Below the pieces are notes generated by a model that worked only from the letters and a program-made list of their open reading frames with translations, did no database searches and had not been told where the DNA came from. A stretch of DNA of 64,000 nt from Thermoanaerobaculia bacterium (lineage in GTDB: Bacteria > Acidobacteriota > Thermoanaerobaculia > Multivoradales > J023). Below are positions 1 to 64,000 of the stretch, piece after piece. Position numbers and translations under genes: made by a program. Position 1 is the stretch's first letter; each line of letters begins with the position of its first letter. Location of the stretch: positions 186,001 through 250,000 of the forward strand of contig JAUIJL010000001.1 of the NCBI GenBank assembly GCA_030431255.1, read 5' to 3'.

Positions 1-683
1 TGGTAGATCTTTTCTTGGGAATGGCTGTGATTGTTGAAACAGCATTGGCCGGCGGTGCCCGTGGTCTTGTAGGCGTTGAAAGCGACGCCTTCCTCGAGCT
101 CCACAGGCTCGCCCAAGCGAATTGCTTCCAGGGCGTCCAATCGCTCCCGGGATATGAGGTAGAGACCGTGGGGCTCGAAACGGTGGATGGTCTCACCCAC
201 CATGATCTCGGATTGAGGGCTCAGCAATCCCCTCACGTAGGGGTCGACCACGTGATGTCGGTCCGGATCGTTTTCGGAAGAGAGCAGGCTCTCGTCTTGC
301 TCGTCCGAGCCTTCCAGGCTCGTTTCCAGGAATTCGATGTGGCTCAACAGCGACTCGAATCCGAGCCCCTCCGTGTAGTCCTGAAACGCGGACGCCAGTC
401 TCGGATCGCGCGCTCCCTCCGGCTCGGAGTCTTGGGAGCTCTGGTCGCGGATCTCTTGCTGCTCGGCGAGGTAATCAAAGACCGAAGCGAGGTGCTCCGC
501 GTCGCGGAAAACCAACATGTCGAGGTCTTGCTCCGGGGTCTCCGGCTGCGCCCAAATCGATTGAACGCACATGGACCAGAGCATGAGAGGCACGAGCACC
601 AGACCCGCCGAGCGTGGGGCTCGACGGGGGAGACGGCAAGTGGAAGCTTGGTGTCGCGGGCGGAAAGGGGTGTATGCGGGCAT
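1..683 (-). CDS. Secreted hypothetical protein, 3' end cut by window edge
   Basis: An open frame runs on the minus strand from an ATG at 683 to the window edge with no stop, so the C-terminus is missing. A GGAG ribosome-binding site lies six bases before the ATG. The N-terminus is Arg-rich followed by a hydrophobic stretch (about residues 28-44) ending in a plausible signal-peptidase site near SIWAQ, so export is likely. The mature part is acidic and includes a stretch like VDPYVRGLLSPQSEI followed by GETIHRF and GLYLIS, a pattern I associate from memory with uncharacterised secreted proteins of Bacteroidota-like genomes. The visible end contains TAGQCCFNNHS. It lies 89 bases downstream of the permease gene on the same strand and may be cotranscribed. 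No function is assigned. Confidence 0.75.
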   Translation of the reverse strand, partial: MPAYTPFRPRHQASTCRLPRRAPRSAGLVLVPLMLWSMCVQSIWAQPETPEQDLDMLVFRDAEHLASVFDYLAEQQEIRDQSSQDSEPEGARDPRLASAFQDYTEGLGFESLLSHIEFLETSLEGSDEQDESLLSSENDPDRHHVVDPYVRGLLSPQSEIMVGETIHRFEPHGLYLISRERLDALEAIRLGEPVELEEGVAFNAYKTTGTAGQCCFNNHSHSQEKIY

Positions 684-772
684 CTTTGGCTCCTACAAAT
701 CGTTGCGAAAAGGGGCGAGACGATTTGTAGGCGGAAAGGGGCCGCATTTCCCCTCATCGGTCTGACGGGGGT

Positions 773-3247
773 CTATTCGTGCAAGGCTTCGGCTGGAGCG
801 ATACGGGTGGCTCTCCAGCCCGGGATCGCGCAGGCGAGCAACGAGACCGCCGCCAGCAGGCCCATGGTTTGGAGGGTCACACCGGGATCCATGGCCTCTA
901 TACCGTAGAGCTGTTTAGCGAGGAGCTCCCGCACCGCGAAGGCTCCGGCCAAACCGAGGGACAAGCCGATGCCGAGGATCCACAGACCCTCGCGCAGAAC
1001 CAAGCCGAAAATCCCACCGGCGGACGAGCCGAGGGCCATGCGGATACCCATCTCCCGGCTGCGCTTGGCGACCCAATAGGCGAGCACTCCGTAAAGACCC
1101 ACCGCAGCGAGGAAGAGGGCCACGGCGCCGAAAATCAACGACAACAGCATCGGCGAGCGACGGGCGGTCAAGGCGCCGGCGACCCGCTCTTCCATGGTTC
1201 GCACATCGAAGACCGGCAGCTCCGGATCCAGCTCCCGAAACACCGAGCGCACCGCAGGCATCCATGCTGCCGGCTCGGCGGGAGAGCGAATGGCGAAGGT
1301 CATGCCTCGCCGGGGTTCCTGGCTCATGGGGAAGTAGTAGACACCGAAGCGGTTGCCACCGTCTTCGAGATTCTTGAGCTTCACCGATTCCACCACACCG
1401 ACCACCGTCAGCCACTCCGGATCTGGACCGGGGTCGGTGAGGTTGTCCATGTTCTGAGGCAGGAACATGCGTTTACCGATCGGGTCCTGCTCTCCCCAGA
1501 AGAAAGTGGCCAGCATGTGGTCGACGATGACGGTTCTGGCGGCTTCGGGGCCGTCTCGCAGATCGAAAGATCGCCCCTGGAGCAGCTCGATGCCCATGGC
1601 GCGGAAGTAGTCCGGGCCACACACCACCCGACCCGGCGAGACCACCGATTCCCCTGGGCGGTGCTCATAACCCTCGGGAAAAATCACACTGTCGCTGTTG
1701 TTTCCACCGAGGGGAATGGTGTCCGTGGCATCTACCGCTTCCACACCGGGGAGGGCTTGCAAGGCCGCCGTCGCCCGGTCTTTGAATGCCCTGAGGTCGT
1801 CGTCCTCGGCGTAGCGGGAGCTGGGCAGGGAGATGGCGGCAGTGGTCACCCCGGCGATGTCGAAGCCCGGATCGCTGGAGAGCACTTGGCGAAAGCTGGC
1901 CAGCAGCAAGCCGGCGCCGATCAGAAGGACGAAGGCGAAGGCCACCTGGGCGGTGACCAAGGCCCGGCCCAACAGTCGAGCTCCCTTACCGCCGGTGCCA
2001 CCCCGTCCCTCTTCCCTCAGCACGGAATTGAGGTCGAGGCGCATGACTCGAAAGACGGGAATGGTGCCGAAAATCACACCCAAGACCAGTGAAAGCACGA
2101 GCGTCACCAAGAGGGCGGAGGCGTCCATGGAGATTTCTGCGCCCCGGGGCAGGGTGTCCATGCCCAGGCCGCGCAAAGCGATCAGGCCGGCTTGGCCGAC
2201 GCCGAGACCCAAGATGCCGCCGATGAGGCTCAACAGAATGCTCTCGGTGAGCAGCTGGCGGGCCACCCGACGGCGACCGGCTCCGAGGGCGACCCGGGTG
2301 GAAAGCTCCTTGAGGCGGGTGGTTGACCGAACCAGGATGAGATTGGCCAGATTGACGCAGGCGATCAGCAGCACGAACGCGACACCACCCCACAGCAGGT
2401 AGAGCGTCGAGCGCACGTCCCGGACCATGTCGTCGAGAAAGGGGTGGACCTCGGTGTGGAATCCTGCGTCGATCAGCAGCTGCCGGAAATTTGGGAACCG
2501 CTCCAGATTGGCTGCGTTGATGGCGTCGATTTGCTCTTGGGCTTGGGCGAAGCCGGCGCCCGGTGCCAGACGGGCGATCATCGACCAGCTATTGCTGTGA
2601 CGAGATTCGTCGGCCTTTTGCTCTTCGGTGAAAGCCGCGGGCAGCCACAGGCGGACCTCCGGGTCGACGAAAAGAAAGTCGGCGTCCATCACGCCCACCA
2701 CGCGGTGGGGCTCACCGTCGATTCTGAGATCCCGGCCGATCACCGAGGTATCCCCGGCGAAGAGCTGTTGGTGCAGGGCATGGCCGAGCACCACGACTTT
2801 TTCTTCGCCCAGCTCGCCTTCTTGGTCGGTAAAGGTGCGTCCGTGCTGCGCGGAAACCCGCAGCACGTTGAAGAAGGACGGGGTCACGGTCATGCCCTGG
2901 ACTCGCCTCGGAGTGCCCGTGTCGCTGCCGAGGGTGCGATTGCCGGTCCGGTAAAGGGCCGATTGCTCGAAGGCATCGACCCCGGCTCGGCGGTCGAAGT
3001 AGTCGGGCACACCGTTCGAGGCCCTGGGAGCACCGGCATTCGGGTAGCTGTTGAAGATCCTCACCAGGCGGTGGGGCTGCTCGAAGGGTAGGGGCTCGAG
3101 AAGCACGGAGTCCACCACGCTGAACATCGCCGTGTTGGCGCCGATCGCCAGGGCCAGGGTGAGAATAGCGGTCAAGGCAAAGGCCTTCTCTTTGACCAAT
3201 AATTTCAATCCGAATCTTAGATCTGCGAGCAAGGTGTCCATGGGCAT
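773..3247 (-). CDS. FtsX/MacB-type permease of the acidobacterial orphan (ADOP) family
   Basis: An 824-residue inner-membrane protein. The N-terminus (DLRFGLKLLVKEKAF, then ALTAILTLALAIGANTAMF) is the signature opening of the duplicated orphan permeases common in Acidobacteriota. The order is transmembrane helix, MacB-like periplasmic core (about 50-250), FtsX three-helix domain (about 280-400), a central helix near 430, a second periplasmic core (about 455-680) and a second FtsX domain (about 695-815). Both halves of an ABC permease dimer are therefore in one chain. No ATP-binding subunit lies beside it, as is usual for this family; it probably borrows an ATPase or works in signalling. ATG starts at 3247 and 3241 are both possible. 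Substrate unknown. Confidence 0.9.
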   Translation of the reverse strand: MPMDTLLADLRFGLKLLVKEKAFALTAILTLALAIGANTAMFSVVDSVLLEPLPFEQPHRLVRIFNSYPNAGAPRASNGVPDYFDRRAGVDAFEQSALYRTGNRTLGSDTGTPRRVQGMTVTPSFFNVLRVSAQHGRTFTDQEGELGEEKVVVLGHALHQQLFAGDTSVIGRDLRIDGEPHRVVGVMDADFLFVDPEVRLWLPAAFTEEQKADESRHSNSWSMIARLAPGAGFAQAQEQIDAINAANLERFPNFRQLLIDAGFHTEVHPFLDDMVRDVRSTLYLLWGGVAFVLLIACVNLANLILVRSTTRLKELSTRVALGAGRRRVARQLLTESILLSLIGGILGLGVGQAGLIALRGLGMDTLPRGAEISMDASALLVTLVLSLVLGVIFGTIPVFRVMRLDLNSVLREEGRGGTGGKGARLLGRALVTAQVAFAFVLLIGAGLLLASFRQVLSSDPGFDIAGVTTAAISLPSSRYAEDDDLRAFKDRATAALQALPGVEAVDATDTIPLGGNNSDSVIFPEGYEHRPGESVVSPGRVVCGPDYFRAMGIELLQGRSFDLRDGPEAARTVIVDHMLATFFWGEQDPIGKRMFLPQNMDNLTDPGPDPEWLTVVGVVESVKLKNLEDGGNRFGVYYFPMSQEPRRGMTFAIRSPAEPAAWMPAVRSVFRELDPELPVFDVRTMEERVAGALTARRSPMLLSLIFGAVALFLAAVGLYGVLAYWVAKRSREMGIRMALGSSAGGIFGLVLREGLWILGIGLSLGLAGAFAVRELLAKQLYGIEAMDPGVTLQTMGLLAAVSLLACAIPGWRATRIAPAEALHE

Positions 3248-3329
3248 CTCGGTGAGGTCGTCGTGAGAGGTGGGCCGTTGAGTCGGTCATCTTCCGTGTC
3301 TGATGCTTAAGACGTCGCCCGCCAGGAAT

Positions 3330-3359
3330 TTGTTACGGCATCGAAAGAATTCATAAAAT
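3330..3359 (+). promoter_or_regulatory. Possible sigma-70-type promoter before the small Cys-rich gene
   Basis: TTGTTA at 3330-3335 and TAAAAT at 3354-3359 are separated by 18 bases in a locally AT-rich patch, pointing toward the gene that starts at 3477. The -10 runs directly into an inverted repeat. This is a prediction by eye. Confidence 0.35.
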
Positions 3360-3387
3360 CATGACAATATGACCTATTTGGTCATGA
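3359..3387. promoter_or_regulatory. Inverted repeat, possible operator
   Basis: TCATGAC at 3359-3365 is repeated inverted as GTCATGA at 3381-3387. Inside it, ATGACC (3369-3374) and GGTCAT (3380-3385) form a second perfect pair around TATTT. It sits just after the predicted -10, between the permease and the small secreted protein. The position fits a repressor site; the regulator is unknown. Confidence 0.4.
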
Positions 3388-3476
3388 AAGTATGGCCTCT
3401 ACTATTCATGGTCTGACGGGCGGGTCGGTCTTCGTTCGATCCTGCTCGTTTGGCCGAAAACCATCGGAGCCTTCAC

Positions 3477-3773
3477 ATGAAGAGATCTTTGTGCTCGCTG
3501 TTTTTCCTTGTCCTGCTCGCTACCTCTGCCGTCGCTTCGACCGCCCCTGTGGCCACGGTGTCCGTCGACACCGGTGTGACCTCGGTCAGTGATCTGCTCG
3601 GCACCACGCCTTTTTGGATGAACGTCGAGACCTCTTTCATCTGCCCGCCCGACAACGGCCCCTACACCTGCTCGTACGACCACGAGTGCCAGCGCTATTT
3701 CATGCTGCCGTCGAACTATGTCTGCGTGAATCCGTCGGGACAGCTCTGCGGCGGCCACTGCGAGCCCTGCTGA
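3477..3773 (+). CDS. Small Cys-rich secreted protein
   Basis: A 98-residue protein. I chose ATG 3477 over the longer 3450 frame because GGAG lies at 3466-3469 and translation then begins directly with a classic signal peptide (MKRSLCSLFFLVLLATSAVA). The mature part of about 78 residues is hydrophilic. Its last 45 residues carry seven cysteines in the order FIC, YTC, HEC, YVC, QLCGGHC and EPC, followed by the stop. Such density suggests disulfides or metal binding in the periplasm or outside the cell. It is a single-gene unit: a possible promoter and inverted repeat lie upstream and a strong terminator downstream. I recognise no family; short secreted peptides like this can be signalling, bacteriocin-like or inhibitor proteins, but nothing here decides that. 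Confidence 0.7.
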   Translation: MKRSLCSLFFLVLLATSAVASTAPVATVSVDTGVTSVSDLLGTTPFWMNVETSFICPPDNGPYTCSYDHECQRYFMLPSNYVCVNPSGQLCGGHCEPC

Positions 3774-3835
3774 TCTTCTTGGGTTAGAACCGGCCGGGAA
3801 CGCGCTCGCGCGACCCGGTCAAGCGACCCATTCAA

Positions 3836-3863
3836 AAAAGGGCCGGCTTTCGCCGGCCCTTTT
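3836..3863. terminator. Bidirectional Rho-independent terminator
   Basis: A perfect 12-base-pair stem (AAAAGGGCCGGC pairing with GCCGGCCCTTTT) around a TTTC loop. The T-tract on one side and A-tract on the other let it end both the small secreted gene (+) and the converging sulfatase-like gene (-). Confidence 0.9.
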
Positions 3864-3907
3864 CGATGCAGTTTTTCGATGAAGTGTTAGTTGGGGCTCT
3901 GCAGGTG

Positions 3908-6319
3908 CTAATCCACGTAACCCAAGCTGCGGAGCTGCTCGAGCTGCTCGGCGCTCATCTCGCTGGTGACGTCTTCCTCGGCCAGACGTTGCTTTTCCGC
4001 CCAGGACAGCATTTGCTTCAGGTCCGCGGCCAACGATTCGACCGTCTCGGGGTGCTGGGCCACGAGATCGGTTTGGTCGAGGGGATCTTGAGAACGGTCG
4101 TAAAGCTCGAAGATGTCGGGCTCGCCGGGGTACCACACCAGCTTCCATTGATGATCGACGATGGCGAAGCTGGTCTTCTCGTCCGGCGGGGCCTTGTGCT
4201 CCACAAAAGCGGGTTGGGCCCGCAGATCTTCGCCGCGCATCTTCGGCACCCAGCTTCGGCCCTGGAGGCGTTCCGGTGCGCTGAGGCCCGCGAGCTCGAT
4301 TAGAGTCGGCATCAGGTCGATGGTTTGGGAGACTTCTTCCACCACTTTGCCGGCGGGCACGCGGTGTCCCCAAAGCACCATCGGCACGTTGGCGACCTCT
4401 CCGTAGACGGTCCTGCCGTGCCAATGCTCGCCGTGCTCGAGAAACTCCTCGCCGTGATCGGCGACGAAGGCGAAAAGGCTCCGCTCCTTCAGCCCGAGCT
4501 CGTCGAGGCGGGAGAACAAACGGCCTACCTGATCGTCCATGCCACGGATCGAGCCGTCGTACCAGGCTTTCTCGTGTCGCACGAAGGTGTCCGCGTCGAC
4601 GCCGGCTTGGGCGAGCTCGTCGCGATTCGGTGCCAGAAATCGCTGGAATAGGGGTTTCTTGATCACCGGACGGACTTTCTCCGCCTGGATCTCAAAGGTT
4701 GCTGCTTGCTCGGGGGTCGCCCAAAGGGAGTCGTAGGGCTCGGCGGGTCGGAACGGGCTGTGGGCGTCCATGGCGTGGATCAAGGCGAAGGTCGGCACGT
4801 CCCGGTGCTCGTCCAGCCAATCGAGATAAGCGCTCACCCAGGCCTTGGCGGTTTTGCTCTGATATTCGCCGATGTCCGTTCCAGTACGGGCGCCGAATTC
4901 GTACATGACCTCTACGCCCTGGTGCAGGTTGGTGAGCTGACCGGAAAAAGGCACTGAGGAGGTGGCGAAGGTCGCGTATCCCGCTTGGCGGAAGACCTCG
5001 GCCAAGGTGGTTTCACCCACGGAGATGCGGTCGTGCAAGCCCACGACCCCGGTGGTCGAGGGATAGAGGGAAGTCAATATCGACGGCACGCTGACTTTCG
5101 TCCAAGTGGCTTGGGCAACGGTGTTCTCGAAGCGTGTGCCCTCCTGGGCCAGCCGAGCGAGGGTCGGCGCGGTGTCGCGGTCGTATCCCCAGGCTTCCAG
5201 GTGATCGGAGCGCAGGGTGTCTGCGATGAACAACACCACCGCCTGGGGCCGGTCGTTTCCCGCGGTTTCGGACGGTGCGGAAGATGGGGCCGCTTCCGTC
5301 GCCGACCTCACCGTCGGGGCACCCCAGAAGGCGAGACTGCCTTTCGGGCCGTCGGCGGTCAATCGCAGCTCGACTTCCTTGCCCGCCCACGGGCCGAGGT
5401 CCAGCCGGGTCGACGACCAAGAGTCCATATTCTCCGCCCGCAGCTCGGCGACGGTGGTGAGCTCGTCGCCCTCCGCCACCTCTACGCGGAAGGTGGGTGA
5501 TTCCGGCTCGATGGTTCCAATGGCCAGGTGCAGCCACGGCTGGGGCGGCAGGGTCAACGCCATCTTCACCGTCTCCGGGGCGCGAGAAACCAACGACTCA
5601 CGGAAGATCTCGCCCAATCCGTGCCAGCCGGGCCCCGAGTCGATCGAGGCAAGGCGTTCCTTGCGAAATACCAACCGCGCCGACTCGATAGAGAATCTAG
5701 CGTCCGCCGCATTGGTGGGTCGGATCAGAAGCCGCTGGATCGACTTTTGGGCCAAGGGCATTTCCAGCAGGAAGACTTTGTCCAACACCACCGAATAGGT
5801 CGTCGCTTCGGGAGCCGAGTCTTCTGCGTCCGCCGAGCTCGGCACCATCGGGCTCGACAAGGGCCACTCCTCAATTCGGCCGACCACGGCCGGTAGGGGC
5901 GGCCCGGGCTCCAGGACAGGATGCATCGCCACGCGATTTCCAGCCTCCGCGGACAATCGAATCTCCACCGACCACAGCTCGTCGTCGAGGCCTAGGGGAG
6001 TCGCGAAATCCACCGCGATGATCGGCGCGGCCGAGCTCGATCGACCCACCAATCGGCCGTCTTCCACCTTCAAATCGTCGATGCCTTGAACCGCCTTCCA
6101 CTCCGCCTCGACCCCGGAGCCGTCGAAACGAAGCTCGGCCCTGGGAGGCACCTCCGGCGCCGGCTCCGGATTCTCGATCTCGGCCTCGCTCCAATGCTCA
6201 ACCCATGACACGACACTCGGTGCCAACGGTGTGTCGGAGCCGTTTTTCGACCCGGGGCAGCCGGTGCAGATGGAAAATACGAACAAACAAGCCACGGCGT
6301 GAAACCAAATGGACTTCAT
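3908..6319 (-). CDS. Sulfatase-superfamily lipoprotein (atypical active site)
   Basis: An 803-residue protein. Start chosen at 6319 because GAGGAGA precedes it and the protein then opens with a lipoprotein signal (ICTGC, lipidated Cys at 21). Residues about 40-340 form a novel-looking, beta-rich N-terminal region. From about 355 the alkaline-phosphatase/sulfatase fold begins: FIADTLRSDHLEAWGYD binds metal, followed later by HAMDAHSPF and VADHGEEFLEHGEHWHG. The usual formylglycine motif C/S-X-P-X-R reads S-V-P-S-I (Ser410): the Cys is a Ser and the Arg is absent. It may therefore be a phospho- or sulfo-transferase or hydrolase without formylglycine. It lies 97 bases downstream of the DUF1302 gene on the same strand and could belong to that operon. 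Confidence 0.85.
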   Translation of the reverse strand: MKSIWFHAVACLFVFSICTGCPGSKNGSDTPLAPSVVSWVEHWSEAEIENPEPAPEVPPRAELRFDGSGVEAEWKAVQGIDDLKVEDGRLVGRSSSAAPIIAVDFATPLGLDDELWSVEIRLSAEAGNRVAMHPVLEPGPPLPAVVGRIEEWPLSSPMVPSSADAEDSAPEATTYSVVLDKVFLLEMPLAQKSIQRLLIRPTNAADARFSIESARLVFRKERLASIDSGPGWHGLGEIFRESLVSRAPETVKMALTLPPQPWLHLAIGTIEPESPTFRVEVAEGDELTTVAELRAENMDSWSSTRLDLGPWAGKEVELRLTADGPKGSLAFWGAPTVRSATEAAPSSAPSETAGNDRPQAVVLFIADTLRSDHLEAWGYDRDTAPTLARLAQEGTRFENTVAQATWTKVSVPSILTSLYPSTTGVVGLHDRISVGETTLAEVFRQAGYATFATSSVPFSGQLTNLHQGVEVMYEFGARTGTDIGEYQSKTAKAWVSAYLDWLDEHRDVPTFALIHAMDAHSPFRPAEPYDSLWATPEQAATFEIQAEKVRPVIKKPLFQRFLAPNRDELAQAGVDADTFVRHEKAWYDGSIRGMDDQVGRLFSRLDELGLKERSLFAFVADHGEEFLEHGEHWHGRTVYGEVANVPMVLWGHRVPAGKVVEEVSQTIDLMPTLIELAGLSAPERLQGRSWVPKMRGEDLRAQPAFVEHKAPPDEKTSFAIVDHQWKLVWYPGEPDIFELYDRSQDPLDQTDLVAQHPETVESLAADLKQMLSWAEKQRLAEEDVTSEMSAEQLEQLRSLGYVD

Positions 6320-6416
6320 TCTGTCTCCTCGGACGATTCGAAGGGTTGGGCGGGACCTCATTCTACACATCCGGGTTCCTGATTTTGGGATCACGAAAGG
6401 TGGCAAGTCGCGACCA

Positions 6417-7844
6417 TCAAGGGCTCCAAGATCCGCCGATCACCAACCTGTCGCGGCTGTCGAATTGACCGAAGATGCCATCCGGGTCGCCGTAGAAGAC
6501 GTCGATGCCGACTTCCAGGCGCAGGGTGTCGGTCCAGTCGAAGCGCACCTCGGCTCGGGCCAGACCGTCGTCGAGGTCGAGGTCGTGGAGCCACAGCAGC
6601 TCCGCGGTGAGGCGCTCGTTGAGGAAGGTTCGACGCAGCAGACCGGAGAGACGGGTTTCGCCGGATTCGAAGGGCAGGCCTTCCGGGGCGTCGGTCAGAC
6701 GGTTGCGGAAGAGCTGCACGGACCACACGGTGTCGGTGAAGCCGTAGCCGTCGACACCCACGACCCAAGCCAATTCGCCGCTGCGCTCGATGCCGTCCGG
6801 GTCCGCGAGATCGGTGACGTTGACGTAGCGGTCGGTGGTGTATCCCACCTCACCGCGAAGGGTGAGGTCGCCGAAGGTGTTGGCAAAGGTACCGCCCACC
6901 AAGTGAGTGCGTTGATAGGTCGGGCTGACGATGACTTTCGGGCCGACTTCAGAGTGCTCCAGGGTCCGCTCGGGCACCGGGGTGTCTGCGTAGTGGTAGA
7001 GGTAGTTGAAGGTCAGATCCCAGCCGGCGAGGAACCTGGAGAGGCGGAATCCGGCGTCGGAATCGCTGAAAAAACCGTCCGGCCGCCGAGCCGGCTCGAC
7101 ATCCACCGGTATTCCCGGTGGAGGCGAAGGCACGAGCCGAGGCGAGGTGATTTCGAAGAGGGCTCCCGCCTCCGGCAGCCGGTGGTAGGTGCGGTCGGGG
7201 ATCCAGAACGCCTCCAGAGCCCACGGGCCGATCGGCACCTCGGCGCGAACGGCCCACAGAGGAATTCGAGACGACTCGAAGTCTTCCAGGATGAATTCTC
7301 GAAAGTCTTGGGGATTGACCACGTCCAGCACCTTGAGGCCGTCGGCCTTGCCCCATACGATCTGTTGTTTACCGAGGGTCCACCAGATTTCACCCTGTTG
7401 GGTTTCCAGGTAGAGCTCCCGCAGCTCGAGCTCGGTCCGATCGCCCAGCTCGAGGGGCTGGTGGATGGACGCGGCTTCCAATCCCGAGATTCGGCCCGGC
7501 ACGAGACGATCGAAGGCGTCGGCGCGTAGTCGCATAGAGCCGTGCAGCCGGGTGCCGGGTCCCAGCTGCCAATCCAGCTCCGGATTCCAGCTGAGCTCAA
7601 AGCTCTGGTACCGGGAGCCGCCGGCAGCATCGTCTTGTTCCGGATCGCGGGCCCTCGCCGGATCGAGGCTCAGGGCCCAATGCCAGGAGATCGAGTGACG
7701 GATCTCCGGTCGCTCCGGTCGCGCATCTGAGTCGGTCGCCGAGGGAGCGGCTGGGGCAGCGAGGGTCGCCCAGGCAAAAACCGAGGCCAAGACCCAGGCG
7801 GTGACGACCCTAGTCGGGATCGGTCTGGGGATTTGGGAACGCAT
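6417..7844 (-). CDS. DUF1302-like outer-membrane beta-barrel protein
   Basis: A 475-residue protein. Start taken at 7844, giving a signal peptide (TAWVLASVFAWATLAAP); the longer frame to 8018 overlaps the upstream gene. The mature part alternates short strands with aromatic girdles (RYQSFELSWNPELDW, LRLEVGIDVFYGDP) and ends in WSP, as outer-membrane barrels do. WTLGKQQIVWGKADGLKVLDVVNPQDFREF is typical of the DUF1302 family, for example KQQIVWGKADG. The family usually sits beside an RND/MMPL pump and a LolA-like protein, exactly as here (13 bases downstream of the LolA-like gene). The inferred role is the outer-membrane exit or entry port of a lipid or hydrophobic-compound transporter. Substrate unknown. 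Confidence 0.8.
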   Translation of the reverse strand: MRSQIPRPIPTRVVTAWVLASVFAWATLAAPAAPSATDSDARPERPEIRHSISWHWALSLDPARARDPEQDDAAGGSRYQSFELSWNPELDWQLGPGTRLHGSMRLRADAFDRLVPGRISGLEAASIHQPLELGDRTELELRELYLETQQGEIWWTLGKQQIVWGKADGLKVLDVVNPQDFREFILEDFESSRIPLWAVRAEVPIGPWALEAFWIPDRTYHRLPEAGALFEITSPRLVPSPPPGIPVDVEPARRPDGFFSDSDAGFRLSRFLAGWDLTFNYLYHYADTPVPERTLEHSEVGPKVIVSPTYQRTHLVGGTFANTFGDLTLRGEVGYTTDRYVNVTDLADPDGIERSGELAWVVGVDGYGFTDTVWSVQLFRNRLTDAPEGLPFESGETRLSGLLRRTFLNERLTAELLWLHDLDLDDGLARAEVRFDWTDTLRLEVGIDVFYGDPDGIFGQFDSRDRLVIGGSWSP

Positions 7845-7857
7845 GGTCTTGGGACGA

Positions 7858-8709
7858 TCAAAGGCCCCGACGCAGGGAGCCCTCGGTGAATAGGTTGTCG
7901 TCGATTTCGAGGTCGTATTGGACCTCGGAGAAGGTGAAGATCGTGCGGTGCTCCGTCTGGTGATGGTCCACCTCCAGACGATGGGAGGTCCAGATTCCGT
8001 CGATCTCCCGAATCTCAAGGCTGCGGGTGGTCTTCAGCGGTTCGCCGCGGGTGTCCCAGAATTCCGTCAGCCGGCTGATCCAGATCTTCGCGTCCACCCA
8101 CAGGACGACCCTACCGTAACCCAGCTCTTTGGCGACCTCTTCGGAGATGGGAGTGGCCTCCACGACCCACACCGTGTGTCCGTCCACGGAATCCGCCCGC
8201 AGGGTTCGGAAGCGATAATCCTCGGCGGCGATTTTCGACTCTTTCTTGATGTCCTCGTAGGTGAAGTCGGTGCCGAGGAAATAGTCTCCACGGTCGGAGG
8301 CAGAAATCCGGCGGACCTTGCGCAGGGCGGGCAAATAGAGCCATTGGTCGTCGTCTCGGTCGGCTTGGGCATAGTCGTAGGTCAAGAAAGCGGTGTCTCG
8401 AATATTGTTCGGAGAAAGATAGAAAATCGCCGTTCGTTTTTCATCGCCGAAATACTTTCGAAAGCCGCGGGTTTCCCGCTTGCGCTCCTTGCCCCGGCGA
8501 TCGATGAGCTTCATGGTCAGATCCCGGGTCAGGGTCACACCATCGTGTCGAGCATTGACCCTTTCGACCACCGACTCCCCGCTCGGAAGGTCCAAGGGCC
8601 GTGAATCGATCACTGGGTCCGATGCCGAGAGAGCCGCCGCGCTCAGGGCGAGCAGGGGCACGAAGAGGATCGCTGTGCGAATGGGCGAGGTGTTGGTGTT
8701 GGGTTTCAT
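7858..8709 (-). CDS. LolA-like outer membrane lipoprotein-sorting family protein
   Basis: A 283-residue protein starting at ATG 8709 with GAGGA a few bases upstream, and a signal peptide ending near ALSAS. The mature part is a LolA/LolB-like half-barrel: VERVNARHDGVTLTRDLTMKL, then DYAQADRDDDQWLYLPALRKVRR and DYFLGTDFTYEDI, motifs of the 'outer membrane lipoprotein-sorting protein' family that accompanies MMPL pumps (key blocks LYLPALRKVRRI and GTDFTYEDI). It is inferred to carry a hydrophobic ligand across the periplasm between the RND pump encoded upstream (67 bases away) and the barrel encoded 13 bases downstream. It is not the housekeeping LolA. Confidence 0.85.
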   Translation of the reverse strand: MKPNTNTSPIRTAILFVPLLALSAAALSASDPVIDSRPLDLPSGESVVERVNARHDGVTLTRDLTMKLIDRRGKERKRETRGFRKYFGDEKRTAIFYLSPNNIRDTAFLTYDYAQADRDDDQWLYLPALRKVRRISASDRGDYFLGTDFTYEDIKKESKIAAEDYRFRTLRADSVDGHTVWVVEATPISEEVAKELGYGRVVLWVDAKIWISRLTEFWDTRGEPLKTTRSLEIREIDGIWTSHRLEVDHHQTEHRTIFTFSEVQYDLEIDDNLFTEGSLRRGL

Positions 8710-8776
8710 ATGGGTTGTCCTCGGGAGGTTTTCAAGAAGAGTCGTGTTTGGGCTGGATTCGGTCGCGTCGAACGGC

Positions 8777-11197
8777 TCAACCCGGCTGCTCAATGGGTGT
8801 CTCAGCAGGCAGCGAGACCGGCGTTTTGGGGCGCAGGAATGCCGGACGCAGGACCGCCACCAGGGCGGGCAGCAAGGTCAGACTGGCGACGAAGCTCGAC
8901 GACACCGCGACCGCCACCAGCGATCCGAAACGGACGAGGGGCGGCACTTGGCTGGTGGTGAGCACACCGAAGCCGAGCAAGACGGCGGTGAAGTTGAAGA
9001 GCAGGGCGCGACCGGTGGATGGGAAGAGCCGCGCAAAGGCGTCCTCGATCGTCAATCCCTCGTGGCGGACCAAGACGATTAAGCGATCCAGCGTGTGCAC
9101 GGCGAAGTCGACTGCGATGCCGATGGCGATGGCGGCGAACATCGAGGTGCCCACGCCGAGCCAGATGCCCGTGAAACCCATCACCGCGTAGATCCACAGA
9201 ATTGCCAGGACCACGGGGATGATCGCCAGAGCGCCCGCCACCATCGATCTGAAGGACAGCGAGGCCATCAACCAAGCGGCGGTCAGGGCGATGAACAGAC
9301 CGCGGAAATGACTCGATGCCAGGCCTTCGATCCAGTGGTAGTCGACGTTGACCCGGCCGGCGATCTTGGCCTTCAGCCCGCCGCCTTCTTCGTTGAAGTG
9401 CTGATCCACGTAGCGCTGAAGATCTTCGACCACCGGTTTGTTGTGGCTGTAGAGACCGGAGTCCAACGAGGCCCGCACGTTGGCTTGCCGATAGTCGTAG
9501 TCGACGATGTCCTCGAAATCCGTCGGATCTCCCGACGCGGAATAGAGCAAAAAGTACTGAGCCGCGGCTTGGGCGGAGGCGGGCAGCTCGTAGGCCGACG
9601 CATCGTCCTCATGCAGGGCCCGATTCATCTGCTTCAAGTAGTCGACCATCGAGGTGGTGCCACGCACCCGCTCGTGGTGCTCCAGGTGTCTCTGCAGCGC
9701 CTCGATTTTGGCCAAACGGTCGACTTCGAAGAGCCCCTCGACCGAGTCGGCCTCGATCATCACATCGAGGGTGTTGGTGCCGTCGAAGCGCCGGTTGATG
9801 GCTTGATCCGCTTGATAGAGAGGTTCCGAGTGGCGGAAGTTCTCGATCCTGGCCTCGTTGACCTCCAGGCGGCCCAAGCCGATCAAACCCAAGCCGGCGA
9901 CCAAGAGACCGATCGCCAGCACCGGGGCAGGGTGCCGGGCCACCCAACGTCCGACTCCGCCGGTCAGCCGGCCGAAAGCGTCGAATCCCAGGGAATCGGA
10001 TGGGTCTGGATTGCCTGCTCCCCGCGTCGTGATCGCGGGGCTGCTCTGGGGTTTGAGCAGCACCAGGATGTTGGGCAAAACGAAGAGGGAAAAGAGCCAG
10101 GCCGCGGCCACGCCGATGGAGGCGAACACTCCGAAGGCGCGCATGGGCGGCATGAAGGAAGCGAGGGCCAAGCCGAGCAAGCCGGCGATATCCGTGGCGG
10201 AGGTGATGGTCACGGGACGCCACATCTCGGCCATGGCGCGCACCGTCAGCTCCCGGGAGCCGGCGGTGGGATCGAGGGTCTGCTCTTCATAGTACTGGCC
10301 CAAGATGTGGATGCCGTCGGCCACGGAAATGCCGATGAGCAGCACGGGCAAGGCGTTGGTGATGACGTAGAAGGGCACCCCGGCGGCGGCCATGGCTCCG
10401 ACCGAAACGGACACCGCCGCCAGCACCAAGAGATTGGGCAGGATCACGCCTCGGACCGTGCGATAGGCCAGGAAGAGCACGAAGGAGATGATCAACGCCG
10501 CCAACGGATTGAGGCGACGGGCGTCGGTGTCGATGTAGCGGCCGAGGTAGCCGCGGACCGCCCCTTCACCGGCCACGTGCAGCTCTTGGCCGGTGGTGGG
10601 CGCGCGGTCCACCAGATCCAAGACCCGTTGATACACCATGTCACCGTCGTCCGGATCGTAGAGCTCCGCGATCACTAGCGTGGCGGAGAAATCCCTCGCC
10701 ACCAAGCTGCCGAGGTAGAGGGGGAAGTCCTCGATGGCCTCCCGGATCTCCAGACTCTCGGCGTGGGTGGGCCGTGGGGTCTCGAAGAACGGCTCCACCA
10801 ACAGACCGTCGGCGGTGCCGATAATGTCGTTTTCCGTTGAGAGACTGGTCACGCGATGGGGATTGACCCCCTCTATCTCCTGGACTTCTCGGGTCAACCA
10901 ATGGACGAGCCCTAAGGAATCCGGGTCAAAGACCCCGTCCGCATCGTCGTCGACGACCGCGATCACCACGGGATCCGACAGGCCGAATAGCTCTTTGACC
11001 TCGTCCCGATGGACCACGGACGAGTGATCTTTGGGGATGAATGCCTCCGCGCTGGTGTCGGTGGTCAGAGAGGGCAAGAAGGAGCCGGCGCCGATCACGA
11101 GCAAGGCGCCGAGGGTGATTAGGGTGCGTGGATAAGCGGTGACTCGATGGAAGAATCGATGGGCCGTGCTCGAAACGGGGCTCTGGTGTGAGCGCAT
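8777..11197 (-). CDS. RND/MMPL-family exporter
   Basis: An 806-residue inner-membrane protein. The start at 11197 has GGAGA six bases upstream; an ATG at 11209 lacks a good site. Topology reads as helix 1 (about 22-40), a large periplasmic loop, five helices, a second half with the same plan, and a final helix near 770. The acidic residues of the proton relay are visible in GISVADGIHILGQ and GIAVDFAVHTLDRL in the two halves. The family (hydrophobe/hopanoid exporters, MMPL) exports lipids or hydrophobic compounds. It is the first structural gene after the MarR gene. Two operator-like palindromes lie in its 5' region, so MarR repression is likely. Confidence 0.9.
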   Translation of the reverse strand: MRSHQSPVSSTAHRFFHRVTAYPRTLITLGALLVIGAGSFLPSLTTDTSAEAFIPKDHSSVVHRDEVKELFGLSDPVVIAVVDDDADGVFDPDSLGLVHWLTREVQEIEGVNPHRVTSLSTENDIIGTADGLLVEPFFETPRPTHAESLEIREAIEDFPLYLGSLVARDFSATLVIAELYDPDDGDMVYQRVLDLVDRAPTTGQELHVAGEGAVRGYLGRYIDTDARRLNPLAALIISFVLFLAYRTVRGVILPNLLVLAAVSVSVGAMAAAGVPFYVITNALPVLLIGISVADGIHILGQYYEEQTLDPTAGSRELTVRAMAEMWRPVTITSATDIAGLLGLALASFMPPMRAFGVFASIGVAAAWLFSLFVLPNILVLLKPQSSPAITTRGAGNPDPSDSLGFDAFGRLTGGVGRWVARHPAPVLAIGLLVAGLGLIGLGRLEVNEARIENFRHSEPLYQADQAINRRFDGTNTLDVMIEADSVEGLFEVDRLAKIEALQRHLEHHERVRGTTSMVDYLKQMNRALHEDDASAYELPASAQAAAQYFLLYSASGDPTDFEDIVDYDYRQANVRASLDSGLYSHNKPVVEDLQRYVDQHFNEEGGGLKAKIAGRVNVDYHWIEGLASSHFRGLFIALTAAWLMASLSFRSMVAGALAIIPVVLAILWIYAVMGFTGIWLGVGTSMFAAIAIGIAVDFAVHTLDRLIVLVRHEGLTIEDAFARLFPSTGRALLFNFTAVLLGFGVLTTSQVPPLVRFGSLVAVAVSSSFVASLTLLPALVAVLRPAFLRPKTPVSLPAETPIEQPG

Positions 11198-11253
11198 GGA
11201 AATCTCCATTGATAGTGGCCGGTGCGGGCGTTTGGTTTGGGTTGATGATGAGT

Positions 11254-11273
11254 TTGAGTGTATATGCACTTAA
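11254..11273. promoter_or_regulatory. MarR-type operator 1 (upstream of RND pump)
   Basis: TTGAGTGTATATGCACTTAA is an almost perfect 20-base palindrome, 57 bases before the pump start. Its 12-base core, GTGTATATGCAC, recurs exactly at 11361 and nearly at 11971. Confidence 0.65.
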
Positions 11274-11360
11274 TGGGCGAAGGATGGTTTTGGATAGCTA
11301 CCTGCAGGGTTTGGGTCTTGGGTTGGAGTTGTCAGCTCCGAAGGAGCCTGATCATGGTTA

Positions 11361-11372
11361 GTGTATATGCAC
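11361..11372. promoter_or_regulatory. MarR-type operator 2 (between marR and RND pump)
   Basis: An exact second copy of the core GTGTATATGCAC, 92 bases from the first core's end. The paired sites suggest cooperative or looped repression of the pump operon. Confidence 0.6.
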
Positions 11373-11468
11373 GTAAAAGCCGGGCCAAGGTTTCAAGCTC
11401 TGGGAATTTTTGTCGGAGATTTTCAAAAAAGCGCCGGCTGCCCACTCGATACCTGACCGATTGCGAGG

Positions 11469-11966
11469 CTAGGTCTCGTCCCGGCCAGTAGCTTCCAACG
11501 TTCGGCGAAGGGTCGTCATCAAGTCCTGGAATCCTTGAGCTCCGAGGCCGGCCATCATTTTGGATTGGACCTGCTTCCAGCGGGGATAGGCGGCCTTCAG
11601 GGTGCTGAGACCCTCGTCCGTCAGCGACACCTCCCGAACCCGCCGATCCGTGCCCGGCTCAATACGTAGGAGACCCTCCCGTTCGAGGGGTTTGAGATTG
11701 CGGGTGAGGGTCGTCCGGTCCATCACCAAATGATCCGCCAACGCTTTGAGCGCAATGGGCTGACGGTAGAGGACCATGCTCAGAATGGTGAATTGCCCGG
11801 CCCTCAGCCCGGAGTCCCGAAGCGCGTCGTCGAAAAGCTGAGACACCGCACGGGAGGCCTTGCGTAGGTTGAAGGCCGTGCAGTGGGGGATCTCGAGGAA
11901 ATCCTGCGGGCTGACGTCGAGAATCTCAGGAGCGGCGGGGCGGTCGTTGCTGGGCGATTCGGTCAT
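11469..11966 (-). CDS. MarR-family transcriptional regulator
   Basis: A 165-residue protein starting at ATG 11966; the frame upstream to 12020 would cover the operator. The core is a winged helix: LRAGQFTILSMVLYRQPIALKALADHL is helix-turn-helix, then MDRTTLTRNLKPLEREGLLRIEPGTDRRVREVSLTDEG is recognition helix plus wing (key block DRTTLTRNLKPLEREGL). Such proteins bind short palindromes as dimers and release on binding phenolic or lipophilic ligands. A near-copy of the operator core lies 4 bases before its start codon and two more copies precede the pump gene, so autoregulation and control of the pump operon are inferred. The RND, LolA-like and DUF1302 genes follow on the same strand. Confidence 0.9.
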   Translation of the reverse strand: MTESPSNDRPAAPEILDVSPQDFLEIPHCTAFNLRKASRAVSQLFDDALRDSGLRAGQFTILSMVLYRQPIALKALADHLVMDRTTLTRNLKPLEREGLLRIEPGTDRRVREVSLTDEGLSTLKAAYPRWKQVQSKMMAGLGAQGFQDLMTTLRRTLEATGRDET

Positions 11967-11970
11967 ATCT

Positions 11971-11982
11971 ATGTATATACAC
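11971..11982. promoter_or_regulatory. MarR-type operator 3 (at marR start)
   Basis: ATGTATATACAC, on the other strand GTGTATATACAT, differs from the other two cores at two positions and keeps the palindrome. It lies immediately before the marR start codon, a position expected for autorepression. Confidence 0.6.
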
Positions 11983-12077
11983 CTAATAGAGGCTTGGAAG
12001 CAAGAAAGAATCTGAGGCACCGAATGACGGGCGAGCTTGCACTATTCGCAGGATGGGCTCAGTCTCAAAATCTTTAT

Positions 12078-13568
12078 TCAGTCGGCGCCCTGGCGAGCAT
12101 CCACAGCCGCCTTCATCAACCGATATCGCTCCCGCCCTCCTGGGGTTTTCAGACGACGTGTCCGGTCCAGAAGACTGATGCCTCGACCGCCGCGATGCAG
12201 CGGATCCGCGCCGTGGCTGAGCAACAAGCGGGTGAGCGCGGCTCGGTCCGCGCCTTCCACGGACCAGGCGACGTGGGCGAGGGGTGTTTCTCCGTCGGCG
12301 TCCGGGTCGTCGACGGGCACGCCCAGCTCGATCAGCTCTTCGATTTGGGAGAAGTGCCCGGCACCGGCGGCGAGGTGCAAGGGGCCACGGCCTCCGAGGC
12401 GGGCGTCCAGTGGAGCACCGAGGCGCACCAGGGCGGTCGCTAGGCCGGGTAGCGTGTCTCCGTACGGCGATCCGGCGGAGCAGAACCTCAGCCAGCTGTG
12501 GCGGTGGGGCAGGTTGACGTCGGCTCCGGCGGCGAGCAGTCGGTCGGCGATCTCGCTGTTGAGCACCCATCGATCCGGACCGATCCGCTGGGCTTCGGCG
12601 CCCTTGGACAAGAGCAGCTCGACCGTTTCGACCCAACCTCGATTGCCGGCCTGCCGCAGGAGGAGAAAACCGTCGGCCCCGACCTCGGCTCCCACTTTGA
12701 GCAGCCAGGACGCGGCGGCGGGTTGATCGCCGCCGATCGCATAGTGCAGCGGGCTCAGATTTCGATGGTCGGCGGCGGGATCCAATCCATGGATTCCCTC
12801 CGGAGCGAGCTCTGCGAAGCGTTGGAGCAGCTCGAGGTCGCCCAGATACGCGGCGGAGAAGATGTCTGGAATCGCGCCCCGCCGTTCCACCTCGCCGACA
12901 CCCTCGATGAATCCCGCCGCTTTTGCGGCGCACCAAGGGGTGAGCATCAACCCGTCTCGCGGCCACGGCAAGTGCACGGAGACGTCGTGATCCAAGAGCC
13001 AACGGGTACGTTCCAAGTCGCCGTCGAAAAGCGCCTCCTGCAGCAGGCGACGGCCTTCGCCGGGATAGCGATCGAGCACCGGCTCTAAGGCGGTCAAGAG
13101 CTCCTGACCCGCGAGCTCGGCCAATTTGGGCGGCAAAGGGGGACCGTCTCCGCCCAGGACATGCGCCATTGGACCCAAGACTTGTGCAACCTCTTGAATC
13201 AAAGGCTCCGGAATCCGATGCTCGCGCATGGACTCCACCAAATGGCGCAACCAGCGTCCCGCAAAGCGGCGATCGATCGGGAATCGGCGATGGAACCAAT
13301 GCGTGCCGATGCCTTGAATCTCCCGAAGGTACCGCGGCTCGCCACCCATCCACTCCTCAAAGAAGTATTTCTGTCGGCGATGCTCGCCCTGGGCTCGATC
13401 ATGGAAAATCGGCTTGAGAAAAGGATCTTCGGCAATGCGATCGTAGAGGCCGTCGACGATTTTCTCGACCACCTCCCGCCCTCCGAGGCGGGCGAAGAGA
13501 TCCGGAGCGGGCCGGATGTTTTTCAGCTGGGCGCTCAGGCCCCCTCGATGTCGATTCAGCAAATCCAT
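12078..13568 (-). CDS. Truncated haemoglobin (group II-like) fused to ankyrin repeats
   Basis: A 496-residue cytoplasmic protein. Residues about 22-125 are a truncated globin: LFARLGG opens helix A/B, Tyr42 fits position B10, EEWMGGEPRY matches the conserved group II block, His93 (WFHRRFPI) is the proximal F8 histidine, and Trp106 fits the TrpG8 hallmark of groups II/III. After a linker, residues about 170-490 hold ankyrin-type repeats (NLSPLHYAIGGDQPAAASWLL, GNRGWVETVELLLSKGA, GRGPLHLAAGAGHFSQIEEL, DGETPLAHVAW; each a typical TPLHxAA unit). The globin would bind O2/NO and the ankyrin part a partner protein, making a gas- or redox-responsive scaffold plausible. The gene stands alone between the MarR gene and a divergent lapA-like gene. 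Confidence 0.85.
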   Translation of the reverse strand: MDLLNRHRGGLSAQLKNIRPAPDLFARLGGREVVEKIVDGLYDRIAEDPFLKPIFHDRAQGEHRRQKYFFEEWMGGEPRYLREIQGIGTHWFHRRFPIDRRFAGRWLRHLVESMREHRIPEPLIQEVAQVLGPMAHVLGGDGPPLPPKLAELAGQELLTALEPVLDRYPGEGRRLLQEALFDGDLERTRWLLDHDVSVHLPWPRDGLMLTPWCAAKAAGFIEGVGEVERRGAIPDIFSAAYLGDLELLQRFAELAPEGIHGLDPAADHRNLSPLHYAIGGDQPAAASWLLKVGAEVGADGFLLLRQAGNRGWVETVELLLSKGAEAQRIGPDRWVLNSEIADRLLAAGADVNLPHRHSWLRFCSAGSPYGDTLPGLATALVRLGAPLDARLGGRGPLHLAAGAGHFSQIEELIELGVPVDDPDADGETPLAHVAWSVEGADRAALTRLLLSHGADPLHRGGRGISLLDRTRRLKTPGGRERYRLMKAAVDARQGAD

Positions 13569-13698
13569 GACGTAGGTAGCTCAGCCGTCAGGCCCTAGGG
13601 AACGGCGAGTAGGAGCCGTGCTCTCACTCCAAGAGCATAAACGATAAGATCCGGAGGCCCGTCCCCAACAACCTTTCATCGAATCCGAGGAGCTAGGC

Positions 13699-14151
13699 AT
13701 GCGCCCAAGATCCATTATTCTGCTGACCATCACCCTGCTCTTGGTGATTTTTGCCGGTCTCAACTGGCAGAACCTTCTGGCCACGACCCCGATCGATTTC
13801 CTGCTGGTGGAGGTAGAGGCGCCACTGGGCATCCTCATGCTGCTGGTGGTGGCCTTGATGACTCTGCTTTTCCTGGGATTCGTCGGATTCTTGGAGGCGC
13901 AGGCCCGCTGGGAGCGAAAGCGCCTCAATGACGAGATCGACCGCTGGCGGGACCTGGCCGAAAAGGCTGAGGTCTCGAGAATCCAGGAGCTGCGGGAGAT
14001 CATCGAAGCGGGTTTCGACGACGTCTACGATCGCATCCAAAGACCCGTTGGGGAGACGGTCCTCGAAGTCGAGACGCCGGTCCAGGACGATGAGCCTGAG
14101 GACCCTGACGAAACAGAGGATTCTCAGGGTGAAGACCGAGCGGACCAATAG
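13699..14151 (+). CDS. LapA-domain (DUF1049) inner-membrane protein
   Basis: A 150-residue protein with GAGGAG seven bases before the ATG. Two helices (about 5-23 and 40-65) flank a short periplasmic segment, followed by a charged cytoplasmic coiled coil (EAQARWERKRLNDEIDRW) and an acidic tail. This is the layout of lipopolysaccharide assembly protein A domain proteins; LNWQNLL after helix 1 matches the family's F.N...V element. In E. coli, LapA works with LapB in regulating LpxC turnover, but no lapB-like partner is adjacent, so that role is only a possibility. Transcription ends at the strong hairpin nine bases downstream. Confidence 0.7.
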   Translation: MRPRSIILLTITLLLVIFAGLNWQNLLATTPIDFLLVEVEAPLGILMLLVVALMTLLFLGFVGFLEAQARWERKRLNDEIDRWRDLAEKAEVSRIQELREIIEAGFDDVYDRIQRPVGETVLEVETPVQDDEPEDPDETEDSQGEDRADQ

Positions 14152-14160
14152 GAATCATCT

Positions 14161-14188
14161 AAAAAACCGGGCTTCTGCCCGGTTTTTT
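14161..14188. terminator. Bidirectional Rho-independent terminator
   Basis: AAAAAACCGGGC pairs perfectly with GCCCGGTTTTTT around TTCT. It serves the lapA-like gene (+) and the converging proS (-). Confidence 0.9.
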
Positions 14189-14209
14189 AGTCCATACGTG
14201 GATCTCGGA

Positions 14210-15907
14210 TCAGCCGGCCAGCTCGACCAGCTTGGCCAAGGCCTCGCCGACGTCCACCAGGTGCTTTTCTCGGTCGTGACGCTCGGAGATCTCGATCTTG
14301 CCGTCGCTCAGGCCGCGTTTACCGATCACCGCGCGCACCGGGATGCCGATCAGGTCGGCGTCCTTGAACTTCACGCCCGGACGCTCTTTGCGATCGTCGT
14401 AGAGCACGTCGATGCCCTTGGCTTGCAGCTCGCCGTAAAGCTGGTCGGCGGCGGCGGAGACCTCCTCGTTTTGAGGATCGAGGGCCATGAGCAGGACGGT
14501 GAACGGCGCCAGGGGCTTAGGCCAGATGATGCCGTCGTCGTCGTGGTTCTGCTCGATGGCGGCGGCGACGGTGCGGCCGATGCCCAGGCCGTAACATCCC
14601 ATGATCATGGGTTCATCCCGTCCCTCGGCGTCGAGGAAGTTGCAGCCCATGGCTTCGGAGTATTTGCACCCCAGCTTGAAGATGTGCCCGGTTTCGATGC
14701 CGCGGGTCTTCTGCATGGTGTCGCCACAGCGGGGGCAGGGGTCGCCGGCGTCGGCGAGCAAGAGGTCGATGACCTCGCCCTTTTCCACATCGCGACCCCA
14801 TTGCACGTTGACTAAGTGGGCGTCGTCCTTATTGGCGCCGCAGACGAAGCTCTCGAGGGCGGCGGCCGACGGATCGACGATCAGACGAGCTTCCTTCAGA
14901 CCCACCGGCCCGGCGAATCCGACGGGCGCGCCGGTGATCTCTTGCACCTGGGCGTCGGTCGCCAGCACCGGGTATTGCACGTCGAGGGCGTTGGCCAGCT
15001 TGATCTCGTTGATCTCACGGTCGCCGCGGATGCACACCACCACGACCTCCTCGTTTTCGGAGGTGTAGAGCAGCGTCTTGACGAATTGATCCGCGGATTT
15101 GCCGAGGAATTGCGACACCTCGGCGATGGATTTTTGGTCGGGGGTGGCGACCTCTTCCATCTCACCCAGCTCGACCTCGGGGGCCGGCAATGCGCCGGTG
15201 ACCGCCTTTTCCGTGTTGGCCGCGTAACCGCAGTCGCAGCTGACGATGTCCGACTCGCCGGTCTGCGCCAACACCATGAACTCGTGGGAGTCCGAGCCAC
15301 CGATGTTGCCGGTGTCGGCTTCGACCACTTTGTAGTCCAAGCCGCAGGCGGCGAAGATCGCGCAATAGGCATCGTGCATGTCACGGTAGGTGACGTCGAG
15401 GCTTTCGGCGTCGGCGTGGAAGGAGTAGGCGTCCTTCATCAAAAATTCGCGACCGCGCATGAGGCCGAAACGGGGGCGGATCTCGTCACGGAATTTGGTT
15501 TGGATTTGGTAGAGGTTTACCGGCAGCTGCTTGTAGCTGCGGATATCTTTGCGCACCATGTCGGTGATCACTTCTTCGGCGGTGGGCGCGTAGCAAAATT
15601 CCCGACCGTTGCGATCGTTGACCCGCAGGAGCTCTTTGCCGTAGGCCTGCCAGCGACCGGACTCTTGCCACAGCTCGGCGGGTTGAATGGTCGGCATGGT
15701 CAGCTCGAGGGCGTTTTTCGCGTCCAGCTCGCGGCGCACGATGGTCGCCAGCTTGGTCATGCTGCGGGAGCCGAAGGGCAGGGTGGTGTAGATACCGGCG
15801 GCCAGCTTTTTGATCATACCGGCGCGGATCATCAGGCGGTGGCTGATGACCTCGGCGTCTTTGGGCACTTCCCGAGTGGTAAATAGATAGTAGTTGCTCC
15901 AACGCAT
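14210..15907 (-). CDS. proS: Prolyl-tRNA synthetase
   Basis: A 565-residue cytoplasmic class II synthetase that charges tRNA-Pro. Full length for the bacterial type, with the YbaK-like editing insertion between motifs 2 and 3 (about residues 225-385). It starts with MRWSNYYLFTTREVPKDAE. Motif 1 lies around GIYTTLPFGSRSMTKL, motif 2 around KFRDEIRPRFGLMRGREF (FRDEIRPRFG), and motif 3 around MIMGCYGLGIGRTVAAAIEQ. The C-terminal anticodon-binding domain contains DDRKERPGVKF and LIGIPVRAVIG. The gene ends just before a shared terminator and is an isolated minus-strand gene, which is normal for proS. Confidence 0.98.
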   Translation of the reverse strand: MRWSNYYLFTTREVPKDAEVISHRLMIRAGMIKKLAAGIYTTLPFGSRSMTKLATIVRRELDAKNALELTMPTIQPAELWQESGRWQAYGKELLRVNDRNGREFCYAPTAEEVITDMVRKDIRSYKQLPVNLYQIQTKFRDEIRPRFGLMRGREFLMKDAYSFHADAESLDVTYRDMHDAYCAIFAACGLDYKVVEADTGNIGGSDSHEFMVLAQTGESDIVSCDCGYAANTEKAVTGALPAPEVELGEMEEVATPDQKSIAEVSQFLGKSADQFVKTLLYTSENEEVVVVCIRGDREINEIKLANALDVQYPVLATDAQVQEITGAPVGFAGPVGLKEARLIVDPSAAALESFVCGANKDDAHLVNVQWGRDVEKGEVIDLLLADAGDPCPRCGDTMQKTRGIETGHIFKLGCKYSEAMGCNFLDAEGRDEPMIMGCYGLGIGRTVAAAIEQNHDDDGIIWPKPLAPFTVLLMALDPQNEEVSAAADQLYGELQAKGIDVLYDDRKERPGVKFKDADLIGIPVRAVIGKRGLSDGKIEISERHDREKHLVDVGEALAKLVELAG

Positions 15908-16001
15908 GGGTGGTCTCCAATCGGCTTGGGTATCTTCGGCTTATCTCTTCTGCTTCAGGTTCTTGGGTTCGGAATCTCGGGTGACCGCGAAGGTCGGTCG
16001 G

Positions 16002-17849
16002 TCACGGCTCCGGGGCGCGCGGGGTTTCCTGTAGGAGACGGGCGCCGGCGGCCAAGGCTTCGAAAACGGTGGCTTGAAGGCCGCCACGGCGCTCTTCGAG
16101 GCTGCGAGCCTTGGCCATGGCCTCACGGGCTTGCTCTTGGTTCCCGGCGGCCAACAGGGCGATGCCGAGGTGGGTCAACGACCGCGCCGAGGAGCCTAGA
16201 GCATTCGAGCGGGTCAAGCAATCGACGGCTTGGGTCAATTCACCGCGTTTGAAGTAGACCCAGCCGAGCACCGCCAAGGGAAAGCGGGTCAAGCCCTCAG
16301 GGCTCTGGTCCAAAGCCAGCTGGGCGTATTCCAAGGCTTGATCGAGATCTTCTTCCATTTCTGCCAGGTTGCAGGCGAGCTCGAAGCACGCCACGGTGCG
16401 CCCAAAATCGGTTTCAGATCGCTCGCGTAGGATCTCCCCTAAACGGTTGCCTTCGCGGAATCGGCCTTCGGCGCGCAAGGCCTCGATCCAAGTGGCATAG
16501 GCGACCGCCTCCAAGCGCTCACCCGCTTCCATGTCGAGCACTTGGCCGATGGCCGGCTCGATGTCGTCCGAGCGCTGCAGCTCCAAGCAGGCCATGGCGT
16601 AGGCCACCAGCAGGGTCGGATTCTCCGGGTCTTGGCCCACCGCCCGCCGGTAGGCGGAGAGGGCGTCCCGCTCTCGGCCGGCGCGCAAGGCATCCTCTGC
16701 CCTGCTCAGCCATTGGACGGACTCAGGCGACAATTCGGGATGCTCCCCCGGCTTCGGCCCGAGAAATTGCACCAGCTCTTGGTATTCCAAACGGCTGGGT
16801 CGCAGGCGTTGGGCCAGCCGGAAGGATGCGAGGGCCTTCTTGTGCCACCCACGGTCGAGGTAGGCCAGACCCAGCAGGTGATGGGCTTCCACAAAGGCGG
16901 GATCCTGGCGGACTGCGGTTTCGAGGTGGCGCATCGCGGGTTTGAGGCGCGACATCTCGAAATAGCAGCTCCCCAACAAATAGTGGGCTTGGGGCATGCC
17001 GGATTCTGTGCTGACGGCCTTTTCCAACAGCACCACGGCCTGGGAGAAAGAGCCGCCGCTGGCGTAGACCGCGCCCAAGCTGAAAGCGGGCAGGAACGAG
17101 TCGGGATAAAAGGCGACGGCTCGTTTCAGCAGATCCTCGGCGCGGGGTCCTTGACCCTGCTCGTGGCACAACACACCGCTGTAGACCAAGCTTTCAAAAT
17201 GTCGTGGCTTGACCGCCAGCACCCGGGTGAAGAAGGTCAGGGCGCCGTCGGCACGGCCTTCGTTGAAGCAGGTTTCACCGAGAAAGAACGACAGCTCGAA
17301 GTTTTGCGGATCCAAACGGTGGGCCTCTTCCAAAACCTCCATGGCAGCATCGATATCCAGGCCCAAGAGGGCATATTCCGCTTGGTCGAGGAGATGGTGA
17401 AAAGCCTCCCGGCTTTCTCCGCTGTACAGCTCGCCGATGCGCTCTTTGGCGCCGGCGAATCGCTCCCGTTTTTCGAGCGCCAGCAGCTGACGATCCATGC
17501 GCGCTTCCCACAGCTCGTTCCACGCCTGGCGATCGATCAGCTTTTTCGCTTCGAGCAAATCCCGCAGGGTGGTCAGGCCTGTGTCGTTGACCAGGATCTT
17601 CTGCTCGAGTGTGTAAAGTGTGCCGAGCATTTGGCGGAAGGAATCCGCGGTGCGTCGCATCACCTCTTCGAGAATCGAGACCCTTTCGAGCAAGTGCTCG
17701 TCGAGGGTGAAATTGCCTTCTTGTTGGCTGTCGAAGGCCTCCTGATCGTCCTCGGTATATTCACCGGACACCACCAACAGCTTGTGCCCGCAGCGGGAGC
17801 AAAAGTCGGCGTCGATGGGATTGATGGCAGAGCAGCTTTGGCAGAGCAT
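16002..17849 (-). CDS. Zinc-ribbon and TPR-repeat protein
   Basis: A 615-residue protein. The N-terminus has a zinc ribbon with Cys3, Cys6, Cys17 and Cys20 (MLCQSC and DFCSRCGHK). It is followed by a helical region (about 45-150) and a long array of tetratricopeptide repeats (about 150-600) visible in EVLEEAHRLDPQNFELSFFL, FTRVLAVKPRHFESLVYSG and FRLAQRLRPSRLEYQELV (each an A/L-x-P-x pattern of about 34 residues). There is no signal peptide, so it is cytoplasmic, probably a scaffold. Adjacent proS and the dehydrogenase gene give no functional hint. The family is common in Acidobacteriota and functionally undefined. Confidence 0.85.
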   Translation of the reverse strand: MLCQSCSAINPIDADFCSRCGHKLLVVSGEYTEDDQEAFDSQQEGNFTLDEHLLERVSILEEVMRRTADSFRQMLGTLYTLEQKILVNDTGLTTLRDLLEAKKLIDRQAWNELWEARMDRQLLALEKRERFAGAKERIGELYSGESREAFHHLLDQAEYALLGLDIDAAMEVLEEAHRLDPQNFELSFFLGETCFNEGRADGALTFFTRVLAVKPRHFESLVYSGVLCHEQGQGPRAEDLLKRAVAFYPDSFLPAFSLGAVYASGGSFSQAVVLLEKAVSTESGMPQAHYLLGSCYFEMSRLKPAMRHLETAVRQDPAFVEAHHLLGLAYLDRGWHKKALASFRLAQRLRPSRLEYQELVQFLGPKPGEHPELSPESVQWLSRAEDALRAGRERDALSAYRRAVGQDPENPTLLVAYAMACLELQRSDDIEPAIGQVLDMEAGERLEAVAYATWIEALRAEGRFREGNRLGEILRERSETDFGRTVACFELACNLAEMEEDLDQALEYAQLALDQSPEGLTRFPLAVLGWVYFKRGELTQAVDCLTRSNALGSSARSLTHLGIALLAAGNQEQAREAMAKARSLEERRGGLQATVFEALAAGARLLQETPRAPEP

Positions 17850-17977
17850 AGTGGGTCCGGGTCGGTCGGGAGTGAGGTCGCGGCCTCGACCCCCGACGCT
17901 GTCGACGTCTGAGACCTCAGTGTTCGAGATCGGCTATCGAGGCTGTTTTCGAGATCGGCTTCGGATCAGCTTTGAAA

Positions 17978-18835
17978 TCAGGTGCTGTAATCGTAGAAGC
18001 CGCGGCCGGATTTACGTCCGAGGTGCCCGGCGTCGACCATTTTCACCAGCAGCGGGCAGGGACGGTATTTCGGATCGCCGAAGCCGTCGACCAGCACCCG
18101 CAGGATGTCGAGGCAGACGTCGAGACCGATGAGGTCCGCCAAAGCCAACGGACCCATGGGGTGGTTCATGCCGAGCTTCATCACCTGATCGATGCTCTCC
18201 GCCGTGCCCACACCCTCGTAGAGGGCAAAGACGGCCTCGTTGATCATCGGCAGCAGGACGCGGTTGGAGACGAAACCGGGGGCGTCGTGGACCTCGACCG
18301 GCGTTTTGCCCATCTTTTTCGAGGCGGCTTCCACCGCGTCGTAGGTCGCTTGGTCGGTGGCGAGGCCGCGGATGACCTCGATCAGCTTCATCACCGGCAC
18401 CGGATTCATAAAATGCATGCCGATCACTTTTTCCGGGCGCGAGGTCGCGGCCGCCAGCTTGGTGATGGAGATCGAGCTGGTGTTGGTGGCGAGGATGGTG
18501 TCGGCGGGGCAGACTTCGTCGAGGGTGGAGAGCACCTTGGTCTTGATATCCAATCGCTCGACCACCGCTTCGACCACCAATTGGCAATCCGCCAAATCGG
18601 AGAGCTCGCTGGTGGTGGAGATCCGGCTCAGCACATCGGCTTTGTCTTGCTCGCTGATCTTTTCTTTTTTGACCATGCGGTCGAGGCTTTTGGAGATGCC
18701 GGCCAAGCCTTTTTCCAGGGCGGCGGGCTGGATGTCGCAGAGACGAGTTTGATAGCCGGCCGCGGCCGCCACTTGCGCAATGCCGTGGCCCATGGTGCCG
18801 GCACCGACTACGCCAATGGTTTGAATATCGGACAT
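17978..18835 (-). CDS. hbd: 3-hydroxybutyryl-CoA / 3-hydroxyacyl-CoA dehydrogenase
   Basis: A 285-residue soluble enzyme that interconverts 3-hydroxyacyl-CoA and 3-ketoacyl-CoA with NAD(P). The Rossmann motif [11 protein letters not shown] lies at 11-21. The catalytic-domain signature [20 protein letters not shown] carries the catalytic His, and [19 protein letters not shown] is the C-terminal domain entry ([14 protein letters not shown]). Length fits the short monofunctional Hbd/PaaH type rather than the fused FadB/FadJ type. It is presumably part of beta-oxidation or butyrate-type metabolism; an acyl-CoA dehydrogenase lies 20 kb away. Its 5' region contains the GTGCC(T/C)GGCAC repeat cluster. 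Confidence 0.95.
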
Positions 18836-19263
18836 ATCGAAAGCTCCTTATCTTCGAGCGGCGTCTCGGATGCAAGATGCTCGAGTGAGGTTTTGGGAAG
18901 GGAAGGGTCGCCGACGACGGAGGAACGGATCGTGGCAACAGAAGGAAAGCGTAAGTGATCGACCCTAAAGGGTCAAGAAAGCACGGTCTGCGAAGTGCCT
19001 GGCACGGGTCCGCGAAGTGCCTGGCACAGGTCCGCGAAGTGCCAGGTCCGCGAAGTGCCCGGCACCGGTCTGCGAAGTGCCCGGCACCGCATTCCGGGTC
19101 GTTGGACGCCGTCCAAAGACGGTGCTCAACCAAGCCACGGATCGGCTCGCCCCCGAGGACCCGCATCCGAGCCCATCGGGTCGGCGTCGGCCCGGGAACC
19201 TCGTAACTTCCAGCAAAAGAAACTGTGACGATGACGGAAGTCCTCAGGACTGGAGGAAGCAAG
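18836..19263. other. 428-base intergenic region with palindromic repeat cluster
   Basis: The divergent region between the dehydrogenase (-) and the FG-GAP protein (+). It holds the repeat cluster at 18991-19090 and a GGAGG site for the downstream gene at 19252. The short open frames here read through the repeats on both strands and look non-coding. No clear promoter seen. Confidence 0.6.
18991..19090. repeat. Tandem 22-base units containing the palindrome GTGCC(T/C)GGCAC
   Basis: CGAAGTGC begins at 18991, 19013, 19035, 19051 and 19073, so units are 22 bases apart except the third, which is shortened to 16 by loss of six bases. Units 1-2 carry GTGCCTGGCAC and units 4-5 GTGCCCGGCAC, both able to form a five-base-pair stem. 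This looks like a REP-type intergenic element that expanded locally. The unit is too short and regular, and lacks spacers, for CRISPR. Confidence 0.75.
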
Positions 19264-21027
19264 ATGACATTTCAGGTTTGGAGCTTCGGGACGGAAGGAC
19301 GGAGCCGGTCCGCTCGACGGTCGAGGGTCGGATCCAGCCTATCGGCTGGATGTTTAGCGGCGGTTTTGACGCTTTGGGGCGCGATGCTCTGGGCGCAGGA
19401 GACCGCGGATCCGCCGAAGGCTCCCACCCTGGCGGACGGCCGAGCTCTCCTGCAGGCCGGAGAATCGGAAAAGGCGGTGGCGGTCTTGGAGGCCGTGACC
19501 CAGGCGGATCCGACCTCCGCGCCGGCGTGGCTGACCTTGGGGCGGGCGAGGGCCGCCGCGCAGCAGGACGCCCCGGCGGTGACCGCGTTTCTGAAGGCGG
19601 CGGGTCTGTCGAGCTCGCCGCGGCGTCGCCAAGCGGCTGTATTCGGCGCGGCCCAGGCCCAAGCGCGCCTGGGTCGGACGGAGGAGGCGCTCTTCTTGCT
19701 CCAAGGCTTGCGGGACGGCAACGCTTTCAATCTCACCAACATCGACGCGGATCCGTCGTTTGCCGGTCTGCTGGAAGACGATCGTTTCCGGGCTCTTCAG
19801 CCCACCGCCGAGGCCCTGGCCCATCCCTTCGTGGGTGAGGTCAAGGTAATTCACCATTGGGCGGGGGAAGCGGCCGGTGACAATTTCGGATGGATCGCGC
19901 GATCCCTGGGGGATGTCGACGGTGATGGGCTGTCCGATGTGGTGACGTCCGCTCCGCAGAAGAACCTGGGAGGCGCGACGGCAGGTCGGATCTATGCCTA
20001 TTCCTCGAAGTCCGGCGGGCTTTTATGGTCCAGCGACGGCGCTCCGGGCGATGTCTTGGGCCGTGGGGTCGAGGCGGCGGGTGACGTCAACGCCGACGGA
20101 ATTCCCGATGCCGTGGCCTCGGCGCCGGGCGGAGACCACGTGTTGGTATTTTCCGGCAAGGACGGAAAGACCTTATTGAAGATCGAGGCGTCTCAGCCGG
20201 GGGAGGCGATCGGTCAGCACGTTAAAGGCATCGGCGACCTCAACGGCGACGGACACGGTGACGTTTTGGTGGGGGCACCGCAATTCGACCCGCCTCCTGC
20301 GGAGGGGCAGGAGCCCGTTGCCGACGCCGGTCGGGCGGCGGTCTATTCCGGTGCCGACGGCAAGATCCTATGGCAATTCGTCGGTGATCGACCGGGGCAG
20401 CGCCTCGGGGAAACGGTCAGCGGAGGCTTTGACGGTCGGCGCATCGTGTTGATGGTGGGGGCGCCCGGGGTCGGTGAGGCCTTGGTGTTCCACGGCGATT
20501 CGTCGACGCCCTGGCGGGTGCTCGAGGGCGAGCTCAGCCGTGGCAGCTTCGGTGGCATGTTCATGTCGGTGGTCGGTGACGTGGACGCGGACGGGATCAA
20601 AGATCTCTACGTCTCCGATTGGCAAGACAACGTCCGCGGACCTGCCCGGGGTCGCATCTACGTCTATTCCGGCGCGGACGGCAGCCGCTTGCTGACCGTC
20701 AGCGGTGAGGCTCCTGGTGACGGCTTCGGCATCGGCTCGGCGGAGGCCGGTGACTTGGACGGCGACGGCCACGACGATTTGGTGATCGGTGCTTGGCAGC
20801 ACGCGGCCGAGGCTCCCGGAGCGGGCAAGGTCTACGTGATCTCCGGGCAGAACGGCGCCGAGCTGCGGACCCTGGTGGCGAACGTGGCTGGAGAGACCTT
20901 CGGGTTCGATGCCCAGGGGATCGGTGACGTCAACGGCGACGGCAAGATCGATCTCTTGCTGACCTCGGCTTGGAGCCGGGTGACTGGGGCACGGTCCGGC
21001 CGAGTGTTCATCATCGCCGGGCAATAG
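19264..21027 (+). CDS. Secreted TPR and FG-GAP (integrin-alpha-like) repeat protein
   Basis: A 587-residue protein. ATG 19264 is preceded by GGAGGAAG; an upstream ATG at 19225 lacks one. A twin-Arg-rich n-region leads to a hydrophobic segment ending near LWAQE, so it is exported. Residues about 55-165 contain TPR-like helices (ADGRALLQAGESEKAVAVLE, PAWLTLGRARA). Residues about 190-585 contain repeated calcium-loop FG-GAP units: GDVDGDGLSDVV, GDVNADGIPDAV, GDLNGDGHGDVL, GDVDADGIKDLY, GDLDGDGHDDLV and GDVNGDGKIDLL. These fold as a seven-bladed propeller that typically mediates adhesion or ligand binding. It converges on the LamG gene with eight bases between them. Confidence 0.9.
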   Translation: MTFQVWSFGTEGRSRSARRSRVGSSLSAGCLAAVLTLWGAMLWAQETADPPKAPTLADGRALLQAGESEKAVAVLEAVTQADPTSAPAWLTLGRARAAAQQDAPAVTAFLKAAGLSSSPRRRQAAVFGAAQAQARLGRTEEALFLLQGLRDGNAFNLTNIDADPSFAGLLEDDRFRALQPTAEALAHPFVGEVKVIHHWAGEAAGDNFGWIARSLGDVDGDGLSDVVTSAPQKNLGGATAGRIYAYSSKSGGLLWSSDGAPGDVLGRGVEAAGDVNADGIPDAVASAPGGDHVLVFSGKDGKTLLKIEASQPGEAIGQHVKGIGDLNGDGHGDVLVGAPQFDPPPAEGQEPVADAGRAAVYSGADGKILWQFVGDRPGQRLGETVSGGFDGRRIVLMVGAPGVGEALVFHGDSSTPWRVLEGELSRGSFGGMFMSVVGDVDADGIKDLYVSDWQDNVRGPARGRIYVYSGADGSRLLTVSGEAPGDGFGIGSAEAGDLDGDGHDDLVIGAWQHAAEAPGAGKVYVISGQNGAELRTLVANVAGETFGFDAQGIGDVNGDGKIDLLLTSAWSRVTGARSGRVFIIAGQ

Positions 21028-21035
21028 CGGCGGAG

Positions 21036-22664
21036 CTAAGGGTCCGCCAAGGCTTGGATCTCCGGCGCGCTCAAGGCCCGGCCGTACACCCGGACCTCGT
21101 CGATCGCGCCGAAGAACGAGCTCTCATGGCCTTTGAAGCTGCGTCCCACCCACATCGGGCCCTCGGTGCCCAGGGAGACCTTCTTGCCGATCCATCGACT
21201 GCCGTCTAGGCGACCGTCGACGTAAATTCTGAGCTGGTCGCCGTCATAGACCCCGGCGAGGTGATGCCAGCGCCCCGTCTGCAATACGGTGTCGCCGCGG
21301 ACGGTCCATTGGTCGACCCGCAGGAACGCGCGGTCGTCACGGGTGAGGTAGAGGTCCCAACCGTCTTCCTCGTGATCCCTTTTGTCGACGATCGATTGCC
21401 AGCCGTTGCGCTCTCGATCTGGCCGAATCCAGGCACTGACCGTGAAGCGGAAGAGCTGATCGAGCTCGGGGTGCTCGCCCACGGATCGCAAACCGGCGGT
21501 GCCGCCGGGAAAGCCCAGGGCGCGGTGGATTCGCCCTGGGATCGAGGTGGGGCCGCCCGTGGCAGGCCTGGTCTGCCAGGCGGGTCCCCGGGCCGGTCGG
21601 CTCGAGGCGTCGGCGGTCTCCAGCGGCCAATGGACGAGCAACCCTCGATCCAGATCCACCGTCGCTCCTCGAGCGGGAGGCGGTGAGCCGTCCCCTAGCT
21701 TCAGACCGTAGACGCCGGCGAAGTAGTCTCGGATCCGGCGACGCAAGGGGCCGTCGAGCTCGTTCTGATAGATCGCCAGCGCCGCAACGTCCCCATACAT
21801 CGCTCGGCCCCGGCTGACGGAAAGCAGGAAGCGGAAGAACATATTGCCGGCCAGCACGGGCTCACCGGCCGTGGCGTCCCAGCCGTCGATGTAGACGCGG
21901 ATTTTGCTGTGGATGTCGCGATGGACCTCGATCAGATGCCATTGGTCGAGGGTGACCGCTTCTTGGGCGGTGATCACGGTCGGGCGTCGGAAGTCGATCC
22001 GCAGCTTGAGGGCATTGCTCTTGACCAAATGGGTGAGCTCCGTGCCGGCGAAGCCGAAATACACGAAGTCGGAGCCTTGGGTCACTGGACGGGCGAGCAA
22101 GAAAAGGGAGAAATCGTCGTGAATCGGGCCGACCTCTTGTTTCGGCTCGATCTCCAAGGAGCGTTCCTGCACCGAGCCCCGGCCGCCGCGGATGCAAGGA
22201 TGGCCGTTCAGGCATTCGAGCACGATCCCGGGTTTATCTCGGTCGTCCTGCCCGAAATCGCGACCGGAGAGGTGCTCAGGGGGCTCGAATCCCCGCGCGG
22301 GTCGATAGGAGCTTTGGTCGACCCAGCGCCTCAAACAGCCGTCGGGAAAGACCTCGGTGTCGCAATATTGGCGATCCAGGGGAGCGTTCTCGCCGGCGTC
22401 GAAACAGTCGAGGCTGGAACAGGTCGCCACCTGAAGCCCGTGGGTGGATTCGACCAAAAACGCCAGACCGTCGATTTCGCGGGGATGAAAAGCTAAAGAT
22501 GCCTCGGGGGGCGGATCGACGCCCGTGTCTGTGATCCCTTGCGGTCCCGTCAGGGCGTGGATCGGAGGGAAAAGGAGGGCCCCGGAGACCAGGGTAAACA
22601 GCCCAATGACGGTCAAGGCACCAAAACCTCTGGCGCGGGTAAATGCCCACCGATTATCACACAT
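21036..22664 (-). CDS. Secreted LamG/concanavalin-like domain protein
   Basis: A 542-residue protein with an N-terminal signal segment (about residues 12-36: GFGALTVIGLFTLVSGALLF). Two jelly-roll lectin-like domains follow. The first lies at about 140-335 (FVYFGFAGTELTHLVKSN, IEVHRDIHSKIRVYIDGWD). The second, at about 360-540, is a clear LamG (HWPLETADAS, FTVSAWIRPD, GRWHHLAGVYDGDQLRIYVDG, FFGAIDEVRVYGRALSAPEI; core block VYDGDQLRIYVDGRLDGS). LamG domains bind glycans or surfaces in extracellular proteins. The 5' end faces the divergent desaturase gene, with about 100 bases between the likely starts. Confidence 0.85.
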   Translation of the reverse strand: MCDNRWAFTRARGFGALTVIGLFTLVSGALLFPPIHALTGPQGITDTGVDPPPEASLAFHPREIDGLAFLVESTHGLQVATCSSLDCFDAGENAPLDRQYCDTEVFPDGCLRRWVDQSSYRPARGFEPPEHLSGRDFGQDDRDKPGIVLECLNGHPCIRGGRGSVQERSLEIEPKQEVGPIHDDFSLFLLARPVTQGSDFVYFGFAGTELTHLVKSNALKLRIDFRRPTVITAQEAVTLDQWHLIEVHRDIHSKIRVYIDGWDATAGEPVLAGNMFFRFLLSVSRGRAMYGDVAALAIYQNELDGPLRRRIRDYFAGVYGLKLGDGSPPPARGATVDLDRGLLVHWPLETADASSRPARGPAWQTRPATGGPTSIPGRIHRALGFPGGTAGLRSVGEHPELDQLFRFTVSAWIRPDRERNGWQSIVDKRDHEEDGWDLYLTRDDRAFLRVDQWTVRGDTVLQTGRWHHLAGVYDGDQLRIYVDGRLDGSRWIGKKVSLGTEGPMWVGRSFKGHESSFFGAIDEVRVYGRALSAPEIQALADP

Positions 22665-22765
22665 GGGCCTATTCTAACCGCTTTGACTGGTCAGATGGCT
22701 TGGGGTATGTTGCTGTTTGGAAGTGCCATCGTCTTGTGTCAACACCCGAGGAAAGGCGTCGAGGA

Positions 22766-23842
22766 GTGGGACAAGCAGCAGCGAATGAAGGGGCCCAAAG
22801 CGCGACGGTATCGAATCTTTCTTGGCAGTCGCGCTTGGCGCCATATAGCCGTCCCGACCACCGCAGAGCTTGGATCCAGCTGCTGAACACGGCCGTGCCC
22901 TTCGCCCTGGGTGTTTATGGGATGCTCCTGAGCCTCGAGGTCGGCTATATTTGGACCCTTTTACTGGCATTGCCCGTGGCGGGTTTGTACATTCGGCTCT
23001 TCCTCATCCAGCACGATTGTGGTCACGGCTGTTTTTTCAGCTCCCGACGCGCCAACGACCTGCTCGGCTCGTGGATCAGCGTCGTCTCCCTCACTCCCTA
23101 CTACTACTGGCTTCGGACCCACGCCTATCACCACTCCGCCCACGGTGATTTGGACCGCCGCGGCCTGGGGGATCTCACGACGTTGACCGTCGACGAATAC
23201 CTCGCCCTCGGGTTCTGGCAGCGGGTCGGCTATCGGCTCACCCGCAACATTCCGGTCCTGTTGGTGTTTGGGCCGATCTACCAAATCTTGCTCAAGCATC
23301 GTTTCCCCTGGGACCTGCCCCTGACCTGGAAACGGGAATGGCGCAGCGTATGGTGGACCAATCTCGGGCTGGGGCTCGGGGTCTGGGCTGCTGTGGAGGT
23401 GGTCGGTTGGATTGCCTTCCTCAAGGTGGCCGCGCCGATTTTCTGCTTCGCTTGGGGAGCGGCTATGTGGGTGCTCTACGTACAGCACCATTTCGAGGAT
23501 AATTATTGGGTCGAGCATCCGGAGTGGAGCTTCGAGCAGGCGGCGCTGGAAGGAAGCTCGTTCTACGATCTTCCTCGAATCCTTCATTGGTTTACCGCCG
23601 ACATCGGCTACCATCATATTCACCATCTGTTGCCGCGGATTCCGAACTATCGATTGAGGGAGTGCTTTGAGGCCTTCCCCGAGCTTCAGAACGTGAATCG
23701 CATCGGCCTCAGGGACAGCCTTCGCTGCGCGCGATTGAGTCTCTGGGATCCTGAGCGGGGACGGATGATCGGTTTTGATGAGCTAGCCTCCTCTAGGATC
23801 GGCAGCCCGGCGGCGGTGGAGCCGATCGGGGAACAGTCGTGA
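22766..23842 (+). CDS. Membrane fatty-acid desaturase
   Basis: About 358 residues; a di-iron integral membrane enzyme that introduces a double bond into acyl chains. All three histidine boxes are present: HDCGH, HAYHH and HHIHH. Hydrophobic pairs precede boxes 1 and 3 (about FALGVYGMLLSL, TLLLALPVAGLYIRLFLI and LGLGVWAAVEVVG). The start is uncertain. The homologous region begins near APYSRPDHRRAWIQLLNTAVPF, and no ATG is well placed. An ATG at 22643 would overlap the divergent gene. GTG 22766 is my best guess, with GAGG very close before it. It probably adjusts membrane fluidity, as in DesA/omega-6-like enzymes. No electron-donor gene is adjacent. Confidence 0.85.
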   Translation: MGQAAANEGAQSATVSNLSWQSRLAPYSRPDHRRAWIQLLNTAVPFALGVYGMLLSLEVGYIWTLLLALPVAGLYIRLFLIQHDCGHGCFFSSRRANDLLGSWISVVSLTPYYYWLRTHAYHHSAHGDLDRRGLGDLTTLTVDEYLALGFWQRVGYRLTRNIPVLLVFGPIYQILLKHRFPWDLPLTWKREWRSVWWTNLGLGLGVWAAVEVVGWIAFLKVAAPIFCFAWGAAMWVLYVQHHFEDNYWVEHPEWSFEQAALEGSSFYDLPRILHWFTADIGYHHIHHLLPRIPNYRLRECFEAFPELQNVNRIGLRDSLRCARLSLWDPERGRMIGFDELASSRIGSPAAVEPIGEQS

Positions 23843-23954
23843 TGGATCGTCGGCGTCTCTTGAGTCTCTAAAGCCCGGGAGCCTGAGAGCTCGGGCAGAC
23901 GGTGGAGCGAACGAGGCCGACGATCGTACACAGGAAGGCCTGTGATCGAGGATC

Positions 23955-26900
23955 ATGGTGGGTAAGAAGAGCACCGCGGTCGACAATGGGAACCTCGCCC
24001 TGGAGGCGTTCGTTCCCGGCTGGACCCTGCGCTATTTGGCGCGGCATCCGGCTACGGAGATCACCGCCGGCGCCGTTCCCCTGGACTGTGTCCTGATCCT
24101 GGTCGACATTTCCGGCTTCACCGCCTTGACCGAGCATCTGGCGACCCAAGGGGCCCGCGGAGCTGAAGAGGTGAGAGAGCTGCTCAACGGCTGCTTCTCA
24201 CCCCTCGTGGAGCTGATCACCGACCATGGCGGCTTGGTGGAGAAATTCGCCGGTGACGCCACGCTCGCCCTCTGGCCGGTCGAAGAGGAAGGTGAGATGG
24301 GCACGGCGGTGCGCCGAGCGGTTCAATGTTGCCGGGAAATCCAGCGGCAGCTCGACGATTTGGAAATCCGTGGATTTCGCTTGCGTCTACGGATCGGGGT
24401 GTCCGCCGGCGAGGCCTGCGCGACCACCACCGGCGGAGTGGAGGGGCGATGGGAAACCATGATCGCCGGCGAGGTCTTGTCGAGCCTGGACAGCGTGATG
24501 ACCCAAGCCGAGCCGGGTCAGGTCATCTTGTCGGCGGCGGCTACAGCCGCGGCCGGCAGCTGGCTCAACAGCCGAAGGCGCCCCGACGGCTCGTCGGAGC
24601 TGGTGGGTCTGAACGGAATCCTGGATCCGGTGGCGGCTATTTCGGCCACGCTGCCTGAAGAGGCTCGCCGAGCCTTGACTTGTTTCGTGCCCTTTTCCAT
24701 GCAATCCCGGCTGGAAGCGGGCCACACGGGTTGGCTCGCGGAATTCCGCCGGGTGACGATCCTCTTCGTCAATTTGGGCCATCTCCAGATCCACGAGGGC
24801 TCTCTCGATCAGCTCCAGACGACGATTCAAACCTTGCAGCGTTCCATCTACCGCTTCGGCGGTAGCTTGAATCAATTGGTCACCGACGACAAGGGAACCT
24901 GCCTGATCGCCGCTTGGGGGCTCGCTTTTCGCAACTATGACGACAACGCGGTCCGCGCCTTGCGCTCGGCCATGGACATGCGGTCGGAGCTCCAAAAGCA
25001 GGGGGTCGAGTCGGCGATCGGTGTCTCCACCGGCGTGATCTACACCGGTCTTCGAGGTAACTCCAGGCGCATGGAATACGCCATGATCGGTGATGCGGTC
25101 AATCTCGCCGCCCGCCTGATGCAATCCGCGTCGAGCGGCGAGATCCTATGCGATCGATACACGCGCACCGGCGCGGAGATGATCGATTTCGAGCCCCTGG
25201 AGCCGATCAAGGTCAAGGGCAAGACCAAGCCGATCCAAATTTTCCGCCCTCTCGGTCAGAAGAAAATGCGCATTCGGCGCCAAACCGAGATTCTCGGTCG
25301 CGAGCCGGAGCTGGCCATGTTCCGTGAGCTGCTGAGCCGACTCGAAAGGGGGCAAGGGGCGACCCTGGTGGTCGAAGGCGAAGCCGGAATCGGCAAATCC
25401 CACCTGGTGGACGATCTCGCCGAGCGGGCCCGTGGCATCGGAGCGAGGATCCTCGAGGCGAATGGGGACGCCATCGAGCGCGCGCGACCCCACTACCCGT
25501 GGAAGGAGATCTTCGAGCAGCTTTTAGACCTCGATGAGCTCGATGCGGAGACCGCCCGTGAGCGGCTGTTCGCGGCCTTGGAGCCCGAAGAGATAGACCT
25601 GGCTCCGCTGCTGATGCCGGTGTTGCCCTTCGATTTGCCGGAAACCGAGGTCACCGAAGGATTGGCGGCCAAAGGTCGAGCCGAGCGGCGCCAAGATCTG
25701 CTCGTCCGCCTGCTCGGCCGGGCGGTGGCCTCGCGCAAGACGGTGTTGGTCATGGACGACAGCCAGTGGCTCGACTCGGCTTCCTGGGCCCTTTTGGAGG
25801 CGGTGCATCAGCAGATCGAGGGCCTGCTGCTGGTGATCGTTACCCGCCCGTTGCTCGAGCGAGACCTGACCCTCGAAGCTCGACGGCTGTTGGAAGATCC
25901 CGGCACTGTGGTGCAACGGTTGGGGCCGTTGGATCAGGAAGCGGTGCTCGACCTGATCCGCTTGCGCCTCAAGACCGATCGTCTGCCGCGGACCCTGTCG
26001 GAAATGCTGCTGAGCAAGGCGGAGGGCCATCCGCTGTTCACCGAAGAGCTGGCGTTCAGCTTGCGCGACCAGGGCCTGATCACGGTCGAGGACGGGGTCT
26101 GCCGCCTTTCCGATCAAGTCGGCTCTTTCGGCTCCCTGAGCTTCCCGAATACGGCCCAGGACGTCGTCACCGGACGTATCGACATCCTCGACCCTCATCA
26201 GCAGCTGACGCTCAAGGTAGCCAGCGTGCTGGGACGTCGCTTCCTGCCCGCGATTCTGTCGGACGTACACCCCATTCCCGAAGAACGAGAGGATCTGCCG
26301 GCCCATCTCGCGGCCTTGTCCGAGCTGGAGCTGGTCCTGCCGGGCGCCGACGACGACTATATGTTCAAGCACTCCATCACCCAGGAGGCGGCTTACGAGC
26401 TTTTGCCCTTCGCCCAACGGCGGGAGCTGCACCGATCGGTGGCGGAATGGCACGAAGGGCACCGCAGTGAGGATTTGGACTCGGTATACGGCTTGTTGGC
26501 CCACCATTGGAGCCAGGCCGAGGTCACCGAAAAAGCGCTGATTTACTTGGAAAAGGCCGGCTTGCAGGCGGAGAGGGGGTATGCCTACCGAGAGGTCGCC
26601 CGCTTCTTCGCCAAGGCGCTGCAGATGGATCAGCAGCAAGGTGAGGATCCCGAGCTGGATCACCAGTGGGTCAGCTTGCCCGGCGGACGAACCCTCTCCG
26701 CTCGCCGAGCCCGTCGCGCCCGATGGCAGAGGCTCTTGGGGTTCGCCTACGCCAATCTCGGTCAGCTGGAGGAGGGAGCCCGGGAGCTCGGCCGGAGTCT
26801 GGAGCTTCTCGGAGAGCCGATTCCCAAGACCCGCGGAAAATTCATCCGTTCCGCCCTACGACAAGTGGCCCGGCAAGCCCGTCATCGTTTGCGCCCGACC

Positions 26901-28079
26901 CGGATCGAGCAAGCCTCCGGAGAGGCCGCCGAGTGTTTGTCGGAAGAAGCCAAGATCTATTCGCGGATCGGCGCCTACTACTATGTGTCGAACCACATCC
27001 TGGGATTCATCTACTCCATGTTGGCGGGGGTCAACGCGGCCGAGCACGCCCCCGCGTCCCACGAGCTCGCCGCTTCCTATGCGGATGTTTGCAACGTGGC
27101 CGGTCTGATTCCTCTGCACGCCTTGGCGAGGCTCTACGTGCGCCTGTCCTTCGAGGCGGCGGAGAAAGTCGGCAAGCCGGCGACCACCGCCCGGGTGCAA
27201 TCGCGCACCAGCATCTATATGGCGGCGGTGGCCGATTGGAGCTGTTTGGAGAATCTGGAGCGTTCGATCGTGTCGGCGGAGCGCTTGGGCGATCCCTATC
27301 AATGGGAAGAAAGCGTTTATTTGCTCGGTTTGGCCGAGTCCTATCGCGGCCAATTCGTGAGCGCTGAGGAGCGAGCACGGGAGGTGTCGGAGCGGGCACG
27401 GCGCAGCGGCAATCTGACCCACGAGGTCTGGGCGGCCGGTCTGACGGCGGACGCCTCGTTGCATCTCGGTGCCTTCGAGGAGGCGCACCACCATGCTTGT
27501 GAAGCGAGGCGATTGATCGGCAAATCCGACAGTCTCAATGGCGACACCCTGATCCGCAGCCACGGAGTCGACGCCGCCGCCTATGCCGGTCAAGGGGATA
27601 TGGAGAACGCCCTGAGCAGCGCGGAAGCCGTGTTGGCCGAGATCCTCAAAGGTGATCGGACTGCCCACGTGGCCAAGCAAGGTTATGTGGGTGCCAGTCA
27701 CGTCTTCCTCGATCTCTACGAGAGGGAGCCCGGCCGCATCGAGCTGCTGACGAAGGCTCGGACCCTGAGCAAGGCCTTCATTCAATTTGCCCGGCTCATT
27801 CCCGTGGCGTTGCCGGCCAGTTGGTTGGTGCGCGCCAGATTGGCCGCCGCGACCGGAAAGTCACCGGTGAAGGCGCTTCAAAAGAGCTTGCAGGAGGCTG
27901 AGAAACGGGGTCTCTACTACGATATCGCCACGGCTCACAGATATTTGGGGCTGGCGGCAGGTGTCGATTCCGCGCTGGGAAGAGGGCATCTCGAACAGGC
28001 GCGGGAGATCTTCGGCGGCCATCACATGGATTGGCAGCGGGATCGTTGCACGGACCTGCTGGGGGGAAAAGAGGCCTGA
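23955..28079 (+). CDS. Soluble-adenylyl-cyclase-like protein: two cyclase domains, AAA ATPase, TPR
   Basis: A 1374-residue cytoplasmic protein. Cyclase domain 1 (about 42-215) has both metal Asp, D51 (LVDISGFTALTE) and D101 (KFAGDATLALW). Cyclase domain 2 (about 265-430) has lost them (ILFVNLGHLQ) but keeps the Asn/Arg side of the active site in GDAVNLAARL. The two would form one composite catalytic site, as in mammalian ADCY10. An STAND/AAA domain follows: Walker A GEAGIGKS near 475 and Walker B TVLVMDDSQWLD near 600. Residues about 840-1374 are TPR-like helices. It is inferred to make cAMP under control of ATP binding and a TPR-sensed ligand. ATG 23955 has GAGG nearby. Confidence 0.92.
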   Translation: MVGKKSTAVDNGNLALEAFVPGWTLRYLARHPATEITAGAVPLDCVLILVDISGFTALTEHLATQGARGAEEVRELLNGCFSPLVELITDHGGLVEKFAGDATLALWPVEEEGEMGTAVRRAVQCCREIQRQLDDLEIRGFRLRLRIGVSAGEACATTTGGVEGRWETMIAGEVLSSLDSVMTQAEPGQVILSAAATAAAGSWLNSRRRPDGSSELVGLNGILDPVAAISATLPEEARRALTCFVPFSMQSRLEAGHTGWLAEFRRVTILFVNLGHLQIHEGSLDQLQTTIQTLQRSIYRFGGSLNQLVTDDKGTCLIAAWGLAFRNYDDNAVRALRSAMDMRSELQKQGVESAIGVSTGVIYTGLRGNSRRMEYAMIGDAVNLAARLMQSASSGEILCDRYTRTGAEMIDFEPLEPIKVKGKTKPIQIFRPLGQKKMRIRRQTEILGREPELAMFRELLSRLERGQGATLVVEGEAGIGKSHLVDDLAERARGIGARILEANGDAIERARPHYPWKEIFEQLLDLDELDAETARERLFAALEPEEIDLAPLLMPVLPFDLPETEVTEGLAAKGRAERRQDLLVRLLGRAVASRKTVLVMDDSQWLDSASWALLEAVHQQIEGLLLVIVTRPLLERDLTLEARRLLEDPGTVVQRLGPLDQEAVLDLIRLRLKTDRLPRTLSEMLLSKAEGHPLFTEELAFSLRDQGLITVEDGVCRLSDQVGSFGSLSFPNTAQDVVTGRIDILDPHQQLTLKVASVLGRRFLPAILSDVHPIPEEREDLPAHLAALSELELVLPGADDDYMFKHSITQEAAYELLPFAQRRELHRSVAEWHEGHRSEDLDSVYGLLAHHWSQAEVTEKALIYLEKAGLQAERGYAYREVARFFAKALQMDQQQGEDPELDHQWVSLPGGRTLSARRARRARWQRLLGFAYANLGQLEEGARELGRSLELLGEPIPKTRGKFIRSALRQVARQARHRLRPTRIEQASGEAAECLSEEAKIYSRIGAYYYVSNHILGFIYSMLAGVNAAEHAPASHELAASYADVCNVAGLIPLHALARLYVRLSFEAAEKVGKPATTARVQSRTSIYMAAVADWSCLENLERSIVSAERLGDPYQWEESVYLLGLAESYRGQFVSAEERAREVSERARRSGNLTHEVWAAGLTADASLHLGAFEEAHHHACEARRLIGKSDSLNGDTLIRSHGVDAAAYAGQGDMENALSSAEAVLAEILKGDRTAHVAKQGYVGASHVFLDLYEREPGRIELLTKARTLSKAFIQFARLIPVALPASWLVRARLAAATGKSPVKALQKSLQEAEKRGLYYDIATAHRYLGLAAGVDSALGRGHLEQAREIFGGHHMDWQRDRCTDLLGGKEA

Positions 28080-28171
28080 GCTGATAGGCTCTGCGCTTCT
28101 GAGGACGGCCCAACCGTCCATCTTTCTCGACCGTCACAGGGCGGTCCTCTGATCACGACCTTGAGGTTCGA

Positions 28172-29269
28172 ATGACATCCGGCCAGCCTCGATCACCCGC
28201 AGCGACCAATCCGACCCGTCTGGCAAATCAACCCCCCTGGATCTGGCAAATCATCGAATCTGCCGATCGATTCGTGCGTCTGCACTTCTGGGGATTTACC
28301 TTTTTTTTGGTGCTGCTCGGCGCAACTTCCGTGGTTCCCGATCTAACGGCTCGGCAGTTGGCTCTGGCCATGACCGTCGCGGTGCTTTTCCACAATTTCG
28401 CCTATGTCTTCAACGACGTGGTGGACTTACCGGTGGACCGCACTCAGCCTTCGCGTCGTCAGGACTACTTGGTCCGCGGGGTGATCAAGCCGTGGCAGGC
28501 CTTGCTCTTCTCCCTGGCTCAGATTCCGCTCGCGGTGGCCCTGAGCATCTTGGGCGGGGTGAGCCGGACGGGGATCGGAGTCCTGTTGGCGGGATTCGTC
28601 CTCATGGCCGTCTACGACCTCTGGGGCAAAAAATGCTTCTGTCCGCCCTTGACCGACCTCATTCAGGGACTGGGTTGGGGCTGTTTGGTCCTCTACGGTG
28701 CCTACGCGGTCGGCGGGCAGCCCAATCTGTTGACCTGGGTCGCTTTCTCGTCCGGTGCCGGGTTCATCTTCTTGATCAACGGCGTGCACGGCGGGCTGCG
28801 GGATCTGGAAAACGACCTTCAGCGTGGGAGCCGCACCACCGCAATCTTCTTCGGCTCGAGACCCCGAGGCGGTGTGGTCACCGTCCATAGCTCGCTGAAA
28901 TGGTTCGCGATGTCCATTCAATTGCTCTTGATCGCGACCATCGCCGTGCCATTGGCCCTGGGGACCTTCGACTACTCGCCCCGAGCCCAGGTCACCATGG
29001 TGGTGATCCAAATCCTCTTGCAGGCGATCAATCTGCGATTCATGGCAAAGGTCTTTCGCACCGACCAACCGTCCTGGGGAAGGGATTTCAGAATCCACCT
29101 CCTCCTGCTCTTGCTCGGCCCGGCGATCCTATTCTGGCCCTATATGTCCGGGCCCGTGGCCTGGATTTTCCCAATCGCCTTCCTCTGCCCATTCCTGCTG
29201 GTCGAGGTCACCGGTGAGGTGGTGGCGCGGGGGATCCATCGATGCCGCCGGGCCCTGCTGAGACCCTAG
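28172..29269 (+). CDS. UbiA-family prenyltransferase
   Basis: A 365-residue polytopic membrane protein with about eight or nine helices. The first Asp-rich motif, FNDVVDLPVDR (NDxxDxxxD), binds prenyl diphosphate through Mg2+. The second lies in GLRDLENDLQRGSRT. The family attaches isoprenoid chains to aromatic or other acceptors (quinones, haem O, chlorophyll, archaeol-type lipids). The sequence does not tell which, and no quinone or haem genes are adjacent. It lies 92 bases after the cyclase gene on the same strand and converges on lpxC with seven bases between. Confidence 0.85.
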   Translation: MTSGQPRSPAATNPTRLANQPPWIWQIIESADRFVRLHFWGFTFFLVLLGATSVVPDLTARQLALAMTVAVLFHNFAYVFNDVVDLPVDRTQPSRRQDYLVRGVIKPWQALLFSLAQIPLAVALSILGGVSRTGIGVLLAGFVLMAVYDLWGKKCFCPPLTDLIQGLGWGCLVLYGAYAVGGQPNLLTWVAFSSGAGFIFLINGVHGGLRDLENDLQRGSRTTAIFFGSRPRGGVVTVHSSLKWFAMSIQLLLIATIAVPLALGTFDYSPRAQVTMVVIQILLQAINLRFMAKVFRTDQPSWGRDFRIHLLLLLLGPAILFWPYMSGPVAWIFPIAFLCPFLLVEVTGEVVARGIHRCRRALLRP

Positions 29270-29276
29270 GAACGAC

Positions 29277-30575
29277 CTAAGCCGAGACCTCGACCGGGTT
29301 GAGGGCTTCGAGCTTCCGCAGGATGGCGATGTTGTCGCGATGACCGGTGAGCTTGGCCACGACTCTGCCGCGAATCGGGAAGCCGAGCATGTAGAGATCG
29401 CCGATGATGTCGAGGATTTTGTGGCGGGCGAATTCGTCCGGGAATCGAAGGTCGGTGTTGATGACGTTGTCTTCACCTACCAGGATGAAGTTGTCGAGGC
29501 GACCGCCGCCGCCGAGGCCGAGCTCGCTCATCATTTTTAGGTCACGCACGAAACCGAAGGTGCGCGCCGGGGCGATTTCAGCCTTGTAGGAATCGGGGCT
29601 GTCCAGCTCGTAATCGAAGAATTGATCACCGATCGGCGCCGGGTAGCTCAATTGGTAGGACACCCGGAAGCCGTCGTATGGCTCGATGGTCAGCTTCTTA
29701 TTGCCTTCGCCGACGGAATATTCGCGATCGATGACCAGCTCGCGACGGGCGATCCGTTGGCCTTCGAGGCCGGCCTCGTCGATGACCTTGCAGAATTCCA
29801 GGGACGAGCCGTCGAGCACCGGAATCTCACCGTGAACCTTGATCAGCAGGTTGGTGATGCCGTAGGCGTGCAGGGCGGAGAGCAAATGCTCGACGGTTTT
29901 GATTTGCTCCCCCTCCCGGGAGAGGGTGGTGGCGAAGTCGGTGTCGGCCACGGAGCGGATGTGGGCGGGCAGAATTTTTTCGCCTGGAAGGGTGAGGAAT
30001 TGGATGCCCGAATTCGGAGGCAAGGGCTGGAGGACCATGCCCGTCCGCCGACCGGAATGGAGGCCCAAGCCGTAGATCACCGTGGAGCGGCGAATGGTTT
30101 TCTGGTGTTTGCGGCCGTTTTTGACGATGCTGAGCATCGGTGGCGGCATGATTTCGTTTTCGATCTCCAAGCGATCGCGGCTCGACTCTGTGGGACCCTC
30201 TGTGCGCTTTTCTCGGTGTTGGAGGGCTCCTTCCACCGCTTCCATCACCCGGTTGTAGGACAGCGGCTTTTCCAGGTAGTCATAGGCGCCCATTTTGATC
30301 GCTTTGACCGCCGTCGAGACCGTGCCGTGGCCCGAGATCATGACCACGGGGGTGGACGAGTCGATTTCGCGCAAGGCGTCGAGCAGCTCGAGACCGTCTC
30401 GCCCGGGTAGCCAGATGTCGAGGAAGACGACGTCCGGCTTCTCGGTTTCGAACATTTTGAGGCCTTCGCCGCCGTCGGCCACGGAGAGGGTTTCGTATCC
30501 CTCGTCGTTCAACACATCTGAAACGCTGCCGCGTATTCCCGGCTCGTCGTCAATAATTAAAACCTTGGCGGGCAT
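29277..30575 (-). CDS. lpxC: Response-regulator receiver domain fused to LpxC deacetylase
   Basis: A 432-residue protein; start at ATG 30575 with AGGA upstream (the frame runs on to 30725 but loses homology). Residues 1-118 are a complete CheY-like receiver: acidic pocket D9/D10/E11, phospho-acceptor D53 (FLDIWLPGRDG), S81 and K103, closest to NtrX-type regulators. A polar linker (119-150) leads to a full LpxC domain (about 155-430), which removes acetate from UDP-3-O-acyl-GlcNAc, the committed step of lipid A synthesis. Catalytic and zinc residues are present: E229/H230 (TVEHLLSAL), H385 and D389 (HKILDIIGD), and H412 (TGHRDN). The fusion suggests direct phospho-control of lipid A output. 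No histidine kinase is adjacent. Confidence 0.93.
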   Translation of the reverse strand: MPAKVLIIDDEPGIRGSVSDVLNDEGYETLSVADGGEGLKMFETEKPDVVFLDIWLPGRDGLELLDALREIDSSTPVVMISGHGTVSTAVKAIKMGAYDYLEKPLSYNRVMEAVEGALQHREKRTEGPTESSRDRLEIENEIMPPPMLSIVKNGRKHQKTIRRSTVIYGLGLHSGRRTGMVLQPLPPNSGIQFLTLPGEKILPAHIRSVADTDFATTLSREGEQIKTVEHLLSALHAYGITNLLIKVHGEIPVLDGSSLEFCKVIDEAGLEGQRIARRELVIDREYSVGEGNKKLTIEPYDGFRVSYQLSYPAPIGDQFFDYELDSPDSYKAEIAPARTFGFVRDLKMMSELGLGGGGRLDNFILVGEDNVINTDLRFPDEFARHKILDIIGDLYMLGFPIRGRVVAKLTGHRDNIAILRKLEALNPVEVSA

Positions 30576-30817
30576 GCTGTCGATCCTGGTCTGGAGTGGT
30601 TCACGTGGGAGTAAGCCCGATCGGGGATCCGCAGCGGACGCCGGGCAGACGGTGAACGGCAATGATAGCGCAAAGCCCGAACCCGAGGCAGGCCGGCGCG
30701 GGTGCGGGTAGCTGGACGAATCCACACTGAAGAGGTTATCCTGAGATGCACCTCAGACGATTTTTGACGACACCCGGTCGATGAGGTGGCCGGGACCTTT
30801 CGCAGGAGCTCTTCGGC

Positions 30818-31444
30818 GTGCCAAACGCTACCCAAAGTCCCCTGAGCCTGGAGTCCTACCCCCGTACGATTTCATTCGGGGATCAGGAAGTTACATTCCG
30901 CCCGATGAATCGAGACGACCGCGAGGCGATCTTGGGATTCGCCCGCGCCCTGCCGGAAAACGACCTCCTTTTCCTGCGCACCGACATCACCCAATCCGAG
31001 GTGATCGACGTCTGGATTCGGGATATCGAGGCCGGCAATACGATCACGCTGGTGGCGGAAATGGAGGGGGAGATCGTCGGTTATTGCAGCTTGCACCACA
31101 GCGAGAGTCTGTGGACGCGGCATCTGGGCGAGATCCTGCTGCTGGTGGGAGATGACCACCGGGCTCGGGGCCTGGGCGGCCATCTGGCCAGGCAGATCCT
31201 GGAGCTGGCGAAGGGGCAAAGCTTGCACAAGCTGGTGGCCCAAATGATGAGCACCCAGCGCAATGCCCAAAACCTTTTCCATCACCTCGGCTTCATTCCC
31301 GAAGCCATGCTCCACGATTGGGTGATCGACCGCAACGGACGGACCCACAACCTGATCATGATGTCCCGCGAGGTGGATCTCGACGAGGAATTCTTCTCCG
31401 AGGAATCCGACGTGATCAGCTCACCGCTCGTCGTCGCGGACTGA
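30818..31444 (+). CDS. GNAT-family N-acetyltransferase
   Basis: A 208-residue cytoplasmic enzyme with a GTG start and GGAG at about 30805. The GNAT fold is clear: VTFRPMNRDDREAILGF is strand 1/helix 1, ITLVAEMEGEIVGYCSLH is strands 2-4, LLLVGDDHRARGLGGHLARQIL is motif A, with the acetyl-CoA-binding R-x-x-G-x-G/A loop (RARGLGGHL), and AQNLFHHLGFIPEAML is motif B. The acceptor could be a small amine or a protein; nothing in the sequence decides. It is divergent from the receiver-LpxC gene (242 bases apart) and converges on the AsmA-like gene. Confidence 0.88.
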   Translation: MPNATQSPLSLESYPRTISFGDQEVTFRPMNRDDREAILGFARALPENDLLFLRTDITQSEVIDVWIRDIEAGNTITLVAEMEGEIVGYCSLHHSESLWTRHLGEILLLVGDDHRARGLGGHLARQILELAKGQSLHKLVAQMMSTQRNAQNLFHHLGFIPEAMLHDWVIDRNGRTHNLIMMSREVDLDEEFFSEESDVISSPLVVAD

Positions 31445-31458
31445 GGCGACCCGAGCTC

Positions 31459-33513
31459 TTAGGGCGATCCGAGCTCTTTTTCCCAATAGGGTAGGCGTTT
31501 GCGGTAAAAGCGTTTCGCGCCGATCAGGTCAATTTTTCGTTGATCGGGCTCCGGGCCAAGCTCGACGGCCATGGAAAGCCGTCGCCATTTGACCAGCACC
31601 AAACCCATGTAGGCCTTATCCGCCAGCTTCAGCTCGGCAAAGGTTTCGAGATGTCTGCCGCCGAGCAGAATCAGCCGGCGTAGGAAAACGTGACGCTCGT
31701 CCACCTGGAGGTTCGAGGTCACGGTCAGCGGATGCATGGTGAGCATGTCCTCGATCCAATTGGGCATGGACTTGCGCTTCATGGCGATGGCGACCAGGGG
31801 CCGAGAGTCCGCGACAGTGGCGGTGATGTCCGCCGACACGCTCAGCGGGCGGCCGAAAGTGGCCTGCCCCTCGGGGACCTCCACCCGCGCCCACCATGCT
31901 TCCGCGGTCTCCGATCCCCGGACCCGGACATCGTCCAGGGATAGGGAGGCCCCGCTCAGTCGCACCCGCTGTCCGCTTCGGCTTTTGTCCAAGACGCCGG
32001 CGAACGAGGCCCTGAGGTCGACGTTGCCTTCAAGGCTGCCGTCCGCATAGGCCGCGTCTTTCACCTCACCGAGAATCCGCACCCGACCGTTTAGGCTGGG
32101 CGCTTTACCGGCGGCAATCTCGAAGCGGAGCTCAGCCTCGGCCTGCCCCTGACCGGATACCAGACGGATCGGCGATTGGGCCGGTAAGTAGGCGTCGTAG
32201 ACCGAGAAGTCCGGAATCCGCGACCGGGGGAGGGTGACCTTGGCTTTGGCTTGCGGGTCCGGCTCGACCAAATCCAGGGACGGGGACGAGGCCTCGAGCA
32301 ACAACCCTTGACCTTCGATATAGGGCTTCTCCCCCTTTTCGCCGACTTGAAAGTCCTTGAGCAGCAGCTCGAGGCGCGCCGCGTCATCCACGGTCATCGC
32401 CAGGCGGCCGGCTCCGGATCCGTGATAATTCAGATAGTCCAAACGGACATCGTCCCCCTCCAGCTCCAGGCGGCTGTCCGGCAGGAGCTTGCCCTTGTCG
32501 ATGGTGATGTGGGTGTCCAACCGACCCGAGCCGCCGACGGAAACGGGCAGATCCCGCAGCAGCAACGACGTGGCGTCGAGGCCGGTGTCGATGCCCCACG
32601 CCTCAGCTCCCACACGAACCTCGGCGGTGAGAAAGCGAAGCCACGCGACCCCCCGATGCTCTCGGGGCACGAACGGCTCCATCTTGCCCTGGATGTTGAA
32701 GATCTCCACGGAGCCTTGATCCTTGCCCTGAAGCTCGATTTGCCCCCCGGCCAGCTCGATTTCGAAATGGGGCAGCTCCACGGGTCCTCTGGGTTGGATC
32801 GAAAGGGCCAAGCTGCCGCTACCCGGCCGATCACCCGCCTGAAGTCGATTCTGATCGAGCCAGATCTCTCTCAAATCCTGGACGTCGATGTGCTCAAAAA
32901 CGAATCGCCAGCGAGGTCTCTGGGCTGAGGGTCTTTGGGCTGAGGTTCTTTGGGCTGAGGTTCTTTGGGCTGAGGTTCTTTGGGAAGAGGGCTCCGCGGT
33001 GGTGGCGGTGGCGGTCGAGGAACCCTGGTCGGCGTTGGAGGCCGGGGCGCCGGCAGGGTTTGAATCTGTGTCGGTGGGCGACGTCTTCGGGTGCGACGTC
33101 CACGTGAAGCGGCAGCCCGTGGCCGTGGAATCAGGGACCCGTAGCTCACGGTCGAAGAGAGCACGGGGATCGATCTTCAGCTCGGCTTGCTCGACGTCGA
33201 CTTGCCAGATGCCCCGTCGGGTCGTGCCCTTCATGCTCAGACCTTCGACCTGCACCAAGCCGAAGCGCCACATCGAGCCGTCGCTCCAATGCATTTCGAA
33301 TTTTTCGGGACGCCGATTGACCAGGGTCGGTCCCAGGGGGGTGTGGAAAAAGGCGAGCAGGAACGAAACATAGAGCAAGGCGAGCAGCGCCACCAGGCCG
33401 AGGGGGATCTTCCACCATCGCCCCTTGGCCTTGGCCCGCGGCTCCCCGTCGTCGGATTGCGCAGCGTCCCTGGATTCGATGTCGTCGGATTCGCGGTCCT
33501 TGAATTCGCTCAT
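31459..33513 (-). CDS. Single-pass AsmA-like envelope protein with SAQRT repeats
   Basis: A 684-residue protein. An acidic/polar cytoplasmic N-terminus (1-33) is followed by one helix (about 35-55: IPLGLVALLALLYVSFLLAFF). The remaining periplasmic part is almost entirely short beta-strands with a repeated pattern of hydrophobic alternation, resembling AsmA/TamB or BLTP-type lipid-transfer proteins (for example VDVEQAELKIDPRALFDREL, a typical AsmA opening). Residues about 178-198 are a low-complexity linker of five-residue units SAQRT/SAQRP encoded by a 15-base tandem repeat. The role is inferred only as envelope or lipid homeostasis. The C-terminus (MGLVLVKWRRLSMAVEL) has no obvious domain. 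Gene isolated between the GNAT and sigma-factor genes. Confidence 0.7.
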   Translation of the reverse strand: MSEFKDRESDDIESRDAAQSDDGEPRAKAKGRWWKIPLGLVALLALLYVSFLLAFFHTPLGPTLVNRRPEKFEMHWSDGSMWRFGLVQVEGLSMKGTTRRGIWQVDVEQAELKIDPRALFDRELRVPDSTATGCRFTWTSHPKTSPTDTDSNPAGAPASNADQGSSTATATTAEPSSQRTSAQRTSAQRTSAQRPSAQRPRWRFVFEHIDVQDLREIWLDQNRLQAGDRPGSGSLALSIQPRGPVELPHFEIELAGGQIELQGKDQGSVEIFNIQGKMEPFVPREHRGVAWLRFLTAEVRVGAEAWGIDTGLDATSLLLRDLPVSVGGSGRLDTHITIDKGKLLPDSRLELEGDDVRLDYLNYHGSGAGRLAMTVDDAARLELLLKDFQVGEKGEKPYIEGQGLLLEASSPSLDLVEPDPQAKAKVTLPRSRIPDFSVYDAYLPAQSPIRLVSGQGQAEAELRFEIAAGKAPSLNGRVRILGEVKDAAYADGSLEGNVDLRASFAGVLDKSRSGQRVRLSGASLSLDDVRVRGSETAEAWWARVEVPEGQATFGRPLSVSADITATVADSRPLVAIAMKRKSMPNWIEDMLTMHPLTVTSNLQVDERHVFLRRLILLGGRHLETFAELKLADKAYMGLVLVKWRRLSMAVELGPEPDQRKIDLIGAKRFYRKRLPYWEKELGSP
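32922..32981. repeat. Four tandem 15-base units inside the AsmA-like gene
   Basis: GGGCTGAGG(T/G)TCTTT occurs four times without gaps at 32922, 32937, 32952 and 32967. A 15-base unit keeps the reading frame and encodes the SAQRT linker, so copy number can change without breaking the gene. Confidence 0.9.
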
Positions 33514-33567
33514 GGTGTGGTCTTGACGTTAGCATGATCGCGGCCCAAGAAAAGTTTCACCAAAAAT

Positions 33568-34137
33568 GTGACCGAATCGGCGTCTGAGGTACTACACCAC
33601 CGTATGGACTTGAACGCTATCGTCTCGGAGCTGGCACCGCGCCTGTTGCGCTACTGCCTCGGTCGGTCGGGATCTCCCGAGCTGGCCGAGGACGTGGCTC
33701 AAGACGCTTTGTCGGTTCTGGTGCAACGGTGCCGGGCCGGGAATCCCCCGGACCACGCAGAGGCGTTCGTTTTCACCGTCGCCCGTCGACGATTGGCGAG
33801 ACGCCTATGGCAGTCCAGATGGCTGGAGCCTTTGGACGTCTTGCTCGGTCGTCAGAGCGGCGGGGCGGATCCGGAGCGATTCACGGCCGGCCGAGCGCAG
33901 CTGGGGTTGACCCTAAAGGGGTTGAGCCGGCTCAAACCCAAGCTGCGCGAAGCCCTGCTCCTGGTCGCCGTCGGTGATATGTCGACGGCCGATGCCGCCC
34001 GAGTCTTGGGGATCTCGAGCTCGGCGCTGAAGATGCGCGTTTCCAGAGCGCGACAACAGCTGCAAGTCCATTTGGCAGAGCACGATCCGTCCGTCGCGAC
34101 GGAAGAAATGGAGAGTTACGACCATGCGGCAACCTGA
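33568..34137 (+). CDS. ECF-type RNA polymerase sigma factor
   Basis: A 189-residue protein from GTG 33568; ATG 33604 (MDLNAIV) is an equally credible start and neither has a convincing ribosome site. Sigma region 2 spans about 14-80: LLRYCLGRSGSPELAEDVAQDALSVLVQRC (ELAEDVAQDAL matches the polymerase-core helix). Region 4 spans about 115-168: LKPKLREALLLVAVGDMSTADAARVLGISSSALKMRVSRARQQL, with the -35 helix-turn-helix in ADAARVLGISSSALKMRVSR. The gene overlaps the membrane-protein gene downstream by 14 bases and heads a four-gene cassette with STN-domain proteins, so it probably controls envelope-related genes in response to a periplasmic signal. Confidence 0.9.
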   Translation: MTESASEVLHHRMDLNAIVSELAPRLLRYCLGRSGSPELAEDVAQDALSVLVQRCRAGNPPDHAEAFVFTVARRRLARRLWQSRWLEPLDVLLGRQSGGADPERFTAGRAQLGLTLKGLSRLKPKLREALLLVAVGDMSTADAARVLGISSSALKMRVSRARQQLQVHLAEHDPSVATEEMESYDHAAT

Positions 34138-34687
34138 TCTCGACCCCCGGTCGAAACCCGCCGAAGGCCGACCGCCTCAACCCGCGCCGAACATCTCACC
34201 GGACCAGCAGCTCGACGATCGGCTGCGAGCCGATTTAGAGCCGTCCGAGGAGCTCGTGCGCCGGGTCACCCTGAGGGCCTTGAGCTCACGGGACCCTGAA
34301 ACTGCAAGGTCCGTATCGTGGGCTCCGGCATGGGTGTGGTCCTTTCTGCTGGTTTTGGGCTTCGCGGGGTGGTGGTGGCTGGGTCCGTACCCAGGGCCTA
34401 GCCCGGTGGGATCGACGGATCCGTCGATCGATTCCAGATCCGCCGAGATCTTGCTCCCGGATCGAGGCCGGTCCGCCGGCTCGTCCACGGGGCCGATCCT
34501 CCACTTGAGCAATAGAGACGGTTTCGTCACCGTCTCCAGTGCCCAAGGGAGCCGCTGGGTCATGCTGTCCAATGCCGTGCCGTCCCATGGAGCCGACGGT
34601 GGCGTCGGCCCGAACGTGAAACCCAACCAATTGGACCCATCCAACCCTTCGGGCGACGATCCGAAAGGGCGCAGGAGAGAAATATGA
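34124..34687 (+). CDS. Single-pass membrane protein, candidate anti-sigma factor
   Basis: A 187-residue protein. The cytoplasmic N-terminus (1-65) is Pro-rich, then has helices resembling an anti-sigma segment (DQQLDDRLRADLEPSEELVRRV). One transmembrane helix lies at about 67-86 (PAWVWSFLLVLGFAGWWWLG). A periplasmic tail of about 100 residues contains a short strand pair (ILHLSNRDGFVTVSSAQGSRWVML). It starts inside the end of the sigma gene and its stop overlaps the next ATG (ATGA at 34684-34687), so all three are translationally coupled. No named anti-sigma domain is recognisable; the assignment rests on topology and position. Confidence 0.55.
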   Translation: MRQPDLDPRSKPAEGRPPQPAPNISPDQQLDDRLRADLEPSEELVRRVTLRALSSRDPETARSVSWAPAWVWSFLLVLGFAGWWWLGPYPGPSPVGSTDPSIDSRSAEILLPDRGRSAGSSTGPILHLSNRDGFVTVSSAQGSRWVMLSNAVPSHGADGGVGPNVKPNQLDPSNPSGDDPKGRRREI

Positions 34688-35376
34688 GCCAGAATACCCC
34701 CACAATCCAAACCCTCGACCTCCAGACCTCAGTCCGATCCCGTCGGCCCGGCCTCAACCCAGTGGCGATTCGAGCGGCGATCCCTGGGGCGACCTGCTTT
34801 TTTGCAGCGCTCGTGCTCATGGCGGGCCTGTGGGCCGGATCCGCTTTTGCGGAAACCTCCGAAGCTGCCAAAGGCTACGAGAACACCTTGGACACGCCGT
34901 TGTCGATCGAGCTGGCCGAGGCGGACGTCGCCGAAACCTTCGCCAGCTTTGCCAAGGTGACGGGTCTTCAGCTTTCCATGCACCCGGCCGTCGAAGGCAA
35001 GGTGACCTACGCCGCCCAAGCGGAAAAATTGTCGGTCACCATCGACGGCATTTGTCGCCGGCTCAAGCTCGAGTGTTATCTGTTGGCGGGCGATCCGGCC
35101 ATCTTGCGGGTCCAGCCGCAAATCGGCTTCGCCGGCTTTCCGGACAACATCGACCTCGAGCTGGTGGAAGCGCCACTCGACCAAATCTTGGCTTCGTTCT
35201 CCGTCATTTCGGAGGGGCGGGTTCAAGTCAGCGGGAGCTTTGAGGGCCAGCTGAGCATGTCCTTGAAAGACCAGCCGTGGCCCGAGGTGCTCGAGCACAT
35301 TTGCGCCGGCCACGATTGCTCGGTGGATTGGAGCAGCGAGCCGGTGACCGTGACGTCCACCGGTCAAGGCCGCTAG
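34684..35376 (+). CDS. Periplasmic protein with two STN (secretin/TonB short N-terminal) modules
   Basis: A 230-residue protein with AGGAG before ATG 34684. A long n-region leads to a signal helix (about 38-56, ending AFAE). Module 1 (about 70-145) reads TPLSIELAEADVAETFASFA, then LQLSMHPAVEGKVTYAA, then a helix ending C124-x6-C131. Module 2 (about 155-225) reads NIDLELVEAPLDQILASFS, VQVSGSFEGQLSMSL and a helix with C207-x4-C212 followed by a V-D-W strand. STN modules in TonB transducers and secretins pass signals to FecR-type anti-sigma proteins or gate pores. Here there is no barrel in the same chain, so it is a free periplasmic partner, plausibly of the membrane protein encoded upstream. 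Confidence 0.8.
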   Translation: MSQNTPTIQTLDLQTSVRSRRPGLNPVAIRAAIPGATCFFAALVLMAGLWAGSAFAETSEAAKGYENTLDTPLSIELAEADVAETFASFAKVTGLQLSMHPAVEGKVTYAAQAEKLSVTIDGICRRLKLECYLLAGDPAILRVQPQIGFAGFPDNIDLELVEAPLDQILASFSVISEGRVQVSGSFEGQLSMSLKDQPWPEVLEHICAGHDCSVDWSSEPVTVTSTGQGR

Positions 35377-35396
35377 GATCCATCGGAGGAGTCGAT

Positions 35397-37241
35397 ATGA
35401 GCATGCCGGGCAAGGTGAGAATCGCAGGACGTTTCGGAAACACACCCGCAACCTATGGGTGTCTGGCCTGGGCGCTGCTGGCGTCTTGGGCCGGGTCCGC
35501 GGTCGCGCAAGTGGATTGGGATGCGGAGATCTCCATCGATTTGCAGCGGGCGTCTCTGCGTGAAACCTTGGCCGGCTTCGCCAAAATCGGCGGCGGCGAG
35601 CTGTGGATGGAGCCGTCGGTGCGAGGGGAGGTCACCCTCAAAACCGACGGCGCCACCACCTTCGAGATTCTCGATCAGATCTGCAAGCACCACGACTTGC
35701 AATGTTATTGGGGAGGGCGACCGGCTCGCCTGATGGTGGACGCATCGGAGGGCTTCAAGGGGCTTGCCACCAGCATCAGCCTGGCCCTGCGCCAAGCGGA
35801 TTTGCAGCAGACCGTGCAGGCGATGTCGACCATTACCGAAGGCCGGGTTCGGATCGAAGGTGAGCTCGAGGGTAAGGTCAGCGTGGAGATTTTGTCCGCG
35901 CCCTGGCCCGTGGCCCTGACCCACATTTGCCAGGACTCCGGCTGCGAGGTGGATTGGAGCGCCGAGCCGTATGTGGTTTCTCCACGGAAGCCGGCCGGAG
36001 ACCGAATCGATCACCGAGCCGATCAGGATGTCGATCGCGGAGTCGTCGACACGTCGGTGGCATCGTTGGTGGCATCGGCTCCCTCAGCCGCCTGGGGTCC
36101 ACTGCAGCTGGAGGTGGAAGGAGCTGAGCCGTCTATCTTGCGTGCGGAGCCGGGCTTGGATGCCGAGACCTGGGGTGAAGCCTTCAGCCGGCTGTGCGAA
36201 CGCCACGATTGCCGTTGGCAGCTGCGCTACGGCCCCCCTTCGACGTTATTGCTGACTTGGCTGGACCCGAAGGTGAAGACGAAGGTGAGGCTCGGATCCG
36301 AGACCCGTTGGGAGCAGCCCCGGCTTTGGTCCGCGAAGGAGCTTGCGGTCCGCTTGGCCCAAGAAGCAGACATGGAGCTGAAAGTCTCGGAAGCCATCGA
36401 GCTCCGGGGTGAGGTGAAGGTCCGGCAGCCTGAAATGAGCTGGATCGAGCTGGCGGATCAGCTCTGTGGCGCGGTGCGCTGCCGGTGGCGAGCGCAGGCA
36501 GCCGAGCTATGGCTGAGCCCCACCGAAGCTCCCCTCAGCTTGATGCCCACGGTCAGTGTTCCTGCGGTGGAGACCTTGCTCAAGGTGACCGGGTCCGGCG
36601 GCACGGGACTCGAGCGGACGGCGACCTTCGATTGGAAGCGTCCGGTCTATCGTCTATCTGTGGGTTCGACCTCCAAGTCGCCAGAGAAACAGAGCGCGGG
36701 TGCCCTGGTGGTCACCTGGTTGCCGTTCTCATCGGAGCTTCAGTGGGTCCTGCCTTTTTGGCTTCCCCATGGCGGGACGCCCGGCGCGTTGTCGTCCACA
36801 CGGGTGGGCTCGACCCGAACCGAGATCCCGGTGAGCCTCAACTTGGAGCTGGGGCAACATCCAGGTCGAGCCGAAAAGATCCCGGAATCGTCCGGCACTC
36901 GATTGTCGGTAGCCTTGGCGGAGCGCCAGAACGGCAATTGGGTGCGGGAAAGTCGATTCACCCTCGACGCCATGCCCGGTAGTTATTTGATGATCGCTCC
37001 GCCCGGGGCCTACGATGGTTCCGCCACCGCGGTGATTTTTCTGGGGAGTGATCCCACCGGGCGGGTTTGGGTCGCGTTGGCCGAGCCCACCGAGCCCACC
37101 GAGCCCACCGGAACGTCCCAAGCCGACCCGCTTCTCAGGGTCGAGCTGTTGACATTGGATCGGATCGAGACCCGCTCCTTGGTCTATGGTGATCGAGCCT
37201 ACCGCCTTTCGTTGATCCCCACAGATCCACCTCCGGGCTGA
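35397..37241 (+). CDS. Periplasmic protein with four Cys-paired STN-like modules
   Basis: A 614-residue protein. ATG 35397 has GGAGGA six bases upstream; the frame to 35277 overlaps the previous gene. A signal peptide ends near AVAQ. Four STN-like modules follow: about 40-115 (C96/C103), 122-195 (C178/C183), 235-290 (C267/C272, degenerate first half) and 297-375 (C357/C362). Each repeats the form strand, helix, strand pair, then D/T-x-I-C-x(4,6)-C plus aromatic strand. The C-terminal 240 residues are a beta-rich region with no recognised domain, and contain EPTEPTEPT as a linker. It is the last gene of the sigma cassette and is probably a ligand- or envelope-sensing partner. Confidence 0.8.
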   Translation: MSMPGKVRIAGRFGNTPATYGCLAWALLASWAGSAVAQVDWDAEISIDLQRASLRETLAGFAKIGGGELWMEPSVRGEVTLKTDGATTFEILDQICKHHDLQCYWGGRPARLMVDASEGFKGLATSISLALRQADLQQTVQAMSTITEGRVRIEGELEGKVSVEILSAPWPVALTHICQDSGCEVDWSAEPYVVSPRKPAGDRIDHRADQDVDRGVVDTSVASLVASAPSAAWGPLQLEVEGAEPSILRAEPGLDAETWGEAFSRLCERHDCRWQLRYGPPSTLLLTWLDPKVKTKVRLGSETRWEQPRLWSAKELAVRLAQEADMELKVSEAIELRGEVKVRQPEMSWIELADQLCGAVRCRWRAQAAELWLSPTEAPLSLMPTVSVPAVETLLKVTGSGGTGLERTATFDWKRPVYRLSVGSTSKSPEKQSAGALVVTWLPFSSELQWVLPFWLPHGGTPGALSSTRVGSTRTEIPVSLNLELGQHPGRAEKIPESSGTRLSVALAERQNGNWVRESRFTLDAMPGSYLMIAPPGAYDGSATAVIFLGSDPTGRVWVALAEPTEPTEPTGTSQADPLLRVELLTLDRIETRSLVYGDRAYRLSLIPTDPPPG

Positions 37242-37253
37242 GTCGTAGGCCGG

Positions 37254-37305
37254 CCGTCTTGCGCAGCCGTCTCGCGCAGCCGTCTTGGGCAGCCGTCTCG
37301 GCTCG
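37254..37305. repeat. 13-base tandem repeat, about four units
   Basis: CCGTCTTGCGCAG, CCGTCTCGCGCAG, CCGTCTTGGGCAG and a diverged CCGTCTCGGCTCG lie end to end just after the STN gene. It is intergenic, with no obvious secondary structure. Confidence 0.7.
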
Positions 37306-37510
37306 ATCTTGGATGGCCCGCGCGGTTGGGATAGAGTGAAGAGGATGCGTTGACATCTCAATGACCCGGCTCATCCCCATGGACGAGCCATTCCATTAGA
37401 TTTGCCACGACCAAAGGATCGGCGAGGCTTTCATCCGCCGGATGGGGCTCTCCGAATCGGATCGTGCGTCAGAAACCGGGGCCGGAAACCGGGGCTCAGA
37501 AAGACGAGCG

Positions 37511-37906
37511 GTGAGCCGAGAGACATTCCACATCTTGCTCGTGGAAGACGAAGAATCCCACGCGATGCTCATCCAGCGGGCGTTCGAGCGCAGCGACATC
37601 CTAGAAAGTCGACTGACTCTGGTGGGAAGTTTGGCGGCTGCTCGACAAGTGCTGGCGCAATTACCGCCTCCCGGTTTAGCGATTGTCGACGCCCACCTGC
37701 CCGACGGGCGGGGCATCGATCTACTGACCGCCGACGCGCCTTGCCCGGTGGTGATCATGACCAGCCAGGAGCACAAGCGCACCGCTGAGGAAGCCCGCGA
37801 GCTCGGCGCTTTGGACTACGTGGTGAAATCGCCACGGATTTTCCGAGAGCTGCCGGGAATGGCTCAACGATTGATGGAGTCGCAAGATTCCGTTTCGAGG
37901 GATTGA
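37511..37906 (+). CDS. Stand-alone response-regulator receiver protein
   Basis: About 131 residues from GTG 37511, which removes a non-homologous Arg/Gly-rich lead that begins at ATG 37442. A single CheY-like domain: acidic pair E12/D13 (LLVEDEESHAML), phospho-acceptor D60 (LAIVDAHLPDGRG), T84 region (IMTSQE) and K106 (DYVVKSP). No output domain, so it acts by protein contact or passes phosphate on. The next gene encodes a second single-domain receiver 38 bases away; no histidine kinase is near. The pair may serve an unlinked phosphorelay. Confidence 0.8.
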   Translation: MSRETFHILLVEDEESHAMLIQRAFERSDILESRLTLVGSLAAARQVLAQLPPPGLAIVDAHLPDGRGIDLLTADAPCPVVIMTSQEHKRTAEEARELGALDYVVKSPRIFRELPGMAQRLMESQDSVSRD

Positions 37907-37944
37907 TGGATGGCTCGAAGGTCTGAGATTCGGAGGGGTCGCCC

Positions 37945-38364
37945 ATGGGTGCGCTGACGATCCTCTTGGTAGAAGACGACGACGGGCATGCGGTGTTGAT
38001 TCAGCGCAGCCTGAAACCCGAAGAGCACAGCTTGAACATCATTCGGGTGGCCGATGGCCAGAAGGCGTTGGATTTCATCGCCACCATTGGGCAGCGCGGC
38101 CCGGATGAGCCGGTGGTCGTGTTCCTCGACTTGAATCTGCCGGTGGTCGATGGCTTTCAAGTGCTCGAACGGCTCAAAGGAGACGCCGAAACCCGGCGGA
38201 TTCCGGTCATCGTGATCACCACCACCGACGATCGTCGAGAGATGGAGCGCTGTTACGACATCGGGGCTAATGCCTACATCTCAAAACCCATGGCCTTCGA
38301 CCGCTTCAGCACGACCATGAAGAGTCTCGGCCAATTCTTGTCGGTCGTGACCGTTCCGAGCTGA
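37945..38364 (+). CDS. Stand-alone response-regulator receiver protein (Rcp1-like)
   Basis: A 139-residue single-domain receiver with GGAGGGG before the ATG. Acidic pocket D11/D12 (LVEDDDGHAVLIQ), phospho-acceptor D62 (FLDLNLPVVDGF), T92 and K114 (AYISKPMAF) are all present. The loop after D62 and the ETRRIPVIVITTT strand match the Rcp1 group, which partners bacteriophytochrome-type kinases, although none is visible here. It shares about the same N-terminal pattern (ESHAMLIQRAF versus DGHAVLIQRSL) with the receiver just upstream, so the two probably arose by duplication. Confidence 0.88.
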   Translation: MGALTILLVEDDDGHAVLIQRSLKPEEHSLNIIRVADGQKALDFIATIGQRGPDEPVVVFLDLNLPVVDGFQVLERLKGDAETRRIPVIVITTTDDRREMERCYDIGANAYISKPMAFDRFSTTMKSLGQFLSVVTVPS

Positions 38365-38391
38365 TGCAGCAGCCGGCGAAGAGCAGCTGAA

Positions 38392-39573
38392 GTGCCCGAT
38401 CTCCACACCCTCAGACCGTTTCTCGAAGACCGCCATCTGGAAGTCGCCGCGACCGCCACGGCAGTGGCCGAGCGCATCGCCCAGCTGCCCCATGCCACGT
38501 GTGACGAGTCGGCTCGTCGCCAATCCAGGGAGCTTTTGGAGCTCATGGGCGAAGCCGGCCTCTATCGGGTCGCCTTTCCCCCAGAGGTCGGTGGCAGCGC
38601 GGACGGTCCGGATTTTCGATCCTGCTGCTTGACCCGCGAAATCCTCGCCGCGGCGTCGCCCCTTGCGGATTCGGTCTTTGCTTTGCAATGTCTCGGATCG
38701 ACCCCCTTGGTGTTGGCGGGCTCGGAGCCCCTGCGCAAGAGGGTCTTGCCGGAGGTGATCGCCGGCCGCATGATGGCCGCCTTCGCCATGACCGAGCCGG
38801 ACGCGGGCTCGGACGTCGCCGGCATGAAAACCCGAGCGGTCCGAGACGGTGACGATTGGCTGCTCAACGGTCGCAAGCATTTGATCACCAATGCCGGTGT
38901 AGCGGACTTCTACTGCGTCTTCGCGGTGACCGAGCCGGGGGCGGGGGCCCGCGGTTTGGGTCTGTTTTTTGTCGAAGCCGACCGTCCGGGCTGCCGCTTC
39001 GTCAAAGCGCAGGTGCTCTCGGAGCCCCATCCTCTGGGGGAGCTGGAATTCGATCAATGTCGGCTGCCCGCGGAGGCGGCCCTCGGCGGCTCGGGGCAGG
39101 GCTTCAAGGTCGGCATGAAAACCTTAGACCGTCTCCGACCGACCGTCGCCGCAGCCGCCTGTGGCATGGCGGAGCGGGCCCTCGACGAGGCGCTGGCACA
39201 CGCCACCACCCGCGAGCAATTCGGCGGCACCCTGGCGGACCTGCCGATGATCCAACAGAAGATCGCCCGCATGTCCACGGAGCTGACCGCGGCGCGGATG
39301 CTCACCTATCGCGCGGCCTACGAGGCGGACCAAGGGGCCGACCGCATCACCCTGGAGGCGGCCATGGCCAAATCCTACGCCACGGAAGCGGCCCAGCGGA
39401 TCGTGGACGACGCGGTTCAGATCCTCGGCGGACGGGGCTGTCTGATGGATCATCCCGTAGACCGTCTCTATCGAGCGGTACGCGCCCTTCGCATCTACGA
39501 AGGAGCGACCGAGGTTCAACATTTGGTGATCGCCAGGCAAGTGATTTCCCGGAGCACCCACGGATCTAAGTAG
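38392..39573 (+). CDS. Acyl-CoA dehydrogenase
   Basis: A 393-residue flavoprotein from GTG 38392. It oxidises acyl-CoA to 2-enoyl-CoA, passing electrons to ETF. The N-terminal helical domain (1-120), middle beta domain with AFAMTEPDAGSDVAGMKTRAV (FAD/substrate signature MTEPDAGSD) at about 125-235, and C-terminal helical domain with REQFGGTLADLPMIQQKIA, ILGGRGCLMDHPVDRLYRAVR and IYEGATEVQHLVIARQVI are all complete. The Glu in YEGATEVQ is the usual catalytic-base position for short/medium-chain enzymes. Substrate length cannot be read. It is 27 bases downstream of the receiver gene, so possibly cotranscribed, but functionally unrelated by appearance. Confidence 0.95.
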   Translation: MPDLHTLRPFLEDRHLEVAATATAVAERIAQLPHATCDESARRQSRELLELMGEAGLYRVAFPPEVGGSADGPDFRSCCLTREILAAASPLADSVFALQCLGSTPLVLAGSEPLRKRVLPEVIAGRMMAAFAMTEPDAGSDVAGMKTRAVRDGDDWLLNGRKHLITNAGVADFYCVFAVTEPGAGARGLGLFFVEADRPGCRFVKAQVLSEPHPLGELEFDQCRLPAEAALGGSGQGFKVGMKTLDRLRPTVAAAACGMAERALDEALAHATTREQFGGTLADLPMIQQKIARMSTELTAARMLTYRAAYEADQGADRITLEAAMAKSYATEAAQRIVDDAVQILGGRGCLMDHPVDRLYRAVRALRIYEGATEVQHLVIARQVISRSTHGSK

Positions 39574-39647
39574 CCCGTCCAGGCCCTCGCCCGCTCCAAC
39601 GCACTGATGCTTCAAGGTCGCTGAACGACGGCTGCCGTCGTTACTTT

Positions 39648-39677
39648 GAATTCGAGCGAATTCGAGCGAATTCGAGC
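39648..39677. repeat. Three tandem copies of GAATTCGAGC
   Basis: Perfect 10-base direct repeats at 39648, 39658 and 39668, upstream of the secreted protein gene at 39781. They could be a protein-binding array or simple slippage; no promoter elements are clear around them. Confidence 0.85.
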
Positions 39678-39780
39678 CTCAGAAAATTTGCATTCCCATG
39701 AGGGACTATTCTTCTGAATTCCGCCTACACGTCGAATCCGGATACATTCCGGTATGACGTGAACCTCAGGAGATCCCGCC

Positions 39781-41259
39781 ATGCAATCATCCTCTTGCGA
39801 AAGGTCTATTCGACTTAGCGAAAAGACCGTCTTCTTGTTGTCCTCTTCGCCTTCGGAGAGGTTTGCCGGCTCGTTCCGGTGGCTCGCCGTAATTTGCCTG
39901 CTGCTCAGCTTGGTCTGGGTGCCGTCGACCCGAGCGGGCTGCGTGGAAACGGGTTTGGCCGTCACCGGCGAGCCGAGCCCTCCACCCGGCATCGGCGGCA
40001 TGCTGCGCGCCATCATGGCCGATGGCGACCATCTCATGGTGGTGGTCCAGGTGCCCGAGGCGATCCACGGAACCCTGAGCCTGGTCGATCCCCAAGGTGG
40101 GGTTCTCGCTGAGGAAGTCGTGCAGCTCGATCCGTACGAGATCGGCGATGTTCTAATGGTCGATGCGCTGGTGGAGGTACCCGCTCGGGGTTTTCAATTC
40201 TCCCTACGCCTCGAGGACTCGGCCTCCGGCGCACCGGTGGTGCTCGCCGAGGTGCCCGTGCACATCGGGCTGGATTGCACCGGTGTCGATCAATGCTCGT
40301 TGGTGGCAAAACCCGGATTCGCGACCCCGGGTGCTTTGGCGGAGCCCGCGCTGATCCCGGCCCTGGAGGAAGTCAAGGCGGCGGGCAGTAGCGATATGTT
40401 GGGCGATGTGCTGGCCGAATATCCCGAGCTCACCGGCTCGGTGGTTCAACTGGTGCTGGCTCTCGGGCAGGCAGACTCAGGCGGCGGTTTGTCGGTCCGT
40501 CCGGATCCGGACCCTTGTACCTGCCGTTGGGTGCCCACGGGCGACGTCAGCGCACCGTCGATTCAAACGGTCACCTCCATCCAAAAAGAGCTGGTGACCG
40601 ATTGGACACACGGGGTTGCGGGTTACGTGGCGGGGCAAACCATCGACGGTGTGCTGACCGCTAATTTTCCCGCCGCCTTCGCCAACTTGGGAATGCATTT
40701 GGTCTGTAGCAAGACCCTAGGCTACCAATCGATCGCCAGTTTGCTGATCAACGGTCGCCCGGTACCGAGCTTCGAGATTCCCAGTTGGTCACCCTGTGAG
40801 AGTGATTGTGTAGGCCAGATCGAGCACGACGCCTCCTCGGAGGTCTGCACCGAAGCCAAAGTGTTCGGTGGCGGTGGCCAAACCGCCGAAGCGGATCTGA
40901 AATTGGAATCCGAATTCCTCATCGACGAAGTGGTGCAATACGCCATCAATTCCTGGACGGATCTCTTTGTGGAGCCGACCGGCACGGATCAGCAGCTGGT
41001 CCAGGCGAGGAAGCGCAAGACCACCACCCTGACGAGCAAAAGCTCGGTCGGCAAGCTCACCCTCGACGGCAGCTTTATGGCCAGTGCGTCGCGCGCCGGC
41101 GACGGGCCGGGCGGTTCCTACACCTTTGCCGCCGCCTCAGCGGGTTTTACGCAATGGATTACCGGCAAGGGCGATTGCGCGGCGGACGATTGGGCCTACT
41201 ACGCATTTGGCGATTCGGGCGGTGGCGAGGTGTTGGTGCGTTGGGGAGATCCGCCCTGA
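39781..41259 (+). CDS. Secreted hypothetical protein
   Basis: A 492-residue protein with AGGAG before the ATG. A Ser/Arg-rich n-region leads to a signal helix (about 34-50: WLAVICLLLSLVWVPSTRA) and cleavage before GCVETG. The mature part begins with a beta-sandwich-like stretch (about 70-175: HLMVVVQVPEAIHGTLSLVDP) and continues with scattered cysteines (DCTGVDQC, CTCRW, CESDC, EVC), likely disulfides. A later region (VVQYAINSWTDLF, then KLTLDGSFMASAS) has no family I recognise. It is preceded by a 10-base tandem repeat and converges on the kinase gene. Extracellular function unknown. Confidence 0.75.
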   Translation: MQSSSCERSIRLSEKTVFLLSSSPSERFAGSFRWLAVICLLLSLVWVPSTRAGCVETGLAVTGEPSPPPGIGGMLRAIMADGDHLMVVVQVPEAIHGTLSLVDPQGGVLAEEVVQLDPYEIGDVLMVDALVEVPARGFQFSLRLEDSASGAPVVLAEVPVHIGLDCTGVDQCSLVAKPGFATPGALAEPALIPALEEVKAAGSSDMLGDVLAEYPELTGSVVQLVLALGQADSGGGLSVRPDPDPCTCRWVPTGDVSAPSIQTVTSIQKELVTDWTHGVAGYVAGQTIDGVLTANFPAAFANLGMHLVCSKTLGYQSIASLLINGRPVPSFEIPSWSPCESDCVGQIEHDASSEVCTEAKVFGGGGQTAEADLKLESEFLIDEVVQYAINSWTDLFVEPTGTDQQLVQARKRKTTTLTSKSSVGKLTLDGSFMASASRAGDGPGGSYTFAAASAGFTQWITGKGDCAADDWAYYAFGDSGGGEVLVRWGDPP

Positions 41260-41288
41260 TCGATTCGGCCTCCTTCCATCTGAAACGA

Positions 41289-43928
41289 TCAATCGGAGCA
41301 AAGGGCGGCGACCTGCTCGGTTCGCCGCCTCAGCTCGTTGTCGGCGGGTAGGTGGCTACGAAGCGCCAAGGCCCGTTGGGCCAAGGGTTTCGCCTCCTCG
41401 CATCGGTGGGTCAGAGCCAGTTGCTCGGCCATCAACGTCAGGGGATAGGCCAAGCGGTCGTCGGAAATCTGGAGATCGTCCATCAGGGCCAAGGTTTTTT
41501 CCAAAAGCTCCACCGCCGCCTCGCCGCGGCCGGCGTCCACCAAAAAGACGGCCGTATTGAATTGGGTCAAAGCCAGGAGGGGATGGCGGTCGCCAAAGAT
41601 GCCGCGGGTCATCGAAAGGGCTTCTTGCATCAAGCTCGCCGCTTCGTCGGATCGGTCGAGGTCTTTCAGCTCGAGGGCCAGGTTGTTCAGGATCTTTGCC
41701 GTGGTGGGATGACGGCCCACGGACCGACGGGAGATGTCCAAGGCTTCGAGAAAGACTTGCTCGGCCTCCCGGTGGCGATCTTGGGAGCATAGGATCTCGC
41801 CCAGGTTGTTCATGCTCACGGCAACGTCTCGATGCTCGTCACCGAGCATTTCCCGACGCAGCTCCAGGACCCTTCGCAGCTCGGTTTCAGCCTCGGAGTA
41901 TCGGCTCCGCTTTTTCAGCACCGTGGCGAGGTTGTGATGGGTTTCGACGGTCAGAGGATGGGTGTCCCGGAGCTTGCGTTGTCGAAGAGCGAGGGCCTGT
42001 CGATATTGTTTCTCCGCCTCCTCCAAACGCCCGAGCCTGGAAAGCACTTGTCCCAAGTCGTTGCGACTCTCCGCGACCGCTAGGTCCTCGGCTCCCAGGA
42101 GATCGAGGCGGTCTTCGAGGGCTTGGCGTAGGATCGGTTCCGCGCTTTCGGCATCTTCGAGCTGCCAGGTCACCAGACCCGTGAGGTGGAGCACGTCGGC
42201 ATGGGCGCGATGGTCCGGGGGCAAGAGCCGATCCTGGTCTTGAGCCAGGGCCAGCAAGAGGCGATGGGCCTCCTGAAAGCGCCCTTCGTCGAAGAGCACC
42301 GCGGCCCTACGCCGCTGGTTGTCCATGAGCTCGTTTTCATGCCCATCCTCGACCGTTCGCCACCGGTCGCCGGCGGAGCGGAGCAGCTTGGAGGCCGACG
42401 GATAGAGGCCGAGATTGCGGTAGACCTCACCCATGGTGGTCATCAATCGCGCGGCAATGGCGGGCTGGTCGGCGAGCTCGTCGTCAATGCGACCGGCTCC
42501 TTGGTCGAGGATCTCCCGGACCGTCACCTCGCTGCCTCGCCCTTCTTCGCCCGGATCGGAAATTTTGAACATATTGGTGGTGAAACCCATCACCGCTTCG
42601 ACCTCGTCCAGACGCTGCTCGGCGAGCAGGCGCTGGCTGTCGGCGATCCGCATGGCCCGGGTGGTGCCGATGACCCCAGCGACCAGGGAGACGAAAACCA
42701 AACCCACGGCTCCGACCCCGGCTCGATTGCGCCGAACGAATTTCGACCATCGGTAGCTCCAGGTGTCGCCACGGGCGAGCACGGGCTCAGAGCGCAAGTG
42801 GCGGTCGATATCCTCCGCCATTTGCTGCACCGAGCCGTACCTGCGGTCGGCTTCGGGATGCAGGGCCTTGGTCACGATGGTGTCGAGGTCGCCCTGAAGC
42901 CTGCGCACCAGCCGGTCGACGGTGGTGGCGCGGTGGTCGGCCACCTCGTAGGACGCCTGGCGGGCCACCCGGACGCTCGGCGGCTCCAGCCGTTTCTCAA
43001 AAGTGCGCTCAATCTCCGACGGCTGTTGGCCGTCGAACGTTCTGGGCAGCTCGCCGGTCAGCAACACATAGAGCAGAACCCCCAGAGCGTAGATGTCCAC
43101 GGCAGTGGTCAAGGGTTTGCCCAGAACCTGCTCGGGGGCGGCGTAGTTGGGGGTCAGCCAGCGGACCCCGGTGCGGGTCCAAGCGGCGGTGGCGTCGAGG
43201 GGCGAGGTGTCGAGCAGCTTGGCAATGCCGAAGTCGAGCAATTTAGGCTCGCCGTCATGGGTGACCAGCAAATTCGACGGTTTGAGATCCCGGTGGATCA
43301 CCAATCGGCTGTGGGCGACGTGCACGGCGGCGCAGGCCCGGCGGAAAAGGCGTAAACGCGAGGGCACGTCGAGCCGGCTCAGGTCGCAGAATCGATCGAT
43401 GGGCTCGCCGTCGATAAATTCCAAGGCGAAATAAGGTCGCCCGTCGGGGCTCGAGCCTCCGTCCAAAAGGCGCGCGATGTTGGGGTGCTCCAGCTGAGCG
43501 AGGATTTGTCGCTCGAGATTCAAGCGACGCAGGATCTCGTCCGTATCCATGCCCCGTTTGAGCAGCTTGATCGCCACTTGCTGGCGATAGGGCTGCCGAC
43601 GCTCGGCGAGGTAGACCACGGCCTGTCCGCCTTCGCTCAGTCGGCGCAGAATGCGAAAGGGGCCGAGCTGATCGGGCACACTCTCCACCGACGGCTTCTC
43701 GTCGTTTTCCAACCAAGCTTCCAAGGTGCCACGGATCGCGCCGTCGACGCGATTGGAGGGGTCCGCCGAGGCTTCCAATAACGCCAAGACCTCCGTCAAC
43801 ATCTCGGGCTGACCCGCGCATTCCCGCTCCGCGGCGGGGCGTCGTTGGTCCACCGGCAGCTCGGAGAGCCGGTGAAAGATGTCTTCAATCCGTTGCCAGT
43901 CGAGGGTCTCGACGGTGGAATCCGTCAT
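41289..43928 (-). CDS. Transmembrane Ser/Thr protein kinase with TPR sensor
   Basis: An 879-residue protein. The N-terminal helical segment (1-85) is typical of this acidobacterial/planctomycete type. The kinase domain (about 89-350) has a Gly-rich loop (SEGGQAVVYLA), the VAIK Lys121, HRDLKPSNLL with catalytic D214, and LDFGIAK with D232, so it should be active. One transmembrane helix lies at about 405-427, then about 12 TPR/kinesin-light-chain-like units (ALALRQRKLRDTHPLTVETHHNLA, LELRREMLGDEHRDVAVSMNNLG; unit block HPLTVETHHNLATVL). Its ATG overlaps the stop of the ECF sigma gene (ATGA at 43925-43928), so the two are made together and the kinase probably governs that sigma factor. Confidence 0.95.
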   Translation of the reverse strand: MTDSTVETLDWQRIEDIFHRLSELPVDQRRPAAERECAGQPEMLTEVLALLEASADPSNRVDGAIRGTLEAWLENDEKPSVESVPDQLGPFRILRRLSEGGQAVVYLAERRQPYRQQVAIKLLKRGMDTDEILRRLNLERQILAQLEHPNIARLLDGGSSPDGRPYFALEFIDGEPIDRFCDLSRLDVPSRLRLFRRACAAVHVAHSRLVIHRDLKPSNLLVTHDGEPKLLDFGIAKLLDTSPLDATAAWTRTGVRWLTPNYAAPEQVLGKPLTTAVDIYALGVLLYVLLTGELPRTFDGQQPSEIERTFEKRLEPPSVRVARQASYEVADHRATTVDRLVRRLQGDLDTIVTKALHPEADRRYGSVQQMAEDIDRHLRSEPVLARGDTWSYRWSKFVRRNRAGVGAVGLVFVSLVAGVIGTTRAMRIADSQRLLAEQRLDEVEAVMGFTTNMFKISDPGEEGRGSEVTVREILDQGAGRIDDELADQPAIAARLMTTMGEVYRNLGLYPSASKLLRSAGDRWRTVEDGHENELMDNQRRRAAVLFDEGRFQEAHRLLLALAQDQDRLLPPDHRAHADVLHLTGLVTWQLEDAESAEPILRQALEDRLDLLGAEDLAVAESRNDLGQVLSRLGRLEEAEKQYRQALALRQRKLRDTHPLTVETHHNLATVLKKRSRYSEAETELRRVLELRREMLGDEHRDVAVSMNNLGEILCSQDRHREAEQVFLEALDISRRSVGRHPTTAKILNNLALELKDLDRSDEAASLMQEALSMTRGIFGDRHPLLALTQFNTAVFLVDAGRGEAAVELLEKTLALMDDLQISDDRLAYPLTLMAEQLALTHRCEEAKPLAQRALALRSHLPADNELRRRTEQVAALCSD

Positions 43929-44707
43929 CCGTGCCCTCCGGTCAGTCGCCGGGTGAGGAAGGCGCGGGCAAAGCTCAAATCCCGCTCCACGGTGGCGTGT
44001 GAGACCCCGAGCACCTCGGCGACCTCGTCGATGGTCAAGCCGGCGAAGGAACGCATCTCAATCACTTTCACCTTGCGCTCGTCGACCTTGGCCAGCTGCT
44101 CCAGGGCTTGGTCGAGGGCGATCAAATCCACCGTGGTGTCGAGGCCCTCGTGGCCCACCAAGGCTTCGTCCAGCTCCAGGGGAGCCATGCCGCCGCCCCG
44201 TTTGTCGGCATTGCGCTCGCGGGCAAAATCCACCAACACCCGGCGCATGAGCCGGGCGGCCACGCTGTAGAAATGCACCCGATCCTGCCAATCCAGCTCG
44301 AGGTCGATGAGCTTGAGGTACGCCTCATGCACCAACGCGGTGGTCTGCAACACATGCCCCGCGCGCTCACCTCGCATGAACCCACGGGCCAGGCGCCGCA
44401 GCTCGTTATAGACCACCGGCGCCAGCTGCTCGAGGGCCTGGTCGTCCCCTCGACGCCAATCGAGCAGCAGCTGAGTGACGGGCAAATCGGTGCTCGATCC
44501 GGCGGCGGCAGGCATGGCTTCGGTGGGAACGAAGTCGGAATCCGCGTCCGGCTCCGGCGCCTCGGAGCCTTTGGGGGAGTCGTTTCGAAAAGTCCCGGAT
44601 CGGCTGTCTTTGGCCATGAAATCAGCGCGGGGGCAAGAGGCGAAAGGATTCGTCAGAGGGCGATTCGTAGGATTCTGTAAGGCATCGTAGCATGGGGATG
44701 CGTGCAT
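43925..44707 (-). CDS. ECF-like sigma factor paired with Ser/Thr kinase
   Basis: A 260-residue protein. Start at ATG 44707 because AAGGAGG lies seven bases before it; an ATG at 44617 (MAKDSRSG) lacks such a site. Residues 1-75 are an unstructured, acidic lead. Region 2 (about 80-160) reads VTQLLLDWRRGDDQALEQLAPVVYNELRRLAR, and contains the HEAYLKLID and VDFARERNADKRGGG blocks that mark the acidobacterial/planctomycete group found beside kinases. Region 4 (about 195-255) ends TIDEVAEVLGVSHATVERDL, the -35-binding helix. It is coupled to the TPR kinase gene by a four-base overlap. Activation by phosphorylation is likely by analogy. Confidence 0.93.
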   Translation of the reverse strand: MHASPCYDALQNPTNRPLTNPFASCPRADFMAKDSRSGTFRNDSPKGSEAPEPDADSDFVPTEAMPAAAGSSTDLPVTQLLLDWRRGDDQALEQLAPVVYNELRRLARGFMRGERAGHVLQTTALVHEAYLKLIDLELDWQDRVHFYSVAARLMRRVLVDFARERNADKRGGGMAPLELDEALVGHEGLDTTVDLIALDQALEQLAKVDERKVKVIEMRSFAGLTIDEVAEVLGVSHATVERDLSFARAFLTRRLTGGHG

Positions 44708-44816
44708 CGGCGGGCCTCCTTCGGGCGGGGAGCGGAATCACGGGGGGCGCTCGGATTCAACTGCGAGCGGTCTTGCCGGGTAGGCGGAATCTGATCCCGA
44801 ATTCCCTCATTGGACC

Positions 44817-45965
44817 CTAATCCGGATCCGCCAGGGTGGCCCAAAAATGGAAGCTGGCCAGACTGCGGTGAGGCGCAAAGGGAGCCATGAGCTCCATGGT
44901 TTGCTCACGGTTCGGACGGGCGGGCAGGTCGTAAAAACGTTGAAGGGCCCGGGCGAGGGCCGCGTCGCCCAGGGGCACCCGGTCGGCGAAGCCCAAGGCG
45001 CGCATCAGCAAATAGTTGACCGACCAAGCGCCGAAGCCGCGGATGGCCAAGAGATGCGCTTCCGCTTCGGCTTCCGGCAGGCTTCGCCAATGCTCGAGAT
45101 CGGCTTTGGCGGGCTCGGTGGTCGGCAGCGACTCGGAAGCCGTCTCAGTGGAAGGCGGCTGAGCCATGGCGGCGATGCCGGACAGGTACTCCGACTTGCG
45201 GCGGGTGAGGCCGTGACGAAAGAGCTCGTCGACCTCCGCCTCCGCGATGGTTTGGGCAGAGGGCGAGCAGATCAGACCGGCCGCGGGCGTGCCGAAGCGT
45301 TCCGTCAGCCGTCGGCGGATGGAGAAGGCCGCCGCCAAGCTCACTTGCTGACCGGCCACCACCCAGAGCGCGGCATCGAAGCAGGAACCGGTTTGGGGCA
45401 GGGTCAAGCCGTGCCGTCCGTGGATCAGCCGAGCATCGGACTCTCGGGCCACCCTTCGTTCGAAGTCCCTCGGATCCAAATGCAGTCCAAGCCAGCGGAT
45501 CACCAGCTCGTGGGCATGGCCGGCGGTCAGCGGATCGGCTCGGTTTTGCTCGTCCGCGGTGTGAACCGTGATCTCGGCCCGGTCGACGCCCATCTCCGCG
45601 TCGACCCTGAGCGGGCCGACAGGCGAAAGGGTGGACCAAGATATCCGACGACCCTGGACCTTCTCGCTGAGGCTGGAGGGATCTCGTCCCCAATAGGTGA
45701 GGAGGTTCTCTTGCAGGAGCCAGTCTGGCAGCTCCAACTGGAACCTGCCGGCGCCGAGCAAGGCCCGATAGTCCTGGGGCGAGATGAAGTAGGCGCTCCG
45801 AAAGCATTGGTCGAGGGCCTCGGCGTCCTCGAATCCCGCTTCCGTGGCGATCAAATCGACGGCATCTCGGGTTTCCAGCAGCCGACGACGGACCGATGTC
45901 AGATTGGACGGCCTTGGCTCAGCAGGCACGGGATCAGTCGGACCCCGGTCGATCGGAAATCTCAT
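44817..45965 (-). CDS. AlkA-type DNA-3-methyladenine glycosylase with partial AraC helix-turn-helix
   Basis: A 382-residue base-excision repair enzyme that removes alkylated purines. Residues about 26-68 match only the second helix-turn-helix of an AraC domain (RRRLLETRDAVDLIATEAGF, then FRSAYFISPQDYRALLG). The Ada zinc/methyl-acceptor domain and first half of AraC, usual in Ada-AlkA fusions, are absent. The AlkA N-terminal beta domain follows (about 80-195), then the HhH-GPD domain: the hairpin is IRGFGAWSVNYLLMRALGFADRVPLGDAAL, with hairpin LLAIRGFGAWSV and catalytic Asp in PLGDAAL. It overlaps the end of the FHA gene by 32 bases, making it third in the kinase-FHA-alkA operon. Confidence 0.88.
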   Translation of the reverse strand: MRFPIDRGPTDPVPAEPRPSNLTSVRRRLLETRDAVDLIATEAGFEDAEALDQCFRSAYFISPQDYRALLGAGRFQLELPDWLLQENLLTYWGRDPSSLSEKVQGRRISWSTLSPVGPLRVDAEMGVDRAEITVHTADEQNRADPLTAGHAHELVIRWLGLHLDPRDFERRVARESDARLIHGRHGLTLPQTGSCFDAALWVVAGQQVSLAAAFSIRRRLTERFGTPAAGLICSPSAQTIAEAEVDELFRHGLTRRKSEYLSGIAAMAQPPSTETASESLPTTEPAKADLEHWRSLPEAEAEAHLLAIRGFGAWSVNYLLMRALGFADRVPLGDAALARALQRFYDLPARPNREQTMELMAPFAPHRSLASFHFWATLADPD

Positions 45966-46512
45966 CGCCTTCGAGGCGGAAGATCAACACCGACTCACCC
46001 ACGTGGATCTCGTCGCCGGGCAAGAGCTCGCTGTAGCGCACATCGTGGCCGTTGAGGCGGGTGCCGTTGCGGGAGCCCAGGTCTTTGACGAAGAATTCAT
46101 GGCCCACCACATCCAATTGAAAATGGCGGCTCGATACCGACGGGTCGTCGAGTCGAACGTCGCCGTCGTCACGGCCGAATACCGTGCGCGCCGCGGTGAT
46201 CGGGATGCGTTCGAATCCGGGCGGCGCGCCGAGCACCAAGAAATACGGCTTGGCCTGAATCTGGAGCTGGGGGGCCTGGGGCGCACGGTGCAGCACCCAC
46301 GTATTGGAGCCGCTGTCCGCATCTCCCGCTTCGAGGATCGAGTCGATCATCGCCCCGGGTTGGAAGAGGGTCGTGGCGCCCCCTTGGGACACGGATCGGG
46401 CCAGATTCTCCAATCCACCCTTCCGTCGGGTGCTGAAGCCGTCGGGCTCTGAGTCGGATTCCCGGGTCGCGCCTTCAGGATGATCGGAATCGGTGCGTCG
46501 TTTGTCGCTCAT
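45934..46512 (-). CDS. FHA-domain protein
   Basis: A 192-residue cytoplasmic protein. Residues 1-85 are polar and low-complexity with several Thr/Ser (TTLFQPGA), likely kinase targets. The FHA domain (about 90-180) has GRDDGDVRLDDPSVSSRHFQL (GR...SR-H, phospho-Thr binding), FVKDLGSRNGTRLNG and LLPGDEIHVGESVLIF. FHA domains bind phosphothreonine peptides. Its start overlaps the kinase stop by four bases (46509-46512), so it is almost certainly the kinase's substrate or reader. Its 3' end overlaps the glycosylase gene. Confidence 0.95.
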   Translation of the reverse strand: MSDKRRTDSDHPEGATRESDSEPDGFSTRRKGGLENLARSVSQGGATTLFQPGAMIDSILEAGDADSGSNTWVLHRAPQAPQLQIQAKPYFLVLGAPPGFERIPITAARTVFGRDDGDVRLDDPSVSSRHFQLDVVGHEFFVKDLGSRNGTRLNGHDVRYSELLPGDEIHVGESVLIFRLEGDEISDRPGSD

Positions 46513-48602
46513 GGCTTCTTCCAGGAGAGCTGAAGTCTTTTCGAGTTGTCGCGTTGGACCTCTATCCAGAGAGTCTTCGGTCGACCCGCTTGGAAGCTCT
46601 CGGTAATTTTCCCATAGGCTTCCAATTTGGTGGACAAACCGGAGATATGAGCCTCGATCTTACGCTCTCCGGCGGGCACGTTGATCTCGAATTCGTAGCT
46701 CTGGCCCACCAAGCGGCGCATCCAGCTGCCCCCTTCGAGGCGCCGGGTCTTGACCTCTCGACCATCCACCCAAATGGTGATGTAGGCGAGCTTCCAACGC
46801 TTCTCCAAGGCGATGGTCAAGGGTACCTTGGGCGGTGGGCTGCGCTTTGGACCCTGCTTCTCGGCGCTCGCGACCTGGGCGGTAGGCTCTGTTGAGGCCG
46901 GGGGAGCGGTGCGCGAAGGCTCCGATTCAGCCGGCGGGGCCGTGCTCGGGTCCATCGCAAGCCCGCCGGACTCTTCGGCGGGACGGTCGTTGGTGATCGA
47001 CGCGAGGGGGTCCTCTTCAACGGGATCAGGCCCGGGATCGGGTCTGGGATGTCCCCGCCAATTCGAGGGATACATGTTGACCTGAAGGGGCTGCAGCTCC
47101 GGGTCACCCTTTATCGGCCGGGTTGAGACGGGCAGCTCTGGATCTTCGGAGGAGCCTGGGGCGACCCCGGAAGCGGGGCCGGCTGCGGGCGCTTCGGTCG
47201 AGCCCGTTCCGGTCGGCTCGGGCTCCTGGACCTCTGCAATCGGGCCGTCCGAGAGACCTCCCCCTGAAAGATCCGGGCGACCCTCCAGGCCTTCTTCATC
47301 GACGTTTCCTAAGAGCGAGCTCGGCGAAGTGTCCGCCTCGGTGCCGCCTTCGGAGACGTTCTCGGCGTGATTTCCGCGGGCGTCACGGTTGGCCATCCAT
47401 CGTTCCGCGGAATCCGCGGCGCTGTCCATCAGGCCGGCAACCTGTCGCTCGAAGATGCCCAGGTTTCGGGTCAGCGTGCTCAGCTCCGGTCGATTCGGAG
47501 GCTCCAGCCAGAGGTGCGCAGCGGCAAAACCCAATAGAACGAAAACCAGGGCCGCGGCGAGCCGGCGCAAGAAGAGGGCCCCTCGACGGGGTCGCGCCTC
47601 GGTAGGGGGGAGGGAAAGGAAGTCGCTGTCGGAACCCTCGGCCAGGTCGACCGTGCCACCCCCCCTGCCGTTGATGGCCCCCGGATCCCCGGAGTCGGGA
47701 ATGCCGGCCGGCAGGGTCAGCTCCTTGGTGGACGGGCGAGCCCGCCGCTTGTCGACGGCGGTGTCGGCCGCCAGGTCGTCCAAGGCCTCGGCCATCTCCG
47801 CTCCGGTCGCGAATCGATCCCCGGGCTCCTTGGCCAGGGCTCGGTCGAGCAAGCCTTGCAGGGCCGGCGGCGCTTGGGGGTTGTAGATGCCCACCGGGCG
47901 TGGGTCCACGTTGACGATTTTGAAGGTGATGCCGGCCAAGGAATCGGCGGCGAAGGCGGGCCGTCCGGCGAGACTCTCGTAAAGCACGACCCCGAGTGCG
48001 AAGAGGTCGGTCCGGCCGTCCACGGGCTCGGCCTTGACCTGCTCCGGAGACATGTAATTCGGGCTGCCCAGCACCTGGCCGGTGAGGGTCAAGGAGCTGG
48101 AGACCAATTTGGCGACCCCGAAGTCGGCGATTTTGGGCCTTAGGTCGTCCCGGCGCAGAAGCAGGTTGGCGGGTTTGATGTCCCGGTGCACCACTCCTTG
48201 GCGGTGAGCGTAGTCCAACGCTCGGGCCACCCGTGCGGTCAATGTCAGGGCTTGGTGCAGCTCCAAGGGACCGTCTCGCCGCAGGCGGGAGCGGAGAGAC
48301 TCACCGTCCACCCACTCCATGGCGATGAACGGCCAGCCCGTGGCCTGGTCGGTGTCCGCATCGTGGATGGTCACGATATCCGGGTGGTTGAGGCGACCGG
48401 CGGCCAGGGCCTCGTGCACGAAACGACGGCGCATGTCCTGGATCTCGTCGTCCAAACCCAGGCGGTGGGCCGACATCACCTTGAGGGCGATCTTGCGGTC
48501 GAATTTCGGATCCACCGCCAAATAGACATCGCCCATGGAGCCCCGCCCCAACAGACTGAGGATGCGGTAGCGGTCCAGCATTTCTGGATGGTCGGGCGGC
48601 AT
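46509..48602 (-). CDS. Transmembrane Ser/Thr protein kinase
   Basis: About 697 residues from ATG 48602; a GTG at 48665 is possible but lies in a palindromic repeat. The kinase domain (about 10-275) is complete: Gly loop LLGRGSMGDVYLA, Lys41 (IALKVMS), HRDIKPANLL with D141, ADFGVAK with D160, and APE-like MSPEQV. A Pro/Gly linker leads to one helix (about 345-365: LAAALVFVLLGFAAAHLWL). The external part is Pro/Glu/Ser-rich (about 370-590) and ends in a beta domain (about 595-697) with YITIWVDGREVKTRRLEGG, which may sense a ligand. It heads an operon with FHA and alkA-type genes through a four-base overlap. Confidence 0.93.
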   Translation of the reverse strand: MPPDHPEMLDRYRILSLLGRGSMGDVYLAVDPKFDRKIALKVMSAHRLGLDDEIQDMRRRFVHEALAAGRLNHPDIVTIHDADTDQATGWPFIAMEWVDGESLRSRLRRDGPLELHQALTLTARVARALDYAHRQGVVHRDIKPANLLLRRDDLRPKIADFGVAKLVSSSLTLTGQVLGSPNYMSPEQVKAEPVDGRTDLFALGVVLYESLAGRPAFAADSLAGITFKIVNVDPRPVGIYNPQAPPALQGLLDRALAKEPGDRFATGAEMAEALDDLAADTAVDKRRARPSTKELTLPAGIPDSGDPGAINGRGGGTVDLAEGSDSDFLSLPPTEARPRRGALFLRRLAAALVFVLLGFAAAHLWLEPPNRPELSTLTRNLGIFERQVAGLMDSAADSAERWMANRDARGNHAENVSEGGTEADTSPSSLLGNVDEEGLEGRPDLSGGGLSDGPIAEVQEPEPTGTGSTEAPAAGPASGVAPGSSEDPELPVSTRPIKGDPELQPLQVNMYPSNWRGHPRPDPGPDPVEEDPLASITNDRPAEESGGLAMDPSTAPPAESEPSRTAPPASTEPTAQVASAEKQGPKRSPPPKVPLTIALEKRWKLAYITIWVDGREVKTRRLEGGSWMRRLVGQSYEFEINVPAGERKIEAHISGLSTKLEAYGKITESFQAGRPKTLWIEVQRDNSKRLQLSWKKP

Positions 48603-48672
48603 GGCACGACATTGTATCTGGACCGCCGGCTGGACGGTCGATGGATTTTGCTCTGAGACCCTCACCCCCCAA

Positions 48673-48699
48673 CCCCCTCTCCCGCGGCGGGAGAGGGGG
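48673..48699. repeat. 27-base palindrome in a CCCTCACCCC-type intergenic repeat
   Basis: CCCCCTCTCCCGC (48673-48685) pairs perfectly with GCGGGAGAGGGGG (48687-48699) around one G, inside CCCTCACCCCCCAACCCCC. I know this as a widely dispersed intergenic repeat in high-GC bacteria. It lies between the winged-helix/TPR gene's end and the kinase start, and could also act as a terminator or attenuator for the minus-strand genes. Confidence 0.7.
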
Positions 48700-48793
48700 A
48701 GCCGGAGGGCACGCCCACTTGATGGGTGTATCAGGAACTTATCCTACGCCCGATCGGTTCAAAATCACCCTCAATCCGCGCGAGTGGAGATGT

Positions 48794-50773
48794 CTAAGGC
48801 AAGGGTTGGAGGGGCGCTGGTGCTCCGGAATCCACGCGATCCAGGCCCATACGTTCCAGCAGATCTTGAAAGCGTGGCTCGTCGCGCAAGACATCGAGCC
48901 TCGGGTCCACCGCCACGGACACCAGGTCCGATTCCCGGGCATCGTAAGCCAGCTCCAGCCAATGGAGGGCTGGAGCTGCTTGGCCTAGGGCGGCGAAATC
49001 CAAGGCCAAGTTGAACGGCGATTGTCCGCTTGCCGCCAAACGGCGCTCGGGATCCTGTACGGAGATCCGCAGCAGGCCTTCGATGCCTTCTCGGCTCGCG
49101 AGCTCCTGGAGAAAAGCGATTTGATCGATGTAGTCCCCTTCGAGCTCGACGACCCGCAAAAAGTCGGAGGCCGCGTCGACATGCCCCTGCCGGATGTGGA
49201 CCCATTTGAGGGTGTCCCAACCGAGCAAGAAGGACGGCGCGAGCTCGATCGCCCGTCGACATCGAGCATCGGCCCGATCGAAATCGCGGGCGTAGAACCA
49301 CCGCCAACACACCTGGGCATTGACCGTCGACGAGAGGGGGTCCAGGTCGAGGGCCCGGTGAGCGAGCTCGAGAGCGCGCTCTTGCCGTCCGAGGTTGGAT
49401 TCGAAGGCGGCGGCGAAGAGCAAGGTATAGGGAGAGCCGGGGTCCAGCTCGAGCGCCCGTTGGAATAAAGGCTCGGCGGCGTCGAAATTCCAGAGATGGA
49501 GCTCGTGCACCAGGGCCGAGACCAACGTGCCTCGGGCGGAGTCGGGATCGATCGACAGGGCTCGGTCGGCGAAATCACGGGCCTGATCGAAAGCCTGCGA
49601 AGCGTCCGCGAAGTCGAACGTCGCCATCAGCACCCAAGCCAAGGCCGAGCCCGCGTAAGCCTCCGCAAGTTGGGGATCTTCCCGGACCGCCTCGTCAAAG
49701 GATCTCAACGCGATGCGAAGATCGTTTTCCCCGAGCTGTTGCAGAAAATGCTGACCTTCCAAATAGAGCTCATGGCTTCGGCCCTTGGCCGCCTGGGACT
49801 CGCCGGTCATCTCCAGCTCGAGGGCCAGCTTCTGGGCCACGTGCTCCGCGATCTCCCGCTCAAAAGTGAGCAAATCCCCGATTTCCCGCTCGAAGGTCCG
49901 GCTCCACATCTGGTGCTGACGCTCCGTGGCCACCAGTGCCACGTGGATGCGCAGCCGCTCCCGCTCCTGCTGCACCGAGCCTTCGAGCACGAAATCCACG
50001 TCCAGCTGCCGAGCGACCGTCGCTAAATCGAAGGCTCCGTCGCGGAAACCTTGGACCGAAGCCCGAGCGATCACCTGAAGCTGCTCAGGCGCCAACCGAC
50101 CCAACCGCACAATCAGCTCGTCGGTCACCGCGTCGCCGAGAAACGCCCGGTTGGGGTCCGGGGTGCGGGTGGCAAACGGCAGGACCGCAAGACGAACAAC
50201 TGACGACTCCGCGGACACCGGCACAGGCTCCCTGGGAGTGGAGCCCGCGAGCCGACCGCTGAGCAGGTCGAAGACGCTGACCAGGATCGCGACCAACCCA
50301 AGAGCGGCGATCCCCCAAGCCCACATCGGAGTGCGCGGTGAATCACCCTGAACCCTTGGATCTTGGATTTCGGCGGACTCTCCCGACTGGTAGGCGTCCG
50401 CCGAATCGTCCGCACCGTCCGCCGTGGGCTGTGCCTTCGCCACCGTCGACTCGTCCCCAACCACCTCCACCGGCGCAATGAATCGATATCCCCGTCGAGG
50501 CACCGTCACCACAAACCGAGGATTCGACGCCGAATCCCCCAACACCTCCCGCAACCGCCGGACCGCCGCATTGATGCCACCGTCGACATCCACATGGTGA
50601 TCCTCCGGCCACAACCGTTGCCGTAGTGTTCCCCGGTCCACCACCTCGCCGGGTCGCTCCAACAAAGCCTCCAACACCAACAGCGGCTGCTCCTGAATCG
50701 GCAGCGTCCGTCCTTGGCGACGTAGCTCCGACGCCTTGGCGTCGAGCTCGAAAAGGCCGAATCGGTAGATCAG
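48794..50773 (-). CDS. Winged-helix DNA-binding / TPR transmembrane regulator (CadC-like)
   Basis: About 659 residues. Residues 1-95 form an OmpR/PhoB-type winged helix: LIYRFGLFELDAKASELRRQG is the leading beta sheet, LLVLEALLERPGEVVDRGTLRQRLWP the helices, and RFVVTVPRRGYRFIAPV the wing. A linker leads to a membrane helix (about 150-170). Then comes a TolB/FlgO-like alpha/beta domain (RLAVLPFATRT, DELIVRLGRL, VDFVLEGSVQ; about 195-330), then TPRs to the end. The first standard start codon, TTG 50680, would delete the sheet. The only candidate for the full domain is CTG 50773, with GGAG seven bases upstream. It probably regulates nearby genes from the membrane, as CadC does. Confidence 0.85.
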   Translation of the reverse strand: MIYRFGLFELDAKASELRRQGRTLPIQEQPLLVLEALLERPGEVVDRGTLRQRLWPEDHHVDVDGGINAAVRRLREVLGDSASNPRFVVTVPRRGYRFIAPVEVVGDESTVAKAQPTADGADDSADAYQSGESAEIQDPRVQGDSPRTPMWAWGIAALGLVAILVSVFDLLSGRLAGSTPREPVPVSAESSVVRLAVLPFATRTPDPNRAFLGDAVTDELIVRLGRLAPEQLQVIARASVQGFRDGAFDLATVARQLDVDFVLEGSVQQERERLRIHVALVATERQHQMWSRTFEREIGDLLTFEREIAEHVAQKLALELEMTGESQAAKGRSHELYLEGQHFLQQLGENDLRIALRSFDEAVREDPQLAEAYAGSALAWVLMATFDFADASQAFDQARDFADRALSIDPDSARGTLVSALVHELHLWNFDAAEPLFQRALELDPGSPYTLLFAAAFESNLGRQERALELAHRALDLDPLSSTVNAQVCWRWFYARDFDRADARCRRAIELAPSFLLGWDTLKWVHIRQGHVDAASDFLRVVELEGDYIDQIAFLQELASREGIEGLLRISVQDPERRLAASGQSPFNLALDFAALGQAAPALHWLELAYDARESDLVSVAVDPRLDVLRDEPRFQDLLERMGLDRVDSGAPAPLQPLP

Positions 50774-50780
50774 GGTCCGT

Positions 50781-50784
50781 CTCC
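50781..50784 (-). promoter_or_regulatory. Ribosome-binding site supporting a CTG start
   Basis: GGAG on the minus strand, seven bases before CTG 50773. The frame upstream is open to about 50876 but contains no ATG, GTG or TTG, so this spacing is the main support for CTG initiation. Confidence 0.45.
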
Positions 50785-51060
50785 GGGTGTTGGGTTGGGG
50801 ATGTGAGCAGAGTGGTTGTGCTGTCGGAATTACATCAGAGGAGAGGGGGGAGGCAAAGGGGCTGGGGCGTGTCGCTCATGTTTTGCCTCAGTTTGAAAGC
50901 CGATTCTTTGGCTTCTAAGGCGCGCTAAAGTGGTTTGGGCTCTTTCTCTCGTCAAGTGGGTTCAGGGTAATTCTCGCGCTGTAGAGGGAAAAGATGCCAA
51001 ATCTGAAAGAATGCTTTTCATGAGCTGTCTCTAACTTGTAGAAATAGGGAGTTGAAGTAA

Positions 51061-52119
51061 ATGCGAAAGAATCTCGTATCACTTCTCATATTTGCCATTT
51101 TGTTCTCTTGGATGAACTGGAGCTGTAGCAACAACTCAGGTAAGCAGGGAGAGAAGATCGAGCAGCCTAAGCGAACGCAACCTACTAAGGATCGACAATC
51201 CGTCCGAGTAGCTCAGAGGGATGACTCGGAAGTAGGTACAGCAGCACCAGTCACGGACAATTCTAAACATGCTTTGGTGCAGCTGCTGATATTTGGAATG
51301 ATGGCTTTCGAGATTGACGACTCAGCTGGAAGTCGTCGTGTTTGGGCTCTGGCGCCTAAGATTGGAGGCCCTGAACGGCATCGGGTGACCGCCTCGCGGG
51401 GCAAGTACAAGTACGACATGAGTTCGGGTGGCACCTATTCTTGGAAAAAGATCCGTCTTCCACTGAGAGGAACAGAGCTCAAGGTCGTTTTTAGCTCACC
51501 CCAGCCCGGATTGAAGGCCGATTTCAGCCCATTAGTTGGCCGATTTCCGGTGAGTAGGCTTGATGCCGAAAGAGCTAGTTGGATGTTGCGAGCTGACAAG
51601 ATCACAGCAGAAACACCGGTCCTAGATCGAAGGAAAGCCAAGTACAGATTTCTAGTCGATTCAGGTGAGCTTAAGACCTGCGGGCTAGTCCACGAAGGTG
51701 AGACTAGTTCCGTCTGTAAGGTCAGGGCTGGGAACGCTTTTCAAGCAATGAGTGAGTATATGGTAGTGCAGTGGAGAGTTCAGAAAGACACGAAAGTGAA
51801 GCTTCTCGTTGGAAGGACTATGCGTGAGATCGAGATCCATCCTACGGGCGATTCGCATAGCGGATACGCCAAGCTCTATGATATTGCATTCACGAACCTC
51901 CCAAGAGCAACGGGCCGAACGAAACGCACGAGACATATAGACGTGCTTCGGAAAAAGCTCTTTCGGGAAAGCGAAACCCAGTGGACCAACTTCTACTATG
52001 AGGACGCTGATTGTTACTCTGGAAAACAACCTGCCTGTATTTCTCGCTATCAAGGTTGGAACGGGTTGCCAAGTGGTGGAGACCGGCCTCTGTGTCCTTT
52101 TGTCGGAGTGGGACCTTGA
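51061..52119 (+). CDS. Putative lipoprotein, low-GC block
   Basis: A 352-residue protein with GGAG before the ATG. The N-terminus is a lipoprotein-like signal (LLIFAILFSWMNWSC, candidate lipidated Cys22). A Lys/Gln-rich linker is followed by a region of short strands (about 75-290: LVQLLIFGMMAFEID, KIRLPLRGTELKVVF, KYRFLVDSGELKTCG). Several cysteines near the end (ADCYSGKQPACIS, PLCPF) suggest disulfides. I recognise no family. Base composition is clearly lower in GC than the flanks. Its TGA stop overlaps the TTG start of the protease gene (52116-52119), so the two products are made in step and probably work together, for example as a chaperone, inhibitor or anchor for the protease. Confidence 0.75.
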   Translation: MRKNLVSLLIFAILFSWMNWSCSNNSGKQGEKIEQPKRTQPTKDRQSVRVAQRDDSEVGTAAPVTDNSKHALVQLLIFGMMAFEIDDSAGSRRVWALAPKIGGPERHRVTASRGKYKYDMSSGGTYSWKKIRLPLRGTELKVVFSSPQPGLKADFSPLVGRFPVSRLDAERASWMLRADKITAETPVLDRRKAKYRFLVDSGELKTCGLVHEGETSSVCKVRAGNAFQAMSEYMVVQWRVQKDTKVKLLVGRTMREIEIHPTGDSHSGYAKLYDIAFTNLPRATGRTKRTRHIDVLRKKLFRESETQWTNFYYEDADCYSGKQPACISRYQGWNGLPSGGDRPLCPFVGVGP

Positions 52120-55100
52120 ACATTAACTCGCTGATTTTTTTGATAATTGTTTTGTTGGTCCCTGAATCAGGAGCAGGCTCAACGACGGCGGTGTTAGAGA
52201 ATATTGGTGCATCTCAAGATGAACGCTTAGAACAACTTGGAATGAGGCCAGACTGTTTCGAAGAGGTGTTTTTCGAACGGTTCTCGCTACTAGAGGCTAG
52301 TCCGGAAATAGCCCTCGGAGTCTATGAGCAGCGAGTTGATGGCAAAGAAGCAGTGGTCGATACCCAACATGTAGTGCTTTTAGGAAGTCCAATTGGCGGA
52401 CATCTTTCACCATGGATGGCACAGATGCCTTTCGGGCCCTGTCTTCGAAATAAAGAGAAGATCGAGCCAGCCAGGAGGTGCCTAGATAAGACCAGATGCC
52501 TACAACTGTGGAAGCCGTCTTTGGGGGACAAGGACGTACTGGAGTCGGTTCAGATAAGGTTTGAGCGCCGTCCGTTGACGCTCTCAGAGAGTTGGCGGTA
52601 CTCGGAGCTGCCTCCACTTTCTGAGACTACGTTTCGGGAGATTTTACCGGGAAACGCAGCAACAGCTGAGTCTAGTTGGCCTGCTGTGTTGTTTTCGAAT
52701 TCAGAGGATACTTGCTCACACGGAGTTTTCTTCGCCTCTGCTCAGCGAGCCAAGGAAGGGCTTCTTTGGTCCCTTGAGCCGCTGATTGGAGTGGAGGTTG
52801 AGGAAGTTGGTGCTCTGGCTGAAGAAGTCTTTTGCATGAGTATTGGGCGATCGAACACAGACGATCATTGTGTCTTCCTAGAAAACCAGTTCGTGATCGT
52901 TCAAGCACAAGATGCTGACGAGGACGAAATTGAGGGGATCGAACGGTGTTTTGACAGTGAAGCTAAAGAATCTTGGGTGTTCGAGCTTGAGAATCAAAGA
53001 CGAGATTCTGGCGAAAGGATAGTTGCAGCAAACATCTTTGCCAATGCGAATCGCGCTGTGGTGGGATTCGCTAGAATCTTTCCTTGGCTTCCCAACTTGT
53101 TGGATACGGTTCGACTGAGTCAAAGGAATGACGATGATTGCAAGGCCAAGTGGTCTTCTAATCGGATTGTGCTGCCTTTCGCTTGTGATCAGAGTGGCTT
53201 TCTGCCCAAGGGTCTCTGTCCTGAAGTAGTGACCCACGAGCTCGGACATGAATTGACCCATCAATTGCTGAGACTGACGACTGGCTTTGGAATAAAGGGT
53301 AGAAAGGTGCTTTGGGAGGCTCTGGCCGACTATTTCGCAGTGAGCTTAGACCATTCACTTGCTGGCGTCTACGGAGTTTATTGCGGTGAAGATCTTCGTT
53401 CAATCCAGGAAGGTCTTTGGAAGCCTTCCTTGAAAAGGCCGACCAGTTTTTTGTTGGATCGGACCGCAGATGATCGCGCAAGCAAGAGTCTTCTCATATC
53501 TGGTGCTCTTTTCGATATCGCGCCAGCTCTAGATCTTTCAATTCCTCTTGAGGCTCGACGTCGGATCGTCGACCGGCTGGCTGTTTTGAGCCTGATGTTT
53601 GGAGGACATGACTGGCAAGACTTCATGCAGAGATTCGTAGAGCTGGCCGAGCTACTGATACCTGATCAAGTCGACGAGATATGTTCCACCCTCTGGGGGT
53701 ATGAACACGAAGTGCCAGTTTTAGCTTGTAGCGGAAGGACTGAAGTTGCAATTTTTGATATCGAGCGGGTTGATATCAACCCGCTTCGAGTTGATGGATT
53801 TCTCGCCCAGGGCAAGAACAAAAAATGTGATCCACCGGTTGTAACCGCAGGGAACCATCGATCTCATCTTGTTCGAGACGTCTGGTCACTTCAGGCTCAT
53901 TTCGAAGCCATCGCCTCAAATCTTTCTGGCGGGATGAAGGGTTCGATCGAGATCAATTGTCCGGGGTTCCCTAAAACGCGAAGACAGCCTTTCACGGTGA
54001 GAACAGCCGATGTGTCAAGCCCGATGGATAAATCTTACCTTTTGAGGGCTCCCGCGACAGAGGTCAAAGTCAATGTCAGATCTGGGGACTCTAGAGTCCT
54101 ACAAATCGCAGCAAGAGACTCCAGTGGAGGGTTGACACTGATCACCACGAGCGATCCGAATGCCAATGCTTCTCGAAAGAGCTCAGTTTCGTATCCTCCA
54201 GAACGAATCCAAACCAAAGAATGGAGACTGGAAGACGATCGACTCATAGGTGTTGGCCTCCAGAATGAGGAATTGCAGTTCGATATGGACAACGGCGAGC
54301 TCTTGCCGCTCGTTCCTGAGCCGGATATCTCGTTGATCCTGGATGGCTGGAATTTTGAGCCATCGGATATGCTCGATCACCCCTTCCAGCCATGGATGAC
54401 TCCATCCATTCCTGGTCATCAGCTAGACCCATTGATCAACCCTGTCCCATGGCGAGAACACCTTGAGGTTTTTCGAGGTCGCTTTGACTTCGGACTGGCT
54501 GAGCCGATCACTGTCATGCAGTCCAGGTTTGAGATGGTGACTTCACTGGCCGAAGCCAAACAAAGACTGAGCTCCGACCTCGAGAGCACCGACGAGTGCG
54601 ACTATGACCGGGAAATAGCGAATCCTCCAGGTTTGATCTGGAACTATGGCCATGAAGATGAATACACGCTGCTCTTTTTCGATTCGAAGTGCCGAGTTCC
54701 ACCAAGCTGTCTGGTTGGGCCAGATGATCTGAAGGCTGCTCTGACTTGCGATGGCTTTCTAAAGGTATTCAGGAACGGTGAAGAACCATTGATTGACTAT
54801 GCTCCGCAGCGATATGAACGGGTTTTGATGCCAGAAGCTTTGGCAAGCGTGGACGTAGATGGAGACTGCGAACCCGAGCTTGTAGTTGGGCCAGTTGCTC
54901 TCGGAATTGGTGCTGGGGCTCAAAGTGAGGTCCGGGCGCTTGAATGGACAGGGAACGCGCCGGTCGAGGGGCAATGGCCAATCTTGACCGAGCTGATGCC
55001 AACGGTTCCTCCAGTGTTTGAGAATTTCGATAACGACCAATGTCCTGAGGTGATTCTGGCTGGGACAGAGGCCGAAGTCTGGAAGCCGAGTCAGTGTCTC

Positions 55101-55127
55101 TCACAAGTCGAATGTGGTGAGCAGTAA
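52116..55127 (+). CDS. Secreted thermolysin-like metalloprotease with FG-GAP-like tail
   Basis: A 1003-residue protein. TTG 52116 has GGAG seven bases upstream and overlaps the preceding stop; the frame back to 52011 lies inside that gene. A signal peptide follows (LIFLIIVLLVPESGAG). The zinc site is HELGH (H374, E375, H378) with the third ligand E401 in WEALADYFAVS, 23 residues on; E401-x3-D405 matches the gluzincin (M4-like) pattern, so it should be a zinc endopeptidase. About 340 residues before the catalytic part may be a propeptide. The C-terminal 120 residues contain SVDVDGDCEPELVVG and FDNDQCPEVIL, degenerate FG-GAP calcium loops. GC is low (28 of 60 in one line I counted). It converges on the CHAT gene with five bases between. 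Confidence 0.85.
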   Translation: MNINSLIFLIIVLLVPESGAGSTTAVLENIGASQDERLEQLGMRPDCFEEVFFERFSLLEASPEIALGVYEQRVDGKEAVVDTQHVVLLGSPIGGHLSPWMAQMPFGPCLRNKEKIEPARRCLDKTRCLQLWKPSLGDKDVLESVQIRFERRPLTLSESWRYSELPPLSETTFREILPGNAATAESSWPAVLFSNSEDTCSHGVFFASAQRAKEGLLWSLEPLIGVEVEEVGALAEEVFCMSIGRSNTDDHCVFLENQFVIVQAQDADEDEIEGIERCFDSEAKESWVFELENQRRDSGERIVAANIFANANRAVVGFARIFPWLPNLLDTVRLSQRNDDDCKAKWSSNRIVLPFACDQSGFLPKGLCPEVVTHELGHELTHQLLRLTTGFGIKGRKVLWEALADYFAVSLDHSLAGVYGVYCGEDLRSIQEGLWKPSLKRPTSFLLDRTADDRASKSLLISGALFDIAPALDLSIPLEARRRIVDRLAVLSLMFGGHDWQDFMQRFVELAELLIPDQVDEICSTLWGYEHEVPVLACSGRTEVAIFDIERVDINPLRVDGFLAQGKNKKCDPPVVTAGNHRSHLVRDVWSLQAHFEAIASNLSGGMKGSIEINCPGFPKTRRQPFTVRTADVSSPMDKSYLLRAPATEVKVNVRSGDSRVLQIAARDSSGGLTLITTSDPNANASRKSSVSYPPERIQTKEWRLEDDRLIGVGLQNEELQFDMDNGELLPLVPEPDISLILDGWNFEPSDMLDHPFQPWMTPSIPGHQLDPLINPVPWREHLEVFRGRFDFGLAEPITVMQSRFEMVTSLAEAKQRLSSDLESTDECDYDREIANPPGLIWNYGHEDEYTLLFFDSKCRVPPSCLVGPDDLKAALTCDGFLKVFRNGEEPLIDYAPQRYERVLMPEALASVDVDGDCEPELVVGPVALGIGAGAQSEVRALEWTGNAPVEGQWPILTELMPTVPPVFENFDNDQCPEVILAGTEAEVWKPSQCLSQVECGEQ

Positions 55128-55132
55128 TTAAC

Positions 55133-58096
55133 TTATTGAAACACGACCAAAGGGGCCCAATCCCCGGGATGCCGGAATCGATGCCTCAGCTGGGCCGCCC
55201 GTAGGGCCTCACTTGGGGGTTCCCCTTGGTCTAGCCGGCGGTGAAACGTGACGGCGAGCTCGGGGGCGATTTCATCGTTCAGCGGCCAAAGGCTGAGCAC
55301 GGTGGTCCCGACGCCCGCGGCCACGAAGGCGTGGGCCAAGCTTGCGAAGCCTTGGCCAGTCGGAGGGAGCCCCCGTCCAGAATCGCAGGCTGAGAAGTAG
55401 AGAAGTCGACGGGGTCCCGACGCAGGCGGCTGAAGTATTTGGCTCAAGGTGAGCTCTTGGTGTTCCGGTCTGCTCAATGGCAGGACTGAGTCGAGCGGGG
55501 AGCGGGTGTTGACGATGAAGTGACCTGCGATGTGTACCCCGTCGGTGCGGTTCAGTCTGGCGGCCAGATCGGACGTATGGGTCGGATTGATCAGCAGGTC
55601 CGACGTGCCGTACATGCTCGCTACCTGGTGAGCCTCTGGGTCGGCGAAAGGTAGAGGACGTAGATCACCTCCAGGGTTGGAGATGCCGACCACAAGCATT
55701 TGCTGAGGGTGCCGGCTGGACGATGAAGTTTGTAGATCAGTGGCGTACTGAACCGCCAGGTGATCGATGAGCAGGGAATCCTCGGAATCTACGGGCAGCA
55801 GGTGAAACGGCAATCCGGCGAGCTTGCTGTCGGCGACTACGGTCAAAGGAAAGCTGAGGTCGATCTGATCGATCACCGGCGCGAGGAGGAGGTCTGCTAG
55901 TTGTCTGGCTGTGGCCATCCATCGCCGTTCGTCGGCGCGGTATTGCAACTGCAAGAGCAGTCGATCACGGAGCTCCGACAAACGAGTGTTTGAGACGACC
56001 TGTTGGCTCATAGTCAAGATTCCCTGGTTTTCCAGCAAAAGCACGACTTTGTTGGGCAGCACGAAGGTCGTCAATCGTTGAAGCGGTGCGTTGCGGTGCC
56101 TTTGGGGTTTTTGCCCGGTAAAAGAGCCGGTGCCGCCAGCGAGGACTTTGGAGACGATCCTAAACAACTCTTCCGGTTTCAGATGATCGGCTGCGAGGTC
56201 GACCCACTCCTCCAGCAGCGGCCGGGCCGAAGCTGTGAGAGCCGATGCGTTGGCCCAGCCGCCAGCAGCTCGGACCTGCTCTTGAAGCGCGGAAAATGCT
56301 TCTTCTAGGGATTTGAAAGCAGCATCAAGGTCTCCTTCGCGCCGGGACAGGCGAGCTAGCTGAAGCTGGGCAAGCAAGATGCGGTGGTCGTAATCACTGG
56401 CTTGATAGGCCTCAACAAGCTTTTCGAGCACGATACGGGCTGCTGGACCGCGGGTGACTCGACCCTCCAGGAGTAGCAGATCGTCTTTCAACATGCCCGC
56501 GATTGCGGGATCGATATCTTCCTCGGCCAACCGTTTTTGGGCCGTTTCGAGGTCAGCCCTCGCAGCTTCGAGCCATCCAAGGTCGCTGAGCAGCTCACCT
56601 CGCGTCCTCAGGGATGAAATCTCTGGGACTGGACCGAGGGTTCCGGACAATTCAACCCCAAGGTCATGGAACGCTCGGGCGACGCGGTTCAAATTCCGTT
56701 CCCGCGCCAGCCCTGCAAGGGCTCTGCAGGTCATCACGCGAAGAAGAATCGGACGCCGGCGATCCTTCAAAACCCTGGTCGCATGGCGCCAGACCTGATC
56801 TTCCCTGCCAACTACTTTGAGCAAATCAATGCGAAGCCCGGCGATGGCGTGGTTGAGCATGGGTGAGTGGGTCTGCTCCGCTGCCTGTTGTGCTCGGTCC
56901 AACCGGTCTAAGGCTTCTCCGATCCGACCTCGAATCTGGGCAATCAAGGCAAGGAGGCGATGCGCCTCGCCGGCGAGGCCGTGGAAATCCGCAGACGAAG
57001 ATTCATTCGCTAGTTCTTCGAGTTGGTGGACCGCTTTTTCATAGTCGAGGGCTTGGTAGTGGAGGATGGCTTCGAGCCGAAGACCGGCAAGCTTTAGCGG
57101 GGGCGGAGGTTTCAGACTTTCCAGTGCAGCGAGGCGTGGCTTCACCTCTTCGACCGAAAGGCCGTAAAGTGATCTTTCTGCCTCTCTGTAGGCCATCCAA
57201 AGACGAGCTGTTTGGTTGGGATGCTCAGCCGCCTCCGTCAGCAGATCCAGGTAGTAGCGGTCGTTTTGATTTGCCAGGCACTCCGTAGCTTTTGCTAATG
57301 GCATCCAGGATTCATGACTGAGATCTTTGGACCAGGTGTCGAGTGCAGCGCCGATTTCGGCTTCCACGAGGCAAGGGGACGGCCGAGGTCCCGAGCCATT
57401 TTCGGCCAAGGCCGGACCTAGATTCGCCAGCCAGGGGTCATACTTGGACCTTTCCGGTATCGAGGCTCCAAAGAGCAACGCCGCTAGCAGAGCGTTGTGG
57501 TGTGCGGTTTCGTTGTCGGGAGAGAGCTCCAAAGCGTGGAGCGCGTGCTCCCATGCGAACGCCGCTTCCAGTGGATCTTGAAGGTTCTGGGCGCGGACCC
57601 AGTGTGCTGCTGCGAGGTCGCTGAGGATTTGGGCTCGACGGCTCGGACTATCTTCCCGATCTAGGGCTTCTTGGAGCTGTGGGACCACCGGTTTCACTAA
57701 TCCTTCCGCGCCCTTGTTGAAGCCTAAGAACAACCTACCCACAGCAGCCCCGTGTAGCCGGTCTCCGGCGGTCTCCGGCTGTGGGTTGCTTTCAAGTTGA
57801 GCGACGAGCCTCTTGAGCGTCGCCGTTTGCCTTGGATTTAGACAAGGCCCGCAATGGCCTGAGGGAATCAGGTCAGCCGAGGTCGAGCATGGGAGGGGGT
57901 CGGTGAGGCCGTCAACTCGGGGTTGTAGGCAGCGGATCCCTTCCAGCTCTGCCAAGACAGCTGCTCGCGTTGGCGGTTCAGAAAAGCCGCAGCTCAAGAG
58001 AGACAAGACCAAGAGAAAACCAGCCAAGACAGCTCCGATCCTGACGCTGTCCTGTTTGCCGGCAATTAGGCCGTACGCATTGCTCATTGTGATCAC
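55133..58096 (-). CDS. TPR-CHAT caspase-like protease, lipoprotein-anchored
   Basis: A 987-residue protein from GTG 58096 (ATG 58087 is also possible). The N-terminus is a lipoprotein signal (LLVLSLLSC, candidate Cys36), so the protein should be periplasmic or surface-exposed. A Cys-containing segment (CLQPRVDG, CSTSAD, GHCGPCL) precedes TPR-like helices from about 130 to 650. The CHAT domain (about 720-987) has the catalytic dyad His859 (VHIAGHF) and Cys904 (YFSACDSG), plus LSLWPLNDEIAPEL and WAPLVVF. CHAT proteases cleave partner proteins when the TPR part senses a signal; most known ones are cytoplasmic. GC is intermediate (32 of 60 in one line). Its convergent neighbour is a secreted metalloprotease. 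Confidence 0.88.
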   Translation of the reverse strand: MITMSNAYGLIAGKQDSVRIGAVLAGFLLVLSLLSCGFSEPPTRAAVLAELEGIRCLQPRVDGLTDPLPCSTSADLIPSGHCGPCLNPRQTATLKRLVAQLESNPQPETAGDRLHGAAVGRLFLGFNKGAEGLVKPVVPQLQEALDREDSPSRRAQILSDLAAAHWVRAQNLQDPLEAAFAWEHALHALELSPDNETAHHNALLAALLFGASIPERSKYDPWLANLGPALAENGSGPRPSPCLVEAEIGAALDTWSKDLSHESWMPLAKATECLANQNDRYYLDLLTEAAEHPNQTARLWMAYREAERSLYGLSVEEVKPRLAALESLKPPPPLKLAGLRLEAILHYQALDYEKAVHQLEELANESSSADFHGLAGEAHRLLALIAQIRGRIGEALDRLDRAQQAAEQTHSPMLNHAIAGLRIDLLKVVGREDQVWRHATRVLKDRRRPILLRVMTCRALAGLARERNLNRVARAFHDLGVELSGTLGPVPEISSLRTRGELLSDLGWLEAARADLETAQKRLAEEDIDPAIAGMLKDDLLLLEGRVTRGPAARIVLEKLVEAYQASDYDHRILLAQLQLARLSRREGDLDAAFKSLEEAFSALQEQVRAAGGWANASALTASARPLLEEWVDLAADHLKPEELFRIVSKVLAGGTGSFTGQKPQRHRNAPLQRLTTFVLPNKVVLLLENQGILTMSQQVVSNTRLSELRDRLLLQLQYRADERRWMATARQLADLLLAPVIDQIDLSFPLTVVADSKLAGLPFHLLPVDSEDSLLIDHLAVQYATDLQTSSSSRHPQQMLVVGISNPGGDLRPLPFADPEAHQVASMYGTSDLLINPTHTSDLAARLNRTDGVHIAGHFIVNTRSPLDSVLPLSRPEHQELTLSQILQPPASGPRRLLYFSACDSGRGLPPTGQGFASLAHAFVAAGVGTTVLSLWPLNDEIAPELAVTFHRRLDQGEPPSEALRAAQLRHRFRHPGDWAPLVVFQ

Positions 58097-58293
58097 GGCG
58101 CTAGGTTACCGCAGGGTTTCGCGAGTCCCTAGAACTTGAAACAGTCCCTCGAAAGCTGCGCGGCTCAAACAAAAAACCAATCCTCTGGCGGGATCTCCGA
58201 CGACTTCCCGTACCGACCCACAAGCGGGCCGAAATCGGCCCGTGACCCACAACTCGCTAGACAACAAGCACTACACCCAGAGGGTTTTTCAAC

Positions 58294-59625
58294 ATGCTTC
58301 ACACCTGCAAGAAATCAGGCTTCGCGCTCTTTTTCGTTCTGACTTGTATGGCTTTCATGCTCACCGGTCCCATCTTCGCCGTCGACGCCAGTGACGAGAT
58401 CGATGCGGATTGGGATCCGGATATGTCGAGCTACAAGCCGGCACCCAACAACTGGCCGCTTTGCGGTGACATCCTCAATTCGAGCACGACTTGGTCCGAG
58501 GGGCAGGCTTGCACCTCGAAGGCGGCGGATCGGGTGGTTTCGACCTATGGGCCGCGGCCCCAGAGCGGGGATTTCGATTTCCACCGTGGCATTGATTTGC
58601 GCACCACGGATATGGAGCTGGACAACGACGATCTCGAGGATCCGGTGGACCCGAGCAATCCTTGTGACCACGATTGCATTCCCCACACGAGCCCGGTGTT
58701 CGCCATTGCAGACGGTGAGGTGGACGAGATCGAATTCAAGTGCAAGAGCGGGGTGTCCGACGGCTTTCGGGTGGTGTTGGTCCACGAATACGACGACGGA
58801 AGCGAGGAATATGAGTGGTACACCCGTTACGTCCACCTTTCGAGTGTCGCGATTCTGGATTCGAGCATCACGACGCCCACCTGCACCGGTGGCAGCCAGA
58901 GCTGGGAGTGGGAGCCGAGCATCACTGTGAGCGCCGGCCAGCACATCGGTTATACCGGCAAGTCCACGTCGAATAATCACCATCTGCACTTTGAGGTGCG
59001 CAAAGACAGCTCCTGGTCGCGTCACGCGGTGCATCCCCAGCGGATCATGCCGTCGTTGCCGTCGGTCAGCTCGAGCACGGTGGAGTTTTCGAGCTTCGGT
59101 AGCGGTCAGCCGGAGGTGGAGGTCGACGGGGGTTTGGTGGACATCGTGCGGGTGGAGCTGGAGCAAGCGACCTGCGACGACGTCGCCGGCACGCTGGTGT
59201 GCAGCGATTTCGAGGCGATCTCCGATGGTCAAAATGCCGATGGTTATTTAGAGGATCCGCCGTTTTTCGATTACGAGCGCAGCAACTATCAGTTCTCCCA
59301 CCGCGGGGGCAGTGTGTGGACGAATACCAGCGGTTTCGCATATTGCCCGCACAGCGGCGACCACGGCAGCAGCTACGACAGTGATCTGCATCTGACGGAG
59401 GACGATACGTACGTCCACACCTTCAACGGCACCCGGATCGAGGTCTTCGGCGGGGTCACGCCCTATGAGCGTCTGTTCCGATTCGACGAGCTGACCTTGC
59501 CTTGGGAGGCCGGTCACGATTACACCTGTCTGCGTCCGGTGGCTGAGACCGCGGGCAACGGCACGTTGACCGGCGACATGATGTGTCGGTCTTACGACGG
59601 CGGTCCGTTCGAGACATTGCCTTGA
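58294..59625 (+). CDS. Secreted M23-family (LytM-like) peptidase
   Basis: A 443-residue protein with a signal peptide (about 8-29: SGFALFFVLTCMAFMLTG). The M23 fold at about 80-260 has the zinc ligands H97 and D101 (FHRGIDL) and H232 (HHLHFEV), with H230 and H181 (RYVHLS) as the active-site histidines. Surrounding strands VFAIADGEVDEIEF and VSAGQHIGYTGKS are typical. Such enzymes cut peptidoglycan cross-bridges or, if degenerate, only bind; here the ligands look intact. An acidic insertion (TTDMELDNDDLEDPVDP) lies after D101, and cysteine pairs (PCDHDC) suggest disulfides. The C-terminal 180 residues are beta-rich and unassigned. A strong terminator follows. Confidence 0.9.
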   Translation: MLHTCKKSGFALFFVLTCMAFMLTGPIFAVDASDEIDADWDPDMSSYKPAPNNWPLCGDILNSSTTWSEGQACTSKAADRVVSTYGPRPQSGDFDFHRGIDLRTTDMELDNDDLEDPVDPSNPCDHDCIPHTSPVFAIADGEVDEIEFKCKSGVSDGFRVVLVHEYDDGSEEYEWYTRYVHLSSVAILDSSITTPTCTGGSQSWEWEPSITVSAGQHIGYTGKSTSNNHHLHFEVRKDSSWSRHAVHPQRIMPSLPSVSSSTVEFSSFGSGQPEVEVDGGLVDIVRVELEQATCDDVAGTLVCSDFEAISDGQNADGYLEDPPFFDYERSNYQFSHRGGSVWTNTSGFAYCPHSGDHGSSYDSDLHLTEDDTYVHTFNGTRIEVFGGVTPYERLFRFDELTLPWEAGHDYTCLRPVAETAGNGTLTGDMMCRSYDGGPFETLP

Positions 59626-59662
59626 CCAGCTTCCCCTAGAAGTCCCTTCCTGCCGATAAGAC

Positions 59663-59699
59663 AAAGGGGCCGCGGTCGCGCTTCGACCGCGGCCCCTTT
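59663..59699 (+). terminator. Rho-independent terminator after the M23 gene
   Basis: A 16-base-pair perfect stem (AAAGGGGCCGCGGTCG with CGACCGCGGCCCCTTT) around a five-base loop at 59679-59683. The T-run is short, but the stem is very strong. Confidence 0.85.
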
Positions 59700-59786
59700 C
59701 GTGTCCGGCCCTCCCAGGTTCGCCGTTGGGGCGATATCTCTTCCTTTGCACTAGGTCTTCTTTTTCTGACGGGCGTCCCGGGAATG

Positions 59787-59834
59787 TCTTCGGCCCCGCA
59801 TTTCTTCGGCCCTGCATTTCTTCGACCGTGCTCT
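59787..59834. repeat. 16-base tandem repeat in the gap before the beta-helix gene
   Basis: TCTTCGGCCCCGCATT at 59787 and TCTTCGGCCCTGCATT at 59803 are followed by a decayed third unit from 59819. They lie in the 346-base gap 59626-59971, which otherwise holds only the terminator and the AGGAG of the next gene. Confidence 0.75.
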
Positions 59835-59971
59835 TTCGAGCCCCAGAGCTTCCGCGAAGATCGGGTCGAGATATTCTCGATACGTTCATCTGTATTTGGC
59901 CAAATCATGATGAAATGGCGGCTCTTGTGGATCATGGATCATGGAGTCCGTTCACCGTAAAGGAGCCGTCG

Positions 59972-61606
59972 GTGAGAATGAGATGTTGTTTTTCGAGCAA
60001 TTGGCCGTCGAAGCTTGGATTTTTGTTCGTCTGGATCGTCGTGGCGGGATCCCCTGTGGATGCCGGCACCTTGGAGACTTTGACGTTGCCGGAGCCTGCG
60101 CCGGGGGGCGGGATCTACTACGGCGACGTCCAGGCGTCCTTCCCGGGTGTGAATTGGCAGACCTTGGATCGGCTGTACCTGCCGGCCGGCCATTGGGGTG
60201 CGTTGCTGCTGGGCAACTTGCCGGATCGCAGCTCGGACCGACCCCTGGTGATCACCAACTCCGGTGGTCAAGCCAAATTCGGCGGCTTGGGTCATGCGAG
60301 CCACGCGATTCTCTTGCTCGGAGGCTCGAATTGGACCTTGACGGGGCGATGGGACGGGACCGAGCAGATCGGCGACGCCGATTTCCGTGGACATGCCGCG
60401 GGTTATGCCCACAGCTCGGGCACCTACGGCATCTTCATCGACGATGCCTTCGAATCCACCGGAGACTCGGGCATCGCGATCGGCGGGGGAGCGACCGATT
60501 TTGAGATCGAATTCGTCGAGATCACGCGGGTGGGTTTTGCCGGGGCGTTGGTCAAAACCGACAACCAAGGCGATGCCCACATGTCGAATGTGAGCTTCCA
60601 CGATAATTACGTGCACGACACCGGCAGCGAGGGGTTGTATTTTGGCAGCACCCAAAGCCCTCCCCAGCATAAATTTCCCAATTTGAAGATTTACAACAAC
60701 CGGATCGTGCGCACCGGCACCGAGGCGGTTCAGCTCGGGCAGGTGGGCCGGGGCAGCGAGATCCACCACAACGTGTTTTTCCTCGGTGCTCTGAGCTGGA
60801 AAAATCCGTTCGGTCCTTTTCAAGACAACGGCGGTCAGCTGGGGGTTCGCGAAGGGGAGGTGTCGATTCACCACAACCTTTTCATCGGCGGTGCCGCGAC
60901 CTTCTTCCAATTCTTTCCCCAGCCGCGGGACGGCGATACCCACCTGCCGGGGGACACGGTGTCCGTGGACCACAATTACTTCTCCCACTCGCGAAACTTC
61001 GGCTCCTACATCCACGCCCAAAGCGACTTGATCACCCAATACATCTTTGCCGACAACTGGATTCGGGAAATCAACTTCCACTACGACGAGCTGGATGCCG
61101 GGGCGAGCGACAACAACGCCGTGTTCAGGACCTTCAACAACGACAGCCCTATGAGCTTCACCGACAACACTTGGTCGGGGCCGCAGGTCTTGCTGCAAGC
61201 GAGCGGCTCCAACGCGGTGGAGACGGGCAGCGTGCACATGGCGGAGATCACGCCCGTGCGGTTCATGGACTCGGGTTTTCCGGCGGATTTCGACTATCAC
61301 CGCATCGAGAATTGGACCGACGTCGACATCGATGGGGATCCGGTCACCTATGCCACGGGCGATTACGTCTTCGACAACGATCAACCCGGCGGCGGAACCC
61401 TCTATCAGGCGTTGAGCTCGAATACGGATAAAGCCCCGGCGGATCACCCGGAGATCTGGCAAGCCATGCCGGCTCCGGCCGACGATTTGCGCCTGCACCC
61501 CCTATCACCGTTCCAGGGCTTCGGCCTGCTCGACACCGCCGAGGCGATTTTTGTCGACGGCTTCGAGAGCGGAGATACCGGCGTTTGGGGCTCGGTGAGT
61601 CCTTAG
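59972..61606 (+). CDS. Secreted right-handed beta-helix protein with FVDGFESGD tag
   Basis: About 544 residues from GTG 59972, which has AGGAG six bases upstream; the frame to 59726 is non-homologous lead. A signal peptide follows (KLGFLFVWIVVAGSPVDA). Residues about 45-400 show repeated short strands with stacked Asn/His (FEIEFVEITRVGF, NLKIYNNRIVRTGTEAV, EIHHNVFFLG, SIHHNLFIGG, VSVDHNYFSHS; unit N-x-x-HHN-x-F), the parallel beta-helix of pectate-lyase-like proteins. No lyase catalytic set is obvious. The last 20 residues read IFVDGFESGDTGVW, a tag shared with the next gene's product and likely a cell-surface sorting or anchoring signal. Confidence 0.85.
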   Translation: MRMRCCFSSNWPSKLGFLFVWIVVAGSPVDAGTLETLTLPEPAPGGGIYYGDVQASFPGVNWQTLDRLYLPAGHWGALLLGNLPDRSSDRPLVITNSGGQAKFGGLGHASHAILLLGGSNWTLTGRWDGTEQIGDADFRGHAAGYAHSSGTYGIFIDDAFESTGDSGIAIGGGATDFEIEFVEITRVGFAGALVKTDNQGDAHMSNVSFHDNYVHDTGSEGLYFGSTQSPPQHKFPNLKIYNNRIVRTGTEAVQLGQVGRGSEIHHNVFFLGALSWKNPFGPFQDNGGQLGVREGEVSIHHNLFIGGAATFFQFFPQPRDGDTHLPGDTVSVDHNYFSHSRNFGSYIHAQSDLITQYIFADNWIREINFHYDELDAGASDNNAVFRTFNNDSPMSFTDNTWSGPQVLLQASGSNAVETGSVHMAEITPVRFMDSGFPADFDYHRIENWTDVDIDGDPVTYATGDYVFDNDQPGGGTLYQALSSNTDKAPADHPEIWQAMPAPADDLRLHPLSPFQGFGLLDTAEAIFVDGFESGDTGVWGSVSP

Positions 61607-61749
61607 GGTTCTGGTCGGCCCGGGTCTCGAAGCCGGACCTCTCCAAAGGCTGACTTTTTCGGGGCTGAGCCCGCCGGGGGATGTTTAGCGCGTTTCCTCC
61701 TTATCTACCCATGCGCTGTCCAACGGATAGTGCCACCCAAGGAGGAAAC

Positions 61750-63576
61750 GTGAATTCTTTTGCTCTTCTTTACCGCGGATCTTCAAACCGTCGCTCTCGA
61801 TTCCTGCGGTCCGGGTTCGCCGTCTTGGCGCTGACTTGCGGGGTGACCCTGGCCGGCGCTCAGCCGATCACCTACCAAGCCACCTTCGGCGAGAAGGAGA
61901 TGCTCTTCCCGAAGGGCTTGGCGGTCGACGGCTCAGGCAACATTTTCGTCAACGATACCGCCAACGGGCGGGTGCAGAAATTCTCGCCGACCGGCGTGTT
62001 GCTGCTGGAATTCGGTAGCTCCGGCAGTGGGGCCGGTGAGCTGGACTCCAACGGCAACATTGCCCTCGACTCCTCGGGCAATATCTACGTGGCAGATACC
62101 AACAACGATCGAGTTTCGAAATTCAACAGCAGCGGTGTCTTCGTCGGCTCCTGGGGCACCACCGGCAGCGGTGCCGGGCAATTCGACGGTCCCTTCGGCT
62201 TGGCCATCGACAGCGCCGATCAGGTTTATGTGTCCGACGACAACGAGCGGATCCAAAAATTCACCAGCGCCGGCGTGTTCATCGACCAATGGGGCTCGGC
62301 GGGCAGCGGTGACGACGAATTCAACAACCCTTCGGGTCTGGCTTTCGACGATTCGGATCGACTCTATGTGGGTGACGCCGGCAACAACCGAATCAAGCGC
62401 TACAGCTCCACAGGCACTTTCCAAACCGCTTGGCCGACGGGAGCTTCTCTGCCTTTCGACGTGGATGTGGACAGCAGCGGCAATGTATTCGTCGCCACCT
62501 TCTTCGACATCATCCGGAAATTCAATAGCGGCGGCTCGTTGCAGACCCAATGGGGCTCGGAAGGCTCCGGCGAAGGTGAGCTGAACAATCCTCAGGGCAT
62601 TGTGATCGACGCCTCGGGCAATGTTTACGTGGCGGATTCCCACAACAACCGCATTCAAAAATTCGACAATAACGGCATGTTTCTCTCCAAATGGGGTGAC
62701 GCCGGCGGCGAGTTCAATATGGCCTCGGGAATGGCGATCGACGATGACGGCAACCTGTGGCTGACGGATTTTTGGCACGACAGGATGCAGAAGCTCGATC
62801 CCGACGGCGGCTTCCTGGACGGCTTCGGCGGTGTGGGTGAAGGCAATGGTGAATTCAATCGACCCACGGAGGTCGAGCTTGACGGCGCCGGCAATCTCAT
62901 CGTGATCGATCGCAATAACGACCGGATCCAGACATTCACCGCGGCCGGCGCGTTTCTCGACGTTTTTGATTTCCCAAGCATTTCTTTGGGTGAAGGATTC
63001 GGCGTGGACGGCGCGGGCAATATCTACGTGCCCACTTTCACCGACAGCACGGTCAAAAAATACGATAGCGACGGCAACTTCCTCTTTGAGCTCGGCGGAT
63101 TCGGCAGCGCGGACGGTGAATTTTCCGGACCTCGTGACGTGGCCATCGGCGCCGACGGCAGCATCTATGTCACGGACTCGGGCAATGATCGCATCCAGAA
63201 ATTCGACAGCTCGGGTAATTTCCTGGCCAAGTGGGGCTTCGAGGGCACGGGCGACGGTCAGCTGAACGCACCCTGGGATATCGCCATCGACGGCAACGGC
63301 AATCTCTACGTGACCGAGCTCAGCAACCACCGGGTGCAGAAATTCACCTCCAACGGCGGCTGGATCGCCACCTTCGGCTCCGAAGGCACCGCCGACGGGC
63401 AATTCGAGCAGGCGGACGCTATCGCCGTTCAAGGCCCTTTGGAAGACGGCACCACCACCGTTTTCGTCTCGGATCGCAGCGGCCGCGTGCAGCGCTTCAC
63501 CGACCTCAACGACTTCATTTTCGTGGATGGTTTCGAGAGCGGGGACCTGTCCGTTTGGAGCTCAGCATCGCCGTAG
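61750..63576 (+). CDS. Secreted NHL-repeat (12 units) propeller protein with FVDGFESGD tag
   Basis: About 608 residues from GTG 61750, which has GGAGGAA just upstream. A signal peptide ends near LAGAQP. The body is 12 NHL repeats, each with a GNIYVADTNNDRV-like strand (SGNIFVNDTANGRV, GNVYVADSHNNRI, GSIYVTDSGNDRI and others), enough for two six-bladed propellers. Repeats 5, 7 and 9 lack the usual Asp/Asn pair and are degenerate. NHL propellers are protein- or ligand-binding scaffolds. The C-terminus, FIFVDGFESGDLSVW, is the same tag as in the upstream beta-helix protein. The two genes are 143 bases apart on the same strand and may form an operon. Confidence 0.92.
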   Translation: MNSFALLYRGSSNRRSRFLRSGFAVLALTCGVTLAGAQPITYQATFGEKEMLFPKGLAVDGSGNIFVNDTANGRVQKFSPTGVLLLEFGSSGSGAGELDSNGNIALDSSGNIYVADTNNDRVSKFNSSGVFVGSWGTTGSGAGQFDGPFGLAIDSADQVYVSDDNERIQKFTSAGVFIDQWGSAGSGDDEFNNPSGLAFDDSDRLYVGDAGNNRIKRYSSTGTFQTAWPTGASLPFDVDVDSSGNVFVATFFDIIRKFNSGGSLQTQWGSEGSGEGELNNPQGIVIDASGNVYVADSHNNRIQKFDNNGMFLSKWGDAGGEFNMASGMAIDDDGNLWLTDFWHDRMQKLDPDGGFLDGFGGVGEGNGEFNRPTEVELDGAGNLIVIDRNNDRIQTFTAAGAFLDVFDFPSISLGEGFGVDGAGNIYVPTFTDSTVKKYDSDGNFLFELGGFGSADGEFSGPRDVAIGADGSIYVTDSGNDRIQKFDSSGNFLAKWGFEGTGDGQLNAPWDIAIDGNGNLYVTELSNHRVQKFTSNGGWIATFGSEGTADGQFEQADAIAVQGPLEDGTTTVFVSDRSGRVQRFTDLNDFIFVDGFESGDLSVWSSASP

Positions 63577-63741
63577 CGCTTGTCGTCTCGAGCTGCTCAC
63601 TTCAGCGCCGGCTCCGGTGAGCTTGGAACCATTGGACTTTGGAAGTAGACATTCTAAGATCAGCCCGTTGATTCCGGGAGCTTCTCGGCCGGGAAAATCC
63701 CCGTGGCCGATTCACTGGCTGAACGCTGATTGAGGATGTTT

Positions 63742-64000
63742 ATGAGTGATCGGACGGTACCTAGGCCCCCTGCGAATTCCAGGATTCGCCCGGGGCTTCG
63801 CGGTCTTCTCTCAACCTATTTCTTGGTGCTTTGCCTGGCGGGGGCCCACACGGGCGGCGCCGTCGAAGCGGAAGAGATCGGAGTCGAGGAGATGACGAGC
63901 CTCTACACCGAGCTGGCCGCGCCGCCGTGTGAGACCCTGCCGGAGACGGAAAACGGCGGCGCCGGTTTGAAATGCGAGGGGCCGTCGGGCTTTCAGCTCT
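63742..64000 (+). CDS. Secreted hypothetical protein, cut by right window edge
   Basis: An ATG at 63742 with TGAGGA about eight bases upstream opens a frame with no stop before the window ends (86 complete codons). An Arg/Pro-rich n-region leads to a hydrophobic stretch (about 22-36: LSTYFLVLCLAGA), so it is exported. The mature part has MTSLYTELAAPPCETLPE and GLKCEGPSGFQL, a YT-x-L-x(3)-C...C pattern that I recall from small uncharacterised periplasmic proteins. It follows the NHL gene by 165 bases on the same strand. No function assigned. Confidence 0.7.
   Translation, partial: MSDRTVPRPPANSRIRPGLRGLLSTYFLVLCLAGAHTGGAVEAEEIGVEEMTSLYTELAAPPCETLPETENGGAGLKCEGPSGFQL

Follow-up and report, generated by a model that had tools for sequence, protein, structure and literature searches.

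A receiver domain fused to LpxC in Acidobacteriota and a second phylum, and a candidate NtrY-like kinase partner

The window, by which we mean the whole stretch of 64,000 nucleotides analysed from a Thermoanaerobaculia bacterium, carries at 29277-30575 a single gene that joins a receiver domain to LpxC. The preliminary description of this DNA gave these coordinates correctly and named no strand; the gene lies on the minus strand, which alone is open here, the plus strand being interrupted by stops. Translation starts at an ATG at 30575 and the stop codon occupies 29277-29279. The gene, its parts and its flanks are as follows.

28172-29269, plus strand: flanking gene for a UbiA-type prenyltransferase
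29277..30575, minus strand: whole gene, receiver-LpxC fusion of 432 residues (open frame, both domains above Pfam cut-offs, full-length relatives)
29301..30104, minus strand: LpxC deacetylase domain, residues 158-425, with E229, H230, H385, D389 and H412 (Pfam LpxC and TIGR00325 above cut-offs, alignment with solved LpxC, residues identical in 55/55)
30105..30212, minus strand: variable linker, residues 122-157 (mean column entropy 2.61 bits, computed for residues 121-156 in 49 fusions)
30213..30575, minus strand: NtrX-like receiver domain, residues 1-121, with D9, D10, D53, S81 and K103 (Pfam Response_reg, best solved relatives 4d6x and 5m7n, residues identical in 55/55)
30818-31444, plus strand: flanking gene for a GNAT acetyltransferase

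In the Pfam search, run on a protein with one extra leading residue (P0001), Response_reg covered 6-116 (E 2e-31) and LpxC 159-423 (E 1e-83). The scores were 108.8 bits for PF00072 (cut-off 30.2) and 281.4 bits for PF03331 (cut-off 27), and the NCBIfam model for lpxC, TIGR00325, gave 242.5 bits against a cut-off of 187.25. With both domains above the curated cut-offs and their key residues present in 55 of 55 distinct fusions, the intact receiver and full LpxC reported from the letters alone are borne out. Pfam found no other domain in the protein, which has neither a sigma-54 AAA+ nor a Fis-type DNA-binding domain. The fused protein is not an NtrX, as it lacks these two domains, both of which the separate NtrX of the related genome G013 has. 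An assembly artefact, or two genes misread as one, was rejected and can be taken as refuted, since an open frame of this kind is present in 49 distinct fusions and in further ones. An AlphaFold2 model of the fusion, made from a 15-row alignment, reached a mean pLDDT of 63.7 and a pTM of 0.51, with the receiver good and much of LpxC poor; docking of the receiver on LpxC was set aside for that reason and no contacts were taken from the model.

Within the window, neither gene next to the fusion codes for a kinase. When the window's open reading frames within 20000-40000 were compared with 40 loci, the acetyltransferase had a match in 5 of them, all from the window's family and two of these copies of one. 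Three other frames nearby deserve a mention. The protein of 38392-39573 (plus strand, about 8 kb away) matches near the fused gene in four loci (L228-L231) of a distant acidobacterial family, f41, and may be a chance neighbour. The frame at 23955-28079 (plus strand, 1374 residues) by eye seems to combine two stretches like cyclases with an ATPase and helical repeats, and the one at 31459-33513 (minus strand, 684 residues), upstream of the fused gene, has no Pfam match at E<=0.001.

The fused gene is the single PF03331 match in its genome (10.19 Mb in 54 contigs, with an estimated completeness of 98.8%). The profile search thus revealed no second LpxC, and the arrangement that the preliminary description had set against its own reading, a separate lpxC alongside a dead fused copy, is not what this genome holds. 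Ten positions of the LpxC half (H173, T212, E229, H230, T339, R384, H385, K386, D389 and H412) are identical in 55/55 distinct fusions, a set from which rows not spanning both domains were dropped (L042, L279 and others broken by contig ends). Among solved enzymes the closest are LpxC structures, with which the catalytic positions align, and the conserved residues presumably have the zinc-binding and catalytic roles that they have in LpxC. As no other LpxC was found in the genome, the fusion is likely to be an active deacetylase. Two other fusion genomes, G019 (L121) and G032 (G032:C613:10399-10905), have a second match of the separate type, 40% and 37% identical to the fusion, which contamination (5% and 4%) could explain.

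The receiver half is conserved to much the same degree. D9, D10, D53, S81 and K103 are identical in 55/55 distinct fusions from three lineages and two phyla, and mean column entropy over 49 fusions is 1.12 bits for the receiver, 1.02 for LpxC and 2.61 for the linker, so the receiver is conserved like the enzyme and the linker is not. The best NCBIfam receiver model is that of NtrX, at 129 bits, and 4d6x and 5m7n, which we take to be Brucella NtrX, are its closest solved relatives. In the receiver tree the fused receivers were placed neither inside nor beside NtrX, but a grouping with NtrX was not rejected (p-AU 0.45); in these topology tests one NtrC-type row, L250, was counted outside the fusion set, leaving 49 fusions.

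We then compared 23 receiver positions, in helix 1 and in the loops that follow the phosphoacceptor strand and the lysine, which, by analogy with kinase-receiver complexes, we assume to face the kinase. At these positions the identity of the 49 fused receivers is 57% with 19 NtrX encoded in lpxC-ntrY-ntrX clusters, 46% with three orphan NtrX of the window's family, and 34% with each of two further groups, 11 NtrX from alphaproteobacteria and 10 proteins of a second NtrC-type family. In the rest of the receiver the corresponding values are 41%, 37%, 40% and 42%. The contact excess of cluster NtrX over the second NtrC-type family had p 0.0001 against random position sets (0/111 circular shifts), that over alphaproteobacterial NtrX p 0.0006 (1/111) and that over orphan NtrX p 0.05 (5/111). 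By lineage, the excess over the second NtrC-type family had p 0.0001 in the main lineage, p 0.02 in f41 and a weak p 0.07 in the second phylum. This pattern is predicted alike by shared descent and by a kept kinase partner.

The closest named relative has 74% identity (Acidobacteriota) and others 62-64% (Thermoanaerobaculia). The preliminary description had suggested a check of whether the architecture is clade-wide, and it proves to be widespread. Among 59 genomes, the window's own and its relatives, the fusion is in one piece in 33 (with an internal stop in G019) and broken in three (G006, G039, G045); 18 have a separate LpxC only, four neither form (G010, G015, G052, G056), and G008 has, at the end of a contig, a piece of an LpxC of the separate type. 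In a wider sample of Acidobacteriota a full-length fusion was seen in 18/396 genomes, seven of them in f41. It also occurs in another phylum, in a metagenome-assembled genome (MAG) titled Bdellovibrionales (L071). There, in 45 genomes of one class that include G432, 34 have a full-length fusion, six have partial matches and four have none at the threshold, while G434 has a divergent full-length match (32%). In the loci L275-L282 of this phylum all phosphorylation residues are kept in the seven aligned fusions. Searches of plasmids gave no match to the fusion at E<=1e-60, and those of viral contigs gave no further LpxC rows.

An unrooted LpxC tree splits 49 fused rows from 38 separate rows with support 100/100, although its bootstrap had not fully settled, and puts L071 beside f41 (97/91). 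One old origin of the fusion would be the simplest reading of these sequences. The fused rows of two further families, f16 and f13, sit within the fused set while other members of both families have a separate LpxC, which suggests transfer.

A candidate partner for the receiver comes from genomes with a separate LpxC, where lpxC, often a DUF4390 gene, the gene for an NtrY-type membrane kinase and that for an NtrX-type regulator are clustered in this order. The name NtrX rests on the best NCBIfam model, whose 516 bits are under its cut-off of 600, and the name NtrY on domain layout and the Pfam model NtrY_N, which passes in G432 and G331 and has no hit in the window's genome. The latter genome encodes an NtrY-like kinase of 739 residues at positions 6264-8480 of contig C49, with HAMP, PAS, HisKA and HATPase domains all above cut-offs. 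All 31 kinases of the fusion set, which includes loci from four genomes without a fused gene found (G052, G010, G091, G190), have the phosphorylation motif HEIKNPLTPI unaltered; it is the same in 26 kinases of the split set, which includes the alphaproteobacterial row L094, save for Q in place of E in two.

The regulator is distributed very differently. Among the 59 genomes, a search for NtrX orthologues (E<1e-160 against the NtrX of G013) succeeded in 18/18 with a separate LpxC, one being G013 itself, against 3/36 with the fusion. NtrY at E<=1e-130 is present in 30 of these 36 fusion genomes, broken or partial in four (G029, G032, G033, G040) and not found in two (G037, G054). A receiver-profile run over the loci gave the same picture: a receiver gene adjoins ntrY in 10/11 genomes with a separate LpxC only, the exception being G027, where ntrX is on another contig, against 2/28 checkable fusion genomes, namely G406 and G306, the latter with a whole separate cluster. 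Checkable genomes had at least 2.1 kb 3' of ntrY. The 28 derive from 33 ntrY loci by removing L158 (G052), L165 (G010), L267 (G091) and L268 (G190), without a fused gene found, and L162 and L266, with less than 500 bases 3' of ntrY, and by adding G306 (L221). In the f41 loci L262 and L265 an NtrC-type regulator lies about 2 kb from ntrY, with two other open frames between them in L262. Incompleteness of the MAGs could explain single absences, but hardly the repeated pattern of ntrY without ntrX.

A DUF4390 gene precedes ntrY in 20/20 ntrY loci from this order's non-split genomes, two of which (G010, G052) had no fusion found, so the DUF4390 protein may belong to the sensor. Neither the fused gene nor any lpxC is present at ntrY in those 20 loci. 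In the window's genome the DUF4390 gene comes directly before the ntrY-like gene (L154:5601-8483, on C49).

An NtrX-like regulator whose gene has no ntrY next to it persists in the window's genome (G000) and in two others, G001 and G002. In G000 it is encoded at C15:679268-680644 (L217:8269-9645, minus strand) and has receiver, AAA+ and Fis-type domains. At contact positions 11, 14 and 55 the receivers of these orphans depart from NtrX; judged from three sequences, the changes may imply another partner.

The pattern of ntrY without ntrX beside it recurs in the other lineages. In f41, ntrY is present in 9/9 genomes and the fusion was seen in 7/9. NtrX at E<=1e-130 was found in 0/9, though at such distance E-values cannot exclude a diverged NtrX; better evidence is that none of the six checkable loci has a receiver gene adjoining ntrY. 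In the class outside this order NtrX was found in 19/20 genomes without a fusion found (all but G321). The fusion genomes G394 and G412 keep ntrY with no NtrX seen, and their relatives in f16 and f13 have NtrX. In the second phylum the kinase was found at E<=1e-60 in 37/45 genomes, including 28 of the 34 with a full-length fusion, and not found at that threshold in the other six. Compared by eye, no listed NtrC-type hit there lay less than 3 kb from the kinase, a result to be read knowing that short contigs can hide neighbours and that E-values cannot exclude a distant NtrX; in G432 itself there is no receiver within 4 kb of ntrY.

Several states coexist in f16: separate genes only (G345, G401), the fusion with a separate cluster (G306), the fusion with ntrYX (G406) and the fusion with ntrY (G394). 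All within one family, they look like steps of a swap from regulator to enzyme. G406 had no other LpxC at E<=1e-45, and its contig ends beside ntrY; its ntrX match has one flagged TGA, yet the frame is open for 442 residues. G306 has the fused lpxC (L220) and the lpxC-ntrY-ntrX cluster (L221) in one genome, the result of recent acquisition or of contamination (1% by the tool's figure).

How much lipid A a cell makes is set by LpxC, an antibiotic target whose described controls comprise proteolysis, accessory proteins and transcription. A review names these controls too, covers LpxC proteolysis in organisms other than E. coli and describes NtrYX as an inhibitor of lpxC transcription in both R. 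sphaeroides and C. crescentus (PMC12444477). In a study of R. sphaeroides, loss of NtrYX raised lpxC transcripts 8.8-fold and increased LPS content, and no NtrX binding site was detected upstream of lpxC (PMC7240162). The Desulfovibrio regulator DVU2934 has a single mapped target, lpxC (PMC3333781).

Our main reading, with a probability of about 0.6, is that the fused gene is this bacterium's LpxC with the receiver of an NtrY/NtrX-type system at its N-terminus, and that phosphate from the NtrY-like kinase reaches D53, letting an envelope signal act on LpxC. The receiver of an NtrY-type kinase would have moved from a transcription factor onto LpxC; the NtrY-like membrane kinase would pass phosphate to D53, and the signal would reach the enzyme itself rather than transcription. 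Phosphorylation would most likely alter LpxC activity through contacts between receiver and LpxC or between receivers, with altered stability or altered membrane recruitment as the next option. By analogy, a restraining effect on LpxC is weakly favoured, because NtrYX loss raises lpxC transcripts in Rhodobacter. The phosphorelay on LpxC imagined in the preliminary description appears better supported than its author could know, because there is now a named candidate, the NtrY-like kinase, and most of the fusion genomes examined lack the transcription-factor partner next to it. The sensor may, on this partner pattern, control outer-membrane synthesis directly. To the broader claim, that a two-component system was rewired in lineages of two phyla, with an NtrY-type kinase signalling straight to LpxC through an enzyme-borne receiver that replaces NtrX, we give roughly even odds. 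Against a simple swap count the orphan NtrX of G000, G001 and G002, the whole cluster of G306, the ntrYX of G406 and the fusion genomes in which ntrY was not found or is partial or broken.

The evidence from residues and partners would fit equally well a receiver that governs the amount or place of LpxC and not its catalysis, phosphorylation hiding the protein from a protease or exposing it, or tethering it to the membrane kinase. In E. coli, proteolysis governs LpxC, and nothing specific speaks against this alternative, although we think it unlikely. A receiver that serves as a structural or dimerisation module, with no phosphorylation, has the precedent that some receivers work unphosphorylated, but five phosphorylation residues identical in 55/55 fusions from two phyla make it very improbable.

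The choice of kinase is a separate matter. The phospho-switch on LpxC could be real and thrown by another kinase, the retained NtrY-like kinase serving another regulator. The fused gene and ntrY are not neighbours, which also counts against the kinase-partner reading as a whole; NtrY was not found in some fusion genomes, and the orphan NtrX-like regulator of the window's genome could still be the kinase's client. Yet the orphan differs at contact positions 11, 14 and 55, the contact positions of the fused receivers favour cluster NtrX, and most fusion genomes of three lineages keep ntrY without a neighbouring receiver gene. We regard a different kinase as distinctly unlikely, and NtrY remains our candidate for the phosphorylation of D53.

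The fused protein can be set beside several known systems. It resembles NtrY/NtrX in that its receiver is closest to NtrX, that most fusion genomes keep an NtrY-like kinase and that NtrYX affects lpxC transcripts elsewhere; it differs in having an enzyme as output in place of the sigma-54 AAA+ and DNA-binding domains. With LpxC (EnvA, UDP-3-O-acyl-GlcNAc deacetylase) it shares the whole domain, the catalytic residues and the status of sole copy, but ordinary LpxC is without the N-terminal receiver and linker. DVU2934 is likewise a two-component regulator dedicated to lpxC, although it acts at the lpxC promoter and not on the protein. CheB and PleD also have an N-terminal receiver on an enzyme; the outputs of such regulators are mostly signalling enzymes, whereas that of the fusion is a committed biosynthetic enzyme. 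As far as checked, the fusion is an enzyme-output response regulator whose output lacks a description in the literature. We found no earlier account of a receiver-LpxC protein in the mostly open-access, partly accessible literature searched, so mention elsewhere is possible, and the architecture may already be in domain databases. A link of such two-component systems to lpxC is known; the placement on the enzyme appears to be new.

If the main reading is right, a sensor kinase acting on LpxC itself would add a further mode of control of this enzyme, and a two-component output would have been swapped from regulator to enzyme, in groups that consist mostly of uncultured bacteria. Identity with the LpxC-FabZ bifunctional protein was rejected, as NF009667 gives 203.9 bits against a cut-off of 465 and Pfam detects no FabZ domain; the two proteins are alike in having LpxC in a gene fusion, but the partner there, FabZ, is a second enzyme.
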